A stretch of DNA of 53,723 nucleotides. Source: Bacteroidota bacterium (GTDB lineage: Bacteria; Bacteroidota; Bacteroidia; JABDFU01). Below are positions 1 through 53,723 of the stretch, piece after piece. The position numbers and the translations under genes are program-made. The first letter of the stretch is position 1, and every line of letters begins with the position of its first letter. The stretch covers positions 1-53,723 of the forward strand of contig JABDEY010000006.1 in the NCBI GenBank assembly GCA_013286805.1. The letters are read 5' to 3'. Under the pieces are notes generated by a model. That model was given only the letters and a program-made list of their open reading frames with translations, did no database searches and had not been told where the DNA came from.

Positions 1-282
1 CTAACTACAACTTTAACGCTGGCTGGAAATACGGCACTGGCTCAAAGTGCCACAGCCAGTAAAATAGCGGGATTTTATACCTGGCTAAAACCAGTGGTAA
101 CTGCAATTTTATTAATACTCACGCTGGTCTTTGCCGGCCGGCTCCTGTTCAAAATGGCATTTAAGCAACAGGAGGCAGGGATGGACCTGGCATGGTTTAT
201 TGTATTTCTGGCCTTTTGGGGTATGTGGGCCATGTTCGCAAGTGATATCCTCGCATTTTTTGGAATTACAGCATCCTTTTAA
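1..282 (+). CDS. traE: Conjugative transposon TraE-like (DUF4134/VirB2-like) small membrane protein, 5' truncated by window edge
   Basis: Frame 1 is open from base 1 to the TAA at 280-282: LTTTLTLAGNTALAQSATASKIAGFYTWLKPVVTAILLILTLVFAGRLLFKMAFKQQEAGMDLAWFIVFLAFWGMWAMFASDILAFFGITASF. It has a signal-like segment and two TM helices and sits immediately before TraF/TraG-like genes. Confidence 0.65.
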   Translation, partial: LTTTLTLAGNTALAQSATASKIAGFYTWLKPVVTAILLILTLVFAGRLLFKMAFKQQEAGMDLAWFIVFLAFWGMWAMFASDILAFFGITASF

Positions 283-553
283 AATTGAAAATACCGCGCT
301 AACAGTGAAAGTACCCCGCTCTATAACCAAGCCAAGCTATGTGTTTGGATTACCTCAAAGTGATTTCAGGTTGTTGTTGTCCTATTTTACGGGAACCTTT
401 ATTTTTAATAACCTGCTGCAGACCTTTGGTATTCCATTAAAATTATATGGCTGGCTTTTTATCGGCATTAGTACCTGGGGGCTGTTCCTGTATCTGAGGT
501 ATGGCGCCAAACAAAATCGTATGTATTTTTTCAACCAAAAAAAATTAACCTGA
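260..553 (+). CDS. traF: Conjugative transposon TraF-like (DUF4133) protein
   Basis: A probable TTG start at 260 overlaps the traE end (MELQHPFKIENTALTVKVPRSITKPSYVFGL...). Small two-TM protein between TraE-like and TraG-like genes, which is the canonical order. Confidence 0.6.
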   Translation: MELQHPFKIENTALTVKVPRSITKPSYVFGLPQSDFRLLLSYFTGTFIFNNLLQTFGIPLKLYGWLFIGISTWGLFLYLRYGAKQNRMYFFNQKKLT

Positions 554-707
554 ATAGTTACCGGTGATGCAATACCCTGAATTTTTAAGTATAAATACCT
601 AAACAAATCAGGTTCTTAAACCTAATTCTGTAAAGGGCCTTCGATTTATTTTTGTCCGGTAATTATAAAGTGTTTTTGCTCAATTCGTATAAAGTACAGG
701 TAGAAAT

Positions 708-3197
708 ATGATATTCAGGTTTAAAAGGGGAAAAGTAAAAGGTGAAAAATTCCTGAAAGAGGTCACACCCATTTTTGCAATTGAAAATGATGTGATTATT
801 CTGAAGGATGGAAGAGTGGCAGTAGGTTATCAGGTATATGGCTCATCATTCGAAAGCCTGCAGGCTAATCAGTACGAGCATTTTTGCAAAACCTTTGATC
901 GTGCATTCTGTGGTCTTCCGACCGATTATATTGTACAAAAGACAGATGTGTATGCAAATTGTTTCTTTCGGGAAGGCAGGGAGCCGGAAAACTTTAAGGA
1001 AAAGGGTTTTTTTGAAAGGGAATCAATCAATTATTTTTCAAACAGGCCGGTGTTAAAACAAACCAGCTATCTGTTTGTCATTAGCAATTCACTTAATAAC
1101 AGGAAGAGTACAACTTTTGCAAATACATTTCTGTGGGGCGATAAAGTTCAGTCCAGGGATTTTAAAAATATAGCTGAACGCATACGTGAGGCTGTAAGCA
1201 AGGGTAATTCATTTATGGAGAGCCTGAATGCCAGTGGGCAGATAAAATCAGCAAGACTAAATACAGCACAGATGAAGGCACTGGAATATCAGTTGCTGAA
1301 TTGTGAATTTAAAGATTCAGTAAATGCAGGTGTGGCACCTTATAAGAATATGTACAATGATTTGAGTGCATTTGTAATTGGCGAAAGAAAAATAAATGTG
1401 ACTTCCATGGAGCAGATGGGTGAAGAGATATTCTATTCAATTCCGAATGATTACGGACTGGATGCACCTTATATGTACCGCCTTGGAATTTACCTCCAGT
1501 TTCCGCATGTAACTGTTTGTAATTGGTGGAAAGAAGATACATTGATTCAATTAAAGAAACTGGATCGGCAACGAAACCAGCAGGCTGTTTTTTCAAAAGT
1601 GGGAGGTCAGAGTGCGGATATAAAACAGGAAGAGCTTTCAAATTATACAGCGCATGTGCGTGCGAATGATCTGAAATTTATTTCTGTTTCCATACAGGTG
1701 ATTACATTTCCAACAAGTGAAAGGGCAAGGGAAGAACAGCTTCAGTGCGTCAGGGATGCGATGAGGGCAACCTGTAATACAGAACCCTTGCTGGAGACAT
1801 TTGATAATGCATCTTCTTTTTTTTCCTGCCTGCCTGGAGGAGCTGCCCAGAATATACGATGGGTGTTAACAACAAATGAAATGGCTTCCTGTTTTGCAAA
1901 CTTTACGAATGAATTTATTAGTAAAAATCAGGGAGATTACATCTGTGATCGCTTCCGGAACCTTGTTTACCTCGATTTATTCGACAGAAGCCTTAACAAT
2001 CAAAATGCAATTTGCATTGGTCCTTCCGGTTCCGGAAAATCATTTACAATGGGCCATTTTATTGTTCAGCGTTATGAAAGAAAGGAAAGGCAGAACATCA
2101 TTGATGTAGGAGGGACCTACAGGAATATATTTGAAAATTTAGGTTCAAACGATTTGACTGGTGACGTCCGGTATTTTGAATACAATCCTGAAAATCCGAT
2201 TTCTTTCAATCCTTTTTTAATTGATAAAGATAAAGAAGGAAACTATTCTCTGTCGGATGACAAATCAGGTGTTTTATTAACCCTTTTATCCCTTTTGATA
2301 AAAGGAAAAGAGGGGAAATTCAGCCAGATAGAATGGCCTATTTTACAGCATTTCATAGAACTATATTATCAGCAGCTGAACCTAACGGATGAAGGTGTCA
2401 GGCCTTTGCCAAATTTGGAAAATTTCATTCTTTGGCTCAAAGAATATGTTGAAAATCATAAAGATAATCCGGCAGTAAAAATGCGAATTGACCGTATAAA
2501 TTATGCGGATCTGGGGTTTATTCTTGAACCATACATAACCGGCAAATACCGGAAACTTTTGAATTCTCCGGAGCTGCTGAATATTTCTGATTACCGGCTT
2601 GTTTGTTTTGACATGGCGAGGATTAAGGACGATAAAATCCTTTACCCGGTAATCTCCTTTTTATTGATAGAACTTATTCTGGATGTCATCAGGAAATATC
2701 CGGATGATAAAAAGCATTTTATGATGGATGAAGCCTGGTCAATGCTGAGCGAAAGTATGGGGGAATTCGTTGAGTATCTGTACCGGACGATACGGAAATG
2801 CAACGGTTCAATGACTATCATTACTCAGGGAATAGATGAACTTGAAACGATTATAGGAGCTACAATTAAAAGTAAATGTGAAACGAAAATAATTTTAAAT
2901 CATACGACGGACGCGGAGATCAAAAAAATGGGGATAGGGATGGGGCTGACAACGGCAGAAATGCAAAAAGTGGCGAGTATCCGGGTAAATAAGGAATGCC
3001 GTGAATTATTTATAAAACAGGGAGCTCACTCAAATGTTTTTGTTCTAGAAGTTCCTCCCCAGGAGCATGCAGTTCTTACCTCCAATCCGGTAGAACGCAA
3101 TCATTTGAATAAACTAAAATTCACCTATAAAAATCTGCAGTTTGCAATTAGGCAATGGGTGGAAGATAAAAACAAAGGAGTATTTGATGGAATATAA
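708..3197 (+). CDS. traG: TraG-family conjugation ATPase (VirB4-like)
   Basis: 829 aa with Walker A 'CIGPSGSGKSFTMGHF' and Walker B-like 'KKHFMMDEAW', N-terminal 'PIFAIENDVIILKDGRVAVGYQV' typical of Bacteroidetes TraG. Confidence 0.93.
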   Translation: MIFRFKRGKVKGEKFLKEVTPIFAIENDVIILKDGRVAVGYQVYGSSFESLQANQYEHFCKTFDRAFCGLPTDYIVQKTDVYANCFFREGREPENFKEKGFFERESINYFSNRPVLKQTSYLFVISNSLNNRKSTTFANTFLWGDKVQSRDFKNIAERIREAVSKGNSFMESLNASGQIKSARLNTAQMKALEYQLLNCEFKDSVNAGVAPYKNMYNDLSAFVIGERKINVTSMEQMGEEIFYSIPNDYGLDAPYMYRLGIYLQFPHVTVCNWWKEDTLIQLKKLDRQRNQQAVFSKVGGQSADIKQEELSNYTAHVRANDLKFISVSIQVITFPTSERAREEQLQCVRDAMRATCNTEPLLETFDNASSFFSCLPGGAAQNIRWVLTTNEMASCFANFTNEFISKNQGDYICDRFRNLVYLDLFDRSLNNQNAICIGPSGSGKSFTMGHFIVQRYERKERQNIIDVGGTYRNIFENLGSNDLTGDVRYFEYNPENPISFNPFLIDKDKEGNYSLSDDKSGVLLTLLSLLIKGKEGKFSQIEWPILQHFIELYYQQLNLTDEGVRPLPNLENFILWLKEYVENHKDNPAVKMRIDRINYADLGFILEPYITGKYRKLLNSPELLNISDYRLVCFDMARIKDDKILYPVISFLLIELILDVIRKYPDDKKHFMMDEAWSMLSESMGEFVEYLYRTIRKCNGSMTIITQGIDELETIIGATIKSKCETKIILNHTTDAEIKKMGIGMGLTTAEMQKVASIRVNKECRELFIKQGAHSNVFVLEVPPQEHAVLTSNPVERNHLNKLKFTYKNLQFAIRQWVEDKNKGVFDGI

Positions 3198-4212
3198 TTG
3201 TTCAGCAGCACTGGATCAGAGTGTAAATGAGTTCACTGCAAACTACGGTGTTACAGATGTGGCTAATATGTACAGTGCAGCTGTTTCAGTTGCTTCAGAT
3301 GTGAAGGCTGTTTGTCTACCGCTTGTAATGATTGCATTTACATTTGTTTTTCTTGGGCAGATGACGAAATGGGTCCTTGGAGAAAGAGAACTCAATATAC
3401 TGCGATTTGGAAGGTTTCTGATTTTACTGGTTTGCCTTGTGAATTATGAAGAGGTACTGGCTCAGGTAAACGGTATAATTGCCTATTTCGCAAATGCGGT
3501 TGGTCCTTCTCTTGGTAATTACAGTTCCGGAGCTTCACTTACCGACAAGGTAAATCAATTGCTGACCTATAATAAAAGCAAACAGGATTACAGTATCTGG
3601 AAGGATGGTCTTTCCAACTTATTGGATTGGCTGGTTGCAAATTGTTCACACCTGATCATTATTGTTTCAAGAGCAGTAATTTATTGCATACGGGAGTTAT
3701 ACATGATGTTTTTAATGGCAGTAGGACCTGTAGCCGTTTTGCTTTCAATGTTCCCTTTGTTTGAAAAAACTGCCGGACATTGGTTGAAAGCTTATCTAAG
3801 TGCAGGTTGCTGGGCTTTAACGATGGGTGTTTTGGACAGGCTTCTGAATGCTTACCTGGATCGCATGCTTGGTTCACACGACGGGCAGGGATTAATCGTT
3901 ATGAACATAGGCATTGCATTGATGTATCTCATGGTTCCATACATTACAAATAAGTACATAGGTGGGGTACACAGTCAGTTTATGGGAAAAATTTCCGGAG
4001 TGGCAACTGGGGTGGCAGGTGTTGGCAGGCGCATTGATAATGCGATGGGTGGTGTTGCATTTGCAATGAAGCGGAAGAATATAGAAACCGAAGAGGCTGG
4101 CATAATAGCCGGCATGAGAAATTCACCATTGGCACCCAAACCGCCTTCCTGGATATTTGGAATTTCTAAACAATCAGATGCACTTTACGATGGAGACAGC
4201 AGACTTTTTTAA
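3187..4212 (+). CDS. traJ: Conjugative transposon TraJ-like polytopic membrane protein (VirB6-like)
   Basis: Start ATG at 3187 (MEYNCSAALDQS...) overlaps the traG end; multiple TM helices; position after traG. Confidence 0.8.
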   Translation: MEYNCSAALDQSVNEFTANYGVTDVANMYSAAVSVASDVKAVCLPLVMIAFTFVFLGQMTKWVLGERELNILRFGRFLILLVCLVNYEEVLAQVNGIIAYFANAVGPSLGNYSSGASLTDKVNQLLTYNKSKQDYSIWKDGLSNLLDWLVANCSHLIIIVSRAVIYCIRELYMMFLMAVGPVAVLLSMFPLFEKTAGHWLKAYLSAGCWALTMGVLDRLLNAYLDRMLGSHDGQGLIVMNIGIALMYLMVPYITNKYIGGVHSQFMGKISGVATGVAGVGRRIDNAMGGVAFAMKRKNIETEEAGIIAGMRNSPLAPKPPSWIFGISKQSDALYDGDSRLF

Positions 4213-4834
4213 AACACTGAACAGATTCAAAATGCTGGCTATTGTGGCCATCCTGCTATCCGGAATGCTGACCTTGCTTTTTGCTGTATTATACATTGTG
4301 GAAAAAAATGTGAAGGAAGCAACAAGCTACATAGCTACAGACGCAGGAACATTTTTAATTAAAAGAAATGAGTTAAATATCCGACAGCCCTGGGAGGTGA
4401 AAAACCATACAAAACTTATTCTTGAACATTTATTTGAAAACGACAGTTATACGTATATCCCGAACCTGGAAGCAGCCTTGCACCTGATGGATAATATGAT
4501 CGGAATGAAAACGAGGGACATGTTAAGTAAATCAGGCCTTTATGATCTGCTCAGGAAGGAAAATGCCTATACAAAGATCTATTTTGATTCTGTTGTGGTG
4601 AAGGAAATGGTCCAACCCTATAAGGTTCATGCCTATTTTAAGCAAACGGTCATGTGGAGAGGGATGAACCAGCTGGTTCCTTACGGAGTGCTGTTAACTG
4701 TCAGTGAGGATTCAAGAAGCGAACAAAATCCATTTGGTTTACTTGTAAATCAGTTTGACCTGATAAAGTATACACCTGAGGTTTCAGAAAAGATCAAATT
4801 GCAACCCGATAGCCTGAAAGGGGAACGCAGATGA
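4190..4834 (+). CDS. traK: Conjugative transposon TraK-like protein (VirB8-like)
   Basis: METADFFKTLNRFKMLAIVAILLSGMLTLLFAV...: single N-terminal TM then a periplasmic domain; overlaps the traJ end; synteny. Confidence 0.8.
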   Translation: METADFFKTLNRFKMLAIVAILLSGMLTLLFAVLYIVEKNVKEATSYIATDAGTFLIKRNELNIRQPWEVKNHTKLILEHLFENDSYTYIPNLEAALHLMDNMIGMKTRDMLSKSGLYDLLRKENAYTKIYFDSVVVKEMVQPYKVHAYFKQTVMWRGMNQLVPYGVLLTVSEDSRSEQNPFGLLVNQFDLIKYTPEVSEKIKLQPDSLKGERR

Positions 4835-5652
4835 AACTTTGCCGGATTTCCTTTTTACTGATTTGGTTCAGGATAATGAATGCGCAACAAATGAACGATA
4901 AAGTGGATACCATCTATTGTACAGACAGTAATACAAGTTATGCAATTTTTAAAGACAGAGTTGAGCTGGTCGATATTGGGAACCCCGCTGATTATGCTTC
5001 TCAGATTGAGGATAACAGTGTTTTTGTGAAGTCTTTGAAACCCAATTCTCCGGCCTCTACCATGCTTGTTAAAACGGGCAAAGATTATTATTTCAGCGTA
5101 TTAAAGTACCAGGAAGAGAACAAAAAGTTTTTTTATGATTTTGCTGCTGTTGAAAATGACAAAATAAAGGGCAATGATAAGCCAACTTTAGTTTCCATGA
5201 GGGAGCTTGTTGAAAAAAAACTATCGCGGGTTGTTGCAGGGCGAAATGAACTTGAAACAATGGGTTTCATTACCACTTTCATCGAAGCTGAAGTAGGAGT
5301 GATCAGAAATGATAACCAGAACACTTACCTTAAAATTATTCTAAAAAACAAGAGCTCTATCCCTTACAGGCTTGATTTTATTTCATTTCAATATTACAGA
5401 CATATGAAAAAAGGTTTTGCGAAAAAAGCGAAGGCCTCCGGAATGGAAGTTTTCCCGGTTGTCAGTCCTGTTATTCCGGAAATTTCACCCTACTCCTGTA
5501 AACCGCTGGGTTATGCTATTCCTTCATTTGGATTAGCCGGGAAAGGCTATTTAATGATTTCTTTCCGGGAATCATCCGGAGACCGGGTATTAACAATTAA
5601 GGTAAAAGGTGCTGAAATTCAAAAAGCAAGTGTAATTGAAAATGGGAACTAA
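4831..5652 (+). CDS. traN: Conjugative transposon TraN-like (DUF4138) protein
   Basis: ATGA overlap with traK; secreted protein with VirB9-like pattern (TSYAIFKDRVELVDIGNPADYASQIEDNSVFVKSLKPNSPASTMLVKTGKDYYFSVLKY). Confidence 0.7.
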   Translation: MKLCRISFLLIWFRIMNAQQMNDKVDTIYCTDSNTSYAIFKDRVELVDIGNPADYASQIEDNSVFVKSLKPNSPASTMLVKTGKDYYFSVLKYQEENKKFFYDFAAVENDKIKGNDKPTLVSMRELVEKKLSRVVAGRNELETMGFITTFIEAEVGVIRNDNQNTYLKIILKNKSSIPYRLDFISFQYYRHMKKGFAKKAKASGMEVFPVVSPVIPEISPYSCKPLGYAIPSFGLAGKGYLMISFRESSGDRVLTIKVKGAEIQKASVIENGN

Positions 5653-6643
5653 GCTATTGGCAAAAAGTCTTGTTTGCTCCGGTGCAGGTTTATTGGCTGT
5701 ACTTATAGCCATCAGAATGGTTACGATTCAGAATACAGATCAATTAGTTGAAATAAAAAAAATGGATGGGATACAAATAGAGAACATGAAAATTCCTGAT
5801 AAGGAGAAGAAAACAACTCTACTTGACAATATGAAGCGGGAGGAAGAAAAAAAGAAAATGGGTCTGGATAATATGGAATACGTTCAGCTTGATTTTAGGA
5901 AACTAGCTTCACAAAGTCAAAATAACCCACCTCAACAAGCAGGTGATCTTCTATTTCCAAGGCATATTTCAATTCCCCAAATGCACCTGAAAAGGGATCT
6001 GATAGTACTTCCTTCAGCACGATCCTTAAAAACGGCTCAGGCAAAAATGCCTGCAACTATACAACCAGAACAAGCGGTAGAATTGAAACAAACAGAACAA
6101 CCTGTAGAATCAGTCGGAATGGTCACTCATCCCTTTGGAACAATAAAAAACACTGCTTCAACCGGAAAGAAACTTAATGAAGCTCTGAAGGATTATTACG
6201 CTGCCCAGGTATATGGAGATCAAAAATTATTGGCTAATACAGCAATGGTGGTTCGTAATATGGAAGATATGTACTATAATGAACTGCCACTTCCTAAAAA
6301 TTCACTCTTTTACGGAGTAGCTTCCTTTTCAGGAAACAGGGTCATTGTACATATTAATAAAGTGAGAACAAGTGCAGGGGAATTTCCTGTAAAGTACAAT
6401 ATTATGGACAATGACAGAATAGAAGGACTTTATTATCAGGCGCCTATAGATGAAGTTGCAGCGAGCACCGCGGATAATGCAAATTTGAATAACAATGTAA
6501 GCAGCAGCCTTTCTTATGGGAGTATGCTCAATAATGTTTCCAAAGGAGCTGTGACAAGTGCGAAACAACTGCTTCAAAAGGCAAGATCCTTAACCTTAGA
6601 GGAGGGCTACTCACTTTTTTTAATGCCTGTTAAAAAACAATAA
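5636..6643 (+). CDS. traM: Conjugative transposon TraM-like protein (VirB10-like)
   Basis: N-terminal TM, linker, and C-terminal 'LFYGVASFSGNRVIVHINKVRTSAGEFPVKYNIMDNDRIEGLYYQAP', typical of TraM; overlaps the traN-like end. Confidence 0.78.
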   Translation: MKMGTKLLAKSLVCSGAGLLAVLIAIRMVTIQNTDQLVEIKKMDGIQIENMKIPDKEKKTTLLDNMKREEEKKKMGLDNMEYVQLDFRKLASQSQNNPPQQAGDLLFPRHISIPQMHLKRDLIVLPSARSLKTAQAKMPATIQPEQAVELKQTEQPVESVGMVTHPFGTIKNTASTGKKLNEALKDYYAAQVYGDQKLLANTAMVVRNMEDMYYNELPLPKNSLFYGVASFSGNRVIVHINKVRTSAGEFPVKYNIMDNDRIEGLYYQAPIDEVAASTADNANLNNNVSSSLSYGSMLNNVSKGAVTSAKQLLQKARSLTLEEGYSLFLMPVKKQ

Positions 6644-6647
6644 ATAA

Positions 6648-7544
6648 ATGAAAAAGGTAACTATTACTGTTCTGATTTTTTCTTGCCTGAATGCTGCCGC
6701 ACAGGGGGTGCTGGCGGTTCCGGGACAAGCAACTATGATAGCCAACCAGGGAATTCAAATTAGTCAGCAGGCTACTGCTATAGCCAATGCAGTCCAGTTG
6801 CTTAAAACAACAGAGACCACTTATGCAACACTTCAGGCAGAGGGCCAGCAACTTGTTTATATAAAGAATTACATGCAAGAGGCCTCTGATAACCTGAAGA
6901 ATGTTGGGAGCATAAAAAATTTACAATTGAACCAGATTGAAAGCTTTTTGGATGGACTTCTTTGCCTAAAGGGAGGTAACCGCTACTACCAACTTTCATT
7001 TTTAAACATTGTCAACCTGATTACCGGAGCGCTTGGGAAATGTGATAACACAAATGTTTTTAACGCGACCTGGGCCGGAATGACAAAAAATCTGAACGAA
7101 CAGATGAGTGCAAGCAGTCAGAATCTGAATCAGTACGTTGCTCAGTTTAGTTCTCAGCAATCTATGATTGACCAAAACAATAAAGTCAATACCTCCCTGG
7201 ATACTGCCTATTCCGCCCAACAAGTAGGTAATAGCTACAATGAGCAAACAAAAGTCGAACTGGCACTGAAATACAAAGCAATGAGTGATGACTTGATGAA
7301 AATGTCACATGAACTTAACCAGGCATTAAACCTTGAAGGAACGGACGCAATCCAGGTAACAAAAGGAGAACGGCTTATGCTTTTGGCAAAAGCGATGGAC
7401 TACCAGATGAAAGCAATGGAATACGAAGAAAAATATGCCCAGCTATTAAATGAAGGAACAGCATTTAGTCAAAATGATAAATCGGAAATTGCCAATTATC
7501 AACGGGCAATGGGTATTCATGAAATGGTAATGTTCCGGCAATAG
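6648..7544 (+). CDS. Secreted alpha-helical TraI/VirB5-like (DUF4141/TrbJ-type) conjugation protein
   Basis: Signal peptide ('LIFSCLNAAAQG') followed by a coiled-coil-rich body; within the tra operon 4 bp after traM. Confidence 0.5.
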   Translation: MKKVTITVLIFSCLNAAAQGVLAVPGQATMIANQGIQISQQATAIANAVQLLKTTETTYATLQAEGQQLVYIKNYMQEASDNLKNVGSIKNLQLNQIESFLDGLLCLKGGNRYYQLSFLNIVNLITGALGKCDNTNVFNATWAGMTKNLNEQMSASSQNLNQYVAQFSSQQSMIDQNNKVNTSLDTAYSAQQVGNSYNEQTKVELALKYKAMSDDLMKMSHELNQALNLEGTDAIQVTKGERLMLLAKAMDYQMKAMEYEEKYAQLLNEGTAFSQNDKSEIANYQRAMGIHEMVMFRQ

Positions 7545-7546
7545 GT

Positions 7547-7644
7547 GGTAATCGGTAAACAGTAAACAGTAAACAGTAAACAGTAAATAGTAAACAGTAA
7601 ATAGTAAACAGTAAATAGTAAACAGTATATAGTAATCGGTAAAA
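7547..7644. repeat. Heptanucleotide tandem repeat, 14 units x 7 bp (consensus AGTAAAC/T)
   Basis: Units read directly: ggtaatc ggtaaac agtaaac agtaaac agtaaac agtaaat agtaaac agtaaat agtaaac agtaaat agtaaac agtatat agtaatc ggtaaaa. Confidence 0.97.
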
Positions 7645-7669
7645 ATTTAACGAAAAGAATACAAACAAT

Positions 7670-10372
7670 ATGAAAAAGGTACAAACGATATTACTATTTT
7701 ATCTTCTTGGTCTGCTGACCATAAGCCAGGCCCAAAACAAAAGTGTTTCCATAGGGACTTTAACCCCGGATAATTCTGCCATCCTTGACCTCGAAAGCAC
7801 CTCTCAGGGATTTCTAATGACAAGATTGGATTCCCTTGGTATAAATGCCATCGGTACACCGGCAAAAGGCCTTATTGTATTTAATCATCAGGATGAATGC
7901 TATTGGTACAAAAAGGCCAATCATTGGGTAAGGCTATGCTCAACTGATTCTCTTGTCAATCTTTTTATAAATACAAAATACCTGAAGGCAGACACAATAA
8001 TAAATAATTACATCAGTGGCAATACGGCCAATTTCGATACAATCCTATCCAACTATATTAAGACAAATAGCATATATGGTGATTCTGCTATTTTCAATAT
8101 ACTGAATGCACACTATTCCAAACTGGACACTATTTTCAATACTTATTTAGTGAGCCAGCACATAAAGGCCGACACCATCATTAATCAATATTTCAGCGGC
8201 CGGATTATTAACGGTGATACGATCATTTCAAAATTTTTCGCAGGGGGTAATGCCAATCTGGATACAATTATAAATCAATACCTGACGAGTAAATTGGTAC
8301 GGACTGATTCGCTCTTAATAAATGGACAAACGATCCAAAACGTAATTACAAATGCGATAGATTCCACGGCCTGGTTGCTGCGGGGAAATACAGGAACTAA
8401 CCCGGCAATTAATTATCTAGGAACAGCCGATAATCAGGATTTGGTATTTCGCACCAATAACACAGAACGCATCCATCTACTTAAAACAGGAGAAGCAGGA
8501 TTTGGGACAAATGCGCCGATATCTGCGGTTGATATACAGGGTCAAATTACATTAAGGGCAGGAGCTGCCAGCGGATCAATTTTACAATCTGATGTAAATG
8601 GAACCGGTTCCTGGCAGAGTGTGTCAAATATTGTAAATAACACTTTTCTAAACAATCTTTCCTGGGGGCTTTTAGGGAATTCAGGCACCAGTCCAGCTAC
8701 AAATTTTGTAGGGACGACGGATGCAAATGATTTAGTTTTCAAAAGCTTCAATAGTGAAGGTCTGCGCCTGCAGGTGGGAGGAAATGTTGGCATTGGCACC
8801 GTGAATCCTTCAGCCACACTACATGTGTATTCCTCAAAAAGCATATTTACAACACTGCAATTAGAGAGTGCAACCGGTTACCCGATGTTGTTTTTAAAGG
8901 CAGACGGAGCAGGGTTAAATAATAAAAATTTTATTACATACGCTGATATTACGGGCAATCTGTATTTCACGGTAAACAATGATGCACAAACAGCCTCTAC
9001 CAACTGGCTGCAAATGAATCGTACCGGATTAACTATAAATACTGTCTGTTTTCCAAATGGCAATGTAGGAATTGGAACAACTGCCCCCGGTGCAGCAATC
9101 GACATTAGAAGTGGCAATCCAAGTGATAACATGCGGATTGGAGACAATTCCAGCAGCACTTCCTATTTTAAAATCGGGAGAAATGCTAAAACCTTCAATC
9201 TGGATTTTACTTCCATGCAGGGAGCCTCAGCCGGATTTACATTTATGAGCGGAAAGTTTGGCGTTGGAACCACCACTCCTGCAGAATTATTCAGTGTATG
9301 CAGCGGTTCATTAGTTACGATAAATACAACAGGGAATATGAATGTAATCTCCGGGACTGCCACCTCTCCTGCAATCGGCTTCAACAAAAATCAAACAGGT
9401 TTTTATTCCGGAGGGCAAAATTTAATGAGCACAACAATAAACGGCTCTGCCTGTTTTACAATTGACCGGGGGAATTACAATATCAGTTTGTTTACTCCTG
9501 TTGCAACCGCTTCTGTTATTAGCAGTGGTACGGGGAACCTGCTTTTTGGAAATGCCGCAATAGCAGGCTCAGATAATATTATTTTAACCGCTGATCCAAG
9601 TAATCTCTCAAGCATTAGCGGAACTGATAATTACGTTTTGGGAAGTCATGTTTCTGTAACAGCATCAGGCAATATCATCGCAGGGATTGCAAATAGTGTT
9701 GGTTCCCCTGACGCTGTAATTTTGGGAAGCAACAATACGCTAACAGGCGGGGCTGGGAATAATCTGCTAATGGGCAGTTCCAATGTGCTATCCGGAGCGA
9801 CTACCGGTAATAACATTATTTTAGGTGGCAGCTGTACCTTAACATCTGTCTTTGGATCTGCTGTTCTCAATCCGAATAATATAGCTTTCTCGCCGTCCGC
9901 TAACCTTACCTTTTATGGCATTTTCCCGCTTGGTTATAAATTTTATTCCAACACTACTTTTACGGCTGGAGTTGAAGTAGCAGCCGGAGGAGGTTCCTGG
10001 GCTTCCATTTCGGATAGAAATGTAAAGGAAAATATCACTGAATTAAATTATCAGGATGTTCTATCAGCTTTCTGTGCGCTACCGGTGGCCCAATGGTCCT
10101 ATATCTCCCAAAGACCGGATCCTGAAGGTAAATACAATCAGTATAAGGTGCAGCCAAAACATATTGGCGTTATGGCGCAGGATTTTAAAGCGGCCTTTGG
10201 ATATGGTGAGTTTGAAAACAGAATAACGGATTCTGACCTGATGGGTGTATTAAGTGCTTCTGTCGTGGCCTTAAATGAAAAGACAAATAAAATTGACAAC
10301 CTGCAAAAACAAGTTTCTGCTTTAACGTTTCTTGTAAATAAACTCATCGGTCAGAACGCTCAGGACAAATAG
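7670..10372 (+). CDS. Peptidase S74 (intramolecular chaperone) tail-fibre/trimeric-adhesin-like surface protein
   Basis: Sec signal; N-terminal 'SVSIGTLTPDNSAILDLESTSQGFLMTRLDS...GTPAKGLIVFN'; eight 15-aa repeats; YadA-head-like 'NNIIL..' repeats; C-terminal S74 motif 'SISDRNVKENITEL...QYKVQPKHIGVMAQDF' plus a terminal coiled coil. Confidence 0.88.
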   Translation: MKKVQTILLFYLLGLLTISQAQNKSVSIGTLTPDNSAILDLESTSQGFLMTRLDSLGINAIGTPAKGLIVFNHQDECYWYKKANHWVRLCSTDSLVNLFINTKYLKADTIINNYISGNTANFDTILSNYIKTNSIYGDSAIFNILNAHYSKLDTIFNTYLVSQHIKADTIINQYFSGRIINGDTIISKFFAGGNANLDTIINQYLTSKLVRTDSLLINGQTIQNVITNAIDSTAWLLRGNTGTNPAINYLGTADNQDLVFRTNNTERIHLLKTGEAGFGTNAPISAVDIQGQITLRAGAASGSILQSDVNGTGSWQSVSNIVNNTFLNNLSWGLLGNSGTSPATNFVGTTDANDLVFKSFNSEGLRLQVGGNVGIGTVNPSATLHVYSSKSIFTTLQLESATGYPMLFLKADGAGLNNKNFITYADITGNLYFTVNNDAQTASTNWLQMNRTGLTINTVCFPNGNVGIGTTAPGAAIDIRSGNPSDNMRIGDNSSSTSYFKIGRNAKTFNLDFTSMQGASAGFTFMSGKFGVGTTTPAELFSVCSGSLVTINTTGNMNVISGTATSPAIGFNKNQTGFYSGGQNLMSTTINGSACFTIDRGNYNISLFTPVATASVISSGTGNLLFGNAAIAGSDNIILTADPSNLSSISGTDNYVLGSHVSVTASGNIIAGIANSVGSPDAVILGSNNTLTGGAGNNLLMGSSNVLSGATTGNNIILGGSCTLTSVFGSAVLNPNNIAFSPSANLTFYGIFPLGYKFYSNTTFTAGVEVAAGGGSWASISDRNVKENITELNYQDVLSAFCALPVAQWSYISQRPDPEGKYNQYKVQPKHIGVMAQDFKAAFGYGEFENRITDSDLMGVLSASVVALNEKTNKIDNLQKQVSALTFLVNKLIGQNAQDK
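7946..8305 (+). repeat. Eight in-frame 45-bp (15-aa) protein repeats, D[TS]xIxNxYxxxxxxxx, in the S74 fibre
   Basis: DSLVNLFINTKYLKA/DTIINNYISGNTANF/DTILSNYIKTNSIYG/DSAIFNILNAHYSKL/DTIFNTYLVSQHIKA/DTIINQYFSGRIING/DTIISKFFAGGNANL/DTIINQYLTSKLVRT: each exactly 15 aa. Confidence 0.95.
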
Positions 10373-10374
10373 AA

Positions 10375-12123
10375 ATGAAAAAAATGATAATTCCTGCATT
10401 TCTGATGATTAGCCTGTATTGCCAGGCTCAGCTGCTGGTTAATAATGGTCAGGTGCTTCACACAGACCACGGGGCGAAAATACGCATACAGGGCTCCTTT
10501 ATGAATGACTCCTCAGCCTTTTCAGATCACAATGGAAATATGGTTATTGATTCTTCTTTTATAAACGTTCATAAGAGTACACAAAAAGGGGATGGAGCAT
10601 ATGGTGTTTATGGGGATTGGCAGAACTCAGCTCATTTTTTAAGAGATACCAGCTATGTACACCTCCTTGGAAATTTGCAATATCTCAAAGGAGATAGTGC
10701 AACCTCTTTTTACAACTTATCTGCAGAGGGAAGTGGAAGAAAAATAATGCGTATAAACGCCTCTGTGTTTAACTGTTTGCAACTCCATGGTTTGGAGCTG
10801 GCAACTGATCAGGACACCTTATTTATTGAAAATGCCAGCCCAGGCGGACTACTTTCAAATACCGTATTTGGCTCCGAAGGCTTTGTTTCAACATTGGATT
10901 CCGGCTGTCTGGTCCGTAAGACTTCCGGCACTAATACGTATTATTTTCCATTTGGTTCCATAGCAGGAACACCCAGGTTCCGGCCTGTGATCATCACTCC
11001 TGATTCCGGAAGTGTAAATCAGTATGGACTGTCCATGCAAAACAAGAAAGCTGATCTGGATAAATACTATGTAGCCAATAAAGATTCGGATGTGTGTAAA
11101 GTAAATCCCCTTTTTTATCACACCATTCAAAGATTATCAGGTAGTTCAGCATGCGGTATCACAATTGGATATTTAAAAGCAATTGATGGCATTTTTTCTG
11201 AAATAGGTAATTGGCAAATGACAACAAGGAAATGGGAAAATATTCATAATGGAGCAGTGGGTATTATTAATAATTATCAGGCTGTAAACAGGGCAGCATG
11301 GAACTCATTTACCAGCAAACCTTTTGCCTTGCTTAATTTTAAACCTGTTATTGATTCCATCACCGGGCCAGATCTTTTGTGTAAGCAAATCCCTGAAACT
11401 TTCTCATCAGTTACTGATAACCTTTCCGATTATGTTTTCTCCTGGAGTTCAACGGGCGGTAATTTCAAAGGAGGCAGCACCCAACCGGATGTAACGCTGC
11501 TATTTACAGTCCCAGGGAGTAAAAATGTATTCTTAACAATTTTAGATACGGTTACTGGTTGTGCTTCAGGTTTGTTTACCAAATCCATTCAGGTATTTGC
11601 AGGTCCACGGGCAGGGTTTGGCATTTCTTATCAGAACCTTTTTGAAAATGTACCCATCACATTCTTGGATAGCAGCAGTGGATCTGTCCAATGGGCCTGG
11701 AACTTTGGTAATGGGCAAAATTCGACGATCGAAAACCCTCAAACAGCTTTTGCAAATTCCGGGGTATATACAATCCGGCAAATCGTGACTGACAAAAATG
11801 GTTGTCAGGATTCAGTTTCAAAAAGCCTTGATATAAAATGTTCGCTTAAAGTGCCTAATGTATTTACCCCTAACGGAGACGGGGTGAACGATGTTTTCCT
11901 TATTCAGGGACTCTGTATAACGCAGTACACACTTGAAATTCTGGATCGCTGGGGGTTGCTGGTTTATAGTGGAAACCAGTCAAGTGCTGCATGGGATGGA
12001 CATACCCCCTCGGGACAGATGTGCCCGGAAGGAACATACTATTACACCTTAAAAGCTGAAATTGAAAATGAAACTGAACGTACAACTGAAAACAGTGCTG
12101 GATTTATAACCCTCTTAAAATGA
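10375..12123 (+). CDS. PKD-domain surface protein with gliding-motility-associated C-terminal (CHU_C, type B T9SS sorting) domain
   Basis: PKD 'PITFLDSSSGSVQWAWNFGNGQNSTIENPQTAFANSGVYTI' and CHU_C 'VPNVFTPNGDGVNDVFLIQGLCITQYTLEILDRWGLLVYSG...GQMCPEGTYYYTL'. Confidence 0.88.
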   Translation: MKKMIIPAFLMISLYCQAQLLVNNGQVLHTDHGAKIRIQGSFMNDSSAFSDHNGNMVIDSSFINVHKSTQKGDGAYGVYGDWQNSAHFLRDTSYVHLLGNLQYLKGDSATSFYNLSAEGSGRKIMRINASVFNCLQLHGLELATDQDTLFIENASPGGLLSNTVFGSEGFVSTLDSGCLVRKTSGTNTYYFPFGSIAGTPRFRPVIITPDSGSVNQYGLSMQNKKADLDKYYVANKDSDVCKVNPLFYHTIQRLSGSSACGITIGYLKAIDGIFSEIGNWQMTTRKWENIHNGAVGIINNYQAVNRAAWNSFTSKPFALLNFKPVIDSITGPDLLCKQIPETFSSVTDNLSDYVFSWSSTGGNFKGGSTQPDVTLLFTVPGSKNVFLTILDTVTGCASGLFTKSIQVFAGPRAGFGISYQNLFENVPITFLDSSSGSVQWAWNFGNGQNSTIENPQTAFANSGVYTIRQIVTDKNGCQDSVSKSLDIKCSLKVPNVFTPNGDGVNDVFLIQGLCITQYTLEILDRWGLLVYSGNQSSAAWDGHTPSGQMCPEGTYYYTLKAEIENETERTTENSAGFITLLK

Positions 12124-13145
12124 AACTGAACGGCCTTCTTTTTATAATAATCGTGACAAGCAGCTGTTACGGTCAGGTACCGGATACAGCTGAAACGTGT
12201 AAACTTCACATTTCAGCGAATGGGGAGACTGGAATTGTAACATATTACGGGGCCCTAAATCAAAGATCAGTTCCATTTTCTTCAAACAATCGCCCTTCCA
12301 GTCAACTTGGTTTATTTGGGCAATACAAAGCTTTTTTGATTTCGGTCCATTATGCTCATCTGCAGTTTGGTGAAGCAAATAATAACTACCAAAAGGCGGG
12401 AAATTTTAAAGCAACCGGAAACGCTATAGGCATTGACCTCTCATATCATTCATTTTATAAAAAGAGGGTAAGTGTGGAATTGGGAGCTGGCATTGAAAAG
12501 TTACTATTCAATCTTTCAGAGGATCTTCAGGATGAACAGGGAGAGCCCTTTTACTATTGGAGTGATGGAACCATAAGAAATATGCCGCAAACTTTTACGA
12601 ATCTCTTTATTGCAAAGCAGGTTACAAGAGACTATAAATATTCAACAGATGAGGGAAATTTTAAAAGTTTACTTGCAAGCTTAAGCGCTGACCTGAATTT
12701 ACGGATTTCAAGACGCCTTGCTGCAAATTTCCGATCCACACTTTTCCTGCCACTCCAGGGAAAACTTGACAATATAAAAAGCCCTTCTGCTGCCTTTTTA
12801 TTTTTTAACAGGGTAGGGGTCACTTCTTATTTTGGCAAAGCGCCAAGGCAAACGGAAAATCCCAGGTACAAGGACGTGGATTTTCAGGCATTGGAAATGC
12901 AGGATACGGATGGGGATGGGGTAAAGGATTTTAAGGACCGGTGCCCTGATACACCAAAGGGAGTAAAAGTAGATCACCAGGGTTGTTTAATTGATTCAGA
13001 CGGGGATGGCATCCCGGATATCTACGATAAGGAACCGCACACAAAAAAAAGGATGTTGACAGATAAAGATGGGATAGGGCAGGCCCCCTCAAAAGAAATA
13101 ATTGATGGTAAAGATGATGGAAACAATGATGAAAAGGATGAGTAA
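12120..13145 (+). CDS. Outer-membrane beta-barrel-like protein with C-terminal thrombospondin type-3 (Ca-binding) repeats, no OmpA domain
   Basis: ATGA overlap with the previous gene; 'DTDGDGVKDFKDRCPDTPKGVKVDHQGCLIDSDGDGIPDIYDKEP'; acidic C-terminus directly after the repeats. Confidence 0.7.
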   Translation: MKLNGLLFIIIVTSSCYGQVPDTAETCKLHISANGETGIVTYYGALNQRSVPFSSNNRPSSQLGLFGQYKAFLISVHYAHLQFGEANNNYQKAGNFKATGNAIGIDLSYHSFYKKRVSVELGAGIEKLLFNLSEDLQDEQGEPFYYWSDGTIRNMPQTFTNLFIAKQVTRDYKYSTDEGNFKSLLASLSADLNLRISRRLAANFRSTLFLPLQGKLDNIKSPSAAFLFFNRVGVTSYFGKAPRQTENPRYKDVDFQALEMQDTDGDGVKDFKDRCPDTPKGVKVDHQGCLIDSDGDGIPDIYDKEPHTKKRMLTDKDGIGQAPSKEIIDGKDDGNNDEKDE

Positions 13146-13181
13146 TCAAATGAATAATCTATGATTAGTCGAATATAACCT

Positions 13182-13724
13182 ATGAAACCCCTGTATTATA
13201 TTTTACTGCTCTTTTGTATCCCTTCACTTGGGCAAACAGTAACCGACACTTCTGCTGCGGAGGAATCCATAAAACTGCGCCACATTGAAGGGATAAGGGG
13301 CTTTGATTTATCCTATGGCTTAAATCCATATGGCAATCAATTCGGCTTTGGTTATGCGCAATATGAAAGCGACAATTTTATCGGCCGGATAGTTTTAAAT
13401 TATGAATCAGGGAAAATTAATTTAACAACATACTCCACCCAGTATTTATTTATTGAGTTTAACAGCACAGTGTGCAGATTGAAAAAACGTTTCTTTCTGA
13501 ATTTAGCATATGGAGCCCTTGCGGGCCAGGAAAACTCAGGCAATGAGGTGTTAAATACAAAAGCCAACACCTTTGAATATGGATTGCTGTTGGGAGTAAA
13601 CGCTGAAATATACATCCTCAATAGATTTTCAGTTCTTATAGAGTTCAAACAGATTTGGGATAATGGTTCCGGCTTTGGCTCTTTCAGATATTATTCGAAT
13701 ACAGGTTTAAGATTCAATTTATAA
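13182..13724 (+). CDS. traO: Conjugative transposon TraO-like outer-membrane beta-barrel protein
   Basis: 180 aa, signal peptide, alternating beta pattern, 'RFFLNLAYGALAGQENSGNE...FEYGLLLGVNAEIYILNRFSVLIEFKQIW' similar to TraO of Bacteroidetes ICEs; same-operon context. Confidence 0.55.
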   Translation: MKPLYYILLLFCIPSLGQTVTDTSAAEESIKLRHIEGIRGFDLSYGLNPYGNQFGFGYAQYESDNFIGRIVLNYESGKINLTTYSTQYLFIEFNSTVCRLKKRFFLNLAYGALAGQENSGNEVLNTKANTFEYGLLLGVNAEIYILNRFSVLIEFKQIWDNGSGFGSFRYYSNTGLRFNL

Positions 13725-13736
13725 AATGAAAACACG

Positions 13737-16700
13737 ATGAAGAAAATGTTTCTGGTCTTTGCAATCGCCAGGCTGGTTGCTGTTTTGTATGGCCAACCCT
13801 TGACAAAAATAAATGATATGACCTTTGGAGGAGTAAACTCAGATAGGGCCATATTCACTTTCCTCGATACGTTTGGAAATTGTTATGTGTTCGGCAACAT
13901 CACCCTCTCCTCACCACCCGCAGATATTACTGAACAATTCGGAGGAAGTGATTATTCGGCAGTTAGATATGATAAAAACGGAAATAAAGTTTGGAGTAAT
14001 TCGTATGGAGGCTCAGAGGATGATATTTTATACAAGGTAATTCCAAATTCTACCGGCTTTTTGCTGATAGGCATTTCATTCAGCGGCAATAACGGTAATA
14101 AGACCAGCACTGCAAGCTGCATTAATCCTTATCCCGGCTCTTTGATCAATAGCAGCAGAAGTGTTTGGCTGGTTCAAATCGACTTTTTGGGAAATATCCT
14201 CAGTCAAAATCAGGTTTGCACAGATGTAGCGTTTGGGTCAACATATAGCAGGGCCCAGGTGGAGGAAATTACAGATTTTAAGCAGCTCTCCAATAAGGAG
14301 TATATTCTATTTGGCAATTTTACAAGCTTCAGTGGCCCGATAGGTACTAATTTCCTGATCAACAATTTTATCGGGTATATGCGTTTGGACACCTCTTACA
14401 ATTACATAAAAGCTGTACCTGTTCTTGGTTCACCAGTTCAGACCGCTGTTCCCGCACAATATGTGACCTATACCGAAGTGTATAATGGTATAGCAGGAGA
14501 AGTGCTGGAATTGCCTAATGGCAATTTAATATTTTCTTACACCTCCGAGCAAACCTATAACCGGGCTGGCTGTGGTGATAATTCTACGAACGTTTTTTCT
14601 TATGCCAGGACCTCCTTGTATTCCATGCTCGATGTACCCATGGGGAATCAGGGATATGGAAGCGACTATGGTTATTCAGCAGCGAGGAAAATGATCTATT
14701 ATAATAATTCGGTTTATCTTTTCATGCAGCACATTCCACTCCCGGTAAATACAGTTAACTATTATGGGACGTGTGCCCCACTTCCATTCTATATCCGGAC
14801 TGCTCCTGCAAGAACCAATACAGGGAAGATGGATTGCTGGATCGTTAAACTTTCAACTGCAATGGTGCCTGAAGCGGATTATGCCTTCGGGGCAAACGAT
14901 GATGTGACTGTGGATGATGTAATTACAGATGGAACAAATTTAATCCTGGGAACAACGGTAAACAGTGGCATTGGATTTGACAAAACAAGCCCTGGCAAGG
15001 GAGGTGAGGATTACTGGATTTTAAATATTGACCCAATCACTATGACCAGCAATTCAGATTATTGTTATGGTGGCAGTAATGATGATCTTTTGAGTCGAAT
15101 AGGATTAATGAACGATGTTTTTCTTTTAACCGGCAGTTCTTACAGTGATGCCGGATTTGATAAGTCAGCAAATAACCTCTCAGGTAGCACTGCAACTACT
15201 GATCAGTGGACTGTAGTTTTGTGCCAAACCCCTGCTCCGCCAGTGATACAGGAGGCAGGCAGTTTTAACCTGTTGCTATGCTGTAAAAATTCTCCGGCTA
15301 CAGTTAACATTAGCAATCCCGTACCAGGGTACAGCTATAATTGGTACATCAGTGCGACGGGCCCTTCTGTTTATACAGGGAATTCCTATACTACGCCTTC
15401 CAACATTTTAATCTCAACATCCTTGTTCGTCGATCAAAATAATGGGTATTGCGGCAGTTCCCGGACAGGTTTTAGTTTATATCCGATTCCCACGCCGAAA
15501 CCGCCTTCTATTTCCCCGGATACAATAGTCTGTAAGGGTAAAACACTTAGGGTAATTGCTCAAACTGATACGCTGGGTATTGGCACATTTCCGGGATATA
15601 CCCGCTGGTATGATTCCACTGGTACACATCTGATCCATACCGGCGATACATTGGAAATGAAAAACTTTACAGACAATAAAACATTTTATGTGAGTACCAT
15701 TGATAGCGTTTATGTTCCCGCCTCAAATTTTGGTCCCCTTGTTTGTGAGAGTGCAGAAGAGAGAATTCAAACATCTGTTGATACAGCCCAAACTCCGGCA
15801 ATGACAATGCCTCCCTATTATTGCTACGGGACGAGTGCTACGCTGAGTCTGACAAATGAGTTAAGCGGGAACACAGTAGGCTGGATCCATGGTATTAACC
15901 TCCCGATACCCGGAAATTCCTTTACAATTAATAATTTAATCAGCAATGACAGCGTATTGGTTGTACAAGTGGATAAATACGGTTGCGAATCGCCCTGGAG
16001 GAAATTTATTTTAAATGTGGCGAAGGATTCTGCTTTGGCTCCAATTATTCCGGTAAAGAGCATGTATTGCTATGGAACTTCTCCGGTTTTCAGTGTTACA
16101 AATGGTGCTGGCAATGTTATAAAATGGTACGACACGCAAAATATGCTTGTGTATACAGGTAACAAATTTACACTGCCCAACATTCATTTAACTGACACAA
16201 TAAGCCTCTTCCAGATTCAACCCTCAGGCTGCACTTCACTGGAGAATACATACATTTTTAAGGTGGCTGGCGACAGCTCCCAAATGCCCCAGTCTGATTT
16301 GAAAGCAGGTTATTGCAGGGGCGATAATGTTGTCCTGACAGTTTCCTATCCGCTTAATGCGGGTATTAACTGGTACAATTCCTCAGGTAAACTTATTTAT
16401 TCAGGGAATCCATTTGTTCAAAATAATATTTTGGTAAATGATACCATTTATACCAGTTCTGTTGGAACCAACGGATGTGTTTCGCCTTTGGAAAAACTTA
16501 TCGTTGCAGCAACGATGCCCACATCCGCTTTTAGTGCCACCGATACAACAATGAGTCCCGGTGATGCGACTCATTTTTTAAATACTTCTACCGCCGGAAT
16601 AACATTTAACTGGAGCTTTGGTGACAACTCAGTTTCCGCATCTGTTGACCCCTGGCATTTCTATAATTCTCCGGGAGTATATACCATTCAGTTAATAACC

Positions 16701-17027
16701 ACAGATGCCAATGGTTGCACCGACACCCTGACAAAGCACTCTTATATTCATGTTGGGGCATTTATGAGTATTAATGAGTTAATTACTGCTACAGGGTTTA
16801 GGATCTACCCCAACCCATTTAAAGATCAGCTTACCATTGAGAATAAAACCGGAGGAGAGCCGTGCACTATTTGTCTTACGGATGTTTTAGGGCAAGTTAT
16901 TGATCTTGAGATCGTATATGGAAGTCGTTCAATAAGTACTGATGGATTACCTGCCGGGATATATTTTATTCAGATTAAAAAAGGGCAGGCGATAAGAACA
17001 GTCAAATTACTAAAGGCTGATAAATGA
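13737..17027 (+). CDS. Large T9SS-secreted surface protein: N-terminal propeller-like repeats, Ig-like modules, PKD, type A T9SS sorting domain
   Basis: 1096 aa; 'GGSEDDILYKV', 'GGSNDDLLSRI' repeats; PKD 'FNWSFGDNSVSASVDPWHFYNSPGVYTIQLITTDANGC'; C-term 'GFRIYPNPFKDQLTIENKTGG...GIYFIQIKKGQAIRTVKLLK'. Confidence 0.85.
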   Translation: MKKMFLVFAIARLVAVLYGQPLTKINDMTFGGVNSDRAIFTFLDTFGNCYVFGNITLSSPPADITEQFGGSDYSAVRYDKNGNKVWSNSYGGSEDDILYKVIPNSTGFLLIGISFSGNNGNKTSTASCINPYPGSLINSSRSVWLVQIDFLGNILSQNQVCTDVAFGSTYSRAQVEEITDFKQLSNKEYILFGNFTSFSGPIGTNFLINNFIGYMRLDTSYNYIKAVPVLGSPVQTAVPAQYVTYTEVYNGIAGEVLELPNGNLIFSYTSEQTYNRAGCGDNSTNVFSYARTSLYSMLDVPMGNQGYGSDYGYSAARKMIYYNNSVYLFMQHIPLPVNTVNYYGTCAPLPFYIRTAPARTNTGKMDCWIVKLSTAMVPEADYAFGANDDVTVDDVITDGTNLILGTTVNSGIGFDKTSPGKGGEDYWILNIDPITMTSNSDYCYGGSNDDLLSRIGLMNDVFLLTGSSYSDAGFDKSANNLSGSTATTDQWTVVLCQTPAPPVIQEAGSFNLLLCCKNSPATVNISNPVPGYSYNWYISATGPSVYTGNSYTTPSNILISTSLFVDQNNGYCGSSRTGFSLYPIPTPKPPSISPDTIVCKGKTLRVIAQTDTLGIGTFPGYTRWYDSTGTHLIHTGDTLEMKNFTDNKTFYVSTIDSVYVPASNFGPLVCESAEERIQTSVDTAQTPAMTMPPYYCYGTSATLSLTNELSGNTVGWIHGINLPIPGNSFTINNLISNDSVLVVQVDKYGCESPWRKFILNVAKDSALAPIIPVKSMYCYGTSPVFSVTNGAGNVIKWYDTQNMLVYTGNKFTLPNIHLTDTISLFQIQPSGCTSLENTYIFKVAGDSSQMPQSDLKAGYCRGDNVVLTVSYPLNAGINWYNSSGKLIYSGNPFVQNNILVNDTIYTSSVGTNGCVSPLEKLIVAATMPTSAFSATDTTMSPGDATHFLNTSTAGITFNWSFGDNSVSASVDPWHFYNSPGVYTIQLITTDANGCTDTLTKHSYIHVGAFMSINELITATGFRIYPNPFKDQLTIENKTGGEPCTICLTDVLGQVIDLEIVYGSRSISTDGLPAGIYFIQIKKGQAIRTVKLLKADK

Positions 17028-17707
17028 AAAGTGCAATCCTGTTATTTGCCTTACTGCTGTTCTATAGCTGTGATACCAGAAAGGATTTTAATGCGGGTCT
17101 GAATTTAACCCCACAGATACAGATAAGAAGGGACGACTCTAATTTTAATCCTCAGGGAGGCTACCAGCAAATCTTAACAGATTCCCTAAAATTAAGTCAA
17201 GGTCTTTATTATTTCGATTACTGGTTACAAACAAATGAGATTCCGCCCAGTGTGTCAGTAACTGTAAATATTACCGGAACAGGATTTTTTCAAAATCCTG
17301 TAGAGCCAGGAATGGTTAGGTATATATTCTGTCCTAATACCGTGGGATTTCAAAGTGTAAATTTAAAAGTTGTTGATGATTATGGTCTGACTGCAGGTTC
17401 ACGCCTGAATCTAACGACTTTTTTTAATTTACCTCCTGTTGCCAGTTTAACTTACCTGAATACCTCAATCCTGGACCCGCTCCAATATAAGCTGGATGCC
17501 AGTGGGAGTTATGATAAGGATGCCAAATACGGGGGAACAATCATTAATTATCAGTTTAGTATTTCGCCCAACTATCAGGTTACTACTCCTTATAATTTTA
17601 TCAGCTATATTTTTCCTTCTGCTGGTCATTATCAAATAACTTTAAGGGTGGAAGATAATGATTATGAATGGTCTCCGGGAAATGTACTTTATATTAATGT
17701 ACCTTGA
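17024..17707 (+). CDS. Putative lipoprotein with PKD-like domain
   Basis: ATGA overlap with the upstream gene; lipobox 'LLFALLLFYSC'; 'LDASGSYDKDAKYGGTIINYQFSI...AGHYQITLRVEDND'. Confidence 0.6.
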   Translation: MKSAILLFALLLFYSCDTRKDFNAGLNLTPQIQIRRDDSNFNPQGGYQQILTDSLKLSQGLYYFDYWLQTNEIPPSVSVTVNITGTGFFQNPVEPGMVRYIFCPNTVGFQSVNLKVVDDYGLTAGSRLNLTTFFNLPPVASLTYLNTSILDPLQYKLDASGSYDKDAKYGGTIINYQFSISPNYQVTTPYNFISYIFPSAGHYQITLRVEDNDYEWSPGNVLYINVP

Positions 17708-17737
17708 AATACAGGATGAGCAGGTTTGCCTAAGTAC

Positions 17738-18724
17738 TTATTTACCTGAAGTGGAATCCTTACAACGGCTGAAAATCAGCTCATCCATTTCCAGCAGGGA
17801 AGCGATTGCCAGTTGGGAATAGTTCTGCGAGGAATTTCTGAAACATCCGCAACTGGTCTGCCATATCTGCTTGATTAATTCCTGGCTTCCTTCACTTGGG
17901 CATATTTTGTCAATAACGGGTGATACATTCCCGGCACCGGCATGGTACACATGCAATACCAGCAAACGGAACCACAAATCATTTTCATTGTATTTTATAC
18001 CGTTCCGGTCTAACATAAAGCGTGTCTCAGGTAAACAAATAGTACGTATCAGTTTGGCTGCTGCCCAGGCTGATTTGTCAAAGTCTTTTCGTTCATCCTC
18101 GTACTTGTTTACCTTTAGCCCCATACGCAGAGCCACAGCACGCATTAGCTGAAATGCGCCGTAAGCACCTGCTGTGGATTTTTGCAACCTGCCAGGACTT
18201 TCGATCAGAATAATTGCCTGCGCATAAAATGGATCTGTATCCTCCCGTTCAAATATCCTCACAGCTCTGTCTATACTTGCCAAAACAGGTTCAATTTTAT
18301 AAAAATCACTCTTCCCTGCAGTAAACAGGATATTTTCATCCTTATTCAGGCAATTGGCTTCCTGAATACTGTCTAAAAAATGATCTTTTACCTTACTGTT
18401 CATTTTCAGCCAGTCTTTGGAAGAAAATTTGGTAATTAATTCCCGGTTGCTGGATATACTCAGATAACCAGAGTCAGGAGACGTCCGCATAATTTTCCTC
18501 CAGAATTGCGCTTGGGGTAAAATATCCCAGCGTTCTTCATAAATAGCGTGATTGGATAGAAATGTATAAGCCACGGAATCGCACAATCCGGATACACATA
18601 CTTTATCATAACTGATTTTTAATGGCAACACAGGCTTGATGGGCCTTTTCGAAGCAATTAAGGACGAACTAAGAATCAGTACTGTAACTAACCCTGATAA
18701 ACAACTTTTATACCTTCCGATCAT
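17738..18724 (-). CDS. Lytic transglycosylase (SLT domain)
   Basis: Signal peptide; 'AQAIILIESPGRLQKSTAGAYGAFQLMRAVALRMGL' and 'LHVYHAGAGNV' SLT motifs. Confidence 0.75.
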   Translation of the reverse strand: MIGRYKSCLSGLVTVLILSSSLIASKRPIKPVLPLKISYDKVCVSGLCDSVAYTFLSNHAIYEERWDILPQAQFWRKIMRTSPDSGYLSISSNRELITKFSSKDWLKMNSKVKDHFLDSIQEANCLNKDENILFTAGKSDFYKIEPVLASIDRAVRIFEREDTDPFYAQAIILIESPGRLQKSTAGAYGAFQLMRAVALRMGLKVNKYEDERKDFDKSAWAAAKLIRTICLPETRFMLDRNGIKYNENDLWFRLLVLHVYHAGAGNVSPVIDKICPSEGSQELIKQIWQTSCGCFRNSSQNYSQLAIASLLEMDELIFSRCKDSTSGK

Positions 18725-18813
18725 ATCTTACAAGGATAACACAGTGAATGCACAATTTTCATGCCCTTCAGACTCTTTTATGAACTGGTATACGTTAATA
18801 AAGGAAAAAGGTT

Positions 18814-20058
18814 TCAGGAGTGTTCTTCCCAGATGCCGCATAAATGAATGATTGTTTCAACAGCTTTCTGCATGTCCTGAACAGATACCCATTCATGCCT
18901 GGAATGGAAGGCATGTTCACCGGCAAAAATATTCGGGCAGGGAAGCCCCATAAAGGATAAACGTGAACCATCCGTCCCTCCACGTATGCTTGATCGGGTA
19001 GGATTTAAGCCGGCTCTGGTTATAGCTTCAATGGCATAAGCCGCCACCTGCGGGTGCTTATTGAGTATAAGCTTCATGTTACGGTATTGTTCCTGAACCT
19101 TAAATTCGAAAGTGGAATGTGGGTAATTACCAACAATTTGTTCAGTAAGCGCTCTGAGCATTTTTTCATGCTTTACAAGGCCCTCATTGGTAAAATCGCG
19201 AATGATGAAATTCAGGGTAGCTTTCTCAATCATACCGCTAATACTGACCGGATGAATAAAGCCTTCCATTTTTTCAGTCGTCTCCGGAGAAAGCCGGTCT
19301 TTTGGAAGTGCTTCGATGAGGGCTGATGCTATTTTAATGGCACTTTCCATTTTATTTTTGGCAAAGCCGGGGTGAGTACTTACCCCATTAATTGTAATAG
19401 ACACTGCATCGGCTGAAAAGGTTTCATCTTCCAGATGACCTGCAGATTCTCCATCCATGGTGTATCCAAAGTCAGCGCCCAGTTTTTTGATATCCACCTT
19501 GTCAACTCCCCGTCCAATCTCCTCGTCAGGAGTGAATAATATTTTTATTGTTCCGTGTTTTACTTCCGGGTGGCTGACTAAAAAATATGCGGCATCCATT
19601 ATTTCAGCAAGACCGGCTTTGTTGTCAGCCCCCAGCAAGGTTGTTCCATCTGCGGTAATAATATCATTTCCGGTTTGATCCTTTAATGCAGGATGCTCAG
19701 AAACAAGAATAACCTGTGTTTTATCCTTTGGCAAAGACAGGTCGTTGCCCTTGTAGTTTTTATGAATCACAGGATTTACATTCTTACCGCTGCAGTCAGG
19801 AGAAGTATCCATGTGCGAGCAAAAACAAATGACCGGAACTTTCTTGTTTGTGTTGGATGGAATGGTCGCATATACATAACAATAATCATCCATATGGGCA
19901 TCTTCAATTCCCATTTCCAATAACTCCTTTACCAGGAGCCTGCCAAGGTCCTTCTGTTTTTCTGTGGAAGGATAGGTTTTTGATTCCGGATCAGACTGGG
20001 TATCAATTTTTACATACCTTAAAAAGCGCTCTGAAACTGTGTAGTCGAATTTTAACAT
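18814..20058 (-). CDS. pepT: Peptidase T (tripeptide aminopeptidase)
   Basis: 'CFCSHMDTSPDCSGKNVNPVIH', 'GADNKAGLAEIM', 'FTPDEEIGRG', 'RGGTDGSRLSFMGLPCPNIFAGEHAFHSRHEWV'. Confidence 0.96.
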   Translation of the reverse strand: MLKFDYTVSERFLRYVKIDTQSDPESKTYPSTEKQKDLGRLLVKELLEMGIEDAHMDDYCYVYATIPSNTNKKVPVICFCSHMDTSPDCSGKNVNPVIHKNYKGNDLSLPKDKTQVILVSEHPALKDQTGNDIITADGTTLLGADNKAGLAEIMDAAYFLVSHPEVKHGTIKILFTPDEEIGRGVDKVDIKKLGADFGYTMDGESAGHLEDETFSADAVSITINGVSTHPGFAKNKMESAIKIASALIEALPKDRLSPETTEKMEGFIHPVSISGMIEKATLNFIIRDFTNEGLVKHEKMLRALTEQIVGNYPHSTFEFKVQEQYRNMKLILNKHPQVAAYAIEAITRAGLNPTRSSIRGGTDGSRLSFMGLPCPNIFAGEHAFHSRHEWVSVQDMQKAVETIIHLCGIWEEHS

Positions 20059-20118
20059 GGTTTAGGAATTATTATAACAGAACATACATTTAAATATGCT
20101 CTATGTATAAAGATATAA

Positions 20119-20126
20119 TACTTTTG
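20119..20126 (+). promoter_or_regulatory. Possible Bacteroidetes -7 promoter element TAnnTTTG upstream of prfC
   Basis: TACTTTTG located 18 bp before the prfC ATG; no convincing -33 element was identified. Confidence 0.35.
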
Positions 20127-20143
20127 TGAACGATAATTAGTGT

Positions 20144-21748
20144 ATGAAAATAGCAGAAGAACTAAAAAAGAGGCGAACATTTGCCATCATCAGTCACCCG
20201 GATGCCGGAAAAACCACCTTGACTGAGAAATTACTCTTATTCGGAGGTGCAATTCAGACAGCTGGTGCAGTTAAATCGAACAAGATTAAGAAGACTGCGA
20301 CTTCTGATTTTATGGAGATTGAAAAGCAACGCGGTATATCGGTAGCTACTTCCGTCATGGTATTCGATTACAAAAATGTTCAGATAAATCTGCTGGACAC
20401 ACCAGGTCATAAGGATTTTGCAGAGGATACCTACCGAACACTTTCTGCAGTAGACAGCGTTATTCTGGTAATTGATTGTGTAAAGGGAGTAGAGGAGCAG
20501 ACAGAGAAACTTATGAATGTATGCCGTATGCGGAATACTCCTGTAATTGTATTTATCAATAAAATGGACAGGGAAGGAAGAGACCCCTTCGATTTGTTGG
20601 ATGAACTGGAAGAAAAACTAAATATTAAGGTAAGACCGCTTAGCTGGCCGATTGGGATTGGTGCTACGTTTAAAGGAGTATATAATTTGTATGAAAAAAA
20701 CCTGAATTTATTCAATGCCAGCAAAACGAAAATAGAACGGGATATTATTGCTATAAAGGATTTAAAAGATAAAACCCTTGAGTTGGAAGTTGGGGAAGAC
20801 CCAGCCAATAAACTTCGCGAAGACATTCATCTGATTGAAGGGGTATATGAAACATTTAATACCGAACCTTATTTGGCGGGTGAACTTGCACCTGTTTTTT
20901 TTGGAAGCGCACTCAATAACTTTGGGGTTCAGGAGTTGCTGGATACTTTTATTCGCATATCACCCACACCTGCCGGCAGAAAAGCGGACCTGCGTTTCGT
21001 CAAACCCGAAGAGGAGCAATTCAGCGGATTTATTTTCAAGATACATGCCAACCTGGATCCCCGGCACCGGGATCGTATTGCCTTTTTAAGGGTATGTTCA
21101 GGTAGATTTGAGCGGAATAAATTTTTTCACCATGTACGATTGAATAAAGACATTAAATTCAGTAATCCTGTAACCTTTATGGCACAGGATAAGAATCTGA
21201 TCGAGGAGGCATACGCCGGTGATGTGATTGGCTTGTATGATACAGGAAGTTTTAAGATAGGGGATACATTAACAGAAGGAGAAAACTTTCTATACCAGGG
21301 AGTGCCTAGTTTTTCGCCAGAGCTATTTAAAGAAGTGGAAAATAAAGATCCGATGAAATCCAAGCAATTGGAGAAAGGATTGAGTCAGCTGACAGATGAA
21401 GGAGTTGCTCAGCTGTTTACCCAGCAGCCGGGAAATCGGAAAATTATCGGTACTGTCGGGGAGCTTCAGTTCGAAGTGATTCAATACCGTTTGAAGAATG
21501 AGTATGCGGCGTCCTGTGAATTCAGGCCTTTGAATTATTATAAAGCCTGTTGGGTAACCTCAGAAAATAAGCCAGCGATGGAAGAGTTCCTGCGATTGAA
21601 ATCCAATTATATTGTTATCGATAAAGACGGGAATCCTGTGTTCCTTGCGCAGTCTGAATGGATTTTGGGAATGGCTCAGGAAACGCATCCGCATGTGCAG
21701 TTTCATTTTACTTCTGAATTTAAGCGGGAGTTAGCTGTAAACAGCTAA
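20144..21748 (+). CDS. prfC: Peptide chain release factor 3
   Basis: '[35 protein letters not shown]', '[18 protein letters not shown]', full-length GTPase. Confidence 0.97.
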
Positions 21749-21757
21749 CCAGAAAAA

Positions 21758-23233
21758 TCAGTAATACCTGAGTGGAATAACTTCGGCTATGTATTTTGCC
21801 AAACGTATCACCTGACGCGTATAACCGTATTCATTATCATACCACACATATAGCACGATGTTCGTCTTGTCTTCTCCAACAATGGTAGCCTGGCTGTCAA
21901 AAACAGCAGGGCATGGATTTCCAATCACATCAGAAGATACCAGTTCATTGCTATAGTAATACTGAATTTGTTCAACGAGGTCACCTTTAAGAGCGGCATT
22001 TTTAATGATGTCGTTCACCGATTCTTTACTGGTCTCTTTCTTGACCGTAAGAGCTAAAATTGCCAACGAAACATTTGGAGTTGGGACGCGCACTGAATTC
22101 GCAGTTAATTTTCCCTTTAAAACAGGCAGCACTTTAGTGATGGCACTTCCGGCACCGGTTTCAGTAATAACCATGTTCAGTGCAGCAGCACGGCCACGGC
22201 GGTATTTAGGGTGAAAGTTGTCAAGCAGGTTTTGGTCGTTGGTATAAGAATGAATGGTTTCAATATGTCCGTGAGAAATCCCTAATTTATCCTCAATGAC
22301 TTTTAATACCGGAATAATAGCATTAGTCGTGCAACTGGCAGCAGAGAATATCTGCTCCTTCGCGATGTCGAGTGAACCCTGATTGATTCCATAAACAACA
22401 TTGGGGATATTTCCCTTGCCGGGAGCAGTTAATAATACTTTGCTTATTCCTTTTGATTTCAGGTGTCTGGACAAACCTTCCCGGTCACGTGCAACACCTG
22501 TATTATCTATCAGTAAAGCATCCTTGATCCCATAGGATTCATAATCTATTTCATCCGGATTCTTAGCCCCGATCATTTTAATGGTGTGACCGTTAACAAT
22601 CAGGGCACTGTTCTCAAGGTCTTCAATAATAGTTCCCGGAAAAGGGCCATGGACAGAATCAGTCCTGAATAAGTCGGCTCTCTTAGTAATGTCCTCCTTT
22701 GAGTTGGTGCGGATAACGATAGCTCTAAGACGCAACTGCATACCTTTACCGGCCTGGGCTATAATTTCTCTTGCAGCCAGACGTCCTATCCGGCCAAAGC
22801 CATACAAAACAACATCTTTGGGTTTTAATTTATTTTTATCAGTCCCAATGTAACCTGTCAGTTTATTACCGACAAAATCAGCAGCGGATTTAAAATTTGC
22901 TTTCTCGTTTAACCATTCACTGCAAAGCCGGCCAATATCGATGCGTGAGGGAGCAAGATCTATAGACTGCAATTCTTTAGCAAGCAAAATGGTATCAAAG
23001 ATATGAATGGGTTGTTTCACCATCTGTTTGGCATACAAATGAAGATTCATGATCTCACTGGAACTACGGTCTATCAGTTGATTTCGGAAGATGATAAGCT
23101 CTACCGATTTCTCGAACCACAAAGCACCAACTACTTTTATTAATTCAATAGCCGCCTTCTCTTGCTCAATCCAGGTTACTAATTCACTTTCATAGGTACT
23201 TGCCTTTAGAATGGAATCTGTTACAATAGCCAT
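21758..23233 (-). CDS. gap: Glyceraldehyde-3-phosphate dehydrogenase, long form with ~130-aa N-terminal extension
   Basis: 'VVLYGFGRIGRLAAREI', 'SAASCTTNAIIPVLKVIED', 'WYDNEYGYTRQV'. Confidence 0.93.
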   Translation of the reverse strand: MAIVTDSILKASTYESELVTWIEQEKAAIELIKVVGALWFEKSVELIIFRNQLIDRSSSEIMNLHLYAKQMVKQPIHIFDTILLAKELQSIDLAPSRIDIGRLCSEWLNEKANFKSAADFVGNKLTGYIGTDKNKLKPKDVVLYGFGRIGRLAAREIIAQAGKGMQLRLRAIVIRTNSKEDITKRADLFRTDSVHGPFPGTIIEDLENSALIVNGHTIKMIGAKNPDEIDYESYGIKDALLIDNTGVARDREGLSRHLKSKGISKVLLTAPGKGNIPNVVYGINQGSLDIAKEQIFSAASCTTNAIIPVLKVIEDKLGISHGHIETIHSYTNDQNLLDNFHPKYRRGRAAALNMVITETGAGSAITKVLPVLKGKLTANSVRVPTPNVSLAILALTVKKETSKESVNDIIKNAALKGDLVEQIQYYYSNELVSSDVIGNPCPAVFDSQATIVGEDKTNIVLYVWYDNEYGYTRQVIRLAKYIAEVIPLRYY

Positions 23234-23234
23234 A

Positions 23235-24098
23235 TTATCCTAAATATGCTTTAAGTAATTTACTGCGGGAATTGTGACGTAGTCTGCGAATGGCTTTTTC
23301 TTTGATTTGCCTTACACGCTCACGTGTCAGGTCAAATTTGGCACCGATTTCTTCCAGCGTCAGACCATGATTTTGTCCGATTCCAAAGAAAAGTTTTATA
23401 ACATCCCTTTCACGCTCCGTTAAAGTGGAAAGCGAACGTTCAATTTCACGCTGCAAAGATTCATTCATCAAGCCATTGTCGGCCTTGGGCGAATCAGGGT
23501 TAATCAATACATCCAACAGGCTGTTATCTTCTCCATTTACAAAAGGTGCATCCATGGATACATGCCGTCCTGATACACGCATGGTATCAGCCACTTTGTC
23601 TTCCGGAAGGTCCAGCAGGTTGGAAAGCTCTTCCACACTTGGCTCACGTTCAAATTCCTGTTCCAGCTTTGAAAATGCCTTATTGATCTTGTTCAATGAG
23701 CCAACCTGATTCAAAGGCAGACGCACAATACGGGACTGTTCGGCAAGCGCCTGTAATATAGATTGCCGTATCCACCATACCGCATAAGATATAAATTTGA
23801 AACCGCGTGTTTCGTCAAACCGCTTTGCCGCTTTAATAAGACCAAGATTTCCTTCGTTAATTAAATCAGGCAGACTCAAGCCCTGATTCTGGTATTGCTT
23901 CGCCACTGAAACCACAAACCGCAAATTTGCTTTTGTTAATTTTTCCAGGGCAATCTGATCCCCGTCTCTGATACGTTTAGCCAAAGACACTTCCTCTTCA
24001 GCAGTAATAAGTTCCTCACGTCCGATTTCCTGCAGATATTTATCCAGAGAAGCGCTTTCGCGATTGGTAATCGATTTTGTAATTTTTAGTTGTCTCAT
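23235..24098 (-). CDS. rpoD: Primary sigma-70 factor (RpoD/SigA family)
   Basis: '[51 protein letters not shown]' and region 4 '[30 protein letters not shown]'. Confidence 0.95.
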
Positions 24099-24214
24099 GT
24101 AATGGGTTTACAATTCAACGCAAATATATTTCAATTATTGCCACTTGTCAAGGTGAAAGGGCAATTATAATTAACTGGTTATCAGAAGAATTGAATATTT
24201 AAGATAAATAACAG

Positions 24215-24239
24215 AAAGCCCCCTTTAAGGGGGGGCTTT
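24215..24239 (-). terminator. GC-rich hairpin downstream of the HtrA/DegQ gene
   Basis: AAAGCCCCC-tttaa-GGGGGGGCTTT inverted repeat located ~30 bp past the stop of the minus-strand protease gene. Confidence 0.65.
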
Positions 24240-24268
24240 TGGACGATTAAACTGATTTTTTAACAAAT

Positions 24269-25738
24269 TTACATGCCGAAACCGTAATACCCACGAATTC
24301 CATTTGTATAAATACCCTCTATCAGAATGCCGCCGTCTTTGTTTTCAATGGCATTTTTCAGTTCGTCCAGTGTGCTGACGTCTTTTTTGTCAACCTTGGT
24401 AATAATAAAACCCTCATTTATGCCTGCCGCTCTCAGTTTGCCACCATTGAGGCGGACTATTTTGAGGCCATTGCGGATCCTCAGTCGTTTTAATTCATCT
24501 GGGGCAGCCTGTTCGAAACTGGCCCCAAGAACGCTAAGCGCTTCCGGAGTTTCCTTTTTAACCATACTTGTATTCCCCTTTCTGTTTTTGAGTGTGAGAG
24601 TTGCAGCCGACTCATTGCCATTCCTTTTAAACGAAATCAAGAGTTGATCACCAGGCCGGAATTTACCAACCTGTTCCTGTAATTCAGTAACATTATCTAC
24701 TTTTACATCAGCTATTTTTGTGATTATATCTCCTGCTTTTATACCAGCGTCTTCACCTGCGCCCCCCTCTGTAACGGCATTAACAAATACACCATTAAAA
24801 TCCTTTATTTTTCTTTCTGCGGCCAGTTTAGCGTCAATATCCTGAATACTTATTCCTAAAAATGCCCTTTGCACCTCACCAAATTCCAGCAGGTCAGCTG
24901 TCACTTTTTTTACAATGTTAACAGGAATGGCAAAGGAGTAACCTGAATAAGAGCCGGTATTTGTTTTTATGGCAGCGTTAATGCCAACAAGTTGCCCGTT
25001 GGTGTTAACCAATGCACCCCCGCTGTTCCCGGGGTTGATTGCTGCATCTGTTTGAATATAGGATTCAATGGGATAAACACCATGTTCGGGGTCCGACTCA
25101 AGTATATCCAGATTCCTTCCTTTGGCGCTGACGATACCTGCGGTTACGGTTGAAGTAAGATTGAAGGGGTTTCCCACTGCAAGGACCCATTCGCCTACTT
25201 TCAGTTCATCCGAATTGCCATAACTGACAACAGGAAGATTCTGTTCTTTAATTTTTATCAGCGCAAGGTCAGTGTTAGGATCCCTGCCAATGATAGTGGC
25301 CGGATACGAGCGTTTATCATTTAGAACAACCTCAATTTTATCTGCTCCTTCAATCACATGATTATTGGTTATTATATATCCATCCCCGCTGATAATGACT
25401 CCCGAGCCGGCAGACATTTCCCGCAAAGGCGCCTGTTGCTGAGGCCTTACTCCAAAAAATAAATTATAAAAGGGGTCATTGCTGTAAGCCAGACTTCGGT
25501 TATCCCTGGCAAGAGAAGTTTTTATGTGAACTACAGCGTGAACTGTTAATTCTGCAGCATTCACAAAGTTTACCGAAGGTTCAGCTGGACTTTCCGGCAT
25601 ACTTACCAATTTTACATCTCTGGAAGCTATCTGCTTATCTCCATAGTTAACTTCCTGTTTTTTAAGTAGATGGTCAATCTCAAGTGAAGTGATACCACCA
25701 ATCCCTGCGACGAGGAAAATACCGAGCAATTTTTTCAT
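24269..25738 (-). CDS. HtrA/DegQ-family serine protease with PDZ domains
   Basis: 'GSGVIISGDGYIITNNHVIEGADKI', 'DPNTDLALIKI', 'QTDAAINPGNSGGALVNTNGQLVGIN', two PDZ regions. Confidence 0.95.
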   Translation of the reverse strand: MKKLLGIFLVAGIGGITSLEIDHLLKKQEVNYGDKQIASRDVKLVSMPESPAEPSVNFVNAAELTVHAVVHIKTSLARDNRSLAYSNDPFYNLFFGVRPQQQAPLREMSAGSGVIISGDGYIITNNHVIEGADKIEVVLNDKRSYPATIIGRDPNTDLALIKIKEQNLPVVSYGNSDELKVGEWVLAVGNPFNLTSTVTAGIVSAKGRNLDILESDPEHGVYPIESYIQTDAAINPGNSGGALVNTNGQLVGINAAIKTNTGSYSGYSFAIPVNIVKKVTADLLEFGEVQRAFLGISIQDIDAKLAAERKIKDFNGVFVNAVTEGGAGEDAGIKAGDIITKIADVKVDNVTELQEQVGKFRPGDQLLISFKRNGNESAATLTLKNRKGNTSMVKKETPEALSVLGASFEQAAPDELKRLRIRNGLKIVRLNGGKLRAAGINEGFIITKVDKKDVSTLDELKNAIENKDGGILIEGIYTNGIRGYYGFGM

Positions 25739-25886
25739 TGGTTAGGTTTTTAAGGTTAGTATATAATTTTTAAAAGGGTTCATGTTTATTGCTGAATAAA
25801 CAACACAAATTTCAGACCTTTATTTTAATAGTTATACATATTTAACAAAGTTTAACGTTGGATTTTAGCCTACCTTTAGATCACAA

Positions 25887-26615
25887 ATGGCTCCATTTAA
25901 AGATAAACTTCAGGTATTTATTATGGGCCTCATGTTGGGTTTACTGGTAGGATGTGGTTTTTTTATATTTAAGCTCGATGATTACTTCAGGGAGCTAGAT
26001 TTCTACAAGCATTTATCCCAGCGGCAGGAGCCTGTTCAGGAAGAAAAGGTAAATGAGAAACTAAATGGGAAAAACAAGGTGACAACTCCCTATCAGCCTG
26101 TTGCTAAATTGAAAATAACAGAGGTCAACGTTGATTCAGTTCGAAACGCGACTGAACCTGTCAGCAGAACCTCAGATTCTATTCCGGAAAGGGACACTCT
26201 AACAATTCCTGCGTTGGCCGGCGGAATTCCGGATCGGGATAATTCAATTGTAGTCAGGAAAGATGAACTTCTTGAAACCAGGCAGGTAGAACTTTTGAAT
26301 ATGACGATGCTTGCTTCCACAAGCAAAGATTCCCTGCTTCAAAAAGTAAGCGGAATACGGGATGATGGAAACAGCGGGAAACAAGCTATAACTGTAGAAT
26401 TCTGGCATTCCCCTATCAATTACAAAGGATATAAAATGGCAAAAAATAAAGTTGTACTATTTGGAATGGACCGACCGGAAGAAATCAGTTTATATAAGCT
26501 GGATGAGGGAATTTATATTAAACTTCAGAAGGGGGTTTATAAACTGGATTATACAAATGTTTTCAGGCAGTTGGAACGGATAAATGATGAGGCTTTATTA
26601 GCACGTTTAAAATGA
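25887..26615 (+). CDS. Conserved hypothetical single-TM protein
   Basis: 242-aa ORF with N-terminal TM, ATGA overlap with dapF. Confidence 0.7.
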   Translation: MAPFKDKLQVFIMGLMLGLLVGCGFFIFKLDDYFRELDFYKHLSQRQEPVQEEKVNEKLNGKNKVTTPYQPVAKLKITEVNVDSVRNATEPVSRTSDSIPERDTLTIPALAGGIPDRDNSIVVRKDELLETRQVELLNMTMLASTSKDSLLQKVSGIRDDGNSGKQAITVEFWHSPINYKGYKMAKNKVVLFGMDRPEEISLYKLDEGIYIKLQKGVYKLDYTNVFRQLERINDEALLARLK

Positions 26616-27394
26616 AGAGCAATTTTTATAAATACCAGGCAACGGGAAATGATTTTGTAATCATTGATAACCGGGATATGCGTTTTAATAAAGAGAATTC
26701 AACCCGGATTTCGGAACTCTGTAACCGGCGGTTTGGAATTGGAGCAGACGGGTTGATTGTTTTGCAAAATTTAACCGGTTATGATTTTGAAATGCTGTAT
26801 TATAATTCCGATGGAAAGCCCGGAAGTTTATGTGGAAATGGGGGAAGATGCATAGTTGCGCTGGCGCATAAACTTGGAATTATTACTGAAAAAGCAAGGT
26901 TCATTGCAATGGACGGTGAACACAGGGCGATCATTAAGGATGACTGGATTTGCCTGAAAATGAATGATGTTTCAGACATAGAACGGAATTCCGATTTTTA
27001 TTTTTTAAACACAGGATCCCCCCATTATGTGAAATTTGTTAAAGACATTCATCATTTTGATGTCTCTGACTCGGGTAAAACCATACGCTTCAGCGACCGT
27101 TTTAAAGCTCAGGGCACGAATGTTGATTTTATAGAAAAAGAAAAAGATTTTTTGTTTGTTCGAACCTATGAAAGAGGAGTAGAAGGAGAAACCTTTTCCT
27201 GTGGTACAGGAGTAACAGCTGCTGCATTGGTGGCCGCATTGACGAATTCCTTAGGCAACGCAGAGATGTGTGCTGTAAAAACGATGGGTGGCAATCTGAC
27301 AGTAAGGTTTAATCAAAAGAAAGATAATTCCTTTGATAATATCTGGTTAGAAGGCCCTGTATCTTTTGTGTTTAAAGGAGAGGTAGAGATTTAA
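26612..27394 (+). CDS. dapF: Diaminopimelate epimerase
   Basis: 'KYQATGNDFVIIDN', 'NSDGKPGSLCGNGGRCIVA', 'YERGVEGETFSCGTGVTAAAL'. Confidence 0.96.
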   Translation: MKSNFYKYQATGNDFVIIDNRDMRFNKENSTRISELCNRRFGIGADGLIVLQNLTGYDFEMLYYNSDGKPGSLCGNGGRCIVALAHKLGIITEKARFIAMDGEHRAIIKDDWICLKMNDVSDIERNSDFYFLNTGSPHYVKFVKDIHHFDVSDSGKTIRFSDRFKAQGTNVDFIEKEKDFLFVRTYERGVEGETFSCGTGVTAAALVAALTNSLGNAEMCAVKTMGGNLTVRFNQKKDNSFDNIWLEGPVSFVFKGEVEI

Positions 27395-27415
27395 ATTTTA
27401 GCTATCTTTAGGGCT

Positions 27416-27664
27416 ATGTCCGATAAATTGATTCGTCCTTTGCAGGATTGGTTTGAACAGCAAGCCTTTGGTGTTTGCAGTTGGTGGGGAAATAAGCTAG
27501 GCATAAGTTCCACGCATATACGTTTATATTTTATCTACCTCTCTTTTTTTACAGCGGGCTCTCCTGTAATTGTGTATTTCATCATGGCCTTCCTGCTTGA
27601 ACACAAGGACTATTTTAAGTTTGGCCGGCAGCGCTCTGCCCGCCTGACGTTCTGGGATATTTAG
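27416..27664 (+). CDS. PspC-domain-like small membrane protein
   Basis: 82 aa; 'WWGNKLGISSTHIRLYFIYLSFFTAGSPVIVYFIMAFLLE'. Confidence 0.6.
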   Translation: MSDKLIRPLQDWFEQQAFGVCSWWGNKLGISSTHIRLYFIYLSFFTAGSPVIVYFIMAFLLEHKDYFKFGRQRSARLTFWDI

Positions 27665-27669
27665 AATCT

Positions 27670-29688
27670 ATGCAAAGGAGTTTATTTTTTTTGGTTTTTT
27701 TTGTTACAATTTCCTTTTTTTCCTTTTCTCAGAAGGAAAAGAACAAGGATTTCTCTAAAACGAATTTTCCGGGGGACGCCAAAGGGCTAAAGGATGCGGA
27801 AAAGGCTATCGGAAAGGGGGATGATTTGTATAACAAAGGTCATCTTTTCTATAGTCAGGCATTGGAATTCTATTTGCTTGCTCAGGATTTCAATCCGGAC
27901 AACGCTGAGCTTAATTATAAAATCGGATCCTGTTATTTGTGGTCAACTTCAAAATTGAAAGCGATCCCCTTCCTGGAAAAGGCCCAGAAATTAAATATGA
28001 GAGTGGATCCGCTGCTGCATTTTATGTTAGGCCGGGCTTATCATTTAAATCTGCAATGGGATAAAGCAATAGCCGAATACAACAAGGCATTAAAGGCAGT
28101 GAATGTCACTGACAGCAAGGAAAAGGGAGAAGAGTTGCAAAACTACATTGCAGAATGCAAAAATGGAAAGGAATTGGTTAAAAAGCCGGTAAATGTTAAA
28201 ATCGAAAATGTGGGACCCGCCATTAACACAATTTACCCCGACTATGGTGCTGTGATTTCTGCAGATGAATCGGTAATGATTTTTACATCTAAAAGAAATA
28301 CGAACATAGGGGCAGACAAGAACATTGATCCTATGACCAAGCAATTCTATGAGGACATTTATATCTCTAATAAAAAAGATGGTAAATGGGAAGAAGCGCA
28401 AAATATTGGCAGCCCAATTAACGATGCTAAAAATAATGCGACAGCAGGAATCTCCCTGGACGGGCAGACGCTGTTCATCTATTTTGGTGATCATGGAGGT
28501 GATATTGGTCAAACACAGTTAAAAGGGGATAAATGGCAGGAGCCAAAATTATTTGGAGGAAATATTAATACCAAATACCAGGAAAGCTCAGCTTCCCTTT
28601 CCTATGATGGAAAGACACTATACTTTGTAAGTGACAGACCAGGAGGTTTAGGAGACCGGGATATTTATTATTGTATAAAAGATGCCAGCGGTAAATGGGG
28701 GGACCCCATTAATATGGGACCAGAAATTAATACTTTTTATGGTGAGGAGGGTGTGTTCGCACATCCGGATGGAAAAACACTCTATTTCAGTTCACAAGGA
28801 TGGAATTCAATGGGAGGATACGATGTATTCAAATCAACGCTTGGAGCAAATGGAAAATGGTCTAAGCCTGTCAATATGGGCTACCCTATTAATACTCCCG
28901 ATGACGATGTGTTTTTTGTATTGTCCGGCAGCGGGAAACACGGATACTATGCTTCAGCAAAAGGTGATTCTTATGGTGAAAAGGATATTTATATGATTTC
29001 ATTTTTGGAAAGCGCTAAAGACAGCTCTTCCGTAAAAGCAGATTCAGTTAAAACAGTTACTTCACAAACGACATTGTTAAAAGGTATTATCACCGATGCG
29101 CAGACAGGGGTTCCGCTTGAAGCAACAATAGAGGTAGTAGACAATCAGAAAGATATTGTGATAGCAAGTTTTAATTCCAACAGTTCAAGTGGTAAGTATT
29201 TGATTTCTCTTCCATCCGGGAAAAATTATGGAATTGCAGTAAAATCAACCGGTTATTTGTTTCATTCTGAAAATTTTGATATTCCCGCAGCAGGTTCGTA
29301 TCAGGAAATTGAAAAAAATATTGCGCTTAATAAGATAGAAGCGGGAAGTAAAATTATCCTTAACAATATTTTCTTTGATACCGGAAAATCAGACCTGAGG
29401 GTAGAATCCACTAATGAGCTGGAACGATTGCTGCAGCTTATGAATGAGGTGTTGACTTTAAAAATTGAAATATCGGGTCATACTGATAACGTCGGAAGTG
29501 CGGAATACAACAAAGGATTATCAGAGGCACGTGCCAAATCTGTAGTTGAATACCTTATAAAGAAAGGAATTGACAAAAACCGCATGGTATTTAAGGGATA
29601 CGGGTTTACTCAGCCGATTGCAGATAATTTAACCGAAGAGGGGAGGCAGCAAAACCGCAGGACGGAATTTAAAATTATGAGTAAGTAA
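27670..29688 (+). CDS. OmpA-family protein with TPR, PD40/WD40-like and carboxypeptidase-regulatory domains (PorE-like)
   Basis: 'DGKTLYFVSDRPGGLGDRDIYY' PD40 repeats; 'LKGIITDAQTGVPLEATIEV'; OmpA 'NNIFFDTGKSDLR...ISGHTDNVGSAEYNKGLSEARAKSVVEYLIKKGI'. Confidence 0.88.
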   Translation: MQRSLFFLVFFVTISFFSFSQKEKNKDFSKTNFPGDAKGLKDAEKAIGKGDDLYNKGHLFYSQALEFYLLAQDFNPDNAELNYKIGSCYLWSTSKLKAIPFLEKAQKLNMRVDPLLHFMLGRAYHLNLQWDKAIAEYNKALKAVNVTDSKEKGEELQNYIAECKNGKELVKKPVNVKIENVGPAINTIYPDYGAVISADESVMIFTSKRNTNIGADKNIDPMTKQFYEDIYISNKKDGKWEEAQNIGSPINDAKNNATAGISLDGQTLFIYFGDHGGDIGQTQLKGDKWQEPKLFGGNINTKYQESSASLSYDGKTLYFVSDRPGGLGDRDIYYCIKDASGKWGDPINMGPEINTFYGEEGVFAHPDGKTLYFSSQGWNSMGGYDVFKSTLGANGKWSKPVNMGYPINTPDDDVFFVLSGSGKHGYYASAKGDSYGEKDIYMISFLESAKDSSSVKADSVKTVTSQTTLLKGIITDAQTGVPLEATIEVVDNQKDIVIASFNSNSSSGKYLISLPSGKNYGIAVKSTGYLFHSENFDIPAAGSYQEIEKNIALNKIEAGSKIILNNIFFDTGKSDLRVESTNELERLLQLMNEVLTLKIEISGHTDNVGSAEYNKGLSEARAKSVVEYLIKKGIDKNRMVFKGYGFTQPIADNLTEEGRQQNRRTEFKIMSK

Positions 29689-29747
29689 TAAAAATCCCCC
29701 GACATTTGGGTAGCGCATCCGGCTCTTAGTACCCTAAAACGGGTATA

Positions 29748-29785
29748 AAGTAGACTAAACATTGCTTCGCAAAGCAAGTCTACTT
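29748..29785. terminator. Bidirectional hairpin between convergent porE-like and apaG genes
   Basis: Outer arms AAGTAGAC/GTCTACTT with inner TTGCTT-cgca-AAGCAA stem. Confidence 0.55.
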
Positions 29786-30170
29786 AATTTAATCGTCTTG
29801 GAACAATCATCTCAAAACGGGGTATAAATATCTCAAATGTTTCCCCGTCTACCTCCCTGCGCATCAGGTAGGTGCCATGCATACTGCCAATCTCACTGCC
29901 TAGTATACAACCCGATTCATATTCGTAAAACTGGCCTGGATTAATAACAGGTTGTAAGCCAACAACACCTTCTCCTTCAATTTCACGTTTCTGAGCATGG
30001 GAATCAAAAACAATCCAATGTCTGCGCATTAATTGTACAGTAAAATCGCTGTTGTTTTCGATTTTTATTCTGTACCCGAAATGAAAGTAATTGAGATCAG
30101 GATTGGATTGTTCTTCCAATAAGCGGGTCGCGACACTAACCCGTATACCATATGTAATCTGAGCAACCAT
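29784..30170 (-). CDS. apaG: ApaG-domain protein (Co2+/Mg2+ efflux protein ApaG)
   Basis: 'ISVATRLLEEQSNPDLNYFHFGYRIKIENNSDFTVQLMRRHWIVFDSHAQKREIEGEGVVGLQPVINPGQFYEYESGCIL' matches ApaG. Confidence 0.95.
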   Translation of the reverse strand: MVAQITYGIRVSVATRLLEEQSNPDLNYFHFGYRIKIENNSDFTVQLMRRHWIVFDSHAQKREIEGEGVVGLQPVINPGQFYEYESGCILGSEIGSMHGTYLMRREVDGETFEIFIPRFEMIVPRRLN

Positions 30171-30199
30171 TCAGCATGTAATCTGAGCAACCATTCAGC
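30152..30199. repeat. Exact 24-bp tandem duplication spanning the apaG start codon
   Basis: ATGTAATCTGAGCAACCATTCAGC occurs twice consecutively (30152-30175, 30176-30199). Confidence 0.97.
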
Positions 30200-30250
30200 C
30201 ATAAATGTAATAAATTATTTATTTACACCCGCAGCTAATGTTAAAGGGCA

Positions 30251-31006
30251 TTAAATAATTCCTACTTCTTTGGATTTGAGCCAGCCCCGGTTGCCATTGG
30301 GTAACCTGATTTCAGTCCAATCGTCATTCATTTGCTCAATACCAACTTTGGTGCCTTCATGTAAAATAAACAGGTCGGTGCCCTGTTCGGATGGGGAGCC
30401 TTTGATGTTTACAGACAGCGAAAATACAATGCCCTCCGTGTGTGAGTTGTTCCGTGTGAAGCTTTTTTGCGCAACAAAATAAAAAAGGAAAGATAAAAAC
30501 AGAAGCAGTACCCCTGCCGAAAATCCTGCTTGTTTCGCGAGACGGCTTTTTGATACAAAATAAATCACTAAACCTGAAATCCCAAGCCAGAACAAAACAA
30601 GGCAGATGATGGACCAGGATTTTTCAGGAAGTAATTGCAGGAAGCTGCTCCACCAGTCTTTCAGAAAAAGTGAAGGAATAACTTCAATTTTATCCACCAA
30701 CTTCTCGTTAACCAATTTTAAATTGTAAAGGATATCTTCATCGGCAGGTGCAAGTTTCTTTGCTTTTTCATAATTAAGAATAGCAAGCGGCAGGTTTTTG
30801 TTTTTGTAATGGGCATTTCCGATGTTATAATAGACACCTGCTGATTCATATCCGCTGGCCAGTACTTTTTCGTAATAACCTATTGCCCCGGAAAAATTGT
30901 TTTTAGCATAAGCGCTATTGGCACTGTCGAGTAATGCATTGTTGTTTTGGGCAAAAATACTGGTGGCAAATAATGTCACTACCAGTAATGTGATTCCGGT
31001 TTTCAT
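30251..31006 (-). CDS. batE: BatE-like TPR/SH3 protein
   Basis: TPR repeats, two TM helices, C-terminal SH3-like 'GTKVGIEQMNDDWTEIRLPNGNRGWLKSKEV'; Bat operon position. Confidence 0.85.
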   Translation of the reverse strand: MKTGITLLVVTLFATSIFAQNNNALLDSANSAYAKNNFSGAIGYYEKVLASGYESAGVYYNIGNAHYKNKNLPLAILNYEKAKKLAPADEDILYNLKLVNEKLVDKIEVIPSLFLKDWWSSFLQLLPEKSWSIICLVLFWLGISGLVIYFVSKSRLAKQAGFSAGVLLLFLSFLFYFVAQKSFTRNNSHTEGIVFSLSVNIKGSPSEQGTDLFILHEGTKVGIEQMNDDWTEIRLPNGNRGWLKSKEVGII

Positions 31007-31013
31007 TTTACTT

Positions 31014-32876
31014 TCAGCTTATTTGATTTTCAATTTGAGTAATCACATTTGCTGCATCAGCATACACACTGTTGAGGTCACTTGATACAGCAGAAGGCGC
31101 GTAGCGGGCATATTCACAATTGTTTAAAACGAGCATTAACTGTGCACATGCTTCATCGCTTACATTTCTTGATTTTAACATGAATTGAATACTGTCTTTG
31201 GTAAGATCCGCAAAAGGAATCGTTAGCCGGTCACTCAGGTATCCATACAGACCCTTGAAAATTTCTTCATAGAATTGTTCCTTTTTATTTTCCTCCAGAT
31301 GCTTTTCTGCAATCCTTAATCGTTTTTTTGCCATTTTATTAGCCTTACGGCTTCTGAGCAGTATCGGGTCGCTGACATCATTTTTGTATTTTCTTCTTGC
31401 GAAAAGGAAAACAAAAAATGCAATTAAGGGAAAGCCAAGCAGGAAATAAAATCCGGCTGAACCAAAAAATCCCTCTGTCGACTTTTTTAGATTCAGGTTA
31501 TTCACTTTAATATATCTTATATCGTTGCCAACCATGGCAACATCCTTTTTTTCAATCCCATTCATTAGGGCAGAAGAGGAATTGTCATCTTCTTTACCTT
31601 TTTCCACCGTGATGCTGAATTCTGCAGAGGAAATAGTAGAATAGGATTTCTTTTCCGGATTAAAATAACTGAAATGAATAGGATCTATCTTGAAATCCCC
31701 TGCATGACGGGGAATTAAAACGTATTCAAAACTCTTGGTTCCTGAAACACCCGTAGCATTCACTGCTACATTATCATTAACTTTAGGATCGTACCTTTCT
31801 ATGTCTCCTGGTATATTGACTTTTAATGCGTCAATGAGTTTAATGTTCCCACTCCCGGATATACTGATACTTAAATTCATTGCTTCGTTTGTCTTTACCT
31901 TGCTTTTATTTAAGGAAGCTTTGAAAGTAAAATTCCCGACGGCCCCTGAAAAGTCTTCTGGTTTATTCAATTCGGGTAATGGAAGTACTTCCACTTTAAC
32001 AGTTTTTGATTTTACTTTCATAACAACATCCTGATACCCCCCATTGCCAAAAAACGGATCCCAGATACTTTGTTGCTGTTTGGTACGCTGGCGAATTACG
32101 CAAGCCGCTTCAAGAGGTTCAATCTCAAGAGATCCGGTACGCTGAGGGAAAATAAAGGAACGCTTGAGTTCTACAACATAATAGTTAACACCATCAATAT
32201 TTTCCGTTGCACGTACCTGCGCTTTCTGCGGAGCATCCTGGGACCAGAAACCATTATATGAAGGCAGTTTGCAATCCTGAAACCCGATAAGATTCAATTT
32301 GGTATAAATAGTGTGTATGACAGTTATAGGTTCTCCCAGATAAACTTTTGTTTTGTTAACCGATGTTTTGGCAAATAAATTATCATCTGTTGTTGAAGCG
32401 CCTGAAGGGCTTCCGGGTGTGGCGCCCTGATTATTGGCCCCGGAAGCAGGATTGCCTGGGTTACCTGCTCCGGATTTTATCACTTCAACCGTGACATTAT
32501 TAGATTCTTTTTTACTGCCATTAAATGTGATACTGGCAGGTCCAATAATGAACTTCCCCTCTTTTTTTGAAGCAATAACATAAGAAATAGAAGTTGATTG
32601 GGTCATGCTTCCATTTACAATTTGTACAGAAGAAGAATGATTCGGGCCCGAATAAATATCGAAATCTTTAAATGCAACCGGCGGTTTGAAATTGTCGGCT
32701 CCACCATTTGCAATAGTAAACTCTATCTGGAAAGGTTCATTCACTGCAACTCTGTTTTTGCTGACTCCCGCAGTAAAGTTCTGGGCTTTCAGGTTAGATG
32801 GAATAAGCAATGCCAGCAAAAGCACTGCCAAAAGTGCAGGAAAGCCAACCAATATGTAATTAATAATCCTCTTCAT
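31014..32876 (-). CDS. batD: BatD oxygen-tolerance protein
   Basis: 'NFTAGVSKNRVAVNEPFQIEFTIANG...DNFKPPVAFKDFDIYSGPNHSSSVQIVNGSMTQSTSISYVI'; operon context. Confidence 0.92.
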   Translation of the reverse strand: MKRIINYILVGFPALLAVLLLALLIPSNLKAQNFTAGVSKNRVAVNEPFQIEFTIANGGADNFKPPVAFKDFDIYSGPNHSSSVQIVNGSMTQSTSISYVIASKKEGKFIIGPASITFNGSKKESNNVTVEVIKSGAGNPGNPASGANNQGATPGSPSGASTTDDNLFAKTSVNKTKVYLGEPITVIHTIYTKLNLIGFQDCKLPSYNGFWSQDAPQKAQVRATENIDGVNYYVVELKRSFIFPQRTGSLEIEPLEAACVIRQRTKQQQSIWDPFFGNGGYQDVVMKVKSKTVKVEVLPLPELNKPEDFSGAVGNFTFKASLNKSKVKTNEAMNLSISISGSGNIKLIDALKVNIPGDIERYDPKVNDNVAVNATGVSGTKSFEYVLIPRHAGDFKIDPIHFSYFNPEKKSYSTISSAEFSITVEKGKEDDNSSSALMNGIEKKDVAMVGNDIRYIKVNNLNLKKSTEGFFGSAGFYFLLGFPLIAFFVFLFARRKYKNDVSDPILLRSRKANKMAKKRLRIAEKHLEENKKEQFYEEIFKGLYGYLSDRLTIPFADLTKDSIQFMLKSRNVSDEACAQLMLVLNNCEYARYAPSAVSSDLNSVYADAANVITQIENQIS

Positions 32877-32882
32877 AATGGT

Positions 32883-33653
32883 TTACCAGTCCTTTTCGAT
32901 CTGACCTTTTTTACCCTGTTGCATTTTTTCTTTTTTTAACTTCTCCTGTGTGTTTTTTTCTTCATTATTTGACGCTTCCAGCAGTCGCTTTGCATCTTCC
33001 TTGGACATCTGTGGTTGCTGCTTTTGAGGTTCTTTATTTTTATCCTGTTTGGAATCTTTCTTATCCTGTTTGGAATCTTTCTTATCCTGATTTTTATTGT
33101 CTTTGTTATCTTTATTGTTTTTCTTTTGGTCTTTGTTTTTCTTGTTTTGTTTCTTTTGTTCCTGTAACAAACGGTTGGCATAGGCCAGATTATACCGGGT
33201 GTCTTCGTCTGTAGGATTATTAATAAGCGCTTTCTTATATGCGTCTATTCCATTGTTAAGCATCTTTTCTTTTTCAGAATTGGCAGAGTCATTGGACATC
33301 ATTTTAGGCTGGGACTTAAAGTTCTGTACATAGGAATTTCCCAGATTGTGATAAGCCTTTGCAACAGTGTCCTTACTGACCTTTTTCCCTGCCAGAAGGT
33401 CAAACTGACTAATTGCTTCCTGAAATTTACCTTGTTTATAATAAGCGTCACCCAGGTTAAAGGCGCCTTTGTAGGAATCCTTGTTTTTTTGCAATGACTT
33501 CTGATAATTTTGCTCTGCACCTGTGAAATTACCCTTCTCATATTTTTTGTTCCCTTCCCGGATCAGGGAATTATCTTCCTGGGCATAGGATAATCCGGAA
33601 CTGACAGACACCAGCACCAGCATAATATATTTAAAAGGATACAGATTCTTCAT
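32883..33653 (-). CDS. batC: BatC-like TPR protein with K/N/D/Q-rich C-terminal half
   Basis: MKNLYPFKYIML... start gives an ATGA overlap with batB; TPR plus low-complexity 'KNKDQKKNNKDNKDNKNQDKKDSKQDKKDSKQDK'. Confidence 0.85.
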   Translation of the reverse strand: MKNLYPFKYIMLVLVSVSSGLSYAQEDNSLIREGNKKYEKGNFTGAEQNYQKSLQKNKDSYKGAFNLGDAYYKQGKFQEAISQFDLLAGKKVSKDTVAKAYHNLGNSYVQNFKSQPKMMSNDSANSEKEKMLNNGIDAYKKALINNPTDEDTRYNLAYANRLLQEQKKQNKKNKDQKKNNKDNKDNKNQDKKDSKQDKKDSKQDKNKEPQKQQPQMSKEDAKRLLEASNNEEKNTQEKLKKEKMQQGKKGQIEKDW

Positions 33654-34687
33654 TTTTTTTCTCCAAACAGATTTAATTGAGCTATCCACTTACTTTTCCG
33701 GTCGTTTATAAATAATTCTGCCAGCATAAGTAACAATGCCGGGAATAGAAAAAAATAATATTTATCATCATAATCGCTGTACATTTTACTTTCAAAATTT
33801 TTCTTTTCCAGTTTATTAATTTCATCCAGAATGGTGGTCAATCCAATTTCTGAATTAGAGGCATGAATATAGGCGCCGTTTCCAACGGATGAAATTTGCT
33901 GCAACATTTCTTCATTGAGTTTGGTAACGACGGTGTTTCCGTCCTTATCCTTTTTATAGCCAACGGGCATCCCGTTCTTATAAAGCGGAATAGGGGAGCC
34001 GCTGGAGGATCCCATACCAATCGTATTAACGGATATGCCTTTCTCAACCGCTTCCTGCGTAGCCTTAATGGCATCGTCCTCGAAATTTTCTCCGTCTGTA
34101 ATGACAATAATTGATTTGTTCTTGCCCACATCATGCCCGAAAGATTCTGTAGAAAGGCGTATAGCTGTCCCTATGGCAGTTCCCTGTATCGGTATGATAT
34201 CCGTGTCAATCGTTTCCAGAAACAATTTGGCTGCAGCATAATCTGTTGTAATCGGAAGTTGCACGAACGCTTCACCGGCAAATACAACAATTCCAATCCG
34301 GTCCCCTTCCAATTTGTCGAGTAATTTTGAAATGGCCTGTTTGGCCCTGCCAAGACGATTAGGCGATAAGTCTTCGGCTTTCATACTATTCGAAACATCC
34401 AGTGCGATAATAACATCTGCGCCGTTTCGTTTTGCCTCCTGCAATTTGGAGCCGATCTGGGGGTCCACTATCCCAACGATGACTAATGTAAGAGCAAGGA
34501 GTAAAAGAATAAATTTAATATTCATTTTACTGGTAGAAACATCCGGAATCAACTGACTTACCGTTTCAAAGTCACCCAAAGAGCGAATGGCTTTTTTCCT
34601 CCATTGCTTCATCCAGATAAAAAGCAGGATCAGAACAGGTATTGCTGTCAGTGCATATAAATAACGAATATTTTCTAATCTGAACAT
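33650..34687 (-). CDS. batB: BatB VWA-domain protein
   Basis: VWA MIDAS 'IIALDVSNSMKAEDLSPNRLGRAKQAI'. Confidence 0.92.
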   Translation of the reverse strand: MFRLENIRYLYALTAIPVLILLFIWMKQWRKKAIRSLGDFETVSQLIPDVSTSKMNIKFILLLLALTLVIVGIVDPQIGSKLQEAKRNGADVIIALDVSNSMKAEDLSPNRLGRAKQAISKLLDKLEGDRIGIVVFAGEAFVQLPITTDYAAAKLFLETIDTDIIPIQGTAIGTAIRLSTESFGHDVGKNKSIIVITDGENFEDDAIKATQEAVEKGISVNTIGMGSSSGSPIPLYKNGMPVGYKKDKDGNTVVTKLNEEMLQQISSVGNGAYIHASNSEIGLTTILDEINKLEKKNFESKMYSDYDDKYYFFLFPALLLMLAELFINDRKSKWIAQLNLFGEKK

Positions 34688-34688
34688 A

Positions 34689-35696
34689 TTAAGTCAAACT
34701 TCTGAATAAAGTGTTGCGGAACAATAATTCCAGTAAAAAAGCGATTCCTCCAAAGAGGGCATACATAAAAAACTTTTCTTCCTTATTGGTAAAACTTTTT
34801 TCCTCAAATTTTGTTTTTTCAAGCTTGTCAATTTCCTGATAGATTTGTTTTAATTTGCTGTTGCCAGTTGCCCTGAAATACTGACCACCTGTCATACTTG
34901 CAATTTCACTTAACATTTGTTCGTCAATCTCTACGTTTACATAGTCGTATTCGTAGCTTCCGTCAGGGTAACGTGCAACAGGAGACAATGCCTTCCCTTC
35001 AGTGCCAATTCCTATTGTATAAACGCGAATTCCAAATGCCTTTGCAATTTCAGCAGCTGTTAAGGGCGCGATTGAGCCCTGATTATTAACTCCGTCCGTC
35101 AGCAGAATCACAACCTTACTTTTGGCATTGCTGTCTTTTATCCGGCTGATCGCATTTGCAAGCCCCATGCCAATGGCTGTTCCATCATTGATCATACCTG
35201 TTTTAATTCCTGCAAAAAGGTTTTTGATAACTGAATGATCTGTGGTCAGGGGACACATGGTAAAACTTTCTCCGCTGAAAATAACAAGGCCTATTCTGTC
35301 ATTGGGCCTTCCGTCAATAAACTCCATGGCAATCTGTTTGGAGGCTTCTATCCGGTTAGGTTTAAAATCCTGTGCAAGCATGCTCCCTGAAATATCCATT
35401 GCAATCACAATGTCAATGCCTTCTGAATAAATATCCTTCCAGCTGGAACGGGCCTGGGGGCGGGCTATTGCGATAATTAAGAAAGTAACAGCGAGCATTC
35501 GTAAGACAAAAAGGCCATGCATTAAATAAGCTTTTACTGGAATACCGAGACCGGAAAAGCCATCCAGGGAAGAGATGGTTACTTCCGATTTCGAACTTCT
35601 GTGTTTCCACATATACCAGGCAATCAAAACCGGTATAGCAAGAAGCAACCACAATAGTTCGCGATTGGCAAAAGTTATATCGTTAAAGTTGAACAT
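34689..35696 (-). CDS. batA: BatA VWA-domain protein
   Basis: VWA MIDAS 'DIVIAMDISGSMLAQDFKPNRIEASK'. Confidence 0.92.
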   Translation of the reverse strand: MFNFNDITFANRELLWLLLAIPVLIAWYMWKHRSSKSEVTISSLDGFSGLGIPVKAYLMHGLFVLRMLAVTFLIIAIARPQARSSWKDIYSEGIDIVIAMDISGSMLAQDFKPNRIEASKQIAMEFIDGRPNDRIGLVIFSGESFTMCPLTTDHSVIKNLFAGIKTGMINDGTAIGMGLANAISRIKDSNAKSKVVILLTDGVNNQGSIAPLTAAEIAKAFGIRVYTIGIGTEGKALSPVARYPDGSYEYDYVNVEIDEQMLSEIASMTGGQYFRATGNSKLKQIYQEIDKLEKTKFEEKSFTNKEEKFFMYALFGGIAFLLELLFRNTLFRSLT

Positions 35697-36654
35697 GCTC
35701 AGTGTCTTTTAAATCAGTTTTCCCTGAATCTTCTCTCATGGTTCCTTTAACAAAATCAACGGCACTTTCCAGACTCAATTCATTCTGGTGGGGCAGGGGT
35801 TCTTCTTTGGCAAATTTCACAAGATCAGAAAGCAGGAATATTTGTTTCAATCTGGCTTTACTCTCGTTGTCTATTACAATCGATTTAAAACTATACATAA
35901 TCTCATCCGAAGTTTGTTCCATGGCAGGAATCTTAAACCTGCTTTCAATATAATACCGCAAAATATCTGTTACCCGGCTGTGGTATTGTTTTATTTTGCC
36001 TTCCTGCCAGAGTTTTTCCGACCGGAGTTTTTCCAGTTCTTCCAGAGCTAAAACGTGTGGAGGAATCTTAGGTTTGTTTTCAAGTACCACACCGGGCTTT
36101 TTCTTGCGCAACTTTTTAAATACATAAATAAACAGCAGCAGGATGGCAACTATTCCGGCTACCCAATAGAAATAAGGAATTAACTCCTTCCAACTGAAAG
36201 GCGCATGCAAAGGTTGCTTAATGTCTTTGATTGCCTGGGTTGTATCAACCTGTACATTATTCACCTGAAGCAGCATTGCTTCTGTTTCGTATGGATGAAC
36301 AGTATCACCATTTACGTAAAACTTAAAAGGTGGAATAGCGTAATAGCCCGAATCAAAAGAGGTAATAAGTATGTTTTGCGTCTGGGTAGAATTGAGCGGG
36401 TCATTTTTATCGGGTAGGGTAGTGTCAATTTTTGAAACATTAACAATTTCAACTTTTCCGATTATGGTATCTTTTAGTTCCGGCCATTGAATTCGGAGGT
36501 TTCCCTTATCCGTTTGATAAGCAACTGACAAATGAATTTTAGTTTGCTCACCTATGCGTATGGAGTTGGAGTCTAATTTTGCAGAGACCCTGATCGTCTG
36601 GGCATCAGAAACAAGAATAAGGAAACTACAGGCAAGTACCAGAATAGCTCTCAT
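35683..36654 (-). CDS. Bat-operon membrane protein of unknown function
   Basis: Signal peptide, single central TM, cytoplasmic helical tail; overlaps batA and the DUF58 gene. Confidence 0.8.
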   Translation of the reverse strand: MRAILVLACSFLILVSDAQTIRVSAKLDSNSIRIGEQTKIHLSVAYQTDKGNLRIQWPELKDTIIGKVEIVNVSKIDTTLPDKNDPLNSTQTQNILITSFDSGYYAIPPFKFYVNGDTVHPYETEAMLLQVNNVQVDTTQAIKDIKQPLHAPFSWKELIPYFYWVAGIVAILLLFIYVFKKLRKKKPGVVLENKPKIPPHVLALEELEKLRSEKLWQEGKIKQYHSRVTDILRYYIESRFKIPAMEQTSDEIMYSFKSIVIDNESKARLKQIFLLSDLVKFAKEEPLPHQNELSLESAVDFVKGTMREDSGKTDLKDTEHVQL

Positions 36655-37523
36655 TTGCTGTTTCTCCTTTTAAATAAGTTCATAAGCGGTTGAATATAAG
36701 ACTCATGTGTGCCGATGCTGGTTGTGTCTACACCACACTTATTAAACAGGTCTTTCAAATAGGCATCCCGTTTTTTTGAATTCACAATATACTGGTTGCG
36801 AACGATAGCACTTGTTGTGTCTATCCATCGGAGCTTTCCGCTTTCCCCGTCTTTCAGTTTGACAAAGCCAATATTTGGCACTTCCTGTTCCCTTTTGTCA
36901 TAAATACGCAAAGCAACCAGGTCATGCTTTTTATTGGTAATCTTCAGAGCATCTTTATATCCTTCTGTAATAAAGTCGGAAATTAAAAAAGCGATGCTTC
37001 TTTTTTTGACAACATTCGTAAAAAACCTCAATGCCTGTTCAATATTGGTTTTTTTGCTTTCAGGTCTGAACTCAATGAGGTCCCTGATAATACGCAGAAT
37101 ATGGCTTTTCCCCTTTTTAGGCGGAATGTATTTTTCAATTTTGTCACTAAAAAATAAAATGCCGATTTTATCATTGTTTTTAATTGCAGAAAAAGCGAGC
37201 ACAGCGCAAATTTCCGTGATCATGTCTTTCTTCAGTTGCTTTTGCGTTCCAAAATTTTCAGAACCGCTTACATCCACCAGTAACATCACCGTTAACTCAC
37301 GTTCTTCCTCAAACACCTTAATATAAGGGTGGTTGAAGCGGGCTGTTACATTCCAGTCAATCGCTCTGATGTCGTCGCCTGGCTGGTATTCACGCACTTC
37401 ACTAAAAGCCATCCCCCGGCCTTTAAATGCACTATGGTACTCTCCGGAAAAAATCTGGTTAGAAATACCCCGCGTTTTAATCTCAATCTTTCGAACCTTT
37501 TTAAGAAGCTCTGTGGTTTCCAT
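36651..37523 (-). CDS. DUF58 domain protein
   Basis: 'GEYHSAFKGRGMAFSEVREYQPGDDIRAIDWNVTARFNHPYIKVFEEERELTVMLLVDVSGS'. Confidence 0.93.
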   Translation of the reverse strand: METTELLKKVRKIEIKTRGISNQIFSGEYHSAFKGRGMAFSEVREYQPGDDIRAIDWNVTARFNHPYIKVFEEERELTVMLLVDVSGSENFGTQKQLKKDMITEICAVLAFSAIKNNDKIGILFFSDKIEKYIPPKKGKSHILRIIRDLIEFRPESKKTNIEQALRFFTNVVKKRSIAFLISDFITEGYKDALKITNKKHDLVALRIYDKREQEVPNIGFVKLKDGESGKLRWIDTTSAIVRNQYIVNSKKRDAYLKDLFNKCGVDTTSIGTHESYIQPLMNLFKRRNSK

Positions 37524-37549
37524 TATTAATGCAAATTATTATTCTACCT

Positions 37550-38536
37550 CTATGGTACTTCCACTGTATTTAAAATCTCATTTACGACCATTTCCGAAGT
37601 AATATTTTCCGCTTCCGCTTCGTAGGTTAAACCTATGCGATGACGTAATACATCCTGACAAATGGCGCGTACGTCCTCCGGTATTACATATCCTCTTCGT
37701 TTAATGAATGCGTATGCTTTGGAGGCCATTGCCAGATTGATACTTGCTCTCGGCGAACCTCCGAAACTGATAAGTTGCTTAAATTTATCCAGTTTGTATT
37801 CCGCAGGGTAGCGGGTGGCAAATACAATATCTATTATATATTTTTCAATCTTTTCGTCCATGTAGACATCCTTCACTACCTTTCTGGCGTTTAATATCTC
37901 AGGCGTGCTCATAACACTATTAATGACAGGCGCTGCATGCGCAAGATTCTGACGTATGATCTTTTTTTCATCTTCTTTGGAAGGATAACCGATAACTACT
38001 TTGAGCATAAAACGGTCAACCTGGGCTTCCGGCAGAGGGTAGGTTCCTTCCTGTTCAATTGGGTTTTGTGTGGCAAGTACAAGGAATGGCTCCGGAAGTT
38101 TGAATGTTTCATCTCCGATAGTAACTTGTTTTTCCTGCATGGCTTCGAGCAAAGCACTCTGCACCTTGGCGGGAGCACGGTTGATCTCGTCCGCCAGAAT
38201 GAAATTGGCAAAAACAGGACCTTTGCGTATGGTAAATTCTTCTTTCTTCTGATTGTAAATCATTGTGCCAATCAAGTCGGCAGGCAATAAGTCCGGCGTA
38301 AATTGAATGCGGCTGAAATTGGCATGAATGGTAGACGCCATAGATTTTATGGCAAGTGTTTTCGCAAGTCCGGGAACACCTTCCAGCAGTATGTGCCCGT
38401 TGGATAACATGGCTATCATCAACCGCTCAACCATGTATTTTTGCCCAACTATTACCTTATCCATCTCAAGGTTAATCATATCTACGAATGCGCTTTCTTT
38501 CTGTATGCGTTCATTCAATTCTTGTATATCAGTCAT
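37550..38536 (-). CDS. MoxR-family AAA+ ATPase
   Basis: 'LLEGVPGLAKTLAIKSMA', 'ILADEINRAPAKVQSALLEAMQEKQVT'. Confidence 0.95.
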   Translation of the reverse strand: MTDIQELNERIQKESAFVDMINLEMDKVIVGQKYMVERLMIAMLSNGHILLEGVPGLAKTLAIKSMASTIHANFSRIQFTPDLLPADLIGTMIYNQKKEEFTIRKGPVFANFILADEINRAPAKVQSALLEAMQEKQVTIGDETFKLPEPFLVLATQNPIEQEGTYPLPEAQVDRFMLKVVIGYPSKEDEKKIIRQNLAHAAPVINSVMSTPEILNARKVVKDVYMDEKIEKYIIDIVFATRYPAEYKLDKFKQLISFGGSPRASINLAMASKAYAFIKRRGYVIPEDVRAICQDVLRHRIGLTYEAEAENITSEMVVNEILNTVEVP

Positions 38537-38661
38537 AAAATAAGTTTTTAATTGTGAGACAAATTTAAGTCCCGGGGACCTTTATCCGATTTTAATTATT
38601 GTTAAATAATGTTAACTGTTAGGTGATTGCTTGGGATTTAACCTGTATTTTTGACTACCTG

Positions 38662-39447
38662 ATGCAGCGTTATTTTTTAAAATTGTCTTATGTTGGTACA
38701 CTCTACCATGGCTGGCAAATACAGGCCAACACTCCGGATACCATACAGGAGATAATGAATATCAGGTATTCCTCCATTTTAGGTGAAAAAATAAACATGA
38801 TCGGTTGCGGACGCACTGATACGGGCGTGCATGCAAGGGAATTTTATGCACACCTTGAACTGGAACAAACTGATATAATGGCGGATTACGAGAAATGGAT
38901 GTACAAATTCAATGTTGTGCTTCCGCATGATATTTCTATCCAGCAGATTATTCCTGTTGCCCCAAATGCACATGCTCGTTTTGGAGCCACTTCAAGGACT
39001 TACCAGTATTTTATTCATCATAAAAAGGATGCATTTTTGCTCAATCGTTCTTACTATTGCCCGAATGACCTAAATTTGCAGGAAATGAACAAAGCAGCGA
39101 AATTGCTTTTTAATTATTCAGATTTTACAAGTTTCAGCAGGGCACGCACACAGGTAAAAACAAATTTATGCAGTATCATGCAGGCTGAATGGATGGAAAT
39201 TGAAAATGGACTTGTGTTTACTATTAAAGCAAATCGTTTTTTACGTAATATGGTGAGGGCTATTGTAGGTACAATGGTTGATATTGGAAAAGGGAAGCTG
39301 ACAATGGAGGATTTTGGGCGCATCATTGAAAATAAGGACCGTTCCGCTGCAGGCTTTTCAGCGCCTGCCTGTGGTCTATATTTAATGAAGGTGCTGTATA
39401 AAGAAGGAATACTGCCAGTTGTCAGTGAAATAAGAGAAAATGACTAA
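38662..39447 (+). CDS. truA: tRNA pseudouridine synthase A
   Basis: 'LKLSYVGTLYHGWQIQ', 'GCGRTDTGVHAREFYAHLEL', 'RFLRNMVRAIVGTMVDIGKG'. Confidence 0.95.
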   Translation: MQRYFLKLSYVGTLYHGWQIQANTPDTIQEIMNIRYSSILGEKINMIGCGRTDTGVHAREFYAHLELEQTDIMADYEKWMYKFNVVLPHDISIQQIIPVAPNAHARFGATSRTYQYFIHHKKDAFLLNRSYYCPNDLNLQEMNKAAKLLFNYSDFTSFSRARTQVKTNLCSIMQAEWMEIENGLVFTIKANRFLRNMVRAIVGTMVDIGKGKLTMEDFGRIIENKDRSAAGFSAPACGLYLMKVLYKEGILPVVSEIREND

Positions 39448-40171
39448 AAGAATTTTAACACTAATATTGTTTTGTTTGATTGCTGTTGCCTATGGTCAGA
39501 ACACGAAGACTTCCATTGTTGTTACGGGTAAAGTTATTGGCGATAATGCAATAGTATTCAACAGGGTAATGGTCGTCAACAGAACTACCGGAAGTGGTAC
39601 TTTTGTAGGCATTGAGGGGAACTTCAGTATAACGCTGTCAAAGAATGACACGCTGATGTTTGCGTATAGCGGATACAAAACAAAAAAAATCAGTTTCAGG
39701 GATTCAGTTTTCAGTAATGAATATCTGATTGCAGTGAAGCTTGACCCGTTATCTTATATGCTGAAAGAAATATCAATTTACCCGGTTAAAAAGCTCAACG
39801 AAGTTCAAAGGGAAATTGAGCTGATGGACGCTCATAAAAAAAGAGTCGGAGAATTGCAGGGTGTCAGCGCCGTAATTAGCCCGATTACTGCATTGTATCA
39901 GAGGTTTAGCAAATTGGAGCAATCCAAAAGAAAGGTTGCTGAGATGGAAAACGATGATATGAAGCGGGAAGTATTAAAAGATCTGTTTAGGATTTATATC
40001 AAATATGACATTATTGAACTGACGGATTCACAGTTTGATGATTTTATTACTTTTTGCGACCTTCCGGATTACTATATTATGCACGCAACCCAGTACGAAC
40101 TTGTGGAGGCCATCAAAGGCCGGTATTTGAGATTCGCTGAAATGAATGATTATGTAAGACACAAACACTAA
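39440..40171 (+). CDS. Carboxypeptidase-like regulatory domain protein
   Basis: 'VTGKVIGDNAIVFNRVMVVNRTTGSGTFVGIEGNFSITLSKNDTLMFAYSGYKTKKISF'. Confidence 0.8.
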   Translation: MTKRILTLILFCLIAVAYGQNTKTSIVVTGKVIGDNAIVFNRVMVVNRTTGSGTFVGIEGNFSITLSKNDTLMFAYSGYKTKKISFRDSVFSNEYLIAVKLDPLSYMLKEISIYPVKKLNEVQREIELMDAHKKRVGELQGVSAVISPITALYQRFSKLEQSKRKVAEMENDDMKREVLKDLFRIYIKYDIIELTDSQFDDFITFCDLPDYYIMHATQYELVEAIKGRYLRFAEMNDYVRHKH

Positions 40172-40181
40172 TTTTAGGAGA

Positions 40182-40697
40182 ATGAAAGCTAAAGTAAGTA
40201 TTATAATGGGCAGCACATCTGACATGCCAGTGATGCAGGAGGCTGCAAAGATTTTAGATCAGTTTAAAATACCTTTTGAAATAAATGCACTTTCTGCACA
40301 CCGGGTGCCCGAACAAGTGGCCGAATTTGCAAAAAATGCGCACAAGCGGGGGATTTGTGTTATTATAGCCGGAGCAGGCGGGGCTGCGCACTTGCCGGGT
40401 GTTGTAGCCGCCTTTAGCCCGGTTCCTATTATTGGTGTGCCCTGTCGCTCATCCATATCTCTGGATGGCTGGGACTCCTTATTATCGATTGTCCAAATGC
40501 CGCCTGGAGTTCCGGTTGCTACAGTAGGATTGGATGCCGGACAAAATGCAGGCATACTTGCGGTGCAGATACTTGCAGCAGGTAATGAAGAGATGATAAC
40601 CCAACTGGTCTCCTTTAAAGAAGATTTAAAGAAAAAAATAATGAAAGCCAATGAGGAACTCAAAGAACATAAGTTTCAATACAGGGTTAATACATAA
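40182..40697 (+). CDS. purE: N5-carboxyaminoimidazole ribonucleotide mutase
   Basis: 'IIMGSTSDMPVMQEAAKIL', 'SAHRVPE', 'VIIAGAGGAAHLPGVVAA'. Confidence 0.97.
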   Translation: MKAKVSIIMGSTSDMPVMQEAAKILDQFKIPFEINALSAHRVPEQVAEFAKNAHKRGICVIIAGAGGAAHLPGVVAAFSPVPIIGVPCRSSISLDGWDSLLSIVQMPPGVPVATVGLDAGQNAGILAVQILAAGNEEMITQLVSFKEDLKKKIMKANEELKEHKFQYRVNT

Positions 40698-40722
40698 GTA
40701 GCTTTTGTTTTAATTCCCGGAG

Positions 40723-41496
40723 TCATTGAAACTGTAAAGTAATGGTGTCACCTAAGTGCAGATTCAATAATTGACTCGCTTTCCCCCTTGTAATGGCAAT
40801 TTCAAGGTGTCCGGCAGAGTTAAACAAAACAGCAATTTCTCCATCAATGACTTCGAGGTAAGTTTTGCTTATCTTTTCAATTTCATGACTCCCAAACCGA
40901 ACAGAAAATTTACGGCCGTTGCCCATTTCAGCAATTATTTTTTTTGTGATATTGGTTACAACGTTGCTGTATGAATCAATATAGATTACACTTCCCCTAA
41001 GATTATCACCTACTGTCACTGGCCTGAACAGCATGCGTTCAATAAGCTCGGATTTGGGTGTGCCGATTAAGTCAAGTATTCCGCCTTTAGCAAGGTGACA
41101 GGCAGCTTTCGTAAAAACATCCCTGGTTGGAAATGTTGGATTGTCCAATTCCTGGAATTGATTAAGTTCCACAATTTTATCAGGCGGCGATTCAAAAATC
41201 AGGGAAAAGATGCCGTTATCAGCACCTATAAAATAATGTCCGTTTGCAAGCAGGGCAATATGAGGCGTTTGAAGGGAGACTTCTGCATTTACACCCACTA
41301 TATGAACAGTACCTTTAGGAAAGTTCGCGTAGCTGTTCCTGAGTATATAGGCAGCTTCCTGAATATTGAAAGAAGGAATCTGGTGCGTTATATCCACAAT
41401 AACTGCATCCGGCCATTGGCTGTAAATAGAACCTTTGACTGCGCTAACATAGTAATCCTTTAATCCCAGATCGGTTGTTAAAGTTATTATAGCCAT
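40723..41496 (-). CDS. SAM hydroxide adenosyltransferase family (DUF62)
   Basis: 'ITLTTDLGLKDYYVSAVKGSIYSQWPDAVIVDITHQIPSFNIQEAAYIL', 'GADNGIFSLI'. Confidence 0.92.
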   Translation of the reverse strand: MAIITLTTDLGLKDYYVSAVKGSIYSQWPDAVIVDITHQIPSFNIQEAAYILRNSYANFPKGTVHIVGVNAEVSLQTPHIALLANGHYFIGADNGIFSLIFESPPDKIVELNQFQELDNPTFPTRDVFTKAACHLAKGGILDLIGTPKSELIERMLFRPVTVGDNLRGSVIYIDSYSNVVTNITKKIIAEMGNGRKFSVRFGSHEIEKISKTYLEVIDGEIAVLFNSAGHLEIAITRGKASQLLNLHLGDTITLQFQ

Positions 41497-41607
41497 TGTT
41501 AGTAAAAATACCTCGCTTTAGAAGTGTTCTTTAAGAATTATTGCAAAATAATATATATTTTGCAATGTAAAATTAACCAAAAACCTCATTAATGAAGAAT
41601 CAAAAAA

Positions 41608-42558
41608 TTGGCTGAACTGGTAATTGAAATAAAAGATGTTGATCCTGTACAAATATACGGGGTGAATGACTGCCATCTGGAACGTATTAAAAGGCGGTTT
41701 CCCAAACTGAAAATAGTGGCCAGAGGTGACAAAATAAAAATAAGTGGAGAGGAGGAAGAACTCAATCAGTTTGGAATGATCATGAACCTTTTACTGGAGC
41801 AATGTGAAAAGAGCGGAACGGTCAGTGAAAGTCTGGTGGAGCAAGTACTTAGTGGGGGAGTCGTAAGAAACAGGACAGAGCAGGAGGAGGGCTCCGATAC
41901 AATTGTTTTTGGAAATTATGGGATAATTGTAAAGGCAAGGACACCAAACCAGCGTAAAATGCTTGAATCAAGTCAGAAGAATGACATGATTTTTGCCATT
42001 GGCCCTGCCGGAACGGGTAAGACCTATACTGCAGTTGCGCTTGCTGTTAAAGCACTGCGTGATAAAGAAGTAAAAAAAATTATTTTATGCAGGCCTGCGG
42101 TGGAAGCCGGGGAGCATCTTGGTTTCTTACCAGGAGATCTGAAAGAAAAGCTTGATCCCTACCTTCAGCCGTTATATGATGCGTTGTACGACATGGTTCC
42201 ACCGGATAAATTAAAGACCTACCTCGAAAATCATGTGATTCAGATTGCGCCGCTTGCCTTTATGCGGGGGCGTACACTGGATAATGCTTTCGTTATTCTG
42301 GATGAGGCTCAGAATGCGACCGAAAATCAGTTAAAAATGTTTTTAACCCGAATGGGTTCTTCGGCCAAGTTTGTTGTAACAGGTGATGTAACGCAGATAG
42401 ATTTGCCGGCTCATCAGCCCTCAGGTCTTTTACAGGCGCTACGCGTTTTGAAGAATGTGGAAGGAATTGATTTTATTTTCCTCGATGAACAAGATGTACT
42501 TCGTCATAAATTAGTAAAAAGAATAGTAGCAGTTTACCAAAAAGAAAAATTCTCGTAA
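41608..42558 (+). CDS. PhoH-family ATPase (probable TTG start)
   Basis: '[22 protein letters not shown]', '[41 protein letters not shown]'. Confidence 0.95.
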
Positions 42559-42559
42559 A

Positions 42560-43519
42560 ATGAATGCAGTAGTTGAAACACAATTTAAATTCCCTGGTCA
42601 GAAAAAATTCTATAAAGGGAAAGTAAGAGACGTATATAACATTAACGATCAATACCTCGTCATGGTTGCGAGTGATAGGATTTCAGCCTTTGATGTGGTT
42701 CTGCCAAGGGGAATACCTTACAAAGGGCAGGTATTGAACCAGATTGCGGCTCATTTTCTGAAAGCAACATCCGACATAGTTCCCAACTGGGTCATAGATG
42801 TGCCGGATCCCATGGTTACAGTCGGCCATTTATGTGAGCCATTCAAGGTTGAAATGGTAATCAGGGGATATATGTCAGGGCATGCCTGGAGAGAATACAG
42901 TAGTGGAAAGCGCACAATTTGTGGCGTTGCGCTTCCTGAGGGATTGAAAGAGAATGACAAATTTGCCAACCCTATTATTACACCGACCACCAAAGCCTCA
43001 GTAGGGCATGACATGGATATTTCCAGAGAGGATATTTTCAAAGAGGAAATTGTATCAAAAGAGGATTATGAAATGCTTGAAAAATATACTCGGGCATTAT
43101 TCAAACGAGGAACCGAAATGGCAGAAAAAATGGGATTGATATTGGTAGATACCAAATATGAATTCGGAAAGAAGGATGGTAAGATTTATCTGATAGATGA
43201 AATTCACACACCCGACTCTTCCCGTTATTTTTACAAAGAAGGTTATGGAGAAAGGCAAAAAGCAGGAGAAACTCAAAAGCAATTGTCAAAAGAGTTTGTA
43301 CGCCAATGGTTGATAGAAAATGGTTTTCAGGGAAAAGAAGGGCAACAGGTTCCAGCCATGAGTGATGAGTATGTTAAATCGGTGTCAGATCGTTACATTG
43401 AGCTGTATCAAAAAATCCTGGGAAAGGAATTTGTTCGGGCTGAAAGTTCTGATGTTTTAAAAAGAATTGAAAAAAACATTAATAACTTTTTAGGGGTTAG
43501 GGATACTATTAACTACTAA
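42560..43519 (+). CDS. purC: Phosphoribosylaminoimidazole-succinocarboxamide synthase
   Basis: '[32 protein letters not shown]', '[12 protein letters not shown]'. Confidence 0.96.
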
Positions 43520-43606
43520 AATATCCTGTAAGAAACTCCCTTAATTCCTGAGAGGCATTAAGGTTATAGCCTACTTTGGCTCATGACTAATAAACAATAC
43601 AATACA

Positions 43607-45031
43607 ATGAAAAAACATCGGCTATTTTTAATCGGGATAGTACTTACATCCACTTCATTTTTACAAGCTCAGACTTTATATGGAGATTGTTATTCGGGTG
43701 GCGCGTCAGGTTATGGGGTTGTCTTCAATTATAATACAATTACCGGAAAAGATTCGGTTAATTTCAGTTTTAATGGTACAAATGGCAATAGCCCTTATTA
43801 CTCAAGCGGGCTTTTGCAAGCGATTGACGGAATGCTTTATGGAACCACAAGCCTGGGGGGAACTTCAAACAAAGGAGTGCTTTATATGCTTAATCCTATG
43901 ACTGGCCATGATACTGTTTTGCTGAATTTTGACGGCGCGGTGCATGGCGCTACACCTTATGGCACACTGATACAGGGCAAGGATGGGTTGCTATATGGCA
44001 TTACCAGTGCCGGTGGCGATAGTAGCTACGGAGTTTTATATAGTTACGATCCTGTTAAACTTAAAGACTCGGTACGGGTAACGTTAAATAAGAGTATTAC
44101 GCAGGGAAAAAATCCATACGCGTCCTTACTTCAAGCCTCTGATGGATTTATCTATGGTGTAACCTCACAAGGTGGGCTTAATAAACAGGGCATTATATTC
44201 AGATTTAACCCTGAAACAAATAACGATACTGCTTTATTCAGTTTTGCAATAAACACAGCCCCTAAAGGTGGCCTGATACAGGGCACTGATGGCTTGTTGT
44301 ATGGCATGACTGTACATGGAGGGACCAGTAACGCCGGAACAATATATAGCTACGACCCCGTTAAATACAAGGATTCCATTAGAGTTAATATGGATGGTAC
44401 AAAAGGCGAGTATCCATGGGGAAGCCTTGTACAGGCACCAAGCGGCAAGATGTATGGTTTAACCTATAACGACTTGGTATATAATGGAGGAGCTTTATTT
44501 TCCTTTAACCCCATTAACAACAACGATTCTGTGCTTATGTGGTTAAAACCTGGTACTTCAGGCACAGGTAGCAATCCATACGGGTCGCCAATAATTGCCA
44601 GCAACGGATTGGTTTACTTCCTTACAGCTCACGGTGCAGCAAATGGTAATGGAACACTGATAAGTTATAATCCGAAGACCGGGAAGGATACAATCTTGGT
44701 TGTCTTTAATGCTTCCATTAATGGAGCAACCGCATCCGGTAATTTACTCGAATATAAAACAGTACCAACATCCCTGAATAATATCGCTTTACAAAAATAT
44801 GCCGAAGTTTATCCTAATCCTTTTCATGCAACAACCCATATTTTGTTCACAGAAAGCGGTATACATATTTTAGAAGTAAATAATATTGCTGGAAGGGAAA
44901 TTGAAAAAGTTGAATGTATTGGGATGCAGTACGATTTACAATGTAATGGATTTTCCCCCGGGATATATTTTATAAAAGTATTTGATCAGGAGCAAAAATA
45001 CATTGCAGTTGCCAGGATAGTAATTGAATGA
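43607..45031 (+). CDS. T9SS type A protein with seven GloVer-type repeats (putative beta-propeller)
   Basis: Repeats 'DGLLYGxTxxGGTSNxGxxYSYDPVxxKDSxxV'; C-term 'YAEVYPNPFHATTHILFTESG...GIYFIKVFDQEQKYIAVARIVIE'. Confidence 0.88.
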   Translation: MKKHRLFLIGIVLTSTSFLQAQTLYGDCYSGGASGYGVVFNYNTITGKDSVNFSFNGTNGNSPYYSSGLLQAIDGMLYGTTSLGGTSNKGVLYMLNPMTGHDTVLLNFDGAVHGATPYGTLIQGKDGLLYGITSAGGDSSYGVLYSYDPVKLKDSVRVTLNKSITQGKNPYASLLQASDGFIYGVTSQGGLNKQGIIFRFNPETNNDTALFSFAINTAPKGGLIQGTDGLLYGMTVHGGTSNAGTIYSYDPVKYKDSIRVNMDGTKGEYPWGSLVQAPSGKMYGLTYNDLVYNGGALFSFNPINNNDSVLMWLKPGTSGTGSNPYGSPIIASNGLVYFLTAHGAANGNGTLISYNPKTGKDTILVVFNASINGATASGNLLEYKTVPTSLNNIALQKYAEVYPNPFHATTHILFTESGIHILEVNNIAGREIEKVECIGMQYDLQCNGFSPGIYFIKVFDQEQKYIAVARIVIE

Positions 45032-45110
45032 TCATCTCTTATGGGATACTTTTCGGTATATTTTGAGTGTTAGTCTTTTGGTCAAGCATTAGGATTGAAA
45101 ACAGCTCTAA

Positions 45111-45134
45111 AACTGTAAACCAAACTGTAAACCA
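45111..45134. repeat. Exact 12-bp tandem direct repeat upstream of integrase
   Basis: AACTGTAAACCA x2. Confidence 0.9.
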
Positions 45135-45368
45135 GAAAATCAGGATTTAGTATTTTTCTCTGTAACTACCTGATTTTAAAAGTGATCCCGAGGCGACCTT
45201 CCTTTTTGCATTCATTTACACTCATTTACTCCAACCTGCTGTAAAATCAGCACTTCTAAAGATTTCTGAATTCTTTTTGATGCATATAAAAGCATCGAAA
45301 AGCATAACAACCTGTACCAAAATCAGTACCACTTTCCTGAATTAACTTTACATAAATAATATAATGAC

Positions 45369-46604
45369 ATGGCTACAATTACCGCACTATTAAAGAAGAA
45401 CAAGGAAAACAAGAAGGGGCTTTACCCAATTTACCTACGAGTTGCAAAGGGAGAAAAGACAAGTTTTATTTCAACCGGAGTAAAAATTAAAGAATCCGAT
45501 TGGGATAGGGAGCAAAATAAAGTTAAGAGGACTGCGGATAACGCATCGAGAATTAATGCAGCAATCTCCAAAAAGGTTGCTGATTTGGAAAACAAATCAT
45601 TGGAATTGGAATTAAAAAACAGGACTGTATCCTCTAAAGAAATCAAAAACAATATTGCCGGAGCCACTGACAATAAGACTGATTTTTTTGTTTATGCCGG
45701 TACTTGGACAAAGAAGATGGAAGACGAAAAGAGGTTCGGAATGCTCAAAAGAGTTAAAAGTGTTATTGAGAAGCTGAAAGAGTACCACAAGAACCAACCA
45801 TTAAAGCTTTCAGAAATTAACCTTAATTTTTTAACGGGCTTCCAAACCTACATGACAACCGTTTCAAAAAACAGAATAAATACTATTCATGCAAACTTTA
45901 GGATAATACGAAAGATCATGAATGATGCAATAAGGGAGGACTTGATAGGAGTGGAGTGTAACCCCTTTTTGAAGTTTAAGCTGAAACTGGAAAAGACTAC
46001 AAGGGACTTTTTAACCGAGGAAGAACTGAGTTTAATTGAAGAATTGGAGCTTGATGAAGACGAAATCATATATCATCACCGGAATGCATACGTTTTTTGC
46101 TGTTATGGTGGTGGAACACGAATTTCAGACCTCCTGATGCTCCGCTGGAATAATTTTGATGGAGAACGCATTAACTTTAAGATCAGGAAGACCGGGTCGC
46201 AATTGGTTGTTAAATTACCTCAGAAGGCCCTGCAAATACTGAAAGTGTATAAAGATTTAGCAAATAAGACCTACGAAGGCAATATTCCATCTAATGCTTT
46301 TATATTCCAATTGATCCGGATTAATCCAGATGAAACCAGTGAGAAGATCATTTTTAACGCAATATCAGCAGCTTCTGCATATATGAACAAAAACCTAAAG
46401 GTAATTGCCGATACCGCTGAAATAGACAAAAATATATCCTTTCATACCAGCCGTCATACATTCGCCACCAGGTCATTGAAAAAAGGCATGCGGATTGAGC
46501 ATTTGTCGAAAATTTTATCGCACCATTCAATTTTAGAAACGCAGACCTATGCGAAGATTATGAACAGTGACTTGGAACAGGCGATGCAAATATTTGATTT
46601 ATAA
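45369..46604 (+). CDS. Tyrosine recombinase / phage-type integrase (Bacteroidetes SAM-like N-domain)
   Basis: N-term Arm-like 'ATITALLKKNKENKKGLYPIYLRVAKGEKTSFISTGVKIKESDWD'; catalytic 'CCYGGGTRISDLLMLRWNNF', 'FHTSRHTFATRSLKKGMRIEHLSKILSHHSILETQTYAKI'. Confidence 0.94.
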   Translation: MATITALLKKNKENKKGLYPIYLRVAKGEKTSFISTGVKIKESDWDREQNKVKRTADNASRINAAISKKVADLENKSLELELKNRTVSSKEIKNNIAGATDNKTDFFVYAGTWTKKMEDEKRFGMLKRVKSVIEKLKEYHKNQPLKLSEINLNFLTGFQTYMTTVSKNRINTIHANFRIIRKIMNDAIREDLIGVECNPFLKFKLKLEKTTRDFLTEEELSLIEELELDEDEIIYHHRNAYVFCCYGGGTRISDLLMLRWNNFDGERINFKIRKTGSQLVVKLPQKALQILKVYKDLANKTYEGNIPSNAFIFQLIRINPDETSEKIIFNAISAASAYMNKNLKVIADTAEIDKNISFHTSRHTFATRSLKKGMRIEHLSKILSHHSILETQTYAKIMNSDLEQAMQIFDL

Positions 46605-46628
46605 ATCCGGAGGCTGAACAGGAGTTTT

Positions 46629-46713
46629 GAAACCATTATAGAAAATATGAATTTCCATAAGTCAAGAAATTTCTATTATTTATTTCTCCTGAAACCATTA
46701 TATATCTTGACTT
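46629..46713. repeat. Interleaved 12-bp direct repeat (GAAACCATTATA) and 9-bp inverted repeat (AAGTCAAGA/TCTTGACTT) 3' of the integrase
   Basis: DR at 46629-46640 and 46691-46702; IR arms at 46659-46667 and 46705-46713. Confidence 0.85.
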
Positions 46714-46859
46714 TGAGGACAAATTTGCATATATTCGTTACTATAAAGTGTAGTTATTTTACGGCTTTATGTTAGTATGGGAGTAATTATTTAAATTAGA
46801 AATTGAGAGATTTGAGTTAACGAAAGTACAATCAATCGGGCGAAAAATTAGCCCTCGAC

Positions 46860-47630
46860 ATGAGTAACAGTGGCTTTTCTCCTGATTTGTATAACGCATG
46901 TAATAAAAACAACTTAGGAGTCCCCAAAAATTGCAATGGTTATCAATTTGCTCACACGGGAGTTGGCTATGCCGGCTTTTATTGTGAAGCTGGAGCAGAA
47001 CAGAGAAAATACCTTGAAGTTAAACTGGATTCAACGTTAAAATCCGGAAAAAAATATTGTGTAGAATATTACGTAAGCCTTGCTGATACTGTGCAAGAAG
47101 CTTTTGGAGCTTTTGGAGTTTATTTTTCCAAAGACTCCGTTTTAAGTACAGATTATCATGCACTGCCTGTTATTCCGCAGGTTGTTATGCCGGATACAGA
47201 TTATATAACTGATAAAATTAACTGGACGTTAATAACTGGAACCTGTTTTGCCAATGGCGGAAAACAGTTTATTACCATAGGGAATTTCAATAATGATGCG
47301 AATACAAAGTTGGTTAAAGTTCCCGGTGGGAATGAGGATTATGTGACGGAATGCAGCAGCGGTCAAGGAATAAACGAGTTTACAAATAATCTTCAATTTA
47401 ATTTGTACCCGAACCCAGCGACAACCGAAGTAACAATAGAAACATCAATAGATAAGCCCTATTCAATACGAATTTTTAGCCTACTTGGGGAATTAATTTA
47501 CTCAAAAGAGCAGTTAGCGAGTGAAAAGGCAGATATAGAGTTGACCGGTCTTTCCAAAGGGGTTTATGTAGTGGAATTGATTGAAACGTCCTCTGGGCTG
47601 ATTGGCAGAAAAAAAATAATTGTTCAGTGA
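46860..47630 (+). pseudogene. 5'-truncated T9SS type A surface protein (no signal peptide)
   Basis: Begins mid-domain (SPDLYNACNKNNLGVPKNCNGYQFAHTGVGYAGFYC...), in-frame stop 42 bp upstream, intact C-term 'FNLYPNPATTEVTIETSIDKPYSIRIFSLLGELIYSKE...GVYVVELIETSSGLIGRKKIIVQ'. Confidence 0.65.
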
Positions 47631-47668
47631 GACATCTATAAAACTACATTTAATAAAATATATTTATT

Positions 47669-48514
47669 TTGAAAATGAATTCTCCAATTCAACGTGCTTT
47701 ATTCCTGAGCCTTTTATTATTGCCAATCCTTTCTGTAAGCGCTCAGGACAGTATCTCAGGAAAAGTAAAAATAGGAAGATGGTCTATTGGGCTCTTTACT
47801 TCTCCTGCCTATACATATAGAAAGTTGGTTTCAGATCAAAAAGATGTTGTGTCTAACCAATGGTCAGCAACTACACCAAATCAGGTTGTGGATTCTTTAA
47901 ATAAAATTGAAAAGGCTACTATTGATTTTACATTCGGAATAGATTTTTCCTACCAAATAACTGATCAAATACATTTCCTACTTGGGTTCAATTATTCACA
48001 GAAAGGCATTACATCTAATGGATATGCTGCCTATGATCCCGTTTGGGGAAGTGTATCCTTACTGAATTCAAACCAAAATGTTTTTTCATCTTTTAAGTTC
48101 CTCGAAATTCCTCTAAATGTCGAATATACATTTTGCCACCCTACAGAAAATTTTAACTGCTATGCTTTTGCTGGGCCAACATTTGCGATCAATTCGGAAT
48201 ACCATGAATATTCATCAAGAACATTGGTAGACTCGAGATTTGGGAGCCAAGTTTTTCCAGGATTCGTAGATGCCTACCGCCTTTTGTATATTGGTTACTC
48301 TCTTGGTGGTGGCATTTCTTATAAAATGAAACCGCACTTAGTATTTTTCTTTGAGCCGGTATTTAAGTATTATTTGTTTAGCTTTAATTCAGATAAAACT
48401 ATCAATGATGTTGGCAAATTGGGACTTATGCAACCCCAGGGATTCCGTTATTTTAACGTTTATGAAAAGCCATTTTCTATTGGTGGCAATTTTGGTTTCC
48501 GGGTTTTGTTTTAG
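47669..48514 (+). CDS. Outer-membrane beta-barrel protein (PorT-like fold)
   Basis: Signal peptide 'LFLSLLLLPILSVSAQ'; alternating beta pattern ending 'FSIGGNFGFRVLF'. Confidence 0.7.
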   Translation: MKMNSPIQRALFLSLLLLPILSVSAQDSISGKVKIGRWSIGLFTSPAYTYRKLVSDQKDVVSNQWSATTPNQVVDSLNKIEKATIDFTFGIDFSYQITDQIHFLLGFNYSQKGITSNGYAAYDPVWGSVSLLNSNQNVFSSFKFLEIPLNVEYTFCHPTENFNCYAFAGPTFAINSEYHEYSSRTLVDSRFGSQVFPGFVDAYRLLYIGYSLGGGISYKMKPHLVFFFEPVFKYYLFSFNSDKTINDVGKLGLMQPQGFRYFNVYEKPFSIGGNFGFRVLF

Positions 48515-48615
48515 AAAGAGGAGTTTCCACTCTGCCAAAGTCTGTATTTATTGTGGAGCTAAGGCAGTCTGGAGGTATGGTAGAAAGGCAAAGAGTGGTG
48601 GTAGAATGATTGCCA

Positions 48616-48694
48616 AGCCTGGATGAACTGACTGCCATATTACGGTAGATCATGGAACCGGCAGAAGGGCAGTACCGGGATTGGCCGATGGTGG
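48616..48694 (+). repeat. Relic repeat copy A (~80 bp, ~87% identical to copy B in opposite orientation)
   Basis: agcctggatgaactgactgccatattacggtagatcatggaaccggcagaagggcagtaccgggattggccgatggtggg. Confidence 0.85.
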
Positions 48695-48739
48695 GATAAT
48701 ATTTTAACAGTTATTTAAAATGGTTTCAGCTTCGCTCAC

Positions 48740-49582
48740 ATGAAAGTGATAAAACAATTCTCCATTTTATTTTGTTTAGTGCTTTTTACAACTATTACTC
48801 TATCACAGAACTTTCTGCCACCTGATACAGCTAAGTTTTGGGTTTTTAACAAGAACACAGAGAAAGCAGACGTGTTGAAAATTATTTCTACATCCGAAAT
48901 AAATGGGATAAGGATTGATTCTTCACTTCAAATAGTATGGCATGACACAGTTCTGATTGCAGATTACCATAGGAATAATAGAAGGATAAAGTGTATTGAA
49001 TACTTTTATAATTCAAAAAAATTAAGAGCTAATTCCAGTGGAGATTCACTTGGTAATTATTTCAGACATACTTATTATGAGAGTGGAAAAACCAATAGTG
49101 TTTGCTATCGTACTAAAACGAAAAATGGATCAAGCGAATATGATACTGCATATTATGATACGGGAGAGTTGCAATGGGAGCTAAAAAGATGTTACGACTC
49201 TTCATCGGATATTTCTTGGTACAAAAATGGGCAAAAAAAGGAAGAGATAATAAACGGATCAATTGATCGAAGATGGTGTGAAAATGGCCAGAAGGTGTGG
49301 GACATGAAGCAAAACGCTGGCAAAATTAAATTTGTTAGCTTCTGGTGCAATGGAAACAAATGTGAAGAATGCACCTATATTGATATGGAATTTAATCATA
49401 CTGGAAAATATACTTTGTGGTATGAAAATGGATTTAAGCAGTGTGAAAAGTTTTATGAAGAGACTACGGATCGCTCTAAATGTAACATTCCTACAGGAGC
49501 ATGGATTTATTGGGACGAACAAGGGAAAATAGCCCAAAAAGAATATTATAAACATGGGAATATCCTTAAGTATAATGAATAA
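48740..49582 (+). CDS. YwqK-like / MORN-variant repeat secreted protein
   Basis: Signal peptide; 'SWYKNGQKKEEIINGSIDRRWCENGQKVWDMKQNAG', 'LWYENGFKQCEKFYEE', 'GAWIYWDEQGKIAQKEYYKHGNI'. Confidence 0.75.
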   Translation: MKVIKQFSILFCLVLFTTITLSQNFLPPDTAKFWVFNKNTEKADVLKIISTSEINGIRIDSSLQIVWHDTVLIADYHRNNRRIKCIEYFYNSKKLRANSSGDSLGNYFRHTYYESGKTNSVCYRTKTKNGSSEYDTAYYDTGELQWELKRCYDSSSDISWYKNGQKKEEIINGSIDRRWCENGQKVWDMKQNAGKIKFVSFWCNGNKCEECTYIDMEFNHTGKYTLWYENGFKQCEKFYEETTDRSKCNIPTGAWIYWDEQGKIAQKEYYKHGNILKYNE

Positions 49583-50258
49583 ATTGTACCAAGTGATCAA
49601 ATTATTAAAGAATTTAAAAAGTATTGATGTGTGTTCCACTCAGACATGGGTTCCCTTTAAATCACCCCCGGCATTGAAATTGGGTTTGGTGTACCCGGTC
49701 TCTTTTATGAGCCTTGAATTTACCTATTAGGCAGTCCTGGGAAAGAATTCTTTTTATCGGGTGGAATATTAATCAGTTCCTGATGATTGCAGCTCCCTCT
49801 CCCTGCCTACGCTCAAATGCCTGCCCATCACTCATTACTGGTCACCCCTCAGTTAGCTGGATTGGGAGTGTACGCAGATCTGTTTACCCCCTTGATTAAG
49901 CCGGGTTAGCTGTACTTGGATATAAGGAGTTCAGCTTCAACTGTCCGTCACCAAATACACACGCCAAACTTCCAGTTTGTCATGGTATTCACCAGCCAGT
50001 CTCAGCTTCATCGAAAACCTATCCAGTCTTGCTTTCAGCAATCCTCCGGTTTTCATAATTGTTGCAGCCTGCGTATCGGCAAGCACTTCATGTCTTCCTG
50101 TCTTCTGTTTCAATGTATCCATATCGTGTTTGCAACAGGTTCGGCCCCGTCCTTTCAGGACTATCTGGCCTCATCTGCTTGCCTCTGCTCGCAAACGGCT
50201 GCTATGCAATAAGCTGGATTGAGTTGACAATGGGCTGTATTTGTTGTAATTTAACTGT

Positions 50259-51215
50259 ATGAACAGGTTTTTCCTTTCGGTTCTTATGATTTTGTGTTTG
50301 CTGGATTATCACAATTCAGTGGCACAGACCAATGTTTACCATCCTTTAATAAGATCGAATACATATTGGCAATGGCAGTTTAGTGAATATCCTGGTAGTA
50401 TGACAATATGCGTTGTTGATGCTGGGTACGAAGTGTTTTTTCAGGGGGATACCGTCTTTCAAGGATTGTCGTACAATATAGTTCGCGGTTATCCAATTGT
50501 TAGCCTACTGAACAATGGTACAGGCCCATACTGTCAACCATATGCCGTTAATAAAAACGTCAAAAGCTCAATACAAGCCTATATGAGGGAAGATACGGTT
50601 ACTAAAAGGGTATATATTTATAGACCTATGACTGCTGATAGTGTTAATTACAAAGGTGACCTGCTATATGACTTTAGCCTTAAAGCTGGCGATTCTTTAT
50701 TAATGTCAAGGTATCAAATGATAAGTGGTATTGGTACGGCATTGGTTGTTGATAGGGTACATGATACGATTCTGCAAAATGGAGCTTCGAGAAAAGTTTT
50801 TTATTTTGAAAAGGGTAATTCCCAATATTATGTTGAAAGCATTGGGAGCTTTCAAGGTCTTTATTCTGCTGTAGAACGGCCCTTTGAAGGCAATGAGTAT
50901 CTTGATTGTGTATCATCGGATAGCACACAACTTTGGGGTTCTTGTTTTTCTATTTTAACTTGTGTTCCAGAACTTGAAAGAAACAATACCTTTTCTCTCT
51001 TCCCCAATCCCGCACAGGACAGGATAACAGTTGAGCTATCAGCAGAAGGCAGATATGACCTGAGCATGAGCAACATTTTGGGTCAGGTAGTAAGCACATT
51101 GCAGTTTACAGGAACCAAGACAGAACTGGATGCATCCACGCTTCCCAAAGGGGTGTATTTCGTCCAGGTATCCAGTGATCAGTCTAAAACAGCAAAGAAG
51201 GTTGTAATTCAATAA
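50259..51215 (+). CDS. T9SS type A sorting domain-containing secreted protein
   Basis: Signal peptide; C-term 'FSLFPNPAQDRITVELSAEGRYDLSMSNILGQVVSTLQFTG...GVYFVQVSSDQSKTAKKVVIQ'. Confidence 0.85.
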   Translation: MNRFFLSVLMILCLLDYHNSVAQTNVYHPLIRSNTYWQWQFSEYPGSMTICVVDAGYEVFFQGDTVFQGLSYNIVRGYPIVSLLNNGTGPYCQPYAVNKNVKSSIQAYMREDTVTKRVYIYRPMTADSVNYKGDLLYDFSLKAGDSLLMSRYQMISGIGTALVVDRVHDTILQNGASRKVFYFEKGNSQYYVESIGSFQGLYSAVERPFEGNEYLDCVSSDSTQLWGSCFSILTCVPELERNNTFSLFPNPAQDRITVELSAEGRYDLSMSNILGQVVSTLQFTGTKTELDASTLPKGVYFVQVSSDQSKTAKKVVIQ

Positions 51216-51298
51216 GTCTGTTGAATCAATAAATGAGGCTGTGCGGTGTTTCTAAGAATACGGTGGTGAAGGTGAAAAAGTTGACGTAATTTAGTGTC

Positions 51299-51430
51299 AT
51301 GAGATTTTATCTTTCAATTTTTACTTTTCTGACAATACAGTATTCTGTTGGACAAACTCAACATTTAAATTTTCTCAATGAGTGCTTGATACGATTTCTC
51401 ATTGGATATAATACATTGATAGCAAGATGA
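51299..51430 (+). CDS. Possible 43-aa truncated secreted peptide
   Basis: MRFYLSIFTFLTIQYSVGQTQHLNFLNECLIRFLIGYNTLIAR: signal-peptide-like start that runs out quickly; may be a gene stump. Confidence 0.3.
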   Translation: MRFYLSIFTFLTIQYSVGQTQHLNFLNECLIRFLIGYNTLIAR

Positions 51431-51595
51431 CATACCCAGTAAACACCCAATTGTGATGTTTTGGTATGTTACCTGAATTGAATCATTGCTTAGCAAAACA
51501 CTCTGGTAATCATTCAGCACAAGGCTATCCTTCTTTTGCCCCCATGCATTTGTTACAACAAAAATCAATAAAAGGATATACGAAAATCTTTTCAT
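51365..51595 (-). CDS. Small secreted hypothetical protein (76 aa from the internal ATG)
   Basis: MKRFSYILLLIFVVTNAWGQKKDSLVLNDYQSVLLSNDSIQVTYQNITIGCLLGMSSCYQCIISNEKSYQALIEKI: clear signal peptide; overlaps the convergent + ORF. Confidence 0.45.
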   Translation of the reverse strand: MKRFSYILLLIFVVTNAWGQKKDSLVLNDYQSVLLSNDSIQVTYQNITIGCLLGMSSCYQCIISNEKSYQALIEKI

Positions 51596-51634
51596 TGCGA
51601 ATTGCGCTTTTAATATTTGCAGCATCTGCATCTA

Positions 51635-51715
51635 CCCAACCATTGGCCAACCCCGTTATTGTCCTTCTGCCTGTTCCATGATCTCCTGTAATATGGCATT
51701 CAGTTCATCCAGGCT
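51635..51715 (-). repeat. Relic repeat copy B, inverted relative to copy A; reads as a coding remnant LDELNAILQEIMEQAEGQ*
   Basis: Reverse complement agcctggatgaactgaatgccatattacaggagatcatggaacaggcagaaggacaataacggggttggccaatggttggg aligns to 48616-48694. Confidence 0.85.
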
Positions 51716-51822
51716 AACCTTACCCATCCCAACTGAAAGAATCCGGCAATTACTCCACAACAATCTTTTAATAGTGTAGAAATTGATGCCGAAAGTATGG
51801 CACTTTTAGTATATTTAACATA

Positions 51823-53601
51823 ATGGAGGTAAATTTTAGCAACCATATCGTGAAAGCAAAGTTAATTATTATCACGTTTGCTTCATTAGTTAGTAGCGAA
51901 ATAAACGGTCAGACACCGACCATCATTTCATTCAGCCCTGATAGTGGTGCTGTTGGAACCTTGATAACAATCATTGGTGCAAATTTGGAAAAACCTACTG
52001 CTTTTACCGTAGGTGGAGTAAATGCAATTGTTGTTTCTGACACTTCTGCGTTAATATCCAATTACGGGGATACATTAGTAGGACTTATAATGCCCGGCTC
52101 TGGAACAGGTGTAGTATCTGTTACATCAGCCAAAGGAACGGGAAATGGAAGTGGTAGTTTTAAAGTTACGGCGACTTCTTATCCGAGCATACAGCAAGGA
52201 AGTAAATTGGTAGGTACAGGGGCTGTAGGAAAAGCATGGCAGGGCAGTTCTGTTTCCATTTCGGCAGATGGGAATACTGCAATTGTGGGAGGAGGAAATG
52301 ATAATAGCGGTACCGGAACTATTTGGGTCTATACTCGCTCTGGCGGAGTTTGGACTCAACAGGGAAATAAATTGGTGGGCTCAGGGGCTATTGGGTTAGC
52401 AAGGCAGGGGTTTGTTGCCATTTCAGCAGATGGGAATACTGCTATTGTGGGAGGAACTGGGGATAATAATGGGATTGGAGCGGCATGGATTTTTACACGT
52501 TCTGGAGGAATATGGACTCAACAGGGAAATAAATTGGTTGGCACCGGAGCTGTTGGACCAACATATGTAAGCCAGGGTAGTTCCGTTTCCATTTCAGCAG
52601 ATGGGAATACTGCGATTGTGGGTGGCAGTGGAGATAATAACCATACAGGAGCAACATGGGTATTTACCCGTTCTAATGGAGTTTGGTCTCAACAGGGAAA
52701 TAAATTAGTTGGTACAGGGTACAGTGAACTGGTATCTCAGGGTAATACTGTTGCCATTTCAGCAGATGGTAATACAGTAATAGTGGCAGGGGCTACTGAT
52801 AGTAATGGTGCAGGGCCAGCATGGATTTTTACACGTACTGATAGCATTTGGACGCAACAGGGTAATTATTTGGTCGGCACAGGGTCTACAGGATCGGCAA
52901 ATCAGCAGATATCCGTTTCTATTTCAGCGGATGGAAATACAGCAATCGTTGGGGGAACCACTGTTAATAGCGGACAAGGGGCCGCATGGATATTTACTCG
53001 CTCTGGAGGAGTTTGGTCTCAACAGGGAAATTGGCTCGTAGGACAAGGGGTTGTTAGTCAAGTAAGTCTTGGATCTTCTGTTTCTATTTCAGCGGATGGA
53101 AATACTGCAATTGTTGGAGGAGTTGGGGATAATAACAATACCGGAGCAGTATGGGTTTTTACACGCTTAGCTGGGGTATGGACTCAAGAGGGAAATAAAT
53201 TGGTCGGTACAGGGGCTATTGGTCAGGCATTTCAGGGAATGTCTGTTTCCCTTTCAGCAGATGGGAATACGGTTATCGTTGGTGGAGATGGTGATAATAG
53301 CTTAACAGGTGCATCATATATTTTCGCTTCTTCTATCACTACCGGAATTGACGAGGTAGTTACAATTAAAAATCAACTGGCCATTTTTCCAAATCCAAAT
53401 AATGGCAGGTTTACTATTCAATCAGCAAATGAAGGTGATTATTCAATTGTGAATACATTTGGAGAAATAATACAACGCTTAAAATTGCATGCTTCCAATA
53501 ATTACACCATGAATATTGAAAACTTAAGTAATGGCATTTATTTCTTTGTAGGATTTAATAACAATCAAATGTCAGAACAAAAGATGGTTGTAACGAAATA
53601 G
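51823..53601 (+). CDS. IPT/TIG domain plus seven FG-GAP-like repeats, T9SS type A sorting domain
   Basis: IPT 'TPTIISFSPDSGAVGTLITIIGANLEKPTAFTVGGVNAIVVS'; seven 'QGNKLVGTGAxG..QGSSVSISADGNTAIVGGxGDNNxTGAxWVFTRSGGVWTQ' units; C-term 'LAIFPNPNNGRFTIQSANEGDYSIVNTFGEIIQRL'. Confidence 0.9.
   Translation: MEVNFSNHIVKAKLIIITFASLVSSEINGQTPTIISFSPDSGAVGTLITIIGANLEKPTAFTVGGVNAIVVSDTSALISNYGDTLVGLIMPGSGTGVVSVTSAKGTGNGSGSFKVTATSYPSIQQGSKLVGTGAVGKAWQGSSVSISADGNTAIVGGGNDNSGTGTIWVYTRSGGVWTQQGNKLVGSGAIGLARQGFVAISADGNTAIVGGTGDNNGIGAAWIFTRSGGIWTQQGNKLVGTGAVGPTYVSQGSSVSISADGNTAIVGGSGDNNHTGATWVFTRSNGVWSQQGNKLVGTGYSELVSQGNTVAISADGNTVIVAGATDSNGAGPAWIFTRTDSIWTQQGNYLVGTGSTGSANQQISVSISADGNTAIVGGTTVNSGQGAAWIFTRSGGVWSQQGNWLVGQGVVSQVSLGSSVSISADGNTAIVGGVGDNNNTGAVWVFTRLAGVWTQEGNKLVGTGAIGQAFQGMSVSLSADGNTVIVGGDGDNSLTGASYIFASSITTGIDEVVTIKNQLAIFPNPNNGRFTIQSANEGDYSIVNTFGEIIQRLKLHASNNYTMNIENLSNGIYFFVGFNNNQMSEQKMVVTK
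52195..53331 (+). repeat. Seven ~54-57-aa tandem repeats (putative seven-bladed propeller) with high DNA-level similarity
   Basis: Repeated 'ggaaataaattggt.ggcacaggg', 'tccatttcagcagatgggaatactgc.attgtggg' seven times. Confidence 0.9.
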
Positions 53602-53618
53602 ACCACCTATTCTAGTGA

Positions 53619-53723
53619 TTATCGCATAACTATCAATTTATCTTGCTTCACCTTTTGTCCGTTAGAAATAATCGAATAATAATATATCCCGTTTTTTACG
53701 CCATTACCTGTCAAATCAAGGGA
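53619..53723 (-). CDS. C-terminal end of a T9SS type A protein running off the window
   Basis: Minus-strand frame reads ...SLDLTGNGVKNGIYYYSIISNGQKVKQDKLIVMR*. Confidence 0.8.
   Translation of the reverse strand, partial: SLDLTGNGVKNGIYYYSIISNGQKVKQDKLIVMR

Follow-up and report, generated by a model that had tools for sequence, protein, structure and literature searches.

The window analysed here, a stretch of 53,723 nucleotides, forms the start (G000:C6, positions 1-53723) of contig C6 of G000, a Bacteroidia MAG of 2.3 Mb that is 56% complete and whose congeners are uncultured 'Bacteroidetes bacterium' MAGs. Every gene between positions 1 and 17707 lies on the + strand, in the order traE-traF-traG-traJ-traK-traN-traM-TraI/VirB5-like, S74 fibre, type B, TSP3 barrel, TraO, type A and lipoprotein; every ORF read agrees with the single-strand run from traE to the lipoprotein (17707) that had been noted from the sequence.

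The contig begins within traE (1-282, +), which has lost its 5' end and shows 78% identity to traE of G001:C19. Because of this truncation, a relaxase, coupling protein or integrase cannot be read beside the operon. The following genes are a traF-containing ORF (131-553, +; traF profile, E 9e-28) with its true start probably after 282, traG for a VirB4-type ATPase (708-3197, +; PF19044, 220 bits; TIGR03783, 239.7 bits, under the cut-off of 261.6), VirB6/TrbL-like traJ (3187-4212, +; PF04610, 25.3 bits, cut-off 25.9), traK (4190-4834, +; TIGR03781, E 4e-13, under cut-off; 72-83% identity to congeners), traN (DUF4138, VirB9-like; 4831-5652, +; PF13595, 61.7 bits, cut-off 31.1) and traM (5642-6643, +; PF12508, 90 bits, cut-off 25.1). 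For the Tra core, the Pfam matches to the TraG P-loop, DUF4138, TraM and TraO exceed their cut-offs, and the NCBIfam matches to TraG, TraK, TraM and TraN fall under theirs. The gene at 6648-7544 (+) encodes a TraI/VirB5-like periplasmic component with a signal peptide, of which the N-terminal ~95 residues matched CTnDOT-clade TraI in profile-profile comparison (prob 95.7); its predicted structure (pLDDT 39) was too poor for use.

Three surface genes follow. The S74 fibre (900 aa; 7670-10372, +; PF13884, 38.2 bits, cut-off 22) consists of a signal peptide, collar, GIGT repeats, a beta-roll-like stretch, the Peptidase_S74 (intramolecular chaperone) domain (10010-10198, +; PF13884) and a C-terminal coiled coil. 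S74 intramolecular chaperones are marked by a Ser...Lys dyad, and the motif S781-D-x-x-x-K786 is present in this domain as it is in the fibres of C44 and G001. Next come a 582-aa surface protein of T9SS type B (CHU_C) that includes PKD (10375-12123, +; PF13585, 79.5 bits; TIGR04131, 55.8 bits, cut-off 35) and an outer-membrane-barrel-like protein with TSP3 repeats (12120-13145, +; PF02412, 20.9 bits, under the cut-off of 25), for which the PDB match 5wtl (OmpA family) is confined to the TSP3 part. The latter was also considered as a 14-strand FadL-type PorP/SprF shuttle, a candidacy that was dropped since a search for a PorP_SprF Pfam match up to E 0.1 gave none, TSP_3 being the sole match.

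TraO, an outer-membrane T4SS protein (180 aa; 13182-13724, +), passes its profile narrowly (PF10626, 26.4 bits, cut-off 25), and the TraO profile of nine relatives matches CTnDOT-clade TraO (profile-profile, prob 98.8, E 1e-16), so that the TraO-like gene recognised earlier among the surface genes is a genuine T4SS gene and the surface genes therefore stand inside the tra operon. After 12 bp begins the gene of a T9SS type A surface protein of 1096 aa (13737-17027, +; PF19081 (Ig_7), 130.6 bits; PF18962 (Por_Secre_tail), 45.7 bits; TIGR04183, 51.0 bits, cut-off 23), composed of a probable beta-propeller at the N-terminus, then five Ig_7 domains, PKD and a C-terminal sorting domain. The N-terminus was modelled as all-beta at low confidence (pLDDT 53) with best fold matches mostly to propellers (CylK, PL24 lyase and PHL lectin), pointing to a probable beta-propeller. 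The length of the Ig-repeat protein varies from 746 to 1181 aa among the loci described below, a variation typical of adhesins. Both the type A and the type B proteins have C-terminal T9SS domains above cut-off and N-termini judged by eye to be signal peptides, and their export by T9SS is predicted. The domain calls of the fibre and of the two T9SS proteins agree with the identities originally given to them. The last gene encodes a lipoprotein with a PKD-like C-terminus (17024-17707, +; lipobox LFYSC/D) in the position of TraQ in CTnDOT-type operons; it has no Pfam match, and its weak hhalign match to TraQ (PF12988; prob 59, E 9e-5) makes homology only suggestive.

The tight packing described previously was confirmed, with 2 bp between the fibre stop and the type B start and ATGA overlaps (-4) at 12120, between the type B and barrel genes, and at 17024. 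From traG onward the intergenic gaps range from -23 to +36 bp, except for a gap of 125 bp (7545-7669) upstream of the fibre. This gap, which separates the fibre from the VirB5-like gene, holds a tandem array of the heptamer GTAAACA/GTAAATA in 12.7 copies (TRF; 7555-7643, +), which occurs once in the 2.3 Mb assembly. A promoter for the fibre could reside within the repeat-filled gap; promoter and terminator scans gave signals no better than shuffled sequence. A change in copy number of the array could vary fibre expression, and the paralogous operon G000:C44 is gap-free at the matching position.

The right edge of the tra element was placed at 17708-17737, where conserved chromosomal genes adjoin. 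The block SLT-M20-RF3-GAPDH-sigma-degP is, whole or in part, syntenic and free of tra genes in G001, G003 and G004, indicating that the lipoprotein gene is the last of the element. Base composition did not distinguish the tra genes, the surface module and the chromosome. At 45369-46604 of the window lies a tyrosine recombinase in which CTn-type arm-binding and SAM-like domains were recognised (PF17293, PF13102, PF00589); situated 28 kb past the tra end, with conserved chromosomal genes between, it probably belongs to another element. Four T9SS type A proteins flank it (43583-53601), one of them containing a tandem repeat of 165 bp (52198-53299).

Recurrence and exchange of the surface genes

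Linkage of surface genes to tra genes was detected at a total of seven tra loci in three families, with different flanks, a small sample in which five of the seven come from one genus. The paralogous operon G000:C44 in the same MAG contains the same eight genes in the same order from traM to the lipoprotein, and its fibre ATG overlaps the VirB5-like stop (TAATG), supporting co-translation. The order in G001:C19 is VirB5-like-fibre-type B-TraO-lipoprotein, with the Ig protein missing at its position. At G004:C53, G004:C28, G033:C14 and G102:C60, TraO is followed by the type A protein and then, where readable, by the lipoprotein. The fibre was formerly regarded as the centrepiece of the module, a view that has to be given up, as its cassette is optional, being present in three of the seven loci and missing from four. 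Some loci show rearrangements: the traM-VirB5-like-traO segment of G004:C53 is partly tandem-duplicated in mid-operon (L054, 4665-8316) with a traM/traO fusion ORF (6770-7417), and the type A Ig gene of G004:C28 is read in two overlapping ORFs (L055, 1-2877), a frameshift being likely. On G305:C98, genes that by eye resemble mobilisation genes lie downstream of the VirB5-like gene (L095, 3171-12806), and after them, on that strand too, comes a T9SS type A protein of 1672 aa bearing Ig_7 and FG-GAP repeats.

In the TraG tree, the six module-bearing loci that possess a readable traG form one clade (bootstrap 100), the sister group of which includes plasmids of Hymenobacter, Spirosoma, Fibrella, Rufibacter and Tunicatimonas (clade A). 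These plasmids share the tra order of C6 at a TraG identity of 31-38%, and several carry a DUF5712 relaxase and a coupling protein. They differ in that T9SS and S74 genes are absent both from the interval separating the VirB5-like gene from TraO and from the position immediately following TraO, as found in all of ten sister-clade loci (0/10). Surface genes at these positions thus distinguish the module loci (7/7) from the plasmid loci (0/10; Fisher p 5e-5, to be read with care for loci that are related). On related plasmids free of surface genes the TraO-profile gene comes directly after the VirB5-like gene, indicating that the fibre, type B and barrel genes interrupt the tra operon. About 1.8 kb beyond the traO-position gene, the complete plasmid of Hymenobacter sp. 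DG01 encodes a T9SS type A fn3 protein that is unrelated (L155, 3600-6140); it lies between the tra operon and the coupling-protein and relaxase genes and is possibly a parallel acquisition. Scans with the TraG alignment gave zero matches among viral contigs, and the scan of genome contigs gave congeners only.

Of the surface-gene families, the type A protein was found exclusively at tra loci. Among 395 Bacteroidia genomes, for each of which the best few candidates were considered, near-full-length homologues of its residues 1-500 occur beside traO only, in four genomes of three families, the remaining N-terminal matches being short and weak; a plasmid scan with the same N-terminus gave weak, mostly partial matches only. 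All four of these genomes fall among the 7 of 395 that bear this type of T4SS (p = 3.5e-8 over genomes and 5e-5 over families, again for the best few candidates per genome). Judged from this distribution, the type A Ig protein is a component specific to this T4SS lineage. The survey proposed for linkage of surface-gene homologues to tra therefore gave a divided answer, in that linkage held for the type A Ig protein within the same candidates and held only in part for the families of the fibre, the type B protein and the barrel, which are widespread off-tra. The type B N-terminus is present in 139 of the 395 Bacteroidia genomes, and 77 of 100 relatives have the TSP3 barrel, both mostly off-tra, a plasmid scan with the type B N-terminus giving zero matches. 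Chromosomes elsewhere also carry fibre/type B pairs away from tra genes, and G004:C4 has a complete fibre-barrel-type B cassette adjoining ribosomal-protein genes. Since these families are common on chromosomes, the cassette is probably an optional layer recruited from widespread chromosomal surface genes.

The genes of the C6 locus differ in their closest relatives. While traG-J-K are closest to G004:C53 (76-83%), the VirB5-like protein is 64% identical to that of G001 and 32% to that of C44, TraO, the type A protein and the lipoprotein are 54-68% identical to those of C44, C53 and C28, and the fibre is 76% identical to the C44 fibre. In AU tests, one tree for traM plus the VirB5-like gene and for TraO (plus type A and lipoprotein) was rejected in both directions (p <= 0.001). 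This discordance indicates that the surface block has been swapped between divergent tra backbones with its position unchanged. That the block moved and yet kept its place suggests selection for the combination, perhaps in partner recognition.

The same observations bear on an alternative, that the surface proteins are cargo passengers which serve host fitness (attachment, biofilm) and are transcribed with tra but take no part in DNA transfer. The chromosomal abundance of the fibre, type B and barrel families, the off-tra fibre/type B pairs and the four loci lacking the cassette are all as expected for cargo. The surface genes are placed, however, among T4SS genes within the tra operon and not in a region of cargo genes, the type A protein was found at tra loci only (395 genomes, best few candidates each), and the position was retained through exchange between backbones. 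We regard cargo as an unlikely explanation that nevertheless deserves to be kept in mind.

Conjugation genes and comparison with known systems

The tra contig of G033 carries ParA, a DUF5712 relaxase and a coupling protein, and coupling proteins were also found in G001, G004 and G102. In G000, a DUF5712 relaxase is located on contig C30, separate from the tra contig; a search for a coupling protein (PF02534) in this 56% complete genome detected none. On C30 there are also a protein with a start that by eye is Cas9-like (L139, 1227-3629) and apparent PRTRC-type plasmid genes. SprA was found in the congeners G001, G004 and G005 and in the module carriers G033 and G102, a search of the 56% complete G000 giving no match.

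The relaxase of G000 and the relaxase and coupling protein on the G033 tra contig favour conjugation over a repurposed T4SS, in which the adhesins would be the targeting part of an apparatus for protein delivery to, or attack on, other cells. Such a system could account for the coupling protein not found in the incomplete G000 and for two divergent T4SS copies within that genome, but it is at odds with ParA on the G033 contig, with the coupling proteins of the three other MAGs and with a domain search of the module, from which toxin and effector domains are absent; we consider it improbable. The T4SS activity is therefore likely conjugation, and the likely role of the surface proteins mating-pair formation.

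The C6 operon shares with CTnDOT-type operons homologous TraE, F, G, J, K, M, N and O, a TraI-like protein, and a small lipoprotein at or near the position after TraO. In contrast to the order E-F-G-I-J-K-M-N-O-Q of the CTnDOT-clade loci that were read for comparison, C6 has E-F-G-J-K-N-M-I-O, with traN before traM, the TraI-like gene after traM and surface genes on either side of TraO, and its TraG belongs to a separate clade. The comparison of this T4SS with a CTnDOT-type operon in the original prediction must be modified to this extent.

The conserved place of the Ig protein, with TraO before it and the TraQ-position lipoprotein after it, together with monophyly of the module-bearing T4SSs, would also agree with the Ig protein and fibre being structural parts, that is, extracellular pieces of the channel or pilus in this clade. 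This seems quite improbable, as the T9SS sorting signals predict export separate from the T4SS, the Ig-repeat lengths vary in the way usual for adhesins, and in G001 this place is without the Ig protein. Chance neighbourhood, or misassembly in which the end of a tra region was fused to a surface operon of the chromosome, is hardly credible, for although C6 is a MAG contig with a simple repeat (7555-7643) at the junction, the arrangement is repeated in seven loci of three families with different flanks and the repeat is unique in the assembly, which together count strongly against misassembly at the heptamer, and in G001 fibre and type B genes are independently joined to a VirB5-like gene of 64% identity.

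Large surface-anchored adhesins that are encoded by conjugative elements and promote the formation of mating pairs are known from Gram-positive bacteria, including PrgB of pCF10 and TeaA, which is needed for B. subtilis conjugation (PMC12857230, PMC8092201), and a further precedent has been described (PMC9045228). These are anchored by LPxTG or to the cell wall, in contrast to the T9SS C-terminal domains of the proteins described here, and no homologous adhesin domain was found. A large Ig-like surface protein, RSP, is encoded in the tra region of IncHI plasmids and is required for transfer in liquid (PMC6764697). RSP is proteobacterial, lacks a T9SS domain and is exported by the T4SS of the plasmid, whereas export by T9SS is predicted here. 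In Bacteroidota, a type B adhesin gene commonly has a sprF-like outer-membrane barrel gene directly downstream (PMC12618676, PMC9143113), and a barrel gene directly follows the type B gene in C6 too; the C6 barrel differs from these PorP/SprF-like shuttles in its TSP3 repeats, its lack of a PorP/SprF Pfam match and its tra linkage. Searches of the open-access literature brought up no report joining T9SS cargo to a conjugative T4SS.

Proposed role in mating-pair formation

Taken jointly, the best explanation, which we hold to be somewhat better than evenly balanced, is that the C6 tra region forms the right-hand portion of an integrated conjugative element that includes surface adhesins for mating. 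In the proposed mechanism, the T4SS would form the transfer channel, and the host T9SS would export the 1096-aa type A Ig/propeller protein, as well as the type B protein in cassette-bearing loci. The exported proteins would be anchored on the surface of the donor, beside TraO and the lipoprotein, and, together with the S74 fibre, may grip recipient cells to form or stabilise the mating pair. We infer co-transcription at the C6 locus, T9SS export, adhesion and the mating role.

By analogy with the known mating adhesins, we thus incline, by a modest degree, to the view that the surface proteins are T9SS-displayed mating-pair adhesins encoded in the tra operon of an integrated conjugative element. 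The sister-clade plasmids, which do without such surface genes, speak against this reading and weaken it.

Little is known of the means by which Bacteroidota conjugation systems locate recipients and keep hold of them. A T4SS review contrasts the conjugative pili of Gram-negative bacteria with the wall-anchored adhesins of Gram-positive bacteria (PMC12857230); if our reading is true, T9SS cargo would be a third solution beside these two and would explain part of host range. The type A Ig gene between traO and the lipoprotein would then be a specific candidate for mating-pair formation. Transfer of some elements would be tied to possession of T9SS, predicting which hosts are able to be donors. 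More tentatively, and with somewhat less than even confidence, we suggest that this lineage of Bacteroidia elements may rely on the host T9SS to display exchangeable adhesins that choose and hold mates, a single operon thereby coupling two secretion systems, so that swaps of the surface block would alter the range of partners.
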